Below the pieces are notes generated by a model. The model had not been told where the DNA came from, ran no database searches, and saw only the letters and a list, made by a program, of their open reading frames with translations. Both the position numbers and the translations under genes were made by a program. Source: Membranipora membranacea (lineage: Eukaryota; Bryozoa; Gymnolaemata; Cheilostomatida; Membraniporidae). Taken from it: DNA of 64,000 nt. Below are positions 1 through 64,000 of this stretch, piece after piece; the stretch's first letter is position 1; each line of letters starts with the position of its first letter. The stretch spans positions 11,963,387 to 12,027,386 of the forward strand of contig OU612069.1 of assembly GCA_914767715.1 (NCBI GenBank), in the 5' to 3' direction.

Positions 1-221
1 GGGTAAGCATGGAACAGACATCAAGTTAACCTCAATTTATTGGTTCGAAGATGTGAAAAATATAAATATATATCATATGAAAGTCCTCATTAAATGATGT
101 TATTATTATCAATAGCTGTCTGCTATTGATTTGTGGGCATATATATATTTTTTTAATTTAAAGGTTTTAATTTGTGACGTAGTAATAATAGATGGGTTTC
201 ACTTTTAAACCATTGAACACA

Positions 222-246
222 AATTAGATTAGATTAGATTAGATTA
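222..246. repeat. ATTAG microsatellite
   Basis: A short run of a 5-bp unit (AGATT) repeated about four times. The rest of the first 900 bases shows no exon that I can support; it holds this microsatellite and the hAT-like element at 634-890. Confidence 0.7.
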
Positions 247-633
247 ACATGATATATCGCTTTTTAACACTTTTTAATATTGTATTGATGGTCATGTCTA
301 ATAGTTATTTTCACAGTTGAAACCTCCCGAATATTTGACGTTTAGTCACAGTGACCTCTGGAAGTTCATTTTGGGGCAAAAAGAAACTGAAAAGGCGATA
401 TATCACGCATATTGGCATCATTTTCATTCGATGAGAATGTTTTACAAAATCAGCCTTTGTAGAAAACAAAAAAGGGAAAAAAACAAAGATGAGGACAAAG
501 ATAATCAGAAAAATTGAGTTTGAATGATTTATAATTGATTATTGAATTTTTAATTTAAAATTTTGAATTTGTAACGTAGTAATAAAAGATAGGGTTTCAC
601 TTTTAAACCATTGAATACAATAATTATCAAACA

Positions 634-890
634 CAGGCTCGTAGTTCTAGGGAAGGCAAGGGCGCTCTGCCTCCCTAGAATACTAGACAGAGTGACCTAA
701 AAACGCTCTAATTGAATGTTCCATGCCAGAATCAGCTCATTTGAGACTTCCATTTGCTATTGATTTCAATGAAACAGTTTAGAGACTAGAGATTAACCCC
801 GGACACCGCAGGAGTGCTCTCAATACCCAACCTGGTGTTACTTCCCCCCTCAAGGATTTCTGCCTCCCCTACTACTTAGCTACGGCCCTG
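634..890. mobile_element. hAT-like non-autonomous element
   Basis: The ends are imperfect inverted repeats beginning CAG(G): CAGGCTCGTAG on the left and, read inward from the right, CAGGGCCGTAGC. A related copy lies at 43343-43587 with ends CAGGGCTGTAG and CAGGGTCGTAG, and the two share internal stretches. CAGGG termini are typical of hAT elements. I could not find an exact 8-bp target duplication here, so the superfamily call rests on the ends alone. Confidence 0.55.
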
Positions 891-911
891 TAACAGTTTA
901 GATGAACTCAC

Positions 912-1969
912 CTGACATGACATCGGTCAGGTTGTTATTCTCATCTTCTAGTGCATCAGAATCAGCTCCGTCAACAGGAACTGACATAGCGTCACGATTA
1001 GTAGCGTTCTCATCTTGTCTGCTTAGCCCTGTGAATAGGTAAATATCAACATATTTACATCATTGGAGTGTTTATTTACTGGACCTGTCCATATAAAGCC
1101 AAGCTTTGCATCCCATAACGTTTTCCATAATGCAACAGACTTTTTTATGAGTAGTCGCATCATACTCATACAAAAATCCTCCTACCTTATGATATGCTTT
1201 ATCATATTTCAACTAGTGGGTAATTTCAGCGACTTATTACCCAGATGGCATACACAAATTACAGGAGAACATAATGTAGTGGTTCTCCTTCAGTATATCC
1301 CATGATGCAATGTTTTACAAAAAGACACAGGGTTACTAGTTTTTTTCTTTTTTGGCATAAAGCCTAAGATCCAAGTGTCACTGCCAATGGGTTTCAGTTT
1401 TAGGGAGCTTGCTGCATACTCAAGTTCAGGAGGTCCTTAATGGCCTCATATCTAGGATGCATTCTAGTTTTCTAGGATATATCACATTCTCAGTATGAGG
1501 ATTTAGGGTAAGTTGCGTCCCTCTTTAGGGGCAGCCCAATCTTCTGCTACTCACCAAACAGCAAGGTTACTAGTTTAGATATCAATTGCGCCACAAACAA
1601 ATTTAAATCTCTGATAGTTGGCTTTGATTAGACAAACTGCATACAGTGCAGTTTACTTAAATCAAACCTCTTGGGACCACAAAAATGTGTTCTAATTAAT
1701 TAGAGTTTGAATTAAGTGAGATTAGAATGCGTTGTGATCTGGCTGAAGGGACTAATTTTCCTTGGAATTTTGAGTTACTAGAGTTTTAATTAACCAGCTT
1801 ACACTGTACCTTGATAATCGTCTTCCTCCTCTTCCTCTGGGTCTGGGTTGAGAGAAGCGCTTCCAAAAAACCTCTCCATGTAGTTATAGTGCTGTGAGTT
1901 AGTGTTACCATATCCACCAGCTAACTTTGTGCGCTTGAGATGCCTCCGGGCATTATTCCTGTTCGCCAT
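912..1969 (-). CDS. Unknown protein, paralogue of the 389-residue membrane protein (partial, exons 1-2)
   Basis: Two exons on the minus strand, 1969-1810 and 1028-912, both ending in phase 1; the gene continues beyond the left edge. The start at 1969 has a good context (GCCATGG) and aligns with the start of the gene at 19358: both open with RNNA..HLKR.KL, then a glycine-rich stretch, then a (R/K)FFG motif and an acidic tail. An in-frame upstream ATG at 2008 is possible but has no counterpart in the paralogue. Exon 2 is short, acidic and low in hydrophobic residues, with the same phases and nearly the same length as exon 2 of the paralogue (117 against 123 nt). The membrane part seen in the paralogue would lie outside the window. 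The donor of exon 1 is formed at the edge of a MITE (1644-1806). Function unknown. Confidence 0.6.
1366..1565 (-). repeat. Dispersed ~210-bp repeat
   Basis: Inverted relative to two tandem copies at 54241-54700. Shared landmarks are 'ctcagtatgaggattta', 'gaggtcctt/aggacctc' and 'gggcagcccaatcttct'. It lies in the intron between the two exons of the left-edge gene. No terminal repeats or coding content were seen, so its class is unknown. Confidence 0.65.
1644..1806. mobile_element. MITE, TA-flanked, CAGTG ends (copy 1)
   Basis: The element starts CAGTGCAGTTTACTTAA and ends CCAGCTTACACTG, with a TA on each side (1642-1643 and 1807-1808). Other copies are at 28130-28284 and 61571-61698. CAGTG ends with TA duplication suggest a Tc1/mariner-type transposase donor. 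The right-hand TA forms part of the splice donor of the adjacent exon (GTA, then CAG from the element). Confidence 0.75.
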
Positions 1970-2833
1970 GGCGTTACACTTTGTGGTACTTGCTGACTTG
2001 CAGGACACATAAATATCCGAATGTTTGCACCTGAAAACTTAGTTAATTTTCTTGATGTAAAATCAAGTTGTTTGCAGCATGTCAGTGTTTTGATTCTTTA
2101 CCTGGACGCCCCTCTTGTATTCCTCTCAACCTTGCTGTCGTCCTGTAACACGCTATAAAATTGACCTCGCCAGTGTTGTTTCTAAGGATGTAGTGAGTTG
2201 CACCACAAGAGTACGTGTTTGTGACGACACAGGTGTAGTAAGAAGACAGTGTTTTTTTATAGACTCATGTTCTCCATTGTACTGTAACTCTCCTGGGAGA
2301 CCAAGAGGGGTAACATGAATCCTAGAACAATATCTTCAACCGCGTCCTTGGTATTTCATCACAAACTTATTTATTTGTCTTCCTACTAGATGAAGGCAAA
2401 TTATCCGATATTATTCTATGGCTGTGTCCTTGATATTGTGACAAAAGCTGTCTTTGAGTTCAATGATGGGTAAGATGATGTACAGGCCCATCACCTAGAT
2501 ATTTGATCCAGGATTGACACAACCTTAAGCTTTGATCAAGTCATCAAATGCAAGAAGAGTCGTAAGTTCAACATGCGTTTTCTCTTTTGATATCTTTATT
2601 GTGACAGATAGCCCCAGGGGTACCAATTTGGAACAACTCTGTAGGTTCATTGTCAAGATGACTTTATTGTGCCCAATGGAAAAAGCAATTACAGGACAAA
2701 GTCTCAGATTAAATATAGCTAGCAGCAATTTTTTCCGCATTAAGTTTCACGCTCAATTATAATATTTGAAATGTCAGTTAGTTTTTCACTATTTAAAAGC
2801 TTGACTGCCTTTTCAGATGGTTTTGTATAAATA

Positions 2834-3030
2834 GGAGTAGGAGGTAGCTCAGTTGGTTAGAGCGATTGCCCTCTAACGCCCAAGTGTTGGAGGTCTCGGG
2901 TTCGAATCCTGCTGAATACTACTGACTACTGGGCTCAATTGACGCCCCAGGTGTGCTCCTACCTGCCTGCAAACTGAGAACAACTTGGCGCCGAATATGG
3001 CGGCCGAGCCCTTTAGGCACCTGTGTTTCT
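2834..3030 (+). mobile_element. tRNA-derived SINE (copy 1)
   Basis: The tRNA-like head has an A box (TAGCTCAGTTGGTTAGAGC) and a B box (GGTTCGAATCC). A conserved body follows, containing CCTGCCTGCAAACTGAG and TTGGCGC. The same arrangement is found at 12190-12395 (minus) and 34005-34205 (plus). The bases flanking the head do not form a tRNA acceptor stem, so I do not call it a tRNA gene. Confidence 0.8.
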
Positions 3031-3660
3031 CAGTCTTCGGACCGAGACTAAAACTTGCGATTTTAACACACATTATGGTCAGAAATAATCTCACTTCAAA
3101 CATGATGTGTCACACACCAGTATCTACTAAATGTGTTTGTTTAAGAAACCCTCAGAAACTCAGTGATATCTATACCTTTTTTTGAAGTAAGTACAGAGAC
3201 AACTCCTAACATGTGAATTTCAGAAAATGTTTTTACATTGTTCATGAGCTATCAGATAAATTATAGCATTATCTAAACTGTCAAGCAGGCCTACCTAAAT
3301 ATCATCAACTAGTATAACTCAGGGCCTTAAAATGTACTAACATTGTCTCATATTCCCAAGTGACTTGATCGCAAAATAAAATTGATATTTAGATATGTAT
3401 AAATATATGTATGAGATCCCATTGATCAAATTGATCAGAATGCTGCCAGTTAGTTTGAACAGCATAGCATAGCAACAATTTTAACTGATCATACCGATCA
3501 GTAATCCATGTCATTTACAGGAAGTGCCTGGGACAAAGACAGTTTTTTAAGACATAGTGCATAACTTTACTAAACTCAAGGCTAGACCCTTTTTTTAGGA
3601 ACTACCATGCATCCTTTTTTTTGGCAGCACCTCTATGTTAGTGATAGAAATAAATCAGAT

Positions 3661-4075
3661 CAGTGGCGTATATTAGCACTCACGGCCCACAGATTTTTGT
3701 GAATTGCTGAATAGCTCAGTGTGTAGAGCGTCTGCCTAAGAATCACTTTTAATAAGATTGTTGTGGGTTCGAATCCCATCGAGGTCAGTTTTTCTTCAAA
3801 TGGGTGCTTTATAACTGGAGCATTTTTACCGTAATCTTCTACTGCTATTGAGTTGTTTTCTGAAAGTACCCAATAGCTCAGTGAGCTATTGAAATACCTC
3901 TCTGATTGCACTATTTTGCTACCAATATGCAAAAATTTCCGTGGTGCGAGGGCGCTTAAGCGCCCCTCCCACACCCTCCCCGCCACGCCTACGGCGTGTG
4001 GATCGGGCTGTGCCCGATCATTATGCTCATCTCTAAAAAGACAGTGAGTGAAATTTTTTAGAATATACGCCCCTG
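3661..4075. mobile_element. hAT-type MITE with 8-bp target duplication
   Basis: The 415-bp element starts CAGTGGCGTATATT and ends AATATACGCCCCTG (read inward CAGGGGCGTATATT). It is flanked by the exact 8-bp duplication AATCAGAT at 3653-3660 and 4076-4083. Inside is a tRNA-like promoter (TAGCTCAGTGTGTAGAGC and GGTTCGAATCC), so a SINE may have been captured. The ends and 8-bp duplication are diagnostic of the hAT superfamily. No transposase is encoded. Confidence 0.85.
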
Positions 4076-4659
4076 AATCAGATCATTCAATCAATATCTA
4101 TATTCAAGATTTACTCAGGATAAGTAGATGATAAATTGAGACAGGATAAGTCATCAATTTCATACATACCTGTTTATCATTTATCAATATGTAAACTAAA
4201 AATATCAGAATAAGGTATCAGAATAATCTTTCACAGCAAATAAACCTACAAACTGATCAACATATGAACCTATAAATAAATAACACTGATAAATTTGTCA
4301 AAATAAAATGCAAAAATTCATTTATTGAATGCCGTTTACAAATTAATTCGGTTTGATATATTTCTGTTTATGAAACTAGATCAGCACAATATTTTGGCAT
4401 ATATAGGCAGCTTAATCTTTCTCAATTCAAGCTGTGTGCATGCACAGTGCAACCATCGGAGCCCGGAATACCACCGGCGATAGTTAGTGGCACATAGCCC
4501 GGTGAGCAAGTATGGTCCACGCTCACAGATAAACAATGAGGGCGCGCATGAAGCAGACTGCAGATACGGTATTATTTGAATTTTCATGGCCCATGAAGTT
4601 AACAGTCACACGAGTGTGGCCAGTACTTGTTTTCATATCCATTCATTTTCAGCCTCACT

Positions 4660-7600
4660 TTATTCGATATTTAGTAGTGCAGCATAGTCATCCTTCTGGC
4701 GCTGATCTTCCTCTGAACGGATCGCACATATCCCACCATCATTCCATCTACCATATTGTGCACTGTAGTGCAGCTCGCTGTAAGCTATCTTCAGGTCTTC
4801 TGTGACAAAAAAAAACATCAGTATTATTCCAATTTCTTTCACACACCATGGTGAGACCTGGACCTATTTAAAAACCATTATTATTATCGTTAGTGTTATT
4901 GTTATTTTTTATCATTATCATCACATATGCTTTGTTTTTGCCTTCAACATCATCCTGAGACGTTCTCTCTGATATGCAGAAAATAGTATTATTAAAATCA
5001 CAAGGATAATAATTATAAATTAACAGTAATGTGCGTAAAAGGGGCCATTTATCCACAGTGTGTGTTATAACCAGTGCAAAACCGCCATTATATTCAGAGT
5101 AAGCCAACAATCAATACTGGTCACACACTGACAACCTAGCCTGGGCAGGCTGTCGGGGGTGGATGGGTGGGAGAGGGGGGGCAGCCTTGCCGGTAAATCC
5201 GTTGTGACCTCTTCAAGGTCACGACATGGACCTGCCTATCATTTTAATAAATTCAGATATACGATATATACTATAACAAACACAAATATTTTTGTTAGTT
5301 TGACCACGAACTAGTCCTTGGTATGAATTTTTGATTCTTATTCCATGTGATTCCCTGTTCATTTGGCATGTCATTATGTTTGTAAAACTACTACTTACTC
5401 AGGCTCAGCTAGTAGAGACTGGCTGGGGCGAAGGAGATTTATTTAAATTCAGAATTGTGATCCACAGACATCAACACACAGACATCTATTTAGTCTATTA
5501 GTCATGTTGTGATCACATGGTCTGTAGATCATAGAATAAAATCGGACAACTCTTATTCTAATCCGAATTCACAACTATTGCAACTTATTTCGAGTTGTCC
5601 TCTCTTTCCAAATGGATTCACAAAGGCTGTCCCCCCCCCCCTTCCCACCCACCCCTGACAACCCCTAGGAAGAATATCAAACTTGGGTCCTGCAACCTGT
5701 GCCTTTGGTGTATTCACTGAACAATACACAAAGTGTGTTATAGTCCAAGTCCCAGTAAATGTAACAACTTTTGTGAGAAACAATTTATGGAAAGCTACTG
5801 TTTGAACTCAGCACCAAATCGCAGCATTATCCATATTATGTTATGTTAATTTGTACATTTATGAATCATTTGCCGGAACAATGATAATATTTCAATGCTG
5901 ACTTTATTTCAAACTAATGAGTATTGTATTGAATTAATATTCTGAGGGAAGAAACTATCCGACTCAGATTGAGGACGAGGGCTAGGCAAGGACATATCGC
6001 ACCTTTTTTGTTGATGATTGCTGCCAAGGATATCCAGTCATCTAAAGAGAATGCCCCAATCTTTATTCTTCCTTCATTTTGTTTCATCAACTGTGCGAGT
6101 TTGTATGTGTAATTAATATTTTCTTTTAGGTTTCCAGAGCTACAATCAAGTCTCTCGCAGTCACAGCTTGTCCGGAACACTTTGTATAGCGAAGCAGTCT
6201 TGATATTTAGTACCATCTTTACTTTGTTATCATCATCAGCATCATACAAGTTATCCAAGTCAATCAGCTGGTCAACACAGGTTGGAGTAGGGGAGTTCGT
6301 CTGAAAAGATCATTTGTTATAGCCATAGAAATCGGTGAGAAAATAACTCTGTAGCACCAAAAGTTGGATGCTTCATAATTTTGACATAGGTTACTGTCTA
6401 ACCATCTCATTCATTTTCGCAAGATAAACGTGAATGATGACAAATGGTTTCATAAAGTGCTAAATTAAATGCAAAATAATGTTTAAAAAAGGTTGACCCA
6501 CTTATATAGTCTACTCACCATGTATATGTTGAAGGTTATTGGGCCACAGTTCCCTTTTAAGGTGTTTCTCAATGATTTTATCATTGCCCCTTCGGCATCC
6601 TCTTTAAAACATTGGACTTTGGATGTCTGCAAGCATTTCATCACCACCAGATAGGATCTCTCTTTGTCTTGAATCTTTGAGGCACCATGCTGGCCAGATA
6701 TCAGAAAGGTGCTGAATAGGCTGTAACTCCTAAATGGATCTACTGCAATAAAAATGCAGTGTCTGCGATTTATACTTGGTTGAACACATTTAGAAGCCTA
6801 TAAACATCAAATGGTTTTGACATTAAGATTATGTAAGTATGCTTTAATTTTGAAGAAAATGTTTATAATCTTCGAGCCAATAAGCTCTAGTTGTTTTGTA
6901 CTAAATTGACAAGTTATATTTACAGCCATCTTTGCTTTGCAGGTCAATCTCACGTACGTATGAGATGCTTGGTGTTTGAGAGAGAAAAAAACTGTTCTTC
7001 TGGTATGCAATGGTATGACTAGCAATGGTGATGGTATTTGAAAATGGCTGATACTGATTCTTAATGTAGAGTGATCAGATTCCTTACCTTTATCTACTAT
7101 GGATATCACACTATCCTCTGATCTTCCTGATTTATTTACAGCATAAACCCTGACCTCATCGGGATGCTCATCTTCTGCGTAATTTATTTCTATAGGTGCC
7201 TTTGTGATGGATTCACTTGTTTTATGTTCATCCAAGTCTCCTCCGCACTTCCTATGCTCCACTATGTAATATTCAGGCTGTCCTTTCCAATCACTGTCAC
7301 AGGGTTCCCAAGTTACTCTCAACTTGTAGTTTGGACACCATGAGTTAGCATCACAAATGGAAGTGACATCAGTTGGTGGACCAGGGCGTTCTGCAATAAT
7401 ATATCAAAAAGAGCATTATTGTTCATACAATACTCACGATTTCCCCAAGACAGAAAAGAATGTTATCTGGCAAATTGTGTCTGGTTTGGCTTGTATAATA
7501 ACTCACTACCAAATTCCAGCATATTTCCAAGATTTTTGCAAGAAAGATTTGAGTATGACTTTCTGCTAAACGCCTTGCATGTATCGGCAATACATTTTTT

Positions 7601-10231
7601 GTACTTTTAAATATTGGGGCTATGTTATCACAACACAAAAATGCATATGCTGACTTGTATAGGGTGTCATTAAGCCAGAGAGAATCGGACGAATCAAGGA
7701 GTAGTACTCTGTAGCATTTAATGAAGTGAGTGTACAACTCCTAAAAATATAGCAGGCTTGCAGGTGAGAAGTATTTGGCATTAACCAACCCTTGTTGATG
7801 GTTTTGAATAATTTTTCTTGAGTTGATAAGTAATCCTTCCATTTTTAAGATTGTTAAGAGCAGCTATTTTAGTTTTATATCTATCGCTCTTGTTTGCTTC
7901 GTATCCATTCACCTGTAGGTTTCCTGCATCCCAGTCGTTATAGAGTCCAACATGCTCGCCAGCAAGTACTGCATAGAACTTAAGTATTTTGCCTTATTTA
8001 TTTGGAGCAAGCCCCATGATAGCAGAGATTATTATCTAGCCATTGGTAATAGTCACAGGGTATGGATATATCCTTACTCTGTGTAATAGTGAAGAACGTT
8101 ATAATCAAAATCACAAACTCACTACTCAATGCTCAACTATACATACTATACTTACTGTCAAAATAACACTTTTCATCTTCCTTCCATATCAGGTGTGGTA
8201 AAGCATTCCAGTCTCTCAGCTGCAACTTATCTTCTTCAGAGCGACAACACTTCTGGTCATGAAGTGACAGAGGTACACCAGGTTTAGCCTCAGCTTCATA
8301 TTGAGGTTGGCCATACTCAACATCAGGACATCCCTCTTCTAAATTAACATCATGTTTTCAATAGTTATGATAACATGTGAACTCGATATGTCTTTAAACA
8401 TTAATACAATTCAAAATTAATACTTTTCACAAACTTGATGGTCTGATTTTCTTTCTCTTTTTGTTTTGACACTGTATGGAAAATCTTTCGAGGTGAATGA
8501 TATACTTGCCAATAAAAAGAAACAAAAAAATTATTTTGCTGACATTCTGTTAGGAGTTATCTGTAGTAAAAGTATGTTTGTATACTAGGAATCAGCCATA
8601 ACAACCAGAAGCGTGGTTCATATGAAATTTGCTGAAATGGCCAATCAGTTACAACACAAAGGCTAAGGATAAAATACCACTCGTTAAACGTCAAACCTTC
8701 AAAATTCAGTTCTAAATTCAGTGGAAGATTTATATTTACATCCAAAGTGAAGAAAAACATAGACAATGCAAAGTTAAACCACTCACCATCTAAATCCTGA
8801 CAGTCATTAATGGCGGAGCTCAACTTCTGCCAGTCCTCAAAAGATGAGAATGGTCTTATGTATATTTTTTTCTTTCTTTTTTTGTTGATTATGAGCTCTT
8901 TCGTACTCTCAGTGCACGGTTTATAATCGTGTTTCCTCTTTTTATTTGTTTTGTTGAACTCAGAACGTTCAATGCAGCTGACACGATGTGCATTAAACAA
9001 TCCGGCATAATTGAGCTTTACTTTGACATCAACTCCTACACTTTTCTTGAATTCTATGAGCTCGGAAACACAACCTTCACACGGAGAATAGCTGTGTGAA
9101 AAGATAGAACCATGCAAAACTTCAATCTATTTAAATGGCAGGATCACACGCCACATCCAAAATTAATTAAATAGTTGAAGGGAACATTACCACTCTGAGT
9201 AGTCAGGTGCTAGCAAAATATTGAGCTCCGCTGTTTTTTTTTATCAACGTTATCATCTTAGTGTTCCAATTTTGTAAAGAGGGTTATGAATGAGTTTGAA
9301 ATGTCAATGGCTATCCCCAAAGAACATGACTTCACCTTCTAGCATCCTACTTCTTGCTCAGAGTGTCCAGAGGATCAAGATTTTGACCACTTACAGAAAA
9401 CAGTTGGATAACAAATTTTCCATCTTTTTGCATCTGCTTGCTTTTGATTTTCCTCTCAATCTTTTTGATCATTATAACCTCAGCATGATCTCCGCCGCCT
9501 CCTACGTTTTCAAACATTCTTGTCAAAATTGTTGATCCAGGATTTCCCGTTTTTTCTCTGTACAAGTGTGCTAGAATTGTACAACCCCCCTGTACAAAGC
9601 CATGCAGACCTGATCTGAGGAAACTGTTGAATACTCTTTCTTTCTTTCCATCTTCGGCGAGAAAGGCATCAACTGGAAAGGTAAAACATAAATACAGTTA
9701 TAAATGAAGAGAACTTTGTACTGCACAGCTGTAGCTTGAAGACCTAGTTTGAGGCTGCTATTTTTTATCACATCTTATTGTCCATATTTTATTCTATCAT
9801 GTGGCATATTCCAGCTTTAGAATCTAAATATTGTGGAAGCTATGGCCTCTCAAACTTCCAAGCTGTTTTGGTTTGGGCGCTTAATGCTCACTTAGATGCA
9901 CCTCTCTACCACTTAATGTCATCATACTTCAGGGGCACAAATCTGATCCATCCATCAGTGAAAAAATACCGTCTTCCCAAGCTAAATATAAAATTGAAAT
10001 CCTAAGTGAGCCGATTCCGATATGGATTATTTACAAATAATATGTTTTTAGGCAATTTTTCAGCATTCTAGCGGTGGCAGTGCCTCCCTGCATACCACTA
10101 CAGGCCTGATTTTTATATCTCACTCTAGCAAATGTGTTGGCTCTGATCGGTTGGGTTCACTTTACCCAACCAATCAGAGCCAACACATTGGCTATCGCAG
10201 ACGTACCTTCACTGGTCTCCTTCCTTTCCAT
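4660..10231 (-). CDS. AID/APOBEC-like cytidine deaminase, two domains with central FNIII
   Basis: Eight minus-strand exons: 10231-10207, 9672-9395, 9091-8787, 8338-8156, 7390-7088, 6742-6519, 6300-6003 and 4799-4660. The product is about 585-595 residues. Order: short N-terminus, deaminase domain 1 (HAE near residue 71, then SPCEGC), linker with RSEED, FNIII, deaminase-like domain 2 (DAE, PTPTC), second RSEED linker. Zinc deaminases of this family convert cytosine to uracil in nucleic acid. No signal peptide or membrane segment was seen. Phases agree at every junction except exon 2 to exon 3, which is off by one base. The donor of exon 7 (GTGCGA) is weak; reading through it would give a stop at 5914. 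The start is uncertain: the ATG at 10231 fits, but the frame is open upstream. AATAAA overlaps the stop codon. The family call is from motifs and flanking strands; no search was run. Confidence 0.72.
6003..6742 (-). other. Deaminase-like domain 2 (zinc ligands lost)
   Basis: Encoded by exons 6742-6519 and 6300-6003, with the intron at the same place as in domain 1, just before the Cys motif. Matching landmarks are VDPF against VDAF, FLISGQHG against FLRSGLHG, EDAEGAMIKSL against GDHAEVIMIKK, SPTPTCVDQL against SPCEGCVSEL, KVKMVLN against KVKLNY, and IKIGAFSLDDW against IYIRPFSSFEDW. The zinc His is Asp and the first zinc Cys is Thr, so catalysis is unlikely. The fold may serve in binding or regulation. 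Confidence 0.7.
7088..7390 (-). other. Fibronectin type III domain exon
   Basis: One exon, phase 1 at both ends, encodes a whole FNIII fold: PGPPTDV start, core VTWEP tryptophan, YYIVEHR strand, and VRVYAVNKSGRSE, the classic F/G strand pattern. Symmetric 1-1 phase is typical of shuffled FNIII modules. Four cysteines (ICD, WCP, EPC, RKC) are more than usual. FNIII domains are mostly extracellular, so its place between two deaminase domains is unexpected. Confidence 0.8.
8787..9672 (-). other. Deaminase domain 1 (motifs intact)
   Basis: Encoded by exons 9672-9395 and 9091-8787. The layout matches AID/APOBEC: a strand pair (CTILAHLYRE, then GSTILTRMFENV), the helix with HAE, about 30 residues, a strand (FVIQLFS), SPCEGC, and a strand (VDVKVKLNYAGLF). 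A lysine-rich insert follows, then a last strand ending in F plus DW (IYIRPFSSFEDW). His and the two Cys would bind zinc; Glu would shuttle the proton. The lysine-rich insert (KKRK, KKRKKK) could bind nucleic acid or act as a nuclear signal. Confidence 0.75.
10131..10189. repeat. 26-bp inverted repeat hairpin
   Basis: Arms 10131-10156 and 10164-10189 are complementary over 26 bp with one mismatch around a 7-base loop. Half of the same sequence (CCAATCACAGCCAACACATTGG) recurs near 51380. It lies between exons 1 and 2 of the deaminase gene, about 20 bases downstream of the exon 1 donor. Confidence 0.8.
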
Positions 10232-10511
10232 CTTACTTGGTACTGTTGTGTCTTCCGATGATGGTGAGGTGGTGAGATGAGGCGATCGATTAGCGCTCTT
10301 GCTATTCACTGCCAGGTGATTGAAGCTGCAGGAGTCTTATGTTCGAGTCCAACTTAGGGAGCTTCGATGATAGACTTCACTCGGATGTATATATCATGCT
10401 ACCAAGCATTATGATAGGTTTATCTGTATGTGTTGCCTGTAAGTCTAAGTTAAAAAGTGCCCCTGTTAAAGTGCTACATAGTAACTAACTGCACTCAAGT
10501 AAAGCGCAGAG

Positions 10512-10562
10512 ATATCACTGATATAAAGTGCATATAATATTTGCACTTTATATCAGTGATAT
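10512..10562. repeat. Perfect 21-bp palindrome
   Basis: Arms 10512-10532 and 10542-10562 are perfectly complementary around a 9-base AT loop. It lies about 280 bp upstream of the proposed deaminase start. The rest of 10232-11827 holds no exon I can support; a tRNA-like B box near 10335 suggests a worn SINE. Confidence 0.85.
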
Positions 10563-11827
10563 GAGGGATAAACGTACTGCAGTGCATATTAAGATAACAG
10601 TGAAAAAGACTATGTGTTAGCGGTCTTATCTGAAGATTTTGACGTCAATCATTCAGCTATGAAGCGGATACTATATTAACCTATACGTTATCTTTGCACA
10701 CACAGTCATACATGCCTAATAAAGTACTACTGTTGTTGAATAGTGCACTCTAAGTTTGGCATGGCAATGCTTGCTGGCATCAACATCATTTTCTAATATT
10801 CGCTGTAGTGTATCTCCCGGAATGACAAAGGTGACGGAGGTAGGGGGTAACAATTAAAGATCGAACGAACTTGGTAATGATTTGAATAAGGAAAAAATGA
10901 CAAAGCTGGGTTAAAGGAAGGCTAGAAATTGATACCAGTACTTAAGACCTAATAGAAAATTGGATCGCACTGTTTTCTACATTAAACCCCAGCGATAAAC
11001 AAAATCTTTTAAAATACACTGAGGTCTAACTGGGCCCAGACATCTTTGTATTCGGAGTTGCTTTGCTCTTACCACCGCCAGCTACGCGGTGATGATTTCA
11101 AATAGACTTACATTGCCATCAAAAAATGTCTTGTGCATATCACTATGCCCAGATGCAAAGTGATTAGGAGTAAGTTTGCATGAATAAATGTCAAAGTTTC
11201 TAAAATGGGATATCAGTACTCCCTTAATATATCAAATATTCAGACGGCAGAGTAAGACAGATTCAGGTTAAGATCCCATTTAGAACTATCAATTAAATTC
11301 AAAATTATATTATAAATTTTTTAAAAAAGCGCTTTGAAAGTACCACAACAATTCAATGACTAGCCATTATTGTTTCTTTATGGGACTTTATGGGCAAGAT
11401 CACCAGGACACTTGGATGAATAAATGGTATATTGGAAAAATCATAAAAATGGAACCAATAGCAGAGCAGTCTTATTGTACAAACTGAATCTGTTCATCAT
11501 CCTAACCATTGTCATTGCAGGTAGCTACTCTTTGCAGGAAACGGCCACAAAGACATATGATGATATGATGATGAGAACTTTATTGCAAACCGTTCATAAC
11601 ATGCATTGTGAAGACAATACACATCATATAAGAGCGTGTCCGGCATGGTTGTCATGGTTCTGGTCAAACAAAAGGGTACAAAGTGCATCACCGAGCTAAA
11701 GAATTTGTCCTCAGATGGTGAATCAGATCTTAGAACCTTTCTGAATGGCATAACAGCAATAAAATTGGAATAAGATAAAAAAACTTAATAATGATTGCAA
11801 ATGATGAATTGATGAAAGATTGTGCCA

Positions 11828-14800
11828 TCAGACATGCACTCTGCAATGGTTATTGTTCTTATCGTTGGATCTAAGGCTATAAATGATATTATCTCGGACA
11901 TGCTCCGCAACAGACTGAGACGGGCCGGTCCTCTTCTCCCGATGCAATACGTATTGGCAAAAACACATTCCCTGAAAATATAATATAATAAATACTAATA
12001 GCCAGTAGTATCATTGACTTAATGCTGGATATCCAAGAATAAACGTTTACACGGATTGTTTGAATGTGAGCCTTGATTTGACTAGATGCTACATCATAAT
12101 GAGAGAAATTTCATGATAGAATTTGATGTGAATATAAAAAATGGTTGATTAAAATCAAATTGAATTATCACATGTCACATACCAAAGCATGGGCAGCAGT
12201 ATATAAGTTGCCTTAGAGACGCTGCAACAGTATCTGCGCCAAGTTGCTCTCTGTTTGCAGGCAGGTCTGAGCAAACCTGGGGGCCAACCAAACCCCAGTA
12301 GTTGATGGACTGCAGTGGGGTTCCGAACCCACGACCTTCAATATTTGCATGCTTGAGTTACAGTGCTCTGACCAACTGAGCCATCTCTTACTCCTAAAGT
12401 TAACAGCGAGATAAAATTTATAGCTTACTTTTTTTCTGTGGACTTTATCCTCGATTTTTGGTAACTTTTGTGTAGTAAGAGCTTCAAAGTAGTCCCACTC
12501 AAACTTCTTGGTGAGTGTGTTCACTCTCTTCTACATAATAAAAGAGAGAGTTACTATCACCATTCTATGTCTAAGGTATAATAAACCAGTTTGATAAATT
12601 GTATGATTCTGCCTTCATTTGTATGCATAGTTTCTATAAAAAGCTAGATTCAGAAAACCGAGGAAAACTTCTTAGTCAGTGTGTTCACTCTCTTCTGTAA
12701 TTTCAATACAATATTGCAAGCATGAGTGTGAATTGGCATAAGACAATGGATTGATCGATCGATCGACGAGCGAGCGAGCGAGCGAGTGATCAATCGATAG
12801 ATTTGTTCACCAACTATAAAAGTTGTGAGAAAACGGTTGCTGGTACCCATAGCAACCTTTTGCTCACAACTTTTATAGTAAGTGATGGCAATACATGAAC
12901 TTACTTCCAACAAAGTCCCCCCCACGTCCCTTTGAAAGATTTATTCATTGATAGTCACAACTAGCACCTAGATTGAACAACTGGGAATGGTGACCAGATA
13001 GAGCATAAAGAAATACAATGGGGACATTGACAACATATAGAGTGTTGGATTTCAGACATCTATCAGATTTCAACTCTTTGTTCAGTTTTAAAGCTATAGT
13101 TTTGCCTCCCATATTTGGTATTATCTTGAAGGTCTCAGTCTAACTAAGAGCACTGCGGCACCCTAAAAAATAGCTTATGGGAACAGTTGAAGCTATTGAT
13201 TAATATCGTGATAACGTGCGGCGCTATAAATAGTTTCAATGCTATAAAGTGACTTCAGTTTTTATGTCACCATTGAAACACATGATAGACATTGATAGGT
13301 CAAGTAACTGGCTCAGCCTATGTTCAATGTTCTCACCATAATTTTATCTAGCTTTATAGAGACGAAGTCATTCAGTAGTTTTTCATTTTCTCCTCCATTC
13401 TGGCTATTTTGCAACTCCATCTTGTCATGAACGTGACAATACAGTGTTTGCTGTTAGAACAGAGATTTGATACATCAAAATACATACGAAATTCGATGCA
13501 GCAAAAAGATCCAAAAAAATATGTGTTGATAGCCAGATCAATGCATTCACTGGTGCATATCGCCGATAAGATTCTGTCTCGCCTGGCTTTCTTATATGGT
13601 AGCTCTGATTTAAATTATCTATTGTAAAGCACTGGACTAGGCAAATTTTAAATCACATTGAGCTTATAATTGTCTTCACCTTTCCGGGAAGCAAATAACT
13701 CCTACACTTGATGTTAATTGACAATAAATAGGAGAATAGGAGAATAGTATCACGTAACATCAATCTTATGTATCATGTATCATGTATCATCCATCTTAAT
13801 GTAACCATATTCTCATTTGAACAGAAAATAAAGTTCATATTATTATTATTATTATAATATCGTGCTGACTGCTGATGAGAAAATACGATTCCTCACCGAT
13901 TAAGTTGACAGATCAAGGATAGTATACCCACTAAGCAACTTGGAGTTTTCCCAGAATAATCAGCCAAAATTGCATCTATACAATTAAATGATGTTTCTTT
14001 GCATCTTCGATTACATAATGAATAATAATTTCTCAGAGAATGTTAGCTGGTTATAGTAATCAATCTCAATTATCACGGACAGCTATATACATTAGTGACG
14101 TTGAATGTAAGATATCAATACTTCATTGTAGAATGTTTTTTAACCAAATATTGCATTGTGGGTTATTTTATTTTTCTTAATATTAGATGAATACAATTTG
14201 TGTGCAAATATTGCATTGTGTGAAATCTTTTCAGATTATTGCATTGTGGGAATTTATTGCATTGTGGGATACTGCTGTCAGAATATCGCATTGTGGGATA
14301 CTATTTCAGATAGCCTATCGGAATAACTTACCGAACACTCTTCAAAGTTATAGTATATAAAGTATAGCTTTAGCTTCCCTGAGCAAATCCAGAATCCTTT
14401 CCTGACATGCAGTACTAAGTTTGTCTCCCTGAACTTTTTATTAAACTCTTCTATCTTCAGTCTGTACTTGAGATATTTCTGCGGACAAAAAAAACAAAAG
14501 AATATAATGGCACAACATACCAACACCGAAAATGATACGACACTTTTATCATGTGTATCTCTGATCGTTAAAGTCACTTTAGTATGAGTAGCCAACATGT
14601 ACCCACCCCTAATTAATAAAATTCAATGCGGGTCGCCACACCGTACTTCTTGTGATGGTATTTAAGCTACAATTTAATTCACTCTCTATCGATCAGAGAT
14701 ATACATGCAATATATCACATGACTAGTGTGAAACCTACCAAAGGGGAGTAAATATTAGCTAGAGTTTAATTTGGCTAGTTTAATATTGTGATAAAATTAG

Positions 14801-17800
14801 CTAGAATCAAATCTCAGCTAGAAAAGGGGGAACTTTTATGAAGTAAAGAGGGTAAATATATGTTAGCTAGCATTAAAGTTCACTATTTTAAGACGAACAT
14901 TTCTCATGTGAATAATTTACTCCTCTTGCTGAATATGCAAGATTTATACAAAATTTGTTATTTGGGATGAGATCATAGAAAAACTCATTATGGTTAACCA
15001 GAGGAGTAATTGGTTTTGACATCAAGGTATGCAATGAATGTCTGTTTGATCTACATAGCACTGCTCACATTTCTGATGTCGTGGTACATCAGACACATAC
15101 TGATGGCCTGCTATACTATTGCATGTATATCTATAGAGAGTGAACTATTTCACTTAGCATTAGTACCATCACAAGGAATATGGTGTGACGACCCTAGTTA
15201 AATTTTACTATTCAGGGGTGGGTACATGTTAGGTACTCGTACTAAATTGACTCTGAATGATGTTAGTGTAGTCTCGTCTCATGTCAGTGTGCATCAGACA
15301 TAGACATCAGACTATTTGTCAATGGTTAAGATGGTGAGACGCTCCACCCACCCACCCACTAAATTCATAGCATTCTTACTGAAGACCAAAGCCATTGCAA
15401 ACTTCTATATTAATTGAGGTAGCCCGACAGATAGATCTCAGATATCATCATATTGATAAAAGGACCTTTTCAAGAGCTAAAAATGAAGGACATTAATGGC
15501 AAAATATTTGAACATGTCGTTAAGGTAGGATTAAGTATTAAGATATTTCATATTTCCAAATGAATAATTTGGTTTTTCAGAATAGGCAGCCTAAATGGAC
15601 CTCTGACATCGAGACTACACTATTATCATGTACTCTCTGATTGTTAGAGTCAATTTAGCAACAGTACCTAACATGTAACCACCCCTAATCAGTGAAATTG
15701 AAATCGGGTCGTCACACCGATTTCCTTGTGATGGTACTCATGCTAAGTGAATTAGATATACATACAATAGTATATCACGTCATCAGTGTGCCAAAATAGG
15801 CTAAATTCTCACACTTACATAGCGTTACTTCTCACACTTACATAGCCAACTAGATGAAGAACAATGGCTGTCATAATAAGAGCAGCAACTCCAGGAATAA
15901 AGAAGACAAATATCATAAAACTCCAGAATGTGACGGGGGCTACTCTGCTCTCCTCAGTTCTGTAGTGGTATAAAGCTCCTATCACCAGAAACCATGTACA
16001 GTAACTTATAAAACTCACAACCTGAGAAATTAAACAACATCATTTTAGTTTTAATTTAAAAAAATTCGGACATGACTGCATTAGACGAGGTTTTCTCAGT
16101 TTATTGTCAGGGCCCTAGGAGTTATTTTCTACAGTGCCATATTGAATAATCCATGTCAGCACCAGCTCATCAAGGATTCATATTCTTATAGCATTGGAGG
16201 CGGGGCTTTGCTTTAGACCCCACAGAAGGAGCCTCTCCCAACTGGTATTTCTTTGCGCCCTCAAATGTTTTGACACCCCTACCATTTATACTAAACTGCT
16301 GACCTGCATTCTAAGCTAAGAAGTTGTCACATAACTTACCACTATTGTTGATAGATATAAACATGGCAGCGAGCAGTCTACGGCCTTCTGGAAGAATGTC
16401 ACATTGGCTGACTGAGTCAGTGACTTCAAGATTTCTGTAAACTCATCTTCGGTAACCTGGCAATAATGAAACATGCTGACCTGAACATTTCTATGTGTGG
16501 AGAGCAATCCCAGTGCAAAACCGTATTTCTATTGATAATAACCGGCCTCCTCCCAGAATCATCCGTTTGTTAAAGAAACTCAACCCTCATAATCAGACGC
16601 AAAATTTGATATATGAGGCACTATTCATATTCAAAACGGCTCCTGATTACCCTAGCATGCGTATAAGGAACTTCATTAAGGTTGAAAAGTTAGACTCCAA
16701 GGCATGTCACTGATGAATGTATTCACCTAGTCTAAGTGCTCGGACGGCTGCAATACCAGTTAGTGACATTAATTTATCAAACACTAACTCACATTGCAGC
16801 CGTCAGAGCACTTAGACGTCTAGGTGTCCATCCTCTTTGTCTTAGTCTTTTACCAGATATGAGGCCAGTTTTGCTATTGGCAATCGGAGAGCAGACAAAC
16901 CATCCAGTGGTTTAAGCAATCTAACAACACTTTAAAATGGGCAAAAACTGAAACATCGCTCTTCATGGAGGGTAAGATCTGAACCATACATATCCAGAAA
17001 AATACTGTATAAATAGTTCTTCGGAAGGAGACAACTGCCATTGTCAGATACACCGGAAAAGGCACATTGGCGGCTTTTACATTATGCATTGATTGACGTC
17101 CCAGTAACAACTTTCAAAAATTCAGGCAAGCTGCTGGACAAAATTATACAATGGTCAGCTTTATTATATTCTGAACTAGTGGTCCAATCAAAGATGAGAA
17201 ATGCCGTCCAGCAACCATACATAAATAGCCATATGTTTGTTCAGAGTCAGATATGTTCCCTCATCCATATAATATATATCAGTTGCTGCAAACAACGAAG
17301 GTTTTACCTCCAGTCCTCGTTTGGTAAGTGCTGGTGGTACTTTATATAGAGGCTCGGGTCTAGGACAGAACAGCTCACTCTGTGCGCAGTATGCCTGACA
17401 AGCACCCGTCTCCGCGTCCGGATACTCATATTTGGTGTAATTGCAGGCTGTCACCTTTTTTATAACCGTCCCGTTTGGGTAAACTGTAAGAAAAAGAAAA
17501 CAGGATGTTTTTCCAGGAAAAGCAGTGCTGGTCTTTGATATCGTCCGCTCCAGATACCTATGCCTATGATGGAAATAGAAGAGGTGAAGCAACAAATCAA
17601 ACTTGTCATGTTTCTAGAATAGGTTCAATTATGTCATTTCAAAGTATCGAAATGAAAAAAGGAAGCCTTCTAATTTCGTACATCAATTATCATGACAAGA
17701 CATAACATGACAGAATATTTTTGACAAGAGCAATTATTTCTATGTTGGCCTGCATCGGATGCCAAACCTCTTACACAAACATTTTATGAGCAACTAAAAC

Positions 17801-19358
17801 CTAAAATCATGATATTTATAGTGCACAGGAGAGGTAGGGGAGCTCATTGTCACATTTATAACCCTAAACTTGCAGAGGAAATATATAACAATAATGGATT
17901 TGTTGGCCAAAATGCTGGGTGTGAGTTTTGCATCATATTGAGCCTCTTACCTCAAGCAATGATTCTTCCAAATTTTAATTCATGTTTCAAGAATTTTTTA
18001 GTATCTGAGTTGAATGTGCAGATTTTTTGCACCGTGTTGGTTACAAGTGCTTAATCTGAATTATCTATCTTTAATATTCAACCTATCTGCAAGGATCAAT
18101 AACGTAAACTTAGTCCAAGGACAATACTACAAGTTGTGGGCCTGTAGTATCAATTGACTACATGGAACCCGTCTCCCTCATATCACATGCAATACTGATT
18201 GGTTTATATTGCTCTGCAGCATTTCCTAGGCGAGACTTCTCATCGAACCTCCCTCTCATAATCATATTGAACTTACTGGTGGTGATTTCCTCAGGCGGTT
18301 CCTCTTTAGGAGCGAGATGCTGAGGAGATTGGTGGACAGCTGGCCGTGCGGAAGGTGCAGGATGGTCTGAGCCGGTCACTGGGGGACGACTTCCAGTGCC
18401 TACAGTATGAAAAACAGATGAAGGTGTAACTGATTGTGGACAGCAAAATAATCATACATTGAGGTATCACATGTTTCAGGTAAAGCGTAAGTCAGAATTT
18501 ACTGAAATTTCCAAAGGTATAGCAATAGTTTGCCCTATGTGCAATATTAACATAGTTAATTTTAATGTATGCTAGTTTCACTGCATGAAGTATGTTTACT
18601 CCATGTGAATTAAATAGCAAAGAATAGCTGAAGTCTAGGAGCTGTTGGGTGAAGTATTCGGTGGTGTTTAGTGCTGTGCGAGTTATGATAGTGTATACCG
18701 AATCCTAGGATTCCCAGCAGAAAGCTTTCATCGAATCAATCGCTGTTTCTCCTTGATTTAATAGCACCATGTGCAACTCCTAGGTTACTAAAATGTCTAG
18801 GTGGTACATTTGGCAAGTGACACACACACAGGTCATATGACCCTGTGACTGTGCAGTGCATAGGTTATGTGACCCTGAGCCTGAGTGCTGGACAAAGGTC
18901 ATGTGACCCCAAGTGCTAGACTTAGGCATGTGACCCTGAGTGATTCTTTTCCAGTCAAATCTATGCAAAGTTGAGTTCCAACTCCTCATCTCAGCTAAGG
19001 TCCATAAATGAAACTTAACATAACATAGTGAAAGTTATTGATGGAAATATGTGCAAGTGATCAAGATGTAAACCAGAATTTTAATGTGAAGAAAGAATAT
19101 AATGTCTATGTGTGCGTGCTACATTTGGAAGTGATCATGTGATACCAATAAAAGCGAGCAACAGGAAGCGCAATTACCTTCATGATCGTGATCAATCTCA
19201 TCATCGTCAGCAAAACAAGAAAAAATATTTACAGCATTGTCACCAAAAAACTTATCTGCATACATAGGAGAATGCTGATAGTTTTCAAAATCGGACGTAC
19301 CTCCCCCACCGCCCAGCTTAGACCGCTTCAGGTGTTTTTGAGCATTGTTCCTCGGCAT
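11828..19358 (-). CDS. Unrecognised N-glycosylated membrane protein, 389 residues
   Basis: Eight exons: 19358-19178, 18399-18277, 17483-17308, 16456-16340, 16021-15842, 14478-14332, 12530-12429 and 11971-11828. All phases agree and the total is 1170 nt including TGA. Residues 1-60 are basic, then glycine-rich, then acidic; 61-101 are proline-rich. About 102-160 is cysteine-rich with NGT and NYT sequons; a third sequon (NVT) is near 176. Two membrane segments follow (about 192-215 and 229-255), then a basic C-terminal region of about 130 residues with CSGKLKLYFIYY. There is no cleavable signal, and the sequons before the first membrane segment suggest an N-terminus outside the cytosol. I do not recognise the family. 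The N-terminus is shared with the left-edge gene, so the two are a local duplicate pair flanking the deaminase. Exon 5 has a doubled splice donor and exon 7 has an upstream partial copy. Confidence 0.72.
12190..12395 (-). mobile_element. tRNA-derived SINE (copy 2)
   Basis: Minus-strand copy of the SINE at 2834: head GATGGCTCAGTTGGTCAGAG, B box, then the body with CCTGCCTGCAAACAGAG and TTGGCGC. It sits in the intron between the last two exons of the membrane-protein gene. Confidence 0.8.
12650..12694 (-). pseudogene. Partial duplicate of exon 7 with early stop
   Basis: After a good acceptor (TTGAAATTACAG), the first 30 nt repeat exon 7 (12530-12429) with only two differences, giving KRVNTLTKKF. 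The sequence then diverges to SSVF and a TGA. If used it would end the membrane protein at about residue 322 instead of 389. It could be an alternative last exon or a dead duplicate. Confidence 0.6.
12761..12790. repeat. GATC / GAGC simple repeat
   Basis: Short runs of GATC and then GAGC tetranucleotides, within the long intron of the membrane-protein gene. Confidence 0.7.
12813..12879. repeat. 17-bp inverted repeat
   Basis: Arms 12813-12829 and 12863-12879 (ACTATAAAAGTTGTGAG and its complement) are perfect. The inner part has a second pairing, GGTTGCT with AGCAACC. It is probably the remains of a small MITE. Confidence 0.75.
12880..14331. other. Intron of membrane-protein gene, low content
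   Basis: I see no exon here. It contains a TATCATG(TATC) short repeat near 13770 and a cluster of five GCATTGTGGG-like motifs at 14150-14300, partly in tandem. Confidence 0.4.
14536..14730. mobile_element. Long-TIR MITE, 9-bp-duplication family (copy 1)
   Basis: Related to copies at 15096, 15600, 30944 and 47163. The arms share ATCATGTGTATCTCTGATCG on the left and the complement of GATCAGAGATATACATG on the right. The ends are worn here. Confidence 0.65.
15096..15291. mobile_element. Long-TIR MITE (copy 2) with 9-bp target duplication
   Basis: The 196-bp element is flanked by exact 9-bp repeats CATCAGACA at 15087-15095 and 15292-15300. The ends are CATACTGATGG and, read inward from the right, CACACTGACATGAG. 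A 9-bp duplication with long inverted repeats resembles Mutator-like elements. Confidence 0.8.
15600..15790. mobile_element. Long-TIR MITE (copy 3)
   Basis: Left arm CTCTGACATCGAGACTACAC, right end CGTCATCAGTGTG. It lies about 25 bases beyond the second splice donor of exon 5 of the membrane-protein gene. Confidence 0.7.
15811..15846 (-). promoter_or_regulatory. Tandemly duplicated 5' splice site
   Basis: On the minus strand the exon end and donor GCTAT/GTAAGTGTGAGA occur twice, 23 bases apart. The first donor (GT at 15841-15840) keeps phase 0 into the next exon; the second (15818-15817) would shift the frame by two. Confidence 0.8.
16724..16826. mobile_element. Small MITE, CACCTAG ends
   Basis: Imperfect inverted repeats of about 30 bp: CACCTAG.CTAAGTGCTC.GACGGCTGCAAT and its complement. 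It lies in intron 3 of the membrane-protein gene. A fragment of similar sequence (TCTAAGTGCTCAGA) is near 57580. Confidence 0.75.
17090..17265 (-). repeat. Dispersed repeat shared with the FIP1 copy
   Basis: The reverse complement matches 61735-61905, with landmarks CCAATCAAAGATG.GAAA, CAGCAACCATACATAAAT and TTCAG.GTCAGATATGTTCC. It runs up to about 40 bases from an exon. Class unknown. Confidence 0.65.
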
Positions 19359-21372
19359 CTTGACGACGTTGCGCTAAACGTTGTGCTTGACGACGTTGCG
19401 CTAAGCGTTGTGCTCGACGCAAGTAGCCCTGAAGAATGGCTGATAGATTAACTGCTGAAATTTTCACCTTGTCGGATATCCGAGTGTAAGCTGCTGTAAT
19501 ATAAACAAGTTTATTATATCCCCAGAGATAGGGTTGTGATGGACTTTAGGTATATGATGCTAACAAATATTATCTCAAGGGAGACTCCTTTCAGACAGGA
19601 ATAGTTTCCAACTCACCAACTGAAATGTTGAGTAAGCTTTTGATGGCAGCTAACAATATGCTGACTATTTGTGGTCACTGAACGCATAGATAAAGTACAA
19701 CGCTTGTGTCTCATTTGAACTGGGGGAGCTCCCAGGTGTCCTAGCGTCTATTGTCCATTCGGCATTCAGCAGTGACCCGTCTGGATTGTTTTGTGTTATA
19801 GATAGCGCAGCCGTGTCTGTTTAAAAGAGATCCAGGTTCCCTTGAGGGCAGTTGTGATGCTCTAAGTTAGAAATAGCCACTAGACCAATCAATCCCTGTT
19901 TACGTAGCCTTCTTAGACAAATTAAGTTTTGTTGGCTCGCTGAAGGTAGAAACCCTAACGGTACCGTTCACTAGATAGCAGCTATGTATAAACCGCTGCC
20001 AGCTCCAGCAGCTTTATAAATTTAACCTGATGAGTTATTGATTTCAGCAAAATCAGCAGCGCTTGTCATCGTAATGTTTTAATTATCTTCACACCTTTTA
20101 ATGAAAGAGTTTCACACTTTTAGCGTGTTTGCAGCATTTTGCTATGATGAGTGACACACGGGTATTATGAAACGCCACCACTGCAATAGAGTTGCCAATT
20201 AAAGAGCTAAGTGTTACAGAATTGAAATGAGTTGATCCCCTGCACGCAAGTTTAAAGAAATGTGAGGAAGTTCAAAACAGCATATTCTGCATATTTATTT
20301 CCATAACTTACCCGGTAAGAGTTCGTTCTTGTGAGCAGTCGAACTAGCAGAATATCATACTGTGATAGGGCGGCACTAAAGAGTATACGATCTTTCGACA
20401 CAAAATAACTAGAGGTTTATTAGTGAATTATCATGATGATGTAATGATAACCTCAGTCTGACAGAATTAATGAAGATCACTTTTAGATCCATCGTTTGAT
20501 GTCCATAATTAGATGATAGGTAGAATAAAGGTATAAAAATCTTGTGGGTATCAGCTTTCTCATAATACTTTTTGAATGCTCATCTTCTGCCACCAATAAT
20601 AGTGCAGGAACTAAAAACTTACTACTGAAAAAAACAGCTACTGGATGTTACCACGATAGAGGGTAGTGCTCCACCCCAGGTGAATTGTCTCCTTTCAGTT
20701 CAGGGGCAAACAACTCATATTGACTCCAAGTTCTGTGCTTAAGCTGTTGTTGCACTAATAGATTTACAATTACTTAACATAAAATTCATATCTCTACTAC
20801 TATCAAGATTTTTCAATATATTCTTTTTACTTGATAAAGTAAACAGTTTTTAGAGTGCGATAATTTCTTTCTGACTCTTCAAGAAGTCGCAGCCGCCACT
20901 TCCGAGAGTCATTTGTTGTTCTTTATCGCCATGAACTTCACCAGACAATAACATTACACAAAAAGTTCAACAAATTTGTTGGAGCAGGATGAATAATATT
21001 ATATAATCTTTGTGTATAGGTCAGCAATCACAGCCAGGCATCATAAATCAATAGATTTAATATATATGATTATCACACATTTAATCTATTCAATATTCAA
21101 TATTCAATATTCATCTTTGGCACAATAAAAAAAAAAACCGGTATATGACTTTACCACAGCTGAGTGTAGAAAATAAAATAGTATTGAAAACAGGATGCAA
21201 AGCATTCTTATTAAGACTCTGTTGAATTTTCAGATAAAGGCTCTTAGCCATTTTTGTAGTTTTTGAAAATTCCCTGATGAAAGGAATGAAATTACAAAAG
21301 AAAATGACATTGTTTTGTTGAGAACAATTTCAGAAACTGCCTCTAAAGTTTCCAAAATTCCTTAATCCCTAC
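19359..21372. other. Intergenic region, no gene seen
   Basis: Lies between the membrane-protein start and the MTIF3 stop. It should hold the promoter of the former and the 3' UTR of the latter. Near the start a 21-nt unit (GACGACGTTGCGCTAA.CGTTGTGCT) is repeated about twice at 19360-19415. No exon or element with clear ends was seen elsewhere. Confidence 0.5.
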
Positions 21373-24300
21373 TTACACAGGCGTGTCAGAGCTTTTCAAA
21401 GGTCGAAGTTCAACATATCCATTACCAAGCTCTTTAAAACTGAGAACATCAGCGTGTTCTTTGAGAGCTTCCCTTATCTTTTGTTTTATCTTGCCGTCAA
21501 TCTCTCTCTGCAAAAGACATCAAACACAAAAATAATGACCGTAACCTTAGGGTATGGCCTTCATGCGATACATTGAAATAATTCAGGCAGAAAATTGTCA
21601 TCTGAATTTAAATTACTATTTTGAAACACATCCAACAGAAAAAAACAAAATTGTGTTGTTCTGAGTTTTATGATGGCTACTGATGGCCACTGCTCTAACA
21701 ACACCAAATAACAGGGGATGTTCAAAACACATCCCCAAAACAACAACAATCATGACTTACCAAGTCAATCACATTAGCCTCATGGATTCATTATCCTTCA
21801 CCTGGTTTCAACCCAGAATTCCAGAAAATTACACTGTTGGATACTCAGTGACATGCACATCTTATGATATCTCTTGATGAGGATTCAGATGAAGATGGTT
21901 CATTTCCCGACAAGAGCTGCTGATGTCATTTACGGGACCTTATGTGATATATGGAATGAGTCATCTGGGAGGGATAACTTCCAACTTGTGTGTTTCACTT
22001 ACCACTCTGTCTACTTCGATCTGTACTATCTGTCCTTTCTCGCACTTCCTCTTCATCGCTTTGACTTTAATCTTCCAAAAACATATAATATATAACATAT
22101 TGCAAGGAGTAAAGATGTCAATGCTTTTTCAGTTTTGTGGTATTGTTGGGGTGGTCAAGTCTAGATGAAGTTGGAATCGATTATTGTGGTTGCTCTATTC
22201 TACCGGTGAACTGACGGCCATAACACCAAACGGAGCCAAACTGGGTCATAATTGATCCAAGTCACACCAATCACCCTAACTTCATATTATAGAGTTATTA
22301 GTCTTTGGGCAATCACATCAAATTCCAATTGAAGACAATAAGGCTACAGAGATCTTTTAATCCACTATTAATCAGATAAACACAGACAACAGTGTACCAG
22401 CACGCACACCAATAGGGCGAACGCGAAGCAAATGTGACCCCCCATATATTACTGTCTGGGAAGACAACTACCTGTGTGGAAGTCGGGTTCAATATAGTGG
22501 TTTGACTTCTCAGTGGAGTATGTTATGTCTAATTTATGTGCTATATGCTATGTGTATTGCTCAATTAAATTTGATTCAATTCAATTAGTCTGCATAACAC
22601 AACCATAGCTGATGGCATATTAGTTCATGTGCTCCAACTTTTTACAGGTCATTGGTAGTAGCATTTAATTATCAACCACATTCTAAGCAACAATGGGAAT
22701 TTGTGAACGTGGTTGATAATGAAATGCTACTACCATCAAGCCAGGGAAAAATCATGTGCATGGAAAATCTATCTGAATAGCCTAGGGGCCTACCTGTAGG
22801 TCATGATCTGTTATATTACCCCCCATCCTTATCACGGTAGTCTGTTCTCTCATAGTGGCTATCGGCTCTCCTTCCTCAGTCAAACTGTCAGTCTTAATTA
22901 GCTCCAATCTGAACACCATAATCACAAAAAAATGTTCAGGATTTCATAACTTGTTCCAAGGTGAGTCAAGAATAATATGTGCAAAGCTAGCCTGGGGGGG
23001 GGGGGCAACAGGGCTTATCTACCTTCTAAAGACTCAAATTTGGAAAACCTAAAACCTGCAATACATGTCACTGGTTTACAGGAAACTAAGGAGGTGTGGT
23101 CAGAATTTTCCACAAAAATCAGCCTTGAGAATTCGTAATCTTATATTTATTGTAACTGAAAATTCTGTGGGTGAATCATTGTGTATGTGATGAAAATATA
23201 GCTTCAACAAAAAACTTACTTTTTGAAGTTGGATTTAATGTACTGTCTGGCTTCTTTTGTCGTCATTGTACCGATGAAACTCATTTTTTTGTCATGCAGC
23301 GCCCATTTCTGAGGCTCCTTATAAGCCCCTTCATATTTTCTACAATAAAATATTTTTTTATATTATTATAGGTATTATACACTTTTTATTTGGCAGATAA
23401 TATCTTCCTGGTCGGATGTTTTTCATAATAATATTACGGCAAAAACTAGTTGGACAAAGAGGAGAAAATGTGATAGAGTATCTTGTCTGGAGGATTGCAA
23501 TGTATCTTGTTTTGATAGGGACTGTTTTCTGAGCTTAGGAATAAACAGGTGAGTGTCAACAATAGCCCATGGTGAGCATGTTGATCAGATCAAGGATTTT
23601 ACTTCTTGATCACATAACTGAGCATTTTAACCAGTTTTCTTGAAATTGTTGTCTTTTCAGTTTTACATATCTGCCTGTTATATGTCGAAGCCTTGTGGAA
23701 TAAGAGAAGAGAACCCAATATAACTGATAAGACTTGATGGTGATAGTTATAAAGTAGGTCTATATCCCTCCCTGGTAAAAGTTATATACAGCTTTATCTG
23801 ATTTGTTGCGACTGTCATTCATAGTGCATTGTCACCAATATCTATAGGCCTATAGGTTATTGGTTGAATACTGGTTGAATAAGGTCTTCATCTGAAGACT
23901 ACAAAAGAGTCAGTGCCAGTATTTCTTTCAATTTGCAGAACACACAGGATGAGGGCAGAACACTACTACAAACTGCAAACTATAGCCAACCGAATCTAGC
24001 ATGTCTTACATTGGCATATTAGAGGGTATGCGCTGTAATCATAGTGTTATTATATAATAACTCTAGGGCCGTAACCAACTAATGCTGCTAATTTTTCACA
24101 AAGTAAGGAATTTCCACAGAGACTAAAGCCTTCAACATGGGCTGTCTGTCAACAAACCAAGGGCCAGACTTGTACACAAAAGAAGATGTGATATTGTCTA
24201 TGAAACTTCTATAAGCATATTGATGCCATTGTTTTACATAAGAGTAAGGCACTTAGCAGGACTATTTATGCTTTCATTCCGCATCTATTTTATGCCTTCT

Positions 24301-24501
24301 TTTTTACATATGCCTGTTATAATAATGAAATAGCCTGTTAAGTCAATTGAGCACATACTTAGCAAATGTGTTGATTGTTGAGCTTATATGTCGTAGCTGC
24401 TGGCTGTGTCGGGATATATTTGACAGGGCAGGTGGAGTATTCAGATAATGACAACATCTCGGACACAACTTTAACAACGTAGATGGTACTCGCAGAGTCA
24501 T
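21373..24501 (-). CDS. MTIF3: Mitochondrial translation initiation factor IF-3
   Basis: Five exons: 24501-24359, 23339-23220, 22908-22794, 22071-22003 and 21507-21373, phases consistent, 193 residues. The N-terminus is rich in Arg, Ser, Leu and lacks acidic residues for about 45 residues (MTLRVPSTLLKL...), as a mitochondrial presequence should. Residues about 60-95 fit the IF3 N domain (LHD...IGTMTTKEA...LELI). About 107-150 fit IF3-C, with the hallmark NITDHDLQIKVKAM followed by EKGQIVQIEV. IF-3 binds the small mitochondrial ribosomal subunit, keeps subunits apart and guides start-site selection. The protein is shorter than the human one (about 278), mainly in its tails. The stop lies inside a donor-like GTGTAAGT. 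An acceptor-like TTTCAG at 24523 suggests an upstream non-coding exon, perhaps ending at 25229. Confidence 0.82.
22654..22734. mobile_element. Small MITE, GGTAGTAGCATTT ends (copy 1)
   Basis: Inverted repeats GGTAGTAGCATTTAATTATC and its near complement, about 26 bp each. A second copy is at 37762-37860. It lies in intron 3 of MTIF3. Confidence 0.75.
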
Positions 24502-24522
24502 TGTAGATTTTAAATCATTCAA

Positions 24523-25635
24523 CTGAAATTAGAAAATAAACACTAGCTAAGCATAGATACATCCACGTATCAAAGCTGTTAGGGTTCGAATGCTTGATGG
24601 TTTTTTTAGCACAATAACTATTGAGGGTATAAGGCTTATGACTGACCACCAAAACAAGAAATGTATTGATGATCAGCTTCACAATCATTGACGAAGAGTG
24701 CTTCGATACCAACTAACTGCTTTAACTAGTATATTGCATTTTCCTGCCAACAAGTTTGTTCAAAAACTGTTTGGCAATTAATGAAACCAACAAGTTCTTT
24801 AATGAAACTATATATCTTTATAGTAAACTATTTGGGATAGAATGGACTAGGCCTAGAATAAGAGATACTTTCGGGGTCAACACTACACTCCATTTGGTCT
24901 TACGATTAGGTCATGCCGCCATATCGCTCACTCAACAGAATGGAGAAGCCTAGTCAAAAATTTGGGATTGTCACCTCTGCCATAATTTGAACTACAGGGA
25001 GTAACAGATTGAACATTTACACATTTAAACTAAAGCTAAATGGAAATTCTCCTTGACTTGATAATCAAGTTGATTGAAACATCGAACTGAGCAATGGATT
25101 AGCTTGAAGCAAAAGCAAGGCAAAGATTTTGTTCCACACCACAGGTCTCGCTCATTCTTGATCATAGACTTGAAGTCTTGGTGGAATAAGCAAGCAAGAC
25201 ACCTGACCTAGGTGAAAGGGGTTCATACCTTGATTGATGATATTGATGTTCCAGTTCTTCCTTGAACTTTTGAGATTCAAAAAGTTTAGAACAGATATTT
25301 TGGCTTGTTGGGAGAGGGTGTCCACAGTGAGAAATGTGTCAAAAGTCTGTGTTGTGGAGTTGATTCAGTTCACTCTTGATGATATCACAAACCCTTTCTT
25401 ATCCTCCTGAAAAATTTTGCAGCTGCCAATTTTCTACCGGAACTAGAACCAAGGAGGCTGACATCTTTAATATTGTTGGCGATTGTCCAATATCAGTGAG
25501 TAGTGGGTGATATCAAGTCTGGCGACAATATAATAACCATTCATGTTCACACTTTTGAGCACCTTGTTGGAAGAAAGTGATTTGAATGAATGTGGAGTCC
25601 CTCCTAAGAAATAGATTTAAAATACATTGCCTTTG
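24523..25635. promoter_or_regulatory. Divergent intergenic region MTIF3 / FIP1
   Basis: The two genes are transcribed away from each other with about 1.1 kb between coding starts, so a shared promoter region is inferred. No TATA box or initiator can be placed with confidence. A candidate 5' UTR exon of MTIF3 ends at 25229 with the donor GTATGA. Confidence 0.4.
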
Positions 25636-28600
25636 ATGGCTTCAGTAGAAGTTACCAGTATGCAGACTGGTGAACAGGAAAAGACAGATGGAGACGATGA
25701 AAGCTGGTTATATGGTGGTGAGTTCATCAATTATTTATTAGATTTGCACAAAACATCATTATTCTTAATTAAATTATGACTTGCTTGTTTGTACCAACTC
25801 CTTGCTTGTACTGCCTGTACTTGTAATGTAGGCCTAGGCAATTGATATTGTTGTTGTTCTATGAAATTGGTTGATGATCTTTCTGTATTCAATAATATCA
25901 CTAAATTGATAATAATAGCATCAGAAGTGGAATGGTCATCTTGTCATTGCTATATTTGAAATGGAGGGTGTGGGGTAGTTGGGAGAGAATGAACTTTTAC
26001 CTTTGTTTTGAACAAATTCACGAGCATTGATCTTGACAGGTAAGAGTTTGTAGACCTACCATAACCATCCAACGGTCCAATGGTGATTGAACTTTACTAC
26101 TCAGCAGAGTTACTCAATGTAGTTACAGTTTGGCTGTGGTGCCGTCAAGCAGTTTGGTTGGGGCTTACTTGCTCAGAGACGGACATACATCATACCAAAA
26201 AATGTTGATAGTTGTTTTTTCTCAATTTCACTCACAGAAAGTGATAAAGCAGCTAGTGTCGCTGATCCACAGCCTACAATCAGTGATGTGGAACCTAGTT
26301 CAGTGGCACCTGCTGAGATACCACCAACAGCTGTATCAGATGACACAGCCGCAGCTGAGGTAGATAACAGTGAGATAACTGATACTTCAGAAGCAGGAGT
26401 TGTCAGCACCAGTAAAGGTGAGCAGTCCTAAAGCGTAGAGAGTGAAAAGTGGTTATAACTAGATAACGGATGGGAAATGCTTGTAATGAGACTTCAAATG
26501 TTGCACCTGGAATGTGAGCCTTGGCCTATTCCGATATGATTATCAAAAGGTTGTGTTAGAGAAACAATGGCTTGCGATCGACAACACTTGCAAGTGAATT
26601 TACAACGCCAATTGTCTTATGTCAATGAGGCTGTCTTGCTTTGGTGATGCCCTCTGCAAATGAATATCCAGATACCATCAACACATTGACAAAACTGAAC
26701 AAACATATCTCGGCAGATGCAGATATTTACAGAAATCAGGATAACAAATGTTATCTATAATCTATATTAGGCTATTTTTATATTTTGTACATTTTCTGTT
26801 CTCATTGTCTGTAACAATTTGATCTTACTTAAGAAGAAAAATTAATATTATCATACCTATGTATTTCATATGGAGGGAGTACAGTTTCTTCTTTAATTCA
26901 ATTTTTCTATTTTTGCTTGCACTTGCACATTCAGAAGATCATCATTTTAATGATGAAGATTGCTGTCAATAATTGTTCAAAAGAAAATATATATTTTATA
27001 TTATTATTCTTTTTTTTTATCTCAGATATGGAGAGCGGTCAGATTGAGGATGAAGACAGCGATGAAGATGATGATATTCAGATCACAATAGGAGATATTA
27101 AAACTGGTGGTGTCAATTTACAGTAAGTGGAGACAACTGCTGGTAGTAGTCTCAGTGAGTGCGAGTACCCAAGGTCAAGCGTAATCCAATTTGCCTGTAT
27201 TTTAGATTGCCCCTTCACTAGAATGTAAATGACCTTAATGTGGCAAAATTGGATCTAACTTGATCCAGAGTACCCTGAATGAATAAATATTTAATTTTAG
27301 GGTAACTTAATGTTAGCTAGCACTTTATTTCACTAGCTAAGATGGGAGTCTATATGAAGTTATGAGGTGAAGGAAAAGTTACATGGCTATAATTATGGCG
27401 ATTCAAAGCCTGTGCGAAATGGCAGACTTTTCATCCTTCAAATACATTACTCCTACTAGATTTGAAGTCGGAGCATAAATATGGGTTCTTTTTGGGTATT
27501 TGTCAAAAGCCACATCACTTTAAACCTTTTGAACACATTGTTGCAGGCTCATGATTCTCTGACGTATTACATTGTAGTGGCAGACCTTTCTCCAATTTAG
27601 TCTTTGTACCCTAGAAGAGTTCAGTATTTAGAAAAGTTGAGTTTGATAGATTCTTACTGATCACTTGTGATAATTTATACATATAAATAAGATAGTATCC
27701 AACTCCTAACCTTGGAAGAACCAGCTCAAAACGTGAATATTGTACTTGAGTCATAGTATGGTCTCTCAAGTATAAATAAATTATATTGTGTATTATGTTA
27801 ATATTTTATTCATTATTTAGACAGCAGCCTAGGTTTGCCGGACCTGGTACGGCTGCCAGACCCCGCCCCGCTGTCACAGTGAAGACTGCCTCGGCTAAGA
27901 CTCTGGATATAGAGGCAGAAGGAGAGATACATGGCGTCAGTACTTTTGAGTATGATATAGACTCTCTGAGACAGGAGGAGATGCCATGGAGGAAACCGGG
28001 TAGGTGAAATGGATGTATTTAGCCACACCGTTAATTTCTTACTGTACATGGAGCATGATATTCTTTATTTAGCCTCTGTGTCCTCAAAAAAGGATTAAGA
28101 CCTGCTCACCTGATGTCAAATTCTCTATACAGTGCAGTTCACTTAATTCCAACCTCTGGGGACCACAAAAATTTGAATTAAGTGACACTAGAATGCATTG
28201 AGATCTGGCTGTAAGGACCAATTTTCCTTATCTGAATTTAAATGTGTTTTGAATTATAAAGTTTGAATCAACCAGCTTACACTGCATAGGGATCTGATTT
28301 GGTCAGAGTCCTGATGAGAACTGAATAACTGAGGTTGATTGTTGATTTAGTCTGCCTCACAATAAGTCAATCTAAGATTAAAATTGGCCGGTTGGCTCAG
28401 GCTACATGACCTAATTCTTATATAGTGTTGTTTGTTAGAATGAGGACACACACCTATGTATCATCCAAATAGCCATTTTTCGTGTTGTAAATGTTTATTT
28501 TAATTTTTTAACTGGAGCTGCTCCAGCTAGAAAGGCTGGGTAGAGATATTTTTGCATCAAAGTGTCAGTTCTACTAGGCCATGTTTGGTATGGTTTTAAA

Positions 28601-31600
28601 GATCTCTGTCTGAAAAGTCATTAGGGCATATGAAATGAAACAGCCTGTGGACTAAATTGCATCAAAACCATAGCAATTTATTGCATATTTCTCTCATGCT
28701 ATTAATGGTTATATTTCTCACTTTATCCCCACAGGTGCTGATATTACTGATTATTTTAACTACGGATTCACCGAGGACACATGGAAGGCCTACCAGCAGC
28801 GACAGCATGTGCTGAGGAGTCAAGGTCAACCTTATCATAGTAATAATACATATGGAGGAGGTCAAGGTCACCATCATCACTATCATCAGCAACACAACGC
28901 TCAACACCAAATAGGGGTAAGTACGGCAAAACAACGCTCAACACCAAATAGGGGTAAGTACAACAACACAAATGCTCAACACAGCAGTAAGTATTAGCTA
29001 GTTTGAAGATAACCCAATGTGTGTGACCTTTTCCAAATTGGGTCTAGCGTTTGTGAGGTTAATTGTAAAGTATTTATGTAAATGTTAGCTAGCCAAAGAT
29101 CTCGCTATTCAAGCATATTTTGTGGTTAAAAGGTCCTAGGGTACTGACTGATTGTCTGGCAGTTGGATGCCATCTAACCTTAGAGGGGAGAGGTGAGCAA
29201 ATCTGACGTTTTGAGACTAGAAATTTACAGAGTTGTTGCAAAATTAAGCTAGTCCCACAAAATTTTGGTGCATTAATAATTTTTTTTTCAAATCTTTGTA
29301 GTTGATTAGGTTTTAAGCGACTATCTAAGCTAAGTCATGTCATTCCGCGTTTTTGTCATCTCGGTTTGTCTAATTAAGACAACTAGCAGAAAATTACACT
29401 TTTGTACTTTACTTTTCAGTCCCCAAATTTTAGTGTCAGTAACCATAGTTTTGCTATTCTCTGTTTTAGTCCCTAGCCCAGGGATATGATACAGGTACAG
29501 CTCCTCAGATGCCGATGGCAGCAAAATATACACCTGTAGGTGGTAATGTTAACATTCTACGGCAGCCACCTCCTTCAAGTATGTCTACTGTTACTGTACG
29601 ACCCCAACAACCAGCACGTGAGTAAAAAAAATTTTTTCTATTCTGCAAATCTGGTTGTTTTAAAAACTATTATAGCCATTGCATTGCATCAAGGGTCAGC
29701 TCTAAACCTGCAATTGATTTCAATACGACAGACCTTTGTCAAGATTTTTCCATTTTAATTTGTTTGTTTGTCTTCTCTGTTTTGAGGGAAGGAAAATCCT
29801 GTTAAATGAACACATTGAATTATTGTAAGCTAAATCACGGGAAAAAGACTCCTTGCTTTAATCCAATTTAGTTTTGCCATGGGTCAGAGATTATAAAGAG
29901 TATTTAAAAAGACTGTAGTATGTTATTGTCTACCTTGTGAAACTGAAAAGGCTGACCACTTAATTGAGCATTTAAAATTGGTGGATAGCTGCCTTTAATT
30001 TAAATGAATTGAATTGCATATTTATTTGTACGATCAGTTTTTTTCGCCGTCTTGATAAATTAGTTCCTAGAGAGAGCTACAAAATTTGGGGAATAATCTT
30101 CCCTTGCCACATGTGGAAGACAATTCCACGCATTTCATAGCTCCCTCTCGTAAAGCAGGGAGTAAAGTAAATTTAATTGTTTTACCATCTTCCACAGCTC
30201 AAGTTATTATCCGTACTCCAGTCGGTACTTCTTCCAATGTGACGATAATGAAACCTCCTCCTGTCGCAAACACACCTACTAGCGGTGTGGGCCTCATCAA
30301 TCAACAACCGCAGAGTCAGAGGTAATACCATAAACACATAAATTTGTATGATTTTTATTATATATATTATATACATGTATTTATATGACTATTGGCTTAA
30401 CTTAATGCTGGTGTTGTGTCCGGCAATGATCGCTCAAAGTTGAATATTTGAATTCCAAATTGTATATAAGTTCTGCAGAGGAGTCGGAAAATTAAGTCCT
30501 TTGAACTCTCAAAAGTATATTTATTCCGCTGGTTGTCAGATTTATTTCTATGCTGTTTGCCCGCATGAATAAGTAAAGGGTGGAAATTTCTGAATGCAGG
30601 CAAACTGGATCTCATTTAACTTGTTAAAGTTAAAAGTCAGCATGGGTTTGATCAGCAATCCATCAACAAGTACCTCAGACAGGTGCTTGGGTAATCAGTT
30701 GTTATGGCTAATTATCAAAGAAAACTGCGTAAGACAATGAAAGACCCACAAAGTATCATGATTTTGAAGCGCTGTGTATTGTATTTATTCTGACATGAAT
30801 ATACTATAAATTATGTCATTTTTCGATTTTAGCCCTGCCCTTCAGTCAGCTCCGAGTGTAGTACAAGCTCCACCCCCTGTAGCTTACCCATCTGTATCAG
30901 CTCCTCCACCTATGCACTACGCCCCTCCAACCCAGGTAAGATACCCACTGACATCTAGACTACACTAGTTACATGTGTATCTCTGACGGTTAGCGTGAAT
31001 TTGGTATGAGTACCTAACATGATCCAGCCCCAATTAATCAACTTGGCCATGGGTTGTCACTCCGAATTCCTTATTATGGTACTATGTCTAATTGAATTAG
31101 TTCCCTCTCTATCGATCATAGATATACATGCGATAGTATATCATGTCACCTGTGTGGGTAAGATATGACCAATAATCTACTTGCTATACATCTTCAGAAA
31201 AATCAGACAGCTCTTGTTTTGGAAGTATCTTCAAATTTAATTTACAATAATTGTTATCCATTATGAAACAACATTGTAGCGTTTGGTATATACATTTTGC
31301 TGTTGTAATAAGAGCCATTAAATCGCCTGCAATCCTGAGAAAAGCTAGGTAAGTCGAGTATGTGCTAGAATTTCAATTATGAAACTCATTTTCCCCCACG
31401 CTTAAGTTTGTGGATGGCTTGCCAATCCATTCATCTTTATTTGAAATTGGTCAGGATAACCATATCACCCCTTTCTCAATTTTAGGTGCGACCCCCACAT
31501 GTAACCTACATGCCTCCCCCAAGAGTAGCCGCCCCTATGACACAACCTCGTGTCATGATGCAACCGCCACCTGTCAGAGTGATGGCACCTCCTGGCCACC

Positions 31601-34600
31601 AAGTACCTCCTCAAGGACCACCCAGGATGAATATGCCACCACCCGGCCAGCAACCTGTCAGAGGACCACCCCCAAGTAAGTGTAAACAACATGTGGTCTA
31701 TCGATAGCTTCCTTTGACTACATAATGATTGGCACTCTGCCTACATGATGGTATGATGGTTTACAACTAACATAGCTTTTTTTTTATACATGTAAACAGT
31801 TTATTGACATCAAATTACATATTGTGCGGTCAAGGAGTTCAAACTCATTGGTGCAATGTACTTCCAACTGTCCAGCAAAAAAATATCAACTGAAAAATAA
31901 GAAAAAATACTGTGAGGTTTTGAATCATTGCATGGGAACAAGATTCAATCAAATTCTGGTGAGCTTACCAAAATACTTGCACATCACTCACATATCAGTA
32001 TAAATTTTTTTACACTTTATTTGCTGTTCAGTGCTTAAACCACTGCTGCCACACAGCTAAATGTGTGCTTATAGAATTCTGTATAGCTCAAAACTTATAA
32101 AATGAGGCTGCAATCTCAGCATTGTCACCTAATGAGCAAATAATTTGCACAAACTGATCGTCAAAATTAGGGTATGAAATTAATTATCTACCGGCACGGG
32201 TGACGTAGTTACCGTCTTACTAGTGCATACTGTACACGTCATTAGCTGAGCAAAGATTTCATGCCCTGATTTTGAAGATCAGTTTGTGCAAATTATTTGC
32301 CCATTAGGTGACAATTATGAGATTTAAGTCTCAATTAATTATCTTGGAGCTATGCAGAATTCGATGAGTACAAATTTGCATGAGTGGCAGCAGTGACATC
32401 ATGCGACATCGAGATGAAGTTAACTAGTCATGGTTTGAAAATTTATGGTCAGGTTTTCCAAAAACTAAACTAAATAGTATTTATCACAATAATGGGACTA
32501 AGTTAATAGGGATCCACTACTCCAACAGTGCTGTAAAATTTCTGTTCATGTTTTAGATTTCACCGGCCCTCCACCAAATCGATTCGGTGGCCCTCCACCC
32601 AACTATGGTTTCAACGCTCCACCACGTCCCGGTTATGGCCCAGGATTCAGACCTGTAGGGCCACCTCCTTCTGCAAGAGCACCCCGCCCCGGACAAATGA
32701 GTGGACCTCCGCCAGACTGGTCTCCACCTCGCAGAACTGACGACCAAGACAGGTAATTTACAAATTAATTTAAATTAATTTAAGTAGTTACAGTAACCCA
32801 AAATGCATCACCCGATAAAGACTACACTGCAAGGATATTCCGACAATGCATCATACCACAATTCTGTAAAATCTCCGTATTCTTCTCTCTCGATCTTCCC
32901 AGATATAAGATAGAGTATTGTTGCTCAAAAATCATCTCTACGTTGTCTATATAAAAAATGGCTTGTCTAAGGTTGCAGAATTCAATCCATGTTGTGTGAC
33001 ATTCCCTGCCTGATTGTGGTTATGGACATCTAGACGAGTTTTACTAAACATGTTTATTCTCTACTCCTCTATATCTAATTCATTGAGTCTTCTAACAGCC
33101 ATAGTGATGATAGACATTCATATTTATCTATTTATATCCAGCCCGCCCAGACATCCGGCTTCTCCAGAGCACCCACCTGGAGAGACACCGCTCAGAGTTA
33201 GCCGCTCTCGATCTCGTGATAGAGACAGGAGGGATAAATCCGACAGAGAAAGAGATAGCAGGAGAGACGATAACAAAGATGACAGAGATGATAGGTGAGA
33301 TAGCTGAAGTGTATTTTATTGATTGACTGATTGATCGAAGCCATGTTCATTTCTAGCTGTCCTTTCTTGTCCCTTATGCCTTTATGTTTTCTATTTAAGA
33401 GTAGATGTCTGCAGAAAGAATTTTTGGGTGTCAAAAGCCTTTTTAGTTGTGTTCCTTCAAAGCTGCTTGTGGAACCTAGAAAGGGTTTTTTCCCAGGCAT
33501 CTCCTTCTTTAAATTCAATACAGTCAACCCTACCACCAATAGCTCTTCAAGATATTCTTAGGAAAAAACACTTTTGTAAATCACATAGCACCTCTAGTGA
33601 GCTGTAATTCTTCTCATATTTACAGCCAAATGCTTCAAAAAGTGAATTTATAATAATAATAATTTTTAATAATTACAGTGCTTCAAAGTTGTCTTCTCAT
33701 GTAAGACTTCATCTGGCAGGGCGGTTATAATGGGGTCACTGATGCTCAATGCACGTGGATGACAGATATTTTGCCGTATCCAATCCCTGAATCTGTTTTC
33801 ATTTTTGTTGCATCATAATCAACAAAGTTTATTCTGTAGATATGTTTGATTATATATTTATTTTTATTATATTAGGAGAGATGATAACAGGGGGGACAGA
33901 GATAGAAGACACAGAGACGATAGAAGAGACAGAGATAGAGAGAGTAGAGATGATAGATACAGCAGCAGGAAAAGGTATGTCGCATTATAACAAACAACCT
34001 GATCGGAGTAGTAGTTGGCTCAGTTGGTTAGAGCGCCGTTCCTTGAGCATACAAATGTTGATGGTCATTAGTTCGAATCCCACTGCAGTCCATCGTCTAC
34101 TGGGTTTGGTTGGCTTCCAGGTGAGTTCTAACCTGCCTGCAAACAGAAAGCAACATTGGCACAAATATTGCGGCTTCGCCACTAAGGCAACTCATATTCT
34201 CAACTTGATTTTTTAATCCAGCAATAAAGGAGTCGCATGTGAAAGTCCATTATTTCATGCAGGCTTAAAAAAAGCCAAATTTGAGGCTAGCTTAGAATTA
34301 CTCATCCCCTTTACTTAATCTATACTCCTACCACAGCTAGCTAAAACTGAGTCCTAGCTAACAATAAGTCATTCTCTAACTAGCTGAAGTAAGCTCTAGC
34401 TAACATTTACTCCTTAAAGATACACAGAGAAGTATTCTCAGCAGTTTTGGTTAAAGCTTTCGAAAATTTTTCTCAACAAATGATTTCACCTCTTTTCTGT
34501 TTTTTAAAGTTAACTCCATCTGTAAGTGTAGGCTCAATCTCACTTTATTGGCTATATAGTCAAATATTGCAATAGTCTGTTTTTGTACAACTGTGCCATA

Positions 34601-37272
34601 AGTAAAAAGCAATAATCATTAGGCCGGAGACATGACAGAAGGTCTGTGACAGCTCTCCTCATCATTGTAATTCAAAATACCTCCCTCTATCCTTGTCAAT
34701 AATTCAAGTCTTTGAAGCAGTTTTCAACATTAAAATTTAGTTCTGCCTAGAATGAGCCAGCCAGAGCCATTAACTAGCATCCTGTTACTTCCCTTGACAT
34801 ACCTAAACACCACTGGGCCATATGAAAACATATTTGAATGCACATATGCGGGGGGGGGGGGGGGAGGAAACAATGACTTATTGCCCAATATGGCCAGGGT
34901 TCCTTTTATCCCCCTTATGCAGTTTGCTTCCTGAAGTTGGTTTTCATGATCCAGATGTTATGCATGTACGATACCAAGTGTGTCATGGTACTACACTTTT
35001 TCTGAGAGACAACAATACCCTGGGTCAAGTTGGATGATTTATGCCTGTAATTGGAGCTGTTCTCCTTTTATACCAGCACCAATGAATAATCGGTTGCATC
35101 ATAAACTTATAAATATGTAAATTCATATATACATATTATTTGTATTCCATTTTTATTCTGGAGAAGATTAAGTCCTTAGCTATATGTTTATGGCAGCACA
35201 GATGAGCATTTAGTATGTTTGCTAGCACTGTGGAAATCTTTGTGCCATATAGACATAAAGTGTTAATCTAGTTGAGATGATTAATATCTACATTCCGCTT
35301 ATCTTCAATGAACTGATGAAGATTTGTAGTCCAAATTATTTATCATCATGTTACTGAGGCACTCTTAGAATCATGTGACAATAACTTGCTTTTGATTTCT
35401 CCAATTCATCTTTTGACCAGCAAATTCACTTACATTGGACAGTTATCAACAAGGTGTTTAAACATGACACCTACACTATGGTTCCATGCTTCGAATAATA
35501 CAAATACAAATACCATAATACACATTCGGTTTTGTCATGCTCACTTTGCGTTAATTAAAGTGTGCCAGGTTGCCATTATTGCACTGACATGGCCCAGGCT
35601 ATGTTTTCTGTTTGGCTTCTATTTCATCGAAACCAAACAAAATATTAGAGGAAAGTGGTGATGAGGCCTACATGCGCAATAGCTTTTCCAATGCAGCAGC
35701 TAGTCGAGGTACAAGGCCACATTGCCATACAAGATGCAGCAATAGAAATCAATTAAATCACTACGAAGAAAGTCTAAACCTCATAGCCAATGTAGGATGA
35801 GCTAGGTGATACAATAGTGCCTAATATGATTCTGCTGGGTGGAAAATATTTTTGAGGAAAAGTATTTATACATCATTCATCAACATTAAATTGCCACATG
35901 CATCCAACATGGACAGTGGACATGCTGTCAATTCTGTACCCACTTTAAAAAAATGAAAATGGTTTTGATCTGTCCAATATATCTATGACTGTCCAGGAAT
36001 AATGTCAGCTCACGCAAAGGCTTACTATGAAATAACCTTTGAATGTAAAAAACAGGTCATATATGCTGTTTTTGAACTAATTATTGTCGCAAGTAGTGCA
36101 CTGAATTTTGTAATAACTCTCCCATGAGGAAAACCTGTCACACCAGGCCACAATCTTATGCCAGGGAAAAAATATGCCTTCCTGAGATGGTTAAATTTCC
36201 CCAACTTTAAATCAATCATTATGCATGTGTTTTGCAACAGCGTTGTGAGCTAGACTATGAACAATAAGCTGTTGTTGTTAGGGGGAATTAAACAGGGTAA
36301 ATAGAAAAGTACCAGATCAAGATGTGATTCACTAGGGGAGAAAATCCTGTTTCCGTGTGCAGAAATGAGTTCTGTTTTGCATTTCTCATTAAACTAAACT
36401 TCAAAACTTTTTTCAGTTTTTCCGCTTATCAACAACTTCCTTATCCATTCCTGGCATATTTAGCCGCTCGCTTAGATTATCGAGTGCCTTTTTTCTGTCT
36501 GGATATTCAAAGCCACAATTTGCTGGCAACAACCATACATCTTTTAGCTTCATGATTTGCCATTTGTATATCACAGCTAATATTAACAGCCATTGATAGG
36601 CTTGGATTGGCAGGCAATAAGGTCCCCCAATTTTGTTGAAGACTTTATTCATAGTGTGGACATTGTGCACTAGATATAAATTGATACTTTTTTGTTTATT
36701 TCAGGAGACATAGGGAGGAAGATGAAGATTACGAATATCGGAGCAGTACAAAGTCTGAGCGATCCGATAAAGATTACAAAGACAAAGAGCGAGAGAAGGA
36801 CCGCAGCGACCGATCCACGCATAAGAAGAGTAAACGATCACGAAGAGACTATGAGGAAGAAGAGGGTGGAGGGGGAGAGAAATCCTCATCGTCACGCTCA
36901 AGCAGACGCGACCATGATAGAGATCGTGGCGGTGAAAGAGATGAGCGCGAATATGAAGAGGAATCGTCCTCCAGAGGCAGAAGAGACTATGCTGATGAGG
37001 AAAGGTCAAGTAGGCGGGACTATGCTGAGGAGGAAAGGTCAAGTAGGCGGGACTATGCTGATGAAGAGAAGTCTAGTAGTAGGCGGGGCTATGAGGATGA
37101 AAGGTCAAGTAGGCGGGAATATGACGATGAAACGTCTTCAAGGAGCAGAAGAGGCGCTGAGTATTATGATGATCGTGATAGAGACAGGGAGCGGGAGGAG
37201 AGATCTAGTCGACGAGATTATGACGATAGAGAGAAAGATGACAAAGACAATCGAGAAAGTGAAAGAGTGTAA
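25636..37272 (+). CDS. FIP1L1: Pre-mRNA 3'-end-processing factor FIP1
   Basis: Thirteen exons: 25636-25717, 26238-26417, 27026-27122, 27821-27999, 28735-28916, 29470-29617, 30198-30321, 30833-30935, 31486-31675, 32557-32752, 33142-33294, 33876-33974 and 36705-37272. Phases agree; 766 residues. FIP1 is a subunit of the cleavage and polyadenylation specificity factor; it binds U-rich RNA and poly(A) polymerase in the nucleus. Landmarks: DDESWLYG near the start, an acidic stretch ending [12 protein letters not shown] (about 102-114), and the Fip1 motif [19 protein letters not shown] (about 181-199). A Pro/Met/Gln-rich region runs from about 240 to 500, and an Arg/Asp/Glu/Ser-rich tail from about 545 to the end. 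It is longer than human FIP1L1 (about 594), mainly in the Pro-rich part and the tail. Exon 5 has three successive donors. A partial tandem copy lies at 61060-64000. Confidence 0.93.
28130..28284. mobile_element. MITE, CAGTG ends (copy 2)
   Basis: CAGTGCAGTTCACTTAATTC on the left, CCAGCTTACACTG on the right; TA on the left, CA on the right (probably a mutated TA). It lies in FIP1 intron 4. Confidence 0.75.
28894..28992 (+). promoter_or_regulatory. Three tandem 5' splice sites of FIP1 exon 5
   Basis: A 31-bp identical block spanning the end of exon 5 and its donor is repeated at a 37-bp period (28894 and 28931). A third, worn copy follows. GTAAGT donors stand at 28917, 28954 and 28987. Only the first keeps the frame; the other two add 37 or 70 nt and lead to a TGA in exon 6. 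Confidence 0.85.
30944..31156. mobile_element. Long-TIR MITE (copy 4) beside FIP1 exon 8 donor
   Basis: Flanked by the exact 9-bp repeat GGTAAGATA at 30935-30943 and 31157-31165. The left copy is the splice donor of exon 8 itself (last exon base plus GTAAGATA). The paralogous FIP1 copy lacks this element and reads straight on, which supports insertion. Confidence 0.85.
32033..32395. mobile_element. Foldback MITE, ACTGCTGCCAC ends (copy 1)
   Basis: Imperfect inverted repeats of about 150 bp. The left begins CTTAAACCACTGCTGCCAC and the right ends GTGGCAGCAGTG; the inner pairing includes GTCACCTAATG and CATTAGGTGAC. Copy 2 is at 45559-45852. It lies in FIP1 intron 9 and is absent from the duplicated intron at 62521-62922. 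Confidence 0.8.
34005..34205 (+). mobile_element. tRNA-derived SINE (copy 3)
   Basis: Head TTGGCTCAGTTGGTTAGAGC and B box AGTTCGAATCCC, then the body with CCTGCCTGCAAACAGAAAG. It lies in FIP1 intron 12. Confidence 0.8.
34206..36704. other. Rest of FIP1 intron 12, no exon seen
   Basis: About 2.5 kb between exons 12 and 13. It contains an AGCTAGC-rich dispersed repeat at about 34290-34420, related to stretches near 14750, 27300 and 37900, and a poly-G run at 34850. I see no supported exon. Confidence 0.45.
36985..37146 (+). repeat. Coding tandem repeat in FIP1 tail
   Basis: About five copies of an 11-residue unit, consensus [11 protein letters not shown], with lengths of 10 to 12 residues. 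The first two copies differ by one base in 33. The unit alternates acidic residues with RS dipeptides. Confidence 0.85.
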
Positions 37273-39761
37273 TCGCTACTTCATGCTTTCACATTCCCAG
37301 ATGTGTGGATTAGCATTTTAAATCTGATACAAATGCGGCCGTCAAAATTTAAATAATTGTGAGACGTAGTGCCAACAAATGTCTCTGACGCTTTGTCAGT
37401 CAGTAGATGAACGACCATATCATTGTTTTGATTAATGGCAACTTATGATGCGGTTTTATTTTTGTTGATGTTAAAATTGTACATATCGATGATGTAAATA
37501 TTTTACTAAAATAGAATGATTAACTACCACCAGTTTCACACTCCATCAATCTTCAATCTGTCATCATTGTTGGTGCCTTAGAGATGGCTAAAGGTGTAGC
37601 TAGACAGGCCCACGAAATCGCGTAGGGAGGCAATTCCACGCGTTGTTCATGCCAAACCCTTTTCAAAGACCAGCATGTTCGTGTTGTTAACCACGTTGTG
37701 AACCTACGCTATGGCTAAGGCACTGAACTACCCTGGTGGTAGTTACCGTACTGGGATAGCTGGTAGTAGCATTTCATTATCAACCACAACCACTTTCCAC
37801 CACTAGCTTGGGAATGTGGTGGATAGCATTTTGTTATCAATGCTATGGAATGCTACTACCTGCTATCCCTGCCCAATTTGTGCACTTATAGCGCCCCAGA
37901 GGAGTATATATCGGCTAGAGTTTGTGAGTGACTTGGACATAGAGTTCCCCTGACTAATGTGGAAGTTTATATAAAGTAAGAAGGTCGAGTTGGCGTGTCA
38001 TAAATTCACTATTTCAAGTATATGCGAAAAGGCATACATTCCGTCCTGCAGGTACTTGAGTAGTTAAAAACCAGGGGTTTCGTTAGTACTCAAGATGGCC
38101 AACCATTTTTACTATGTATGTCACATCGTAAAAATGTAGCAAGGGCATATCTTCGTCCACTTGTCTCTGATTTCCACAATCTAGTTATAGATAATCGTCA
38201 ATCAAGTGTTCCATCCTCAATTATCTTCTATCTCGGATTTCAAACAATCAACAGTAGAATTCCATCACTTCAATTTATCGTGTCAATTTACTTTAGTTAC
38301 TGCTTTGCTTGTGAGCTAGTCTTAGCCCCCCAGAATTTTGCCCCTCGCTTATGCCCCCCCCCCCCCGGCTTGTGAGCTAGTTTGTGTCCCCTTGACTGGT
38401 GTCTTTTTATCTTTAGTTTAGTGACCCCTCAAAGTGGTTGAAAAAGCGTCATCAAAAATAGTTGTCCTGTATTTGTATGTTGCAATTTAAGATAACTGCA
38501 CGCCAATGGCCTTATTTATCTTGCTTACTGTTTTACAAAAAATCACTACTATTGATTTGAAAGTTAGAGGTGCGCAGTGCTAACTAGGCTACCAACTTGA
38601 TAACTTGCATGATTCTATACAGGTACAATAACGATTTGTAGTGAAATTAACCGAATCTGCTACAATCCCACGCCATTTTTATACTTTTATTTGAAGCACT
38701 CTTAATTTTAGCTGTGTTTGAACATTTAATTGAGTAGGAGTTGTCCCAACTGGTCAGTTAGTGGTGTTATTTTATTTGCCTAAATGAGCAGCGTGGGTGG
38801 ACCTAAACTTCTCACGTATCTCGTAATGTCCAGTCGCCTGGAAGATGGTTTTGACAATTGGCCAGTTTCAAGTTTACGATTAGGCTTTTACTGAAAGTTT
38901 CCCCCCTATCTTATCTCAAAATTAGCAGAGGGGTTATAGTTGATAGATTCAGATTAAAGATAACAGAGTGAACTTAGCAGCTCTACTATGATAAACTAAA
39001 CCATTTGCAAAACATGTTTGTGATTTTGTGTATGTGTAGATGATGTTTATCTTGTGATGACACTGTAAACAAACAAATTGACAAACAATAATATAGAGTC
39101 TTGTTTCAAATAAATCAGGAACCACATTCCGATTTCAGCTTTCAATAGAAATTAAGCAACACATGCATCAGTGGAAATAAAAATTAAATTCTCCTCAACA
39201 CAGCATGATTTGTCTTTGGTACTGAGTACTTACATATTTCAACAATCAAAACTAAACAAAAACAAGAAACAAAATGATGTTAAATTTGTGTGGGTTCAAT
39301 TCTATGAATTCAGATTGCATTTCATGTTATTCTTTTCAATTATCCTTCTATGCTGCTTGGTTATAGACGGTTGCCTTTGCTTTGACCAGGGAGGGTGGGA
39401 GAGCCTCCCTGCTTTTACAGAAAATATTCTTACTTTTGAGTTTGATTCTTTGCAGAATTGTCCTCTCATGTTGTGAATGCAGTGAAGCGTGTTATATCAC
39501 CCTTAGACACAATATATAAGATGCTCTGTATAACTGTGTTGACATATTTATGTATATAAGCTGCACAACTGTAAGTTAGGCTTCACAGCTAGAACAGACT
39601 TGACAGACATTGACTGGATGATATAACATCGGAGTCAAATTGAAAATAGACTCCAAGGTCTTTAACACCTGGAGAGCACATCGTTGTTCTTAATCGAGAG
39701 CAGGGCGAGTTGTCAGATTTCTACATAGTTCTAGACTTGGACAAACTCGACTTGGGTCAAG
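37273..39761. other. Intergenic region FIP1 to SLC6
   Basis: It should contain the FIP1 3' UTR and the SLC6 promoter. No AATAAA lies close to the FIP1 stop; the first clear one is near 39110. A MITE copy is at 37762-37860 and a worn AGCTAG-type repeat near 37900-38060. No other gene was seen. Confidence 0.5.
37762..37860. mobile_element. Small MITE, GGTAGTAGCATTT ends (copy 2)
   Basis: GGTAGTAGCATTTCATTATC on the left, ATGGAATGCTACTACC on the right. Relative of the element at 22654-22734. Confidence 0.75.
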
Positions 39762-42700
39762 ATGACGCTAGCGGAGAGTATGACAGAGGATAACGAGAAA
39801 AACGGGAAGATGGAAATCGAGGAGCCTAGTGCAAATGGTGAGCCATACTATTATTTTAGCCCCCAAACTCTTACCTCCTGCCCGAAGGCCTCTTGGCCTC
39901 TTAGCTAAGAAGCTATTTTTGCAGTCAGTATTTGTATGGTCAAAAAAAGGGAGGGCGAAATATGAGGTACACAAGATCATGCTTTGTTGAGGCGCCCTAA
40001 GGCGCGGTGAATGTAATGCGATTTCCTTTCTTGAACATGGGTTTGGGTGGAGGGTAGGTAGCAAGTTTTCACCAATACCCATTTGTATGGATTGAAGAAT
40101 TACCTGGGCGTTATCTATATTAAATCGATCAACATGAAATGATTGTCACTGTTAAGCCTGAAAAAGGCAAAAAAAAGTCTATGTTTTGTGAAGATTGAAG
40201 AGCAGGAGGGGGAGTGGGAGTTCAGACAAACGTTCAAATCTAAATCCAGTTAGCTGTGTCTTCTTTTCTAAGCTGAATATATTATCAAGGACTTTCAATG
40301 ACAATTATATCATAAAGCATTTAGTATCTGTGCCATTATTAGCAACAATAACGCCCCTGCATTAAAAAAGATTTTATATAAGCCTCTCACAATGATGCCA
40401 TTGATGATAACAAATTCAGGTTGTGTAACTGTTGGCTGCTTCGTTAGCTCTGATGCTCTTCAGTGTTCATTGGGCTAACGATCAAGAGCTAACATTGTAA
40501 TTTACCTAGCTGCCTGCTTGATATCTGTGTAATTTTAAAAGGTGATGCCTTTGATTTCGGAAATTTGTTTTGTTGAATTGCACAATTTGTCAGACAGGTA
40601 ATGTTCAAAATAAACGGTGGAAATATGCAACAAAATAAAGTCAGTGATCTGAAGTGATCATTTTTCTTTCCCCCCCCCCCCTCCCTCCCCTCTCCAAGCA
40701 CAGAAGCACATGTTACACATAACAATTAGCAATGCCAGCCACAAGTTTGTTCCCCCCCCCCCTAATTTGAAAGTGTTACATGCATAAACATTTTTGGTGA
40801 AGCGGCTCTTTCCGTTCAGATTCTGTTACAGTGTTTGGGTGTGCAAGAAGTCAGATTTACAAAAAAGATCAATTTGGAAGGTTATTTGGAAAACGAGCAG
40901 AAATATTTCCCCTAGAATATTGCACAGACATTTGTAAATCGGCATTGTTATGGTTGCACTAATTAAGATAAAGCTTTGCATCATGTCAAAGCATCGATCA
41001 TCGCCATGGTAATGAGATGGAAATAGGTTTTTTTAAAGCAAAATCAAACCTGATTAGCAAAAAACGATGAGTGATATGCTATTCTTTATCTGTCAAGTAA
41101 ATGATTGATATTACGTTCTATCTAGATGTTTGTGAAGTTGATCGCAAAAATCTAATCTGAATTCTGTTTTTTGGAATTTAAAATTCCCCCTTATCACTAG
41201 GTCCATGAACTTAGAAATAGTATTTAGATGTTTATGAGTAGCTTATCCCTGATGCAGAAGCCATAGAGTCAGGCTAATCTAAGTCTGGATTCCATGTAAT
41301 GGGTGTGTGGGGTCAACGAACTAACCTCGTTATTTCAGTAATAACATGTGAAAAACACTAATCAGATCACGAATACCAAATGTTTGCCATGAGATGTAAA
41401 CAGTTGAAATTCAACATTCTATTTATTTTGTTTATTTCAGGAAACAAAAGAGAGACTTTCAACAATAAGATCGACTTCCTGATGGCCTGTGTTGGTTACT
41501 CTGTGGGGTTTGGTAATGTCTGGAGGTTTCCCTATCTCTGCTATAAGAACGGGGGAGGTAAGTCATAATTGGTAAAGTTTAAAAGTGTGTATCCCATGAT
41601 GCAATTTTGAAATGAGGATATAAGAAAACCGAAGAAATTAGATAGATTAGATATCAGTATCACACTACATAGGCCATATGATATCAAAATACATAGCAAT
41701 ATGGAGCTATTTTATAAAGTGCAAATTGTAATTCTTGAATTCTTATTTCTAGGTGCGTTCCTCATACCCTACTTTATCATGGTGGTATTGGCTGGAATAC
41801 CTATGTTTCTGATGGAGGTCTCTATTGGCCAGTTCATGTCTGCCGGAGGGATTAAAGTCTGGAACATCAGCCCTCTGTTCATGGGTAAGTTACTTTGTCT
41901 TGCAAGGATTGGGGCAACCTTTCAGGTCGTTATACGACCCGGACACAGAAACCAAATCTACCCTGTCCGCGAGGTAGCCATGAGACATAGACACCAAAGA
42001 CGTAATGGCACTCCAACGAACAAAGGCAACTCTTAAAATTTGTGATGAAGAAAAGTTTCAAATAGTTTCTAATGTGGGACTCCACTGTAAGGACTGAGTT
42101 TTCAGTTTTCACTGAAAGTTTGGTTGTGATCTCTGTTCAAGCAAGGAGTTAACTCCTTGGTAACTCCGTGGTTCAAGTGAGCAGTTGCCTTGTCACGCTG
42201 CAATTGTTTTTTGGCGAAACAAAACTAAAAAAGTTTCTGCGTGGCAAACTAGTGTGAAAATCTGTTAGGCGGTCAAATTTACTGCGATGGTAAAAATTAC
42301 CGATCCTACACAGCAGGCCTGGAGATTTTTGAAGTTTGCAACTTTTTTTTCTCGGCAAAGAATGGTGCAGAGAAATTGCAGCCTATATAATTTTTGGATG
42401 AACACAAACGGCTTATCAACAAAGTTACTGGCAGATGAACAATTATTCCTCAAACTCAGAAAATTGATATCCAATCGGTACCGGCACCTAGTTATTATAT
42501 TGTCTGAGCGGTTGGAGACATTTATCTGCATTTAAACTTTGGTGACACCTTTTTGTAACGTCAAGTTGAGCGCAACGTAATAAGTTGTAACGTCAAGTTG
42601 AGCACAACATAATAAGTTATTCCCACTTGAGTACTTGAGAAGCGCTGTCTGAGCACCATTGAGCTAATTGATTTCAATCTTAAAGTGACTATGAGGGAAT

Positions 42701-45700
42701 CAGGTTGTTTTTATCATTCTGGCGTTCTCAGTTTAATTTAGAAAACTGCTATAAGGTTTATTAACAGCAAGTGGCCCAGTTTCAACTGATTTTCACTCAG
42801 AGTTGAGATTGGAAGGTACTAAAAAGGTACTATTTTGTAAATACTATCATGAAAATAATACCATTTTATTACCTTCACATCTCGACTTTGAACGAAAATC
42901 AGTTGAAACTGGGCGATATGTTGTTAATGAACCTTATAGCAGTTTTCTAAATTAGACTGAGAACTTCAGCAAAAATGATAGAAATGTAAATTTTTGAAGC
43001 CAGTTCTTCTCAAATTAACAAATGTCGTGAGATTTTGGCATAGGAACATGGGCAAATTGCAGGTGTTGCATCATCTTTGCTGCACCTTTTGTTCACAAGG
43101 GTGATGACTCCAAGTTTGTTCAACAGTCTGATCTCTTATTTCAATACCCATGTCTCCATAGGCATTGTGTGTCTTTATTGAAAATTTATATATTGCCGTA
43201 ATAATGTTTTCACTAGAAGAGGTAATCTCTCTTGGAGAGCAATGGAATAAAATCACGCCCCTATTATCTCAAAGTGTGCAGAAGACCTCTTAGATTGCAA
43301 GTTAATATTTGAGTTACTTTGGTTATGGACACCCTGTATACACAGGGCTGTAGTTCTAGGGGAGGCAGGGAGGCGCTGAATCCCCTAGAATGCTACATAA
43401 AGTGTCATAAAAACATAATTGAATAATCATGTCAGAATAGGATCATTTAGGACTTCATTTCCTATTTTCCTTTGGAGGCACGCAGTCCCCAGCGTAGAAA
43501 CTTTCAGCACCCCACCTGGGGTTACTAGTACTACCATCCTTAAAGATTGTTGCCTCCCCCACAATTTTCTACTGTACTACGACCCTGCTACACTGACATA
43601 AGTAAACATCACTTTTTCTCCAGGTATTGTTGACACCACAAGGTAACATGTTAAGTGCGGGTTTTTGCCAATGTGAAGCCATTTTTTCAGGGCATTGACC
43701 GAATTCTCCTGAACTACTGAACGGGCAATGTCCAGCTAATTGTAAAGCTCGAATAAAAGGTTGACAATAACAACCTAGATCCAGCGATAACAACAAAACA
43801 TGCACTATCAGCCAAATCTAGATTAAAGAACGCAACCTGTTTATGTGTTAAACAGTTATGCCCTCCCCTGGTGGATGAACTTCTCTGAAGCTTACCAAAC
43901 GATAGATTTAAGTTTTCCAAATATGCTTAAACTTCATTTCCTTTGGTTTGGAAGAATTTTCAGGGTCATCGACAGAGCACAGTGCACTCACCCAAACATG
44001 CAATGAAATTTGATTACATAATAACTTGAAATATGAAGAACCTTGCTCCAACTTGTACGATTAAGTTTTTGTGTTCCGTTCTCACTTATGCACATCTTTA
44101 AAAGCGTTTAGGTGTTTATCTTATGATGGCCAAGTGTCCATTTCCAAACTAAGCCCCTTTGTGTTAGTGGGAATGTTATGAATTTGATAGGATTCTGCAA
44201 TAAAAATTACGATATCAAATGAACAATTGTGATCAAAATTCAATGGATATCAAATTATTTGTAAATAGAGCCTACTAGAAAAACAGCTTGCCCCTCCTAA
44301 ATTGAAGCAAACAATGATATAGCTACAGAGGTACCCACTATTCAAAGCAAACTTACAACAAAGTAGGCTAACGATTGGATATTTAACGCCACCAGAGTTG
44401 TAATCAATCTGGATAGCATACTGCTATCGTAGCAGCGGAGCCGATTTAAATATGAATTGTTTGAATACTGCAGTATGCTGGTCGCATATTGTCCTGTGTT
44501 CCATAAGCGGAAACTTTCACCACAGTTCCACAATGCAACTTAAACCTGAAATCCTGAGGGAGGTCAAATGCATTCTCCCGTTCACCTGATCTCCCCAGGA
44601 ATTTCCGAAATTGCATTGTGGGATACATTCTGACATGCATAATTGTGTATAATATTCAAGACTACACTTCCTATAGTAGGCCTACCAGGTACTGCCCTGT
44701 TGTTTTATCAATATTGTATTTTATAATATGTCTTGTGGTCATATTAATTATTTAATACAATTTAATAGCAAATAACAGTATGAAAAATATTAATTACGTA
44801 TCTTTTTTAATGTCATTTATTCCTATAAAACTTTGACAAACAAATTTAAATAAATGTTAAATTTATTTGTTATCTGTTATACTGTCATTTGCTAGTAAAT
44901 TGTATAAAATAATAATTACTATTCCACTGTTCTGAGCCATATCCTTTGTTATCGTTGTAGGTATTGGACTCGCCACAACAATAATCTTATTTCTGCTGAA
45001 CTGTTACTACAATGTGATCCTCAGTTGGGCTCTATACTTCTTGTTCGCCTCTTTTACATCCAAAGTACCATGGGGTCGATGTGATCAGAAATGGAACACC
45101 AAACATTGCACGTAAGTACAGCCATATAACTCTAGTTTTGAACTATCTGATAAGCCCCTTCGTATATTTCAGTCCCTTTTTAGAAACCTTATTTTCCTGG
45201 CTTAAGACATTAAACATAAAATGACTTGAATGTACTTTAAAATGGCAGGAATGTTCACAACATGATGAAGGATACCGATTGCTCTATTTTGAAGTCTCCA
45301 TTTCAAAAGCTTAGTTGTGTTTGTAAGAATTTTTTCCAAGGGAAAATATGAACATAAATTATTAACTGTATTGTGTATAAAAGATGGGTTCAGTTGATCG
45401 CCATAATTACCTGTATGTGCATCCAGGGCTCAAAACTTAAATAAATATGCTATTTTTAAATTTCATTTATTGCAATCGAATGATTGATGGACCATCCAAT
45501 GTAGTGGAAGGCAATTTGATATTTATAAGGCCAGAGCCAGAGTGGGGTCTTACTTTGTGGTTAAACCACTGCTGCCACACAGCCAAATTTGTGCTTATAG
45601 AATTCTGTATAGCTCAAAACTAATAAAATGAGGCTGCAATCTCAGCATTGACACATAATGAGCAAATAATGCTGGTATCGGTAGTTGGTGGGTAGTTGGT

Positions 45701-48700
45701 GCGTAGATTTCGTGCCCTGATTTTGAAGATCAGTTTGTGCAAATTATTTGCCCATTAGGTGACAATTATGAGATTTAAGTCTCAATTAATTATATTGGAG
45801 CTATGCAGAATTCAATGAGCACAAATTTGCATGAGTGGCAGCAGTAGTTTAAGTTCCGTCATAAAGGCATATCCTACCTATGCTTCTCTGCCAGATGAAC
45901 ATATCTGGTTTCTTTTTATAGTTTTGTCATATGCTTTGGACAAAAGAAAAACTGATTAATAAACTTTGAATGAACTATGTAAAATAGATATTATATAAAA
46001 TATGTCTACTAGATGTTTTAAATATATATATATATATTCCATGTTTATTCTGGAGAAGAATAAGTCCTTAGGACTTGTACCCAGAAGATGTATAATATAT
46101 GTATAAAAGATGGATAATCATGGCTCCAGCGCACCTTATGTCAAGTGTCATCATTTGTATCCCACTTGATTGTAAAGGATGTGACTTTAGGCACCATTAG
46201 AGAAGGGCCTCTTGGAGACCCACATTTGGTTCCCAGGATATAATGAGTTAATTTGTTGGTCCATTAGGCTTTGTTGTGACCTTTTTCATGCTCTTTTGAT
46301 CTAATGGATGCCATAAATTTTCTTTTTGCAGAGAGCGTGCAAGCAAAACATGCGCTCTTAGTTTGCGCAACAAACTCTAAGGGCCTTATTTTTGAGAGCG
46401 GAATTCGGTTAACGCATTACCTTACGTTACTTCTGAATTATCCAAAGAGCTAACAAGAACTTGACACCAAATAAACAGAGGGTTGGCCCTTGATCACGTC
46501 ACAAGGTGTGCGAAATAATCATGTATTGCTCAGTTTAATGGCTAGAGCTTGCCTTGTCTAAGATAAATCTCGAGTATTTGATTGCCGAGAGAGGCCTGCA
46601 TAAGACAGATAATCCTTATGCAAATTTCTCGCAGTTTTTGTATTATCTGCTTCATTCATGACACTGTAGATTTCTACATAGTTCCGGTCATAAGAACAAG
46701 CACTTTATTGTTAAAATTTCTTTATTGCGGCAGATTCTTTTCTCTTGGATCCTTCCCATGATCAAGTATGGGATTGGGAAGAATCCAAGAATTTTCAAAA
46801 TAATATTTTCTGTGTGGTCTCTAAATTGTCAGGATAATATTCTGTTTGTAGCATTGGACCAATCCAATTCCACAACAAAGCATTGTGGGTAATCTTATTC
46901 CAGAACATAACATTGTGGGTAATCCAATTCCAAAACAAAGCCTTGGGGGTATAACTCGCAACTGATTCTTACATTTTGCGTTATTAGCACTGATTGGTCG
47001 AAGGTCTCTAGCGCTAGAGCAGAAGCAGCAGTAGCCGGGAACATGACTTCAGCAGCTAATATGTCACTGATAATTAACAGCACATCCAGCAATGAGACCA
47101 TACTGGACTACTACACAGACCCGGCCTCAGAGTACTGGATGTAAGTAGGGGGAGATGATATACACAATAATCACATGATATACTATCGCATGTATATCTC
47201 TGATTGAAGGAGAGTGAACTAATTCACTTAGCATGAGGGATTTGGTGTGACCAATCGAGTTCGAATTTATCAATTAAGGGCGGGTACATGTTAGGTACTC
47301 ATACTAAATTGACTCTAACAATCAGAAATACACATGATAATAGTGTAGTCACGATGTCAGTGTGGGGCATATCAACAGAGTTTGTACGATAAAAATGGAA
47401 AAAGGAGAAACAAAAAAACTTCTGGACCTCAATAAACTTACTGTTGGTTGGCAGCTCAATATAAAAATTTGGTCACCAACTATGTACTATACAATGTGAA
47501 CAGCAGGCGCAGCTAGATTGCTGAATACCAAACACAAACAGCCTTGGATCAGCCTTGGAACAGGTGGTGTGGGATAAAATTTCTGCCCCTCACAAAAAAA
47601 AACTTGGGGGTTTTGGGCTCACTTTTTGGCGATGGCTGATAATGGACCGCTGCTACCAGCATCCGATGCAAAGTGTAATCTACTTGCATATAGAATTTAT
47701 AGTATTAGCATCATCAAAATTTCTCAAAATAAATTTATGCCAACCATTGTGGGGGAGAACGCCTTGACTGACAATGTATCACACAATTGCTAAATTGGGT
47801 ACGTTGGCTGCTGTAGAAACCTGGAAAAAATGGGACAATGACCACCATTGTGAAGGCATTGGGTGCAAAACACATGTTGTGAGTCTTTTGAAAGGTCAGA
47901 GTTTTGTTATATTTATCACAAAGTAAGCTGTCTAACTATATAACAATATGTGGGAATTGAGCCGATGCTGTCATTCAATGCTCTGTGAGGTTAGAAGAAA
48001 CTTGATCTAAAATTGATATTGAAATTTAATATAGGTACTAAAATATCTGGAAATAACGGTCACGGTTACATAATTGCTGTTTAAACATTTCTCTTCAAAG
48101 AATGGTCCCCTTGTAATAAAACACAAAACATAACACATAGAATTAATGGTGTTCATCTGTGGAGAAAATCACATGATGTCTATATCTGTTTTCACTATTA
48201 CACAAGTTTGTTTGAACTTGGGAGAATAGATTCGCTCAAACTATTTTTATACAGCATGGTCAATATTATAGCTGCAGGCTGAGTAGACTTTATATCGATG
48301 AGTATGGTGTATAGTTTGTAAGTTGATTGACATGCCATATTTACTGATTGCCGCCAATAACCTACAGGGCACATGCTTTAGTGAAGAGAAAATTGCCTGA
48401 TCAGCTTAGTTCATTGTACTGCATATTTTTGTGTTTGAAAAAAATACAGAGATACAGATCAACTCTGATGATCTAAATGCAGTTTGATTCAATTCACCTG
48501 CATTTGGAGCTGCTCCTCTCGGCCAAAGTCAGCTTACCAGTAGAAAGGGGCTACTCATAATTAAGGCATCAAACCCAATCTAAATTCTCAGATCGATCAG
48601 TGACAAAGCATTGCAACACTCAGCAATTGCAACAAACATTTTGATCTGATTATTTTATAGCTGATTGTTAAGTACATGATTATTTGCCTGTTTGATAAGT

Positions 48701-51700
48701 TTACCTGTATTATATCTTTCAGGCATAACGTGCTGAGTATATCTGATGGTATCGACCAGCCCGGTAAGATAAAGTGGGATCTCTGTCTGTGCCTTCTCCT
48801 GGCCTGGATCATAGTGTTTGCCTGCATCTCAAAGGGAGTCAAAACTTCTGGCAAGGTAAGAAATTAAATGAACTGCAATATGCTAAGATACTTTCCCTGG
48901 CATTTTCAGGAATTTAGGTTTCAAAACTCAGTGCAGCAAATTTTTCCCTATCATCATTTGTCTAACACACAGTCTCTGAATCATTGCTTGCTGTTTTGTT
49001 AACACGAGGATGAAGCCAGGTTGTGTGGGTCAAATAAAATTAATATTTTAAGGAATTGTCTATAGCTGTATTGTGAGTGGGCAACTCCTGAATTGAACCC
49101 TTCTGTGTTGAGATTCTTCTCACAGGGTTTAATAAGCGGTTTTGACATTTTGTTCTTATAATCCCAACGCTGTTACCATTGATCGTAAAGATCAAATATC
49201 GGTAGTTGATCATCAATGCTGATAAGCTAGTCAGCTGCCTACATCAAATGGTGAAAAGTGAATCTGTTAGCAGCAATCCCATAATGCAACACTTGATAAT
49301 CCATTCATCAACATCCTGATCATCATGGCAACCCCTGCCTGAAATTGCATCATGGGAACATTTTTTATCAACGTGTAGGAGATCTCTAATGTTGCAGTCC
49401 CAACTTCTATTATTATATCATTCTCCAGGTGATGTACGTGACAGCCACTCTACCTTATCTCTTTCTCATTATTCTACTGATCAGAAACTGTATTCTACCT
49501 GGAGCTGGATCTGGTATCAAATACTACCTCACTCCTAATGTAACCAAACTCGGAGAAATGGAGGTATGAGTCGTGTTCCGGTTCGTGAATTGAACCATTA
49601 TCTCTAATTGTGTTACAGCTGTAATTGTATATTTAAAAGTCATGAGCTGCTTGAGCAAATTCACAGTTCAAATTTACCCAATTCAAGAATTGAGGAAGAT
49701 CCGTGTAAACGATTGAAGTATAAACTATAAAATAGTAATACCGCTGCTATTTAACTGGTTTACAATGCCAATATAATTGTTCAAAGTTGTGAATTTGGTT
49801 GTTATACTGACAGAGAAGGGCACAGCCCAAATCTGCCTAAATCAAGGATGAAGAGAGTTTCCAAGATCTACATAACCATCATAGAATCTATATACTTCTG
49901 CTGTTCAAAATTAAAATTGAACTTGCCCCTGCGTGCTAAAAAAACATCGTAGGTAGCTGTTGTCACCACAAGCTATCCATCTTCTCAGCTAGCTGGGAGA
50001 TTGGCAATGATTTTGAGTGTTCTGACACAGAATAATTTTAGATGATTCATGCCTTGATGGCGTCAGGCAGTTCAAGTTCAATGGTGATCAATGATTCAAA
50101 TATTCTAACACTTTACTGCTAAAACTTGACTGTCATGAATTTAATTGCATATTACTCTTATTATTTTTTCTAGACATGGGTAGATGCAGGAACTCAGATC
50201 TTCTTCTCGTATTCTATCGGTATCGGAGCTTCTACAGCTCTCGGTAGCTTCAATAAATTCCATCATAACTCATACAGAGATACTATCATATTTGCTCTCG
50301 TGAACAGGTAGGTTCTCAAACTTATAGTTGCTACTGTTGCTGTTACTACTATGAGCTAAGATATAATTCAGAAAATTATAAAATTTAATTATTTTGCGTT
50401 GGTTTTTGGGTCAGAATCAAATTTCTCACTAGGGAACCACCAATTCTGCCTGTATTGATGTCACAACAAAAGAAAGCTTGTACATATACTGAGAATCCTA
50501 GAGGTCTTCCCTACCCTTCCCCCCACTAAAAGCACATCGGTTTAGTCCCCAATATGTTTGTTTTTGTAAGCCAAGCTCACACATCTATCTTATGACTCAG
50601 TGTATATATACAATATGGGACTGCTCAATGCAGTCAAAGTTCCTTATTTGTTATCATTATTATCTGATTTTAGTGGTACAAGTTTCCTGGCTGGATTTGT
50701 GATATTTGCTATTCTGGGTCACATGTCATATGAACAGCAGATTCCTATCGCCGACGTAGCTGAGTCAGGTTTGTCATCTCAATCTGATTAAAGTCTACTA
50801 GCTTGTCTGGTGACGTGCAGAGCCATTTAAAAAAATAGTAACTAGGATCATTATGTAGCCAATATGTTCGCTCTCAACTGATTGGCTGTTTGGTGGATTA
50901 GAAAGCCAATGACAGGTCACTGAAAGAACATTGAAGGATAGTGAAAGCATACATGACGTGTAGGCGGAATACTGCTCTGCGTTCCGCTGTGCCGGCGCAA
51001 TTCAAACCTCGTTTGTCATATTTCTAAGCCAAAACTTGAGCTTTCTTATTATGAACTGCGTCACTTTACCTGATTTTACATACTAGCAGTAATGGTTAAA
51101 AGCAATTACATAGGTATATGCACTGCTGAGGTAGGAAAACATAGTTTCCCTTGCAAAAAGAAGCTTTAAAAGTTTTCTGGGTAAAGGAAGTTGAAAAAAG
51201 GGAGGAAAAAGGGAGATAGGGAGGGGGTGGAAAAAACTGGGAGCCTCCCTACCAAAAAGGGAGACTTGTCAGGTATGAGTGAAAGTTAAACTGAATTACT
51301 ATCACGTTCACTATAATATCAATAGGTATTTTCAGGATATTACCATCTGACCTAGCAATGGCCCTTTCCCTCTCCGCAGCCAATCACAGCCAACACATTG
51401 GCTAACTTGCAAGAAGACTAGCAATTGTTGCAACAACTTAGTAATTTCCTATCAGCTCACATATTAGCGAACAAATATGTTAGATTTCATTGAGAATTCA
51501 GGTTTTGCTCAACCAATATTGCTGAGGTTTGACTTTTAAGAGAGCATGATGCAGTTTAAGAAAAAAGTTTGTCATGAGTCATGAGTCATGAGTCAGTTTT
51601 CTGTTTCAGGACCAGGACTAGCTTTTATTGCATACCCCAAAGCTCTGTCTACACTTCCACTTCCACCTTTATGGAGTATCCTCTTCTTCGTCACTCTAAT

Positions 51701-54700
51701 CTTACTGGGTCTGGACAGTCAGGTAGGAACTGAACTTTTAGTTGTCCTACCCTGGCATAAGAGGGGATAATTCAAATATTTGAGATTATTATTGTGTTTA
51801 CGGTTTTTTTTGCCTCTACTGCTAAGCATTGATTTCATGAGCATATAAGTTAAGTTGAATGTCATTGGCGGCCATCCATAAGAAAAATATGCAGCAAAAC
51901 ATGTGGGCATCATTCAAAGCTGCAAATGAGATCCTACGTTATAGATCTGTCAAAATGTTTAGTTTTCTTATATATTTTAAAACATTTAAAAATCTGCCAC
52001 ACATTAAAAAAATCAAGTATTGAATCTCCTGAAAGAACAACTATGACACAATTATATGGCCCTCCAACCAGGGAGAATTCTCCCTGCTCGAACACATTAG
52101 TAGCTGTGATGGGCTGATGGTTCTTTATCTTGAGCTTGTATAAGCATATACTTGTAATCATCAATGATTTCTTTACAGTTTGTGGCCCAGGAAGGATTAG
52201 TGGCAGCCATCGTTGACATGTTCCCAGTTTTTCTGAGAAAAGGACACAGAAGGGTTATATTTACTGGTATTATGTGTGTAATCTGCTTCTTAGTGGGGCT
52301 GTCGATGGTTACGGAGGTGAGCTGTAGTAGATTCATTATAAGTAGTAGGGCTACCGTAGTAGTAGGCCTACCCTAGTAGAAGGCCTACCCTAGTAGTAGG
52401 GCTACCGTAGTAGTAGGCCTACCCTAGTAATAGGCCTACACTAGTAGTAGGCCTACCCAAGAGGAGTGAAGTATTCGCAGGAGAAAAAGTTTACCATTTT
52501 ATATGTCGCATGATTGAAATAGCTAACTGGAAGGCTAGCTGGCATTTGCTTCCCCTCTTCATTTTATATTGACTCCCAATATGCCGAGGCAAATTTAAGT
52601 GCTGGCGTAACTAAACTCTAACAATCACTCCTCTACGGTATTAAGACATCTTTAATTTTCATTTTGCCCATCTTGTCAGATTGTGTTTCCCAGGTCAAAT
52701 GATGAGGGGGGAAGCCACAATCCCAACACATGCCATACTACAGCCTAATTTAACATGACTATAGGCAGATGGCTGTGAGCGACACATTCAAAATGAGCCA
52801 GATTCATTCAGGGCATTCTAAGACATGAGAATAGAACTTATGAGTTTGACTGAGAAGTATTGATCAACCTTGATGGTAAACTTGGTATAAAATATATATT
52901 ATAATATAATATATTTATAATATATACCTATGTAGTTTCAACAAGGTCAATTCTTTGTTTTGTAGGGAGGAATGTATGTGTTCCAGATATTTGACTTCTA
53001 CTCAGGCAGTAGGATTATACTGCTGGTCGCATTGTTTGAGTGTATCGCCGTCGCCTATGTTTATGGTAAGTCGAATATGTTTACTTACTGCAAAATCTAC
53101 ACATTATTCTATCAGGGTGTTTGGGTACTGCCTTCGCAAAAACACAAGAGAACTTGCGAAGGGAGAACTAATCATTAACCCAATAACAGCAATTGCTTGA
53201 ATCAAATGCTAAATCCTCTTAACAGAAATTTTTTTTATTTCCTTAGCTTATAAAAACATGGGCTTTTTGAAGAATCTCTTACGTATATCCCTTCCCTATA
53301 ATTATTAAAAAAATTTCATCCCAAGGTTGGTTTATATTTTTCACCCATTCTTTATTCCTGTCATAATTTTTATCTTTCCAGGTATAAACCGTTACATGGA
53401 CTCCATAGAGATAATGTACGGCTTCAGGATTTTTGTTGTATGGAAGTGGATGTTCCTTGTTGTGGCTCCGATCACTGTCACTGTCGTCTTTGTCATGAAC
53501 TGTATCAGCTACAGGTAATATACTATAATCATAGAGACAGTATTCCCATAATGCATTGCTACAGAATTTCGTGTACAACCGGTAATTCCGTTACAGTGCA
53601 GTCAGCATGTACATCTCCCTTGACCTACTTCATTTGTTTGGTATGGGTGTCTGTGCTCTGTAATACAAACAATATTGGGGTTCAGAGCAGTTGTTACTTG
53701 AATTGAATACCTTAGATTTTAACATTTTTTTAAAGGAACTTGTTTTCCATGATCAGCAAAGCCCTACCCTGTCTAAAACTGAAGTTTGCACTATGGTGGA
53801 TAAAAAGTTCTTTTTTTTAGAGGACAGTTCTGGTCAATAGATCCACATGACAATATTTTTAGTTTTCTCAAAGGGTACAACCTCTTTTCGCAGCTAGAAC
53901 AGAATGTTTTGCCACGTATAATATTGATGCAGTAATAGTATAATATTGATGCAGTAATACTTCTTTCCCAAGTATTACTTTCTTTCAGCTAGATAGCACA
54001 TATTCCACATGACTTGATGCCCTGTAATTTCAACTCACATGTTAAACCTTTTACAGTACACTGGATTACAAGTTCAATGCTCGGTTCACCTACCAGTACC
54101 CACCGTGGGCTATCTCTCTCGGCTGGCTGATGGCATGCAGCAGTATCATAATGGTCCCCATCATGATCATCTGGAAGGTTGGAGCTAACCTAATCCACTA
54201 TAAAAAGGTAGAGCTTGCACATTACTAAAAGTTGAAAAAAATCATAATTTGCTGTTTAGTAAGAAACAGAAGATTGGGCTGCCCCTAAAGAGGGACGCAA
54301 GATACCCTAAATCCTCATACTGAGAATGTGATACATCCTAGGCAACTAGAATGCATCCTAGAGGTGAGGCCATAGAAGACCTCCTAATCGTGGGTGTGCA
54401 GCGAGCTGCCAAAACAGGCCATTGGCAGTGACACTTTGATCTTAGCCAATAGGCTGAGAATCATAATTGCTGTTTAGTAAGAAACAGAAGATTGGGCTGC
54501 CCCTAAAGAGGGCATAAGGTGCCCTAAATCCTCATACTGAGAATGTGATACATCCTAGGAAACTAGAATGCATCCTAGAGGTGAGGCCATAGAAGACCTC
54601 CTAATCGTGGGTGTGCAGCAAGCTGCCAAAACTGAACTGGCACTTATCGGCCATTGGCAGTGACACTTGGATCTTAGCCAATAGGCCGAGAATCATAATT

Positions 54701-56172
54701 TAAATTCATCTTCCCAGCCTACTTTTCAGGGCAAAAGTTTAGGGCTAGTCCATTAACCTGGCCAAGCGGAATAGAAAATTTGGCAGAAAAGCTTGATCCT
54801 TTTTGCATCACTCGACCGCATATCTTCAATAAGGCTTATCATTACACTTATATTCTAATATTTCAGCCCTGGATTGAACTGATTAGACCGAAACTGTTAC
54901 CTCATCAGATGAGACCTGGGGACGACCCGAGAGATATAAACCCTAAGGCTACAATGGCAAACACATTCCTTCCAAGTGATATTCTTAAAGACTATAGAGG
55001 ATCTTTTGAAAACTATACCGGTAGGTCGACCTTGCGACATTACTTTTTCTCACAAGCTTTTATAACATTGTTATCAACAGGAGATACTTGACAGTCCCAC
55101 AATGCAGCATTTTCTGGAGTTCCTGTTGCAATCAGGCCAATGACATCACTCAATTTTGAACCTCGTTTCCTGTAACAAACAAGCTAAGAAGTTGACATTG
55201 AAGTTCAAAGGTCGCAAAGCGTGCATGCCTGCAGGAAAACCATCAAGATTTTATTTATTTAAATGAAAGGAGCCTATTTAAAGGGGCCACCTGTTCTTAG
55301 TTGACTTATTGTATCTACCTTGTTTCAAGTTAAAGCCGAAGGTCACCAACGCTAGAAGTATATTTGTGGTTTCCATGTGAATTAGATGCATAATTTCATG
55401 AACCAATATATTATTCATGTATCCAGATGAGTGGTCTATTACGGACACTGGGTCTGAGAAGTTTGTGGCATCGATGAAGGGTATGACTCATCCACACAGT
55501 CCCTCAGCCTCAACCTATACTAGCAGAAGAAATAATCACATATAATAATTATTTTTGTCTAACAAACAACATCTGTGTTAAAAAATTAAAAAAACTGCAT
55601 TAGCTGGTCTCTCTTTTACATCACATGTATCATATCTCATGTCATCCTATCTTTCATATATGCACTTAAAACTGTAACTGATTCCCTATCTAACTTTAAA
55701 TGTACATGACGGACCGGGAGTTGAACTCTGTCATTATTCTACTAAAATCCTGAGTCCTTAACCTCCAAAGCTCCAAAACAAGAATCTCCATAATGGTTTC
55801 AATTGATTAGTCTGAGGGTCTGGTCGATTCCTGGTGGCTAATAAGCAGTAACTTTTTGCAAAGCCAAAACAAAACCAACATTTTCGTGATCATGCAACTA
55901 AAATTAACAAACACAATTTTGCCCCCACCTAGACTCAGCCCCCTTCACTCTTGCCTCCGTACGACGGCACCACCTATTGATGAGTCGCTGACAAATGGCC
56001 ATTTCCAGTGTTCGGGTAGAAGGTCAGAATACCAGGAAAAATAGACAAGCATAATGTTTTGTAAGTTGTAGTTACCATCTCTCTGATTGTAGGTGATTCT
56101 GGATTCAGCAGTTCTCAAACAGTGACCTCAAGCTACCCAGTAAGCAGCAGTAGTGTTAATATCAAGACATGA
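39762..56172 (+). CDS. SLC6 Na+/Cl- coupled transporter, GABA/taurine/creatine type
   Basis: Seventeen exons: 39762-39837, 41441-41557, 41753-41884, 44961-45111, 46988-47140, 48723-48855, 49429-49563, 50174-50307, 50674-50768, 51610-51722, 52179-52316, 52966-53065, 53382-53514, 54057-54207, 54867-55020, 55427-55480 and 56093-56172. Phases agree; 682 residues. SLC6 proteins carry small solutes across the plasma membrane with Na+ and Cl-. Membrane segment 1 reads [16 protein letters not shown], with Gly where monoamine carriers have Asp. VNSGTS keeps the chloride-site serine and GLDSQF the second sodium site. The loop after segment 3 has a Cys pair (GRCD, KHC) and four sequons (NMT, NMS, NST, NET). 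The nearest family is GABA/taurine/betaine/creatine, but the substrate cannot be fixed. Reading through the exon 16 donor would give another C-terminus ending at 55545. Confidence 0.92.
42724..42964. mobile_element. MITE with ~90-bp inverted repeats
   Basis: GTTCTCAGT.TAATTTAGAAAACTG on the left and its complement on the right. The inner pairing includes CCCAGTTTCAACTGATTTTC. It lies in SLC6 intron 3. The rest of that 3-kb intron shows no exon. Confidence 0.8.
43343..43587. mobile_element. hAT-like non-autonomous element (copy 2)
   Basis: Starts CAGGGCTGTAGTTCTAGGGG and, read inward from the right, CAGGGTCGTAGTACAGTAG. It is colinear with 634-890. No exact 8-bp duplication was found. Confidence 0.65.
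44743..44920. mobile_element. AT-rich inverted-repeat element
   Basis: Arms TTATTTAATACAATTTA.TAGCAAAT and the complementary ATTTGCTAGTAAATTGTATAAAATAA. It ends about 40 bases before SLC6 exon 4. Confidence 0.65.
45559..45852. mobile_element. Foldback MITE, ACTGCTGCCAC ends (copy 2)
   Basis: TTAAACCACTGCTGCCACAC on the left and GTGGCAGCAGTAGTTTAAG on the right. A shorter middle than the copy at 32033. It lies in SLC6 intron 4. Confidence 0.8.
47163..47364. mobile_element. Long-TIR MITE (copy 5) beside SLC6 exon 5 donor
   Basis: It begins about 22 bases after the donor of exon 5 (47141). The right end is ACGATGTCAGTGTG. Internal arms match the other copies (CGCATGTATATCTCTGAT). No exact flanking duplication was found. 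Confidence 0.7.
52341..52458. repeat. Minisatellite in SLC6 intron 11
   Basis: About six copies of a unit of about 18 bp, AGTAGTAGGCCTACCCT, with CCGT variants. It starts about 25 bases after the exon 11 donor. Confidence 0.85.
54241..54700. repeat. Tandem pair of the ~210-bp dispersed repeat
   Basis: Two direct copies (54241-54459 and 54460-54700), highly similar, each with GAAACAGAAGATTGGGCTGC and CATAGAAGACCTCCTAATCG. A third copy is inverted at 1366-1565. They fill most of SLC6 intron 14. Confidence 0.85.
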
Positions 56173-58499
56173 CAAGGAGACAATTTTTGTTGATACTCAA
56201 CATCTTTGTTTTATAAGAATCAAGCTTGAAAAAAAGTTGAATTGAATTTCAGATATATTGCATAATGTGATCTTTTCTCTATGAATGAGGGCAGGTTCCT
56301 AATTCTTGTTTTAATACTTGCTATGTTTTCTTTATCTTTATTACTATAAAGTCTGGTCTATTAGCCAACAACAGTGGCCATTGGTACTAGATTGTTTTGG
56401 TTGGGAATCCCTTAGCATTGCTTGGAATACCGTTCGCTATTGGATTAAGTTTGCTGTTATGTTGACTCTGATTGGCTCTTATCACACAAAAATGAACCAT
56501 TTAGAAACAACTCAAATAAGTTTAGCGGACGAAGTTGAAAGCTTATCCACTTATTAATTGTAGTTGTAGTTGTGATGTATAAATCACTCTCTTAGGAAAT
56601 CTTTCTTTTCAGACCTGACCAGTTGAATTTTTGAGAATTTCTAACGAACATATTTTCTAACGATAATATTACACATTCTTTCCTGGGGCTGACCCATGGA
56701 ATGGACTAAATTTAATACATAACATGGCAAACCAATATCATCTTATCGAATATGTTTCTTCCTTTTTTCTACTCTCATACAATTATGACTCAACAGTTTG
56801 TAAAGATTTTCTCATATATATAGACATTTTTATGCTCATTCCCTAGAAATACACACAGCTTCTATTTTCTAAATAAGTATTATCCAAACTGAAAACTGAA
56901 CAAACTCTATTAAAATCTCCCTTTTTTTACAAAAGCAGTGATTGTGCATAACTCATTTAGGCAAATTTCATACCAATGAGCATCCAGTATTAACCAAGTA
57001 ATGTAATGTCGCTACTACATACAAAGCTACTTGTTGAAGTAATCTGATGTTCATTATGTTCCCATGCATTGTTTTCAGGAGTTGTCGAATGATGGGAACA
57101 TGTTGGTTCGATTTTGGCAAGCATCGGTCTCGATTTGTCCTGGCATGGTAGTTTCAGCATGATCAATAAGATCATTTGCATGATCGGAACCGCAAGCATT
57201 TTCATTCGAATTGAGAACAGACAACTTCAACTGAAACACCACCCTCCCTGTTTCTTACAGGACCGACGCTGACATCTATTTTAAAACCTCCTTTTTGAGT
57301 TTTGAAAGCAACTGCTTCTTTTTCCCCTTCGCTATCTTATCTCCTTGTACACTGAATGATTAATGTGTGAGTTCTCTTACCAGCACACCTGTTGAATTAG
57401 ACTAGGGCATATTTAATTGCCACCAAAACAGTCTGAACAACGGGGAGAAATCCATACATATCAATCAGAATGAAAATACAGATTGATGTACAAGTGATTC
57501 GTTTTCTGCCTAGAGAAAAGTTAAATTCAAGCTTGTGCAATCGAAATAAAACATGGCAAGTTATTCAGCCTGACTGATGCTGGTCTAAGTGCTCAGATGT
57601 TTTTAAAAAATGAGTGTTAGAAACTCGCATTGCAGTGAGTATAAATGTCAGTTAGCCATAAATTTTACTCTTCCAAGCCTGCTAAAAATAACGAATCTTT
57701 CCTTCTGCTAATAATTCGGTTTCAAATAGCCAATAGTTTTCATATGTTTATACCTCAACCTCAAGCTCACCCTCCCTACCTCAACCAACAACCAACCAAC
57801 AACAACCTCGACCAACAACTAACAAACTCCCTGCCTCAACCAACTGAACATAATTTTCTAGATATAAAATGGAGTTGCCCCCTGACTTTACATGGGCGGA
57901 CAATCCACAAAATTATTGAGATATTTTCTTGTGAAAGCAGGGAGTTTGGTCCCAAACTCCCTGATGAAAGAGACGTTTTCTGGGTATTTCAAGGAGAGAG
58001 CTAGATTCAAGAAAAACAAAGATGCAGTAGGTCCACATCTATTATTATAGATAAAGGTCAAGAGATAAAAAAACTGCAACAAACAATTTGCAACTAGCAT
58101 CAGCCAGTTAAGTCAAATAAATCAACAGCAAGCTCTTTGCAGTCTGGAGACCTGTGTTGTTCACAAAAGTTATAGAAAGTCTTTTATAGAATCTTTGACC
58201 ACTTGATGCACTTGAAATGGTGCACTTTGGGGTGTACACTAACAACTAGTTAATGGCAAATGCTCAATTCATATAAATATACAACTCACCGAATTACACT
58301 ATTCTACCTCTGAATCGACAACCATCAAAGTAATTTAATCCTGATCGACCTGTCCTGTTACGGTGATATCGAACCTAAAGATAGACAAAAACATGGGTGA
58401 GAGACAACGTCATGATAGAAAAACATATACAAATATAAACAGAACAAGATATGAACTCACAACCACAATCACACAATCATCTTGGTTACTGAGCTGATT

Positions 58500-58577
58500 G
58501 CATTGTTTTTCTTGTTGTTTTCTTGTTGTTTTCTTGTTGTTCTTGTTGTTTTTCTTGTTGTTTTCTTGTTGTTTTTC
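58500..58577. repeat. CTTGTTGTTTT microsatellite
   Basis: About seven imperfect copies of TTCTTGTTGTT. Confidence 0.85.
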
Positions 58578-59330
58578 TGTAAGCTATAATACTATCTAAT
58601 ACTGAATATGTGGCTAGATATCTGTGTGTTGCTGCCACATATTTCAGCTCCTAGTAATGTTTTTGATGTGCTCAGTTCTCTTGGTGGATCAAGAGTCCCC
58701 GAGATGAGCTCTTTACAATTGCTATTAATACTTCACTCACTCTCCCTAATCATCCATGTTCGTTCATGTATGAACTAGGGCTCCTCATTCATATCCTGTT
58801 AATATATTTGTGCTACTTTGTAGTTGTCTTCTCTTGTACACGAGAAAGCAACTAGCAAATGTAATACATAAAATTCCTCATACTCACAATCTCTACTAGC
58901 ATTCACATTGACTGTAACCACATTCATCTAACTCGTTCGCAACATCTTCCCACACAAAAATGTTGAGGTCGTCCTCGACCTCTGTGTATGCTATAACAAA
59001 TTTTTTGTATGTTTTACTCATAGAGTTATTATATACTCTAGAGTAGAGTGTGGACAATGCAGTGCTCAAAATGTCCTACTTAATTATTGCGAAATTCATG
59101 ACGCGCCGCAATCTGGTTGTGCATGGCTAGTGCCTGTATCATATAAGTTATCATTGAGAATATAGGAATTGAGCATGAAAATTTATGTTTTAGAGCGCTA
59201 ATAGCCATTTTTTTGAAAATTTTTTCATGTCACACCATGTTGAACACTTGTAGGTATGTTCACTTGCAGCCATTGGAAAATTTTTCTATGTTTTCCCATG
59301 AAAATAATCCAAAACCCCAACCGCAAACAC

Positions 59331-60520
59331 ATTACCGGGCTAGCTTGTTTTTTACACGTTTCTCTCAACCATAAGTTGGATTCTGTCTCTTTTACTCATA
59401 TGTTATCCATCAAGTGAGTTAATGTTATTTGTTCAGTATAAGGTGTACACATAGCTTGTGGAAAAGCTCACTGGAGGTTAAAAGTCGGCGGCTAAGTTCC
59501 GCCATTTGCAGAAGCAATTTACATACGGTTCTGATAAGATTCAGCGTTTAGATTTGGCCATGTCATTTAAAGCTCTAAATTTCCTCCCCGGTGGTGTCCT
59601 CTAGTTTTTGAATTCACGAAACCATTCAACCATACGCAGCAGGTTTTGAAAGCATATAAATGAAGGTATTTTGTAACAAACTTTTTTTATCGCTGAGTAT
59701 CAAGTCGCTGAGTATCAAGTAAATCTTTGAATGGAAAACTCATATACATACCTATCCTGACTGACTCCAGATTTTTCAGAACAAACACTCACTAATGTGA
59801 CATTTTAAGTGGACGGATATTTCTGATTTCTCACCATACTTGAAATAAGGGACCATTTGCTTCAGAGCGGTCGTTGTGGATGTTTGATACAATTTTCTGG
59901 TATGATTATTATGACTATGGTTGTTGGTTGGTGTTTGTAAATTAGTTGAGATGGCAACTTCAGCATCATACATAATATTTTGTATATACTCCAGTAAAGG
60001 CGCTGGCAGTTGACGTATACATGTGTATTTGTTTGCATAGTTTTGAGGGAAGGGGGATTAGTGTAGTAGTGTTCAATCCTTTGAAATGACCAGAGTTAGC
60101 ATTTCGTACAGCTGTGATTCTCTGTCAGAAATGGACTGATGTTATAAAAATATAAGAGAGGCAACCAGAAAGTGATCTTATGAGCAATGAGGACTGACAG
60201 TAGCACCACATCTGATTTTAGCACCAATCTTAATTGATCTTCTTTGACATAAGAAACAAAAAAGCTTATAATAATACCCTCAATAAAGTAATGTTATCTG
60301 GAGAGCAAATCTGAATCCGGACTTTATGTACACTGTGACTGAAAATGAGGCAAGCTGCAAACTTTTACACCTCTGATCACTTGTTCACAGGCTACTCGTA
60401 TTTCATTTAATCAAAAGTAAAAAACAAACCCATTGAATGTTTAACATGCGAGTAAGAGAGGCAGGACACAGCTTATATGGCTGGCAAGTGGCAGTAGAAA
60501 AAACAAGCTAGCCCGGTAAT
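59331..60520. mobile_element. Possible element bounded by 23-bp inverted repeats
   Basis: 59331-59353 and 60498-60520 are perfect 23-bp inverted repeats (ATTACCGGGCTAGC... and its complement) 1.19 kb apart. No coding content was recognised between them and no target duplication was seen, so the nature is unclear. Confidence 0.45.
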
Positions 60521-60924
60521 TTATTTTCATCACAATAACATTTAAAGTTTAAACATGCTTTGATTGGTATTCCAGGGGAGCCGTCAGGTGCGAGGCGGAA
60601 GGGGGAGGGGTGACAAAGCCCAAGGGTCCAGCTAAATAGCAAACAGGAGAGCCCATCAATCTCCTATTAGGCTACAAGCTTCAGCTGTCAGTTAATGGTG
60701 ACATAAAGTGTACAACATGTTTTATTCATTGGTGTAAACTGTTTGAAATTGGGTTTGTTCCACTTAAATTCCTAGACAATCTCGTCAATGCACTAGCATT
60801 GTGGGATACTATTGTCTTTACCGGACAAGAATAATAATCTTAGATCAGGCTAGATTTGCGGCCAGAAAATGCGCTAAATTTTAAAATATAAATATATTTA
60901 ATTAAGTGCTTAAGTGTGGCAGCA

Positions 60925-61015
60925 CATATACATATACATATACATATATATACATATATATACATATATATTATTTATATATACTATATGTATATTTATA
61001 TATATATATATATCT
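60925..61015. repeat. CATATA / TATA simple repeat
   Basis: AT-rich run just left of where similarity to FIP1 intron 7 begins. The parent intron has a similar TATA-rich tract at 30357-30385, so it may mark the duplication boundary. Confidence 0.75.
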
Positions 61016-61570
61016 TATTGTATTTGTATGTTTAGGAGTAATACTTAAGCGGTATCCGATAATGATTGAATTCCAAAATGTATAAAAGTTCTGAAAAGGG
61101 ATCTGAAAATTAGTCCTTTGAACTCTCAAACGTATTTGATTTTCGCAGATTGTCTGTCAATGCCTAGTTTAGTTTTGATCCTTTTGCCCGCATAAATAAG
61201 TAAAGGGGGGAAAATCCCAAATTCAGGCAAACTGGATCTCACTTAACTTGGTCTTGCTGAAAATTAGCACATGGTGGGTTTCATCAGCGATCTATTGAGC
61301 AAGTACAACAGGCAGGTGCTTGCTGCAAGTTCTCTAATGTGGTTATTATTTAACGATATGTTTGTGTTCCAGAAAGGTCCATCATGTGTTTAGTTTTCAT
61401 ACAGCTTTGTATGATATTTATTCGGACATAAATATCCTGTATACATTAATATATTTCCCGTTTTAGCCCCGCTCTTCAGTCAGCTCCGAGTGTAGTACAA
61501 GCTCCGCCCCCTGTAGCCTACCCATCTGTATCCGCCCCTCCACCTATGCACTACGCCCCCCAACAAGATA

Positions 61571-61698
61571 CAGTGTAAGCTGGTTAATTCAGACTTAATA
61601 ATTCAGAACTCCTGGTTTTCCGACAAGGAAAATTGGTACCTTCAGCCAGATCTCAATGCATTCTAATATCAGAGGTTTGAATTAAGTGAACTGCACTG
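61571..61698. mobile_element. MITE, CAGTG ends (copy 3) at the lost donor of FIP1 exon 8 copy
   Basis: Starts CAGTGTAAGCTGG, ends GTGAACTGCACTG, flanked by TA at 61569-61570 and 61699-61700. The orientation is opposite to copies 1 and 2. Confidence 0.8.
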
Positions 61699-61734
61699 TA
61701 TGACCAATACTATATATAATACTAATATACTAGG

Positions 61735-61905
61735 GGAACATATCTGACCCTGAACAAGCATATGGCAATTTATGTATGGTTGCTGGAATCACTTTCCCAT
61801 CTTTGATTGGTCCAACATTTCAGTAATGCTACAGCCCTTGTTCACCTTTGTCAAATAGCTTGCCTGAGTTTTTAAAGGTTTTTACTGGGACGTCAGTCAA
61901 TGCAG
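61735..61905 (+). repeat. Dispersed repeat shared with 17090-17265
   Basis: Matches the reverse complement of the repeat next to exon 3 of the membrane-protein gene. It is an extra block in the duplicated intron 8 that the parent intron does not have. Confidence 0.65.
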
Positions 61906-64000
61906 TCAATGTCAGAATTTTAGCTAGATCTAATTACTGACACACAGTTATATACTGATGTTATTGTTGACCACCGATCCAATGAATTCATATCAATGGA
62001 TGTGACTAATATCTTCTCGCTGTACACCTTCAGGAAAAATCAGACAGCTCTTGACTCTTGTCTTGGAAGTATCTTCAAATTGAATTTGCAATAATTGTTA
62101 TCCATTATGAAACAACATTGTAGCGTTTGGTATATACATTTTGCTGTTGTAATAAGGGCCATTAAATTGCCTGCAATCCTGAGAAAAGCTGAAGTAAGTC
62201 GAGTATGTGCTAGAATTTCAATTATGAAACTCATTTTCCCCCACGCTTAAGTTTGTGGATGGCTTGCCAGTCCATTCATCTTTATTTGAAATTGGTCAGG
62301 ATAACCATATCACCCCTTTCTCAATTTTAGGTGCGACCCCCACATGTAACCTACATGCCTCCCCCAAGAGTAGCCGCCCCTATGACACAACCTCGTGTCA
62401 TGATGCAACCGCCACCTGTCAGAGTGATGGTACCTCCTGGCCACCAAGTACCTCCTCAAGGACCACCCAGGATGAATATGCCACCACCCGGCCAGCAACC
62501 TGTCAGAGGACCACCCCCAAGTAAGTGTAAACAACGTGTGTGGTCTAACGATAGCTTCCATTGGGTACGTAATGATTGGCACTCTGCTACAGATAATATG
62601 ATGGTTTACAACTAACATGGCTTTTTTTGTATACATGTACAGTTTATTGACATCAAATTACATATTGTGCGGTGAAGGAGTTCAAACTCATTGGTGCAAT
62701 GTACTTCCAACTGTTTAGGAAATAATATCAACTGAAAAAAAAACCATAATGTGAGATATTGAATACTTGCATGGGAACAAGATGGCCTTGATTCAATCGA
62801 ATTCTGATTGAGTTCAGCAAAATACTTGCAAATCAGTAGAAATAATAAGTATCACAAAAATAAGATCAAGTTATTAGGGTCTACGAGTCCAACAGTGATA
62901 TAAATTTTTGGTTATGTTTTAGATTTCACAGGACCTCCACCGAATCGATTCGGTGGCCCTCCGCCCAACTATGGTTTTAACGCTCCACCACATCCCGGTT
63001 ATGGCCCAGGATTCAGACCTGTAGGGCCTCCTCCTTCTGCACGAGGTCCCCGTCCCGGTCACATGAGTGGACCTCCGCCAGACTGGTCACCACCTCGCAG
63101 AACTGACGACCAAGACAGGTGAGACTCAGCTAGTTATAGGGTGACCAACAATGAAAAATCTGACAGGAAATTTACCCACAATGCATCTTACCACACTGCT
63201 TTGACTTTTCCTTATTCTTCTCTCCATCTTTCGAGATATAAGATAGTATTTTGATGCTCAAAGATCTGATAGGTATTGTCCTACCTACATGAAAAAAGGG
63301 ATGTCTAAGTTATCAGACTAAAAATCACATTGAGACCTTGCCACCTCGCTAACTGATTGTGAATCTGGACTAATTAATTGTACTATACATAATACATTTT
63401 TTCTTCCACCTCTTGCTCATATCGGGTCTCTAAAGACCATAGTGATGATAGACATTCATATTTCTCTATTTATATCCAGTCCGCCCAGACATCCGGCTTC
63501 TCCAGAGCACCCACCTGGAGAGACACCGCTCAGAGTTAGCCGCTCTCGATCTCGAGAGAGAGACAGGAGGGATAAATCCGACAGAGATAGAGACAGCAGG
63601 AGAGACGATAACAAAGATGACAGAGATGATAGGTGAGATAGCTGAAGTGTGGTCAATTGATTATTGATTGATCAAAGCCGTGTTCATTTCTAGCTGTCTT
63701 TTCTTGTCCCTCATGCCTTTATGTTTTCTAGTTATGAGTAGATGTTTGGAGAAAGATATTTTGGGTGTCAAAAGCCTCTGGAGTTGTGTTCCTTCGAAGC
63801 TGCTTGGGAAACCTAGAAAGGGTTTTTAAATTCAATACAGTCAACCCTACCACCAATAGCTCTTCAAGATATTCTTAGGAGAAAAAAACTTTTGTGAATC
63901 ACATAGCACCTCTAGTGAGCAGTAATTTTTCTCATATTTACAGCCAAATGCTTCAAAAAGTGAATTTATAGTAATAATAACTTAAAATAGTTACAGTGCT

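Follow-up and report, generated by a model that had tools for sequence, protein, structure and literature searches.

A putative bryozoan gene pairing two AID/APOBEC-like deaminase domains around a central fibronectin type III exon

Introduction

In vertebrates, the AID/APOBEC cytidine deaminases diversify antibodies and take part in antiviral defence; how these enzymes are aimed has long been a question. The double-domain APOBEC3 proteins keep both zinc motifs, and often one of the two halves is catalytic. The main survey of the family across the metazoa reportedly appeared in PNAS in 2018. APOBEC3B, D, F and G of vertebrates are described as carrying two deaminase domains in each chain (PMC5956068).

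A double-domain invertebrate AID/APOBEC is already known. This is LaAIDL1 of the brachiopod Lingula anatina, which is given as having two tandem AID/APOBEC domains, whose active sites contain H81/E83 and H298/E300, and as acting on DNA in E. coli assays (PMC5956068). The same source describes invertebrate AID/APOBECs as deaminating DNA and as inducible by pathogen challenge, and gives the family motif as H[AVS]E-x(24-36)-PCxxC. Its AID/APOBEC-like SpAIDL1-9 of the sea urchin have numerous alleles, and in the reference genome frameshifts disrupt five of the nine loci.

Here we describe a locus of the bryozoan Membranipora membranacea at which two homologous AID/APOBEC-like modules lie on either side of a single fibronectin type III (FNIII) exon.

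Results

Gene structure

The window, which is the whole stretch of 64,000 nucleotides that was analysed, holds the candidate gene on its minus strand, running from 10231 to 4660. All eight exons that the earlier note had placed here were recovered. Their lengths are 25, 278, 305 or 307, 183, 303, 224, 298 and 140 bases (exons 1-8 in order), and the outline protein of ~585 residues is arranged as a first deaminase domain (D1), the FNIII exon and a second domain (D2). The borders are GT/AG with matching phases at all junctions bar that of exons 2 and 3. As calculated, the 1/2, 3/4, 4/5, 5/6 and 7/8 junctions are in phase 1, and the 6/7 junction is in phase 0.

At the 5′ end the inferred exon 1 (10207..10231) comprises the start codon, reads MERKETSE and ends in phase 1; it is open, has a GT donor, and its phase fits exon 2. 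Another first exon further upstream is possible. Intron 1 contains an inverted repeat at 10126-10194, with 31-base arms that are 94% complementary and 7 bases apart. Exon 2 (9395..9672) encodes the N-terminal half of D1 with the HAE motif, and ends at 9395 before a strong donor, GTAAGT; a weak alternative donor in frame, GTTTTC, follows 9402. Exon 3 (8787..9093) carries SPCEGC and the C-terminal half of D1, and has its expected start at 9093 (AGC TAT). It is followed by the first RSEED exon, exon 4 (8156..8338), which has phase 1 at both ends and is homologous to exon 8. The FNIII domain occupies a single exon, exon 5 (7088..7390), also with phase 1 at both ends and with no in-frame Met codon. 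Exon 6 (6519..6742) forms the N-terminal half of D2, with DAE instead of HAE, and exon 7 (6003..6300) its C-terminal half, with SPTPTC instead of SPCEGC. Exon 8 (4660..4799), the second RSEED exon, contains the stop codon, overlapped by an AATAAA.

Phase 1 thus bounds the first deaminase module on both sides, and the FNIII exon likewise, making them symmetric 1-1 units; the second module opens in phase 1 and runs to the stop codon. Units of this kind allow duplication or insertion without a break of the frame. An exon-sized open stretch is not evidence by itself: among 8450 AG/GT pairs lying 280-320 bases apart on the minus strand of the window, 16 leave the phase of exon 5 open. A search with a 582-residue query against a protein database (3908 candidates) gave no hit, and so no full-length relative.

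The exon 2/exon 3 border

In the window AC, not AG, precedes position 9093, and the nearest AG places the start of exon 3 at 9091. Combining the good donor GTAAGT (9395) with this good acceptor gives a product that is out of frame, at the catalytic motif. A scan of GT or GC donors between 9440 and 9321 and of acceptors down to 9061 returned 12 frame-keeping pairs. Three routes among them are plausible: through the weak donor GTTTTC, through an acceptor that lies 35 bases upstream of 9091 and would lengthen the product by 12 residues, or through the later donor GTAGGA. A start at 9093 in phase 0 would read FVIQLFS-SYSPCEGC.

The score of D1 against the Pfam family SNAD4 depends on the junction, being 40.0 bits for phase 0, 29.8 for the weak donor and 26.1 for the upstream acceptor, and among the junctions only phase 0 needs no gap to align with the phase-0 border of D2. 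The one database protein matched here (from 1236 candidates), P0001, comes from another, near-identical copy. It is identical to the window at 182 of 186 residues, including read-through of the intron, and differs at the exact acceptor codon, where it has Gln and the window has His. On these three grounds (the higher SNAD4 score, the gap-free alignment to D2 and the difference at the acceptor codon) the phase-0 junction is favoured as the original one. The Gln of P0001 may be encoded by CAG, which would give an acceptor, or by CAA, which would not.

It is rather unlikely that D1 is spliced by another in-frame route and that the window copy is fully functional. GTTTTC, the upstream acceptor and GTAGGA each hold the frame open, but the first two fall ~10 and ~14 bits below the phase-0 junction for SNAD4 and the gap-free border with D2 is obtained with that junction only. 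We give about the same low weight to the acceptor of exon 3 being a single-base sequencing or assembly error, such that a healthy gene looks broken; the P0001 copy differs from the window precisely at this codon, a difference that could equally be real allelic variation. From the sequences, the window haplotype is likely to be splice-defective at its catalytic exon, and another copy may be intact. With the frame problem at this border the window copy may yield no active enzyme.

Within exon 3 (8787-9093) P0001 also replaces the Arg of SCIERSEF by Cys and so reads SCIEC, which is nearer to the SCDCERLDC of D2. This hints at a possible cysteine-rich insert.

The putative catalytic half

D1 carries the HAE and SPCEGC motifs at AID/APOBEC spacing, as claimed previously; 31 residues separate HAE from PCEGC with the phase-0 junction and 28 with the weak donor, and both fit the published motif. 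When D1 was assembled by joining exons 2 and 3 at the codon border, it was matched by the Pfam families SNAD4 (E = 4.2e-8), NAD1 (4e-7) and APOBEC3 (1e-6), and passed six Pfam cut-offs (SNAD4, NAD1, APOBEC4, APOBEC3, APOBEC2 and APOBEC_N), missing that of NAD2. The phase-0 junction brought seven AID/APOBEC families of Pfam above their cut-offs, with NAD1 at 39.3 bits and APOBEC_N at 32.9 next to the SNAD4 score given above. For the weak-donor version, the strictly in-frame product of the window, the sole clear pass was that of SNAD4, against a cut-off of 27, and the APOBEC4 score lay at its cut-off of 27.2. Exon 3 by itself matches APOBEC4 (1.1e-6).

A profile of D1 and D2 compared with the PDB sequences gave weak matches (best E = 0.025), and all 10 rows up to E = 10 were APOBEC3 or single-stranded DNA cytosine deaminases. 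Rebuilding the profile with the revised junction gave eight rows of eight of the same kind, slightly weaker (best E = 0.044). As a single sequence D1 found deaminases in four of seven PDB rows (best E = 0.38), and a phmmer search of PDB with the weak-donor version returned two unrelated rows and no deaminase. With single-sequence searches this weak, the case for family membership is carried by the Pfam profiles and the motif. These support the assignment of D1 as an AID/APOBEC-like deaminase domain with a complete zinc motif. The core of the domain is basic (36 K/R against 25 D/E, pI 9.4 in the weak-donor version).

The RSEED exon was found where the earlier note saw it, but its role as a linker is put in question by the profile alignments, in which it may form the C-terminal part of the deaminase domain. 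APOBEC_N aligns to D2 with 17.3 bits as far as profile position 136 of 170 without the exon, and with 20.0 bits as far as position 163 when it is included. No such gain is seen for D1, which scored 26.3 bits without its RSEED exon and 25.4 with it.

The second domain and duplication of the module

That two copies of one module surround the FNIII exon, also proposed previously, agrees with the alignment of the two domains. Their local alignment scores 128, where 500 shuffles averaged 33 (standard deviation 5.1) and reached at most 65, and they are 32% identical when aligned with MAFFT. The modules correspond in the position of their starts (VDAF and VDPF), of the inner intron and of the RSEED exon border. 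One direct repeat of two copies (28 bases, 75% alike) was found between the modules, at the donors of exons 3 and 6, together with two weak inverted pairs. No further copies of D1, D2 or the FNIII exon were present in the window; outside the exons tblastn gave only matches of E = 0.55 or worse.

In D2 the motif reads DAE, 27 residues and PTPTC, which departs from H[AVS]E-x(24-36)-PCxxC. Two of the zinc ligands, one His and one Cys, are gone, while the glutamate and the second cysteine are kept. With these ligands lost D2 is probably a homologous pseudo-catalytic domain and no active deaminase; given the loss of the motif, the reading of D2 as a second active enzyme was rejected. The description of the gene as a double deaminase is supported by the profile matches of D1 and the homology of D1 and D2, with the correction that the second domain lacks the zinc motif.

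The best Pfam match of D2 is APOBEC_N, with E = 7e-4 over most of the profile but under the curated cut-off. An unrelated viral family at E = 0.015 is at the level of noise, and exon 7 by itself matched no Pfam family. As controls, three shuffled versions of D2 and its reversed sequence found no AID/APOBEC family; one of the shuffles matched an unrelated family at E = 0.093. Chance resemblance was rejected on these controls and on a D1/D2 score above all 500 shuffles. The relationship of D2 to AID/APOBEC proteins rests mainly on its homology to D1.

The FNIII exon

The FNIII exon encodes 101 residues. It scores 19.5 bits with Pfam fn3, below the cut-off of 25 bits, and its PDB sequence matches were titin in seven rows of seven, two of these below 0.001 and the best at E = 9.2e-7 over residues 2-96; the titin stretches are presumably FNIII domains. 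Two AlphaFold2 models of the exon consist almost wholly of strand but are poor (mean pLDDT 55.9 and 54.5). Foldseek searches with them gave mostly FN3 domains among the best 50 of 718 and of 639 rows, none with E < 0.001. The domain is acidic (pI 4.9), resembling modules that bind proteins more than those that bind nucleic acids.

One match among 24 candidates, P0002 (141 residues), spans residues 23-100 of the domain; this N-terminally truncated FNIII scores 12.8 bits with Pfam fn3. P0001 and P0002 probably lie on one contig of 4184 bases, and P0002 could be a paralogue. The copies show 10 differences over 78 residues of the FNIII domain; exon 3 has 2 over 101 residues, and the read-through of the intron 5 over 145, the acceptor codon being one of the five. 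The first residue of each protein (Met in P0002 for Lys in the window, Met in P0001 for Leu) was left out of the count as a possible start codon. The excess in the FNIII domain has a Fisher p of 0.011 relative to the intron and of 0.005 relative to exon 3, for one pair of copies compared post hoc at the protein level. The excess is a lead towards diversifying selection on the domain and does not prove it.

The FNIII differences fall at residues 51-59, 72-77 and 86. A concentration in loops was considered and not borne out: each rough model places 7 of the 10 outside its strands, with six shared by both models, and chance would give as much about one time in five.

A bolder reading makes the central FNIII domain a fast-diversifying recognition module that changes faster between copies than the neighbouring intron and directs the catalytic and pseudo-catalytic halves towards a protein of a virus or retroelement; alleles that work and alleles broken at the splice site would coexist in the population. 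We regard this as unlikely.

A proposed single transcript

We infer that all eight exons belong to one transcript. Exon 4 ends at a strong donor, and exon 5 on the same strand has an acceptor and a phase-1 border. Having no in-frame Met, exon 5 needs an exon upstream. AATAAA-like motifs occur at ten places on the minus strand between 4000 and 10300, so that the AATAAA over the final stop is weak evidence. In the interval from exon 4 to exon 5 the minus strand carries an AATAAA at 8002 and an ATTAAA at 7722, as would suit two genes or transcripts, with exons 1-4 encoding a single-domain deaminase and exons 5-8 another product. We judge this very improbable, as exon 5 lacks a Met and is bounded at 5′ by an acceptor, exon 4 runs without a stop to its strong donor, the borders of exons 4 and 5 are both in phase 1, and the stop is carried by exon 8, the partner of exon 4.

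Decay of the locus is a reading that is unlikely but deserves some weight. The locus would then be one of a larger family, with a pseudogene in the window whose FNIII and D2 exons are relics under relaxed constraint. The good donor is left with an out-of-frame acceptor of exon 3 only, the zinc motif of D2 is broken, the FNIII copies differ at the 10 of 78 residues noted above, and the frameshifted sea urchin loci (five of nine; PMC5956068) offer a precedent. Against decay, the remaining exons are all open with intact borders, the other copy (P0001) differs at the border just at the acceptor codon, the FNIII frame stays open despite its changes, and exon 3 has changed at no more than 2 of its 101 residues.

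The earlier note's double AID/APOBEC-like protein with a central FNIII domain is supported by the profile matches, the homology of the modules and the phase-compatible exons; what the note did not anticipate is that D2 has a broken zinc motif and that in the window copy the splice site of exon 3 is defective or ambiguous.

Surroundings of the gene

The deaminase gene is flanked by two similar start exons on the minus strand, MANRNNARRHLKRTKLAGG (1802-2038) and MPRNNAQKHLKRSKLGGGG (19122-19373). Neither had a Pfam match, and they are likely to be start exons of one gene family. Two tRNA-like stretches recognized by eye on the plus strand (GGTTCGAATCC; 2845-2910 and 3705-3790), neither called by ARAGORN, are possibly tRNA-derived SINEs.

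On the plus strand a Fip1-like gene extends over 26100-37300, with a Pfam Fip1 match of 5.5e-21 on two joined exons near 27780-28994. Its extent, and the assignment to it of an RS/RD-rich low-complexity ORF (36685-37269), were judged by eye. Near-identical plus-strand ORFs occur at 31383-33295 and 62228-63633, with a 98-residue ORF at 31383 and 62228 and an RSRD tail at 33014 and 63334. These pairs suggest that the Fip1-like gene was partly duplicated or that the duplication is one of the assembly. An exon of an SLC6 sodium:neurotransmitter symporter is present at 41611-42033 on the plus strand (Pfam SNF, 1e-15). Scans of the window for tRNA and Rfam families gave nothing, the NCBIfam search one unrelated weak row, and a viral contig scan 164 pattern matches with none confirmed.

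Discussion

We favour, with moderate confidence, a single gene that encodes an intracellular AID/APOBEC cytidine deaminase with a catalytic D1, a pseudo-catalytic D2 and an FNIII adaptor, likely to serve in innate defence, the acceptor in the window copy being probably defective. D1 would be the zinc-dependent half, converting C to U in single-stranded DNA or RNA. D2 would have arisen by duplication of the whole three-exon module followed by loss of two of the three zinc ligands, and most likely serves in nucleic-acid binding or protein stabilisation, by analogy with pseudo-catalytic halves elsewhere. The FNIII domain is most likely a protein-binding adaptor that would bring the enzyme to its target or partner. 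The proposed intracellular location depends on exon 1 as predicted, whose start, MERKETSE, is by eye not hydrophobic. Intracellular FNIII adaptors exist, an example being ATF7IP in SETDB1 silencing as presented in PMC7706265. Judging from its relatives in the sea urchin and the brachiopod (PMC5956068), the enzyme is likely to protect against viruses or retroelements as part of innate defence.

If the proposal is true, this natural fusion of a deaminase with a binding domain is a testable case of built-in targeting, and the gene is a further example of a catalytic and pseudo-catalytic pair. If the splice-site difference is real, the copies offer a natural loss-of-function comparison inside one species.

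The combination of an FNIII domain with a deaminase had been thought undescribed. This fits the literature in so far as none of the papers listed seemed, from titles, opening lines of abstracts and term counts, to describe an AID/APOBEC with FNIII; that is not proof of absence, and the 2018 survey in PNAS might include one. The main text of PMC5956068 makes no mention of fibronectin. In LaAIDL1, as given there, the active sites are 217 residues apart, about one domain, which leaves no room for an FNIII domain or a comparable insert; here H71 and D414 (phase-0 model) are 343 residues apart. The second site also differs, being DAE/SPTPTC here and H298/E300 in LaAIDL1. SpAIDL1 and 4a are listed in that source as single-domain proteins of 193 and 194 residues, unlike the gene here.

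The clades SNAD4 and NAD1 provide the best Pfam matches of D1. SNADs are defined in PMC11004436 by a signal peptide, which by eye is not seen here with the inferred exon 1, and SNAD4 is reported there from sponges only; NAD1 is reported from vertebrates (PMC8201067). The top PDB sequence relatives of the D1 and D2 profile are chains of APOBEC3H, at the best E value of that search. APOBEC3H is a single-domain protein. The double-domain APOBEC3 proteins of vertebrates are not known to contain an FNIII domain, unlike the gene here.

ADAT2/ADAT3, from another deaminase family, consists of a catalytic and a pseudo-catalytic half in two chains. The amphioxus pair is treated in PMC10354150. The pairing of a catalytic with a pseudo-catalytic half in ADAT2/ADAT3 resembles that proposed for D1 and D2, the halves being separate chains there and parts of one predicted protein here.
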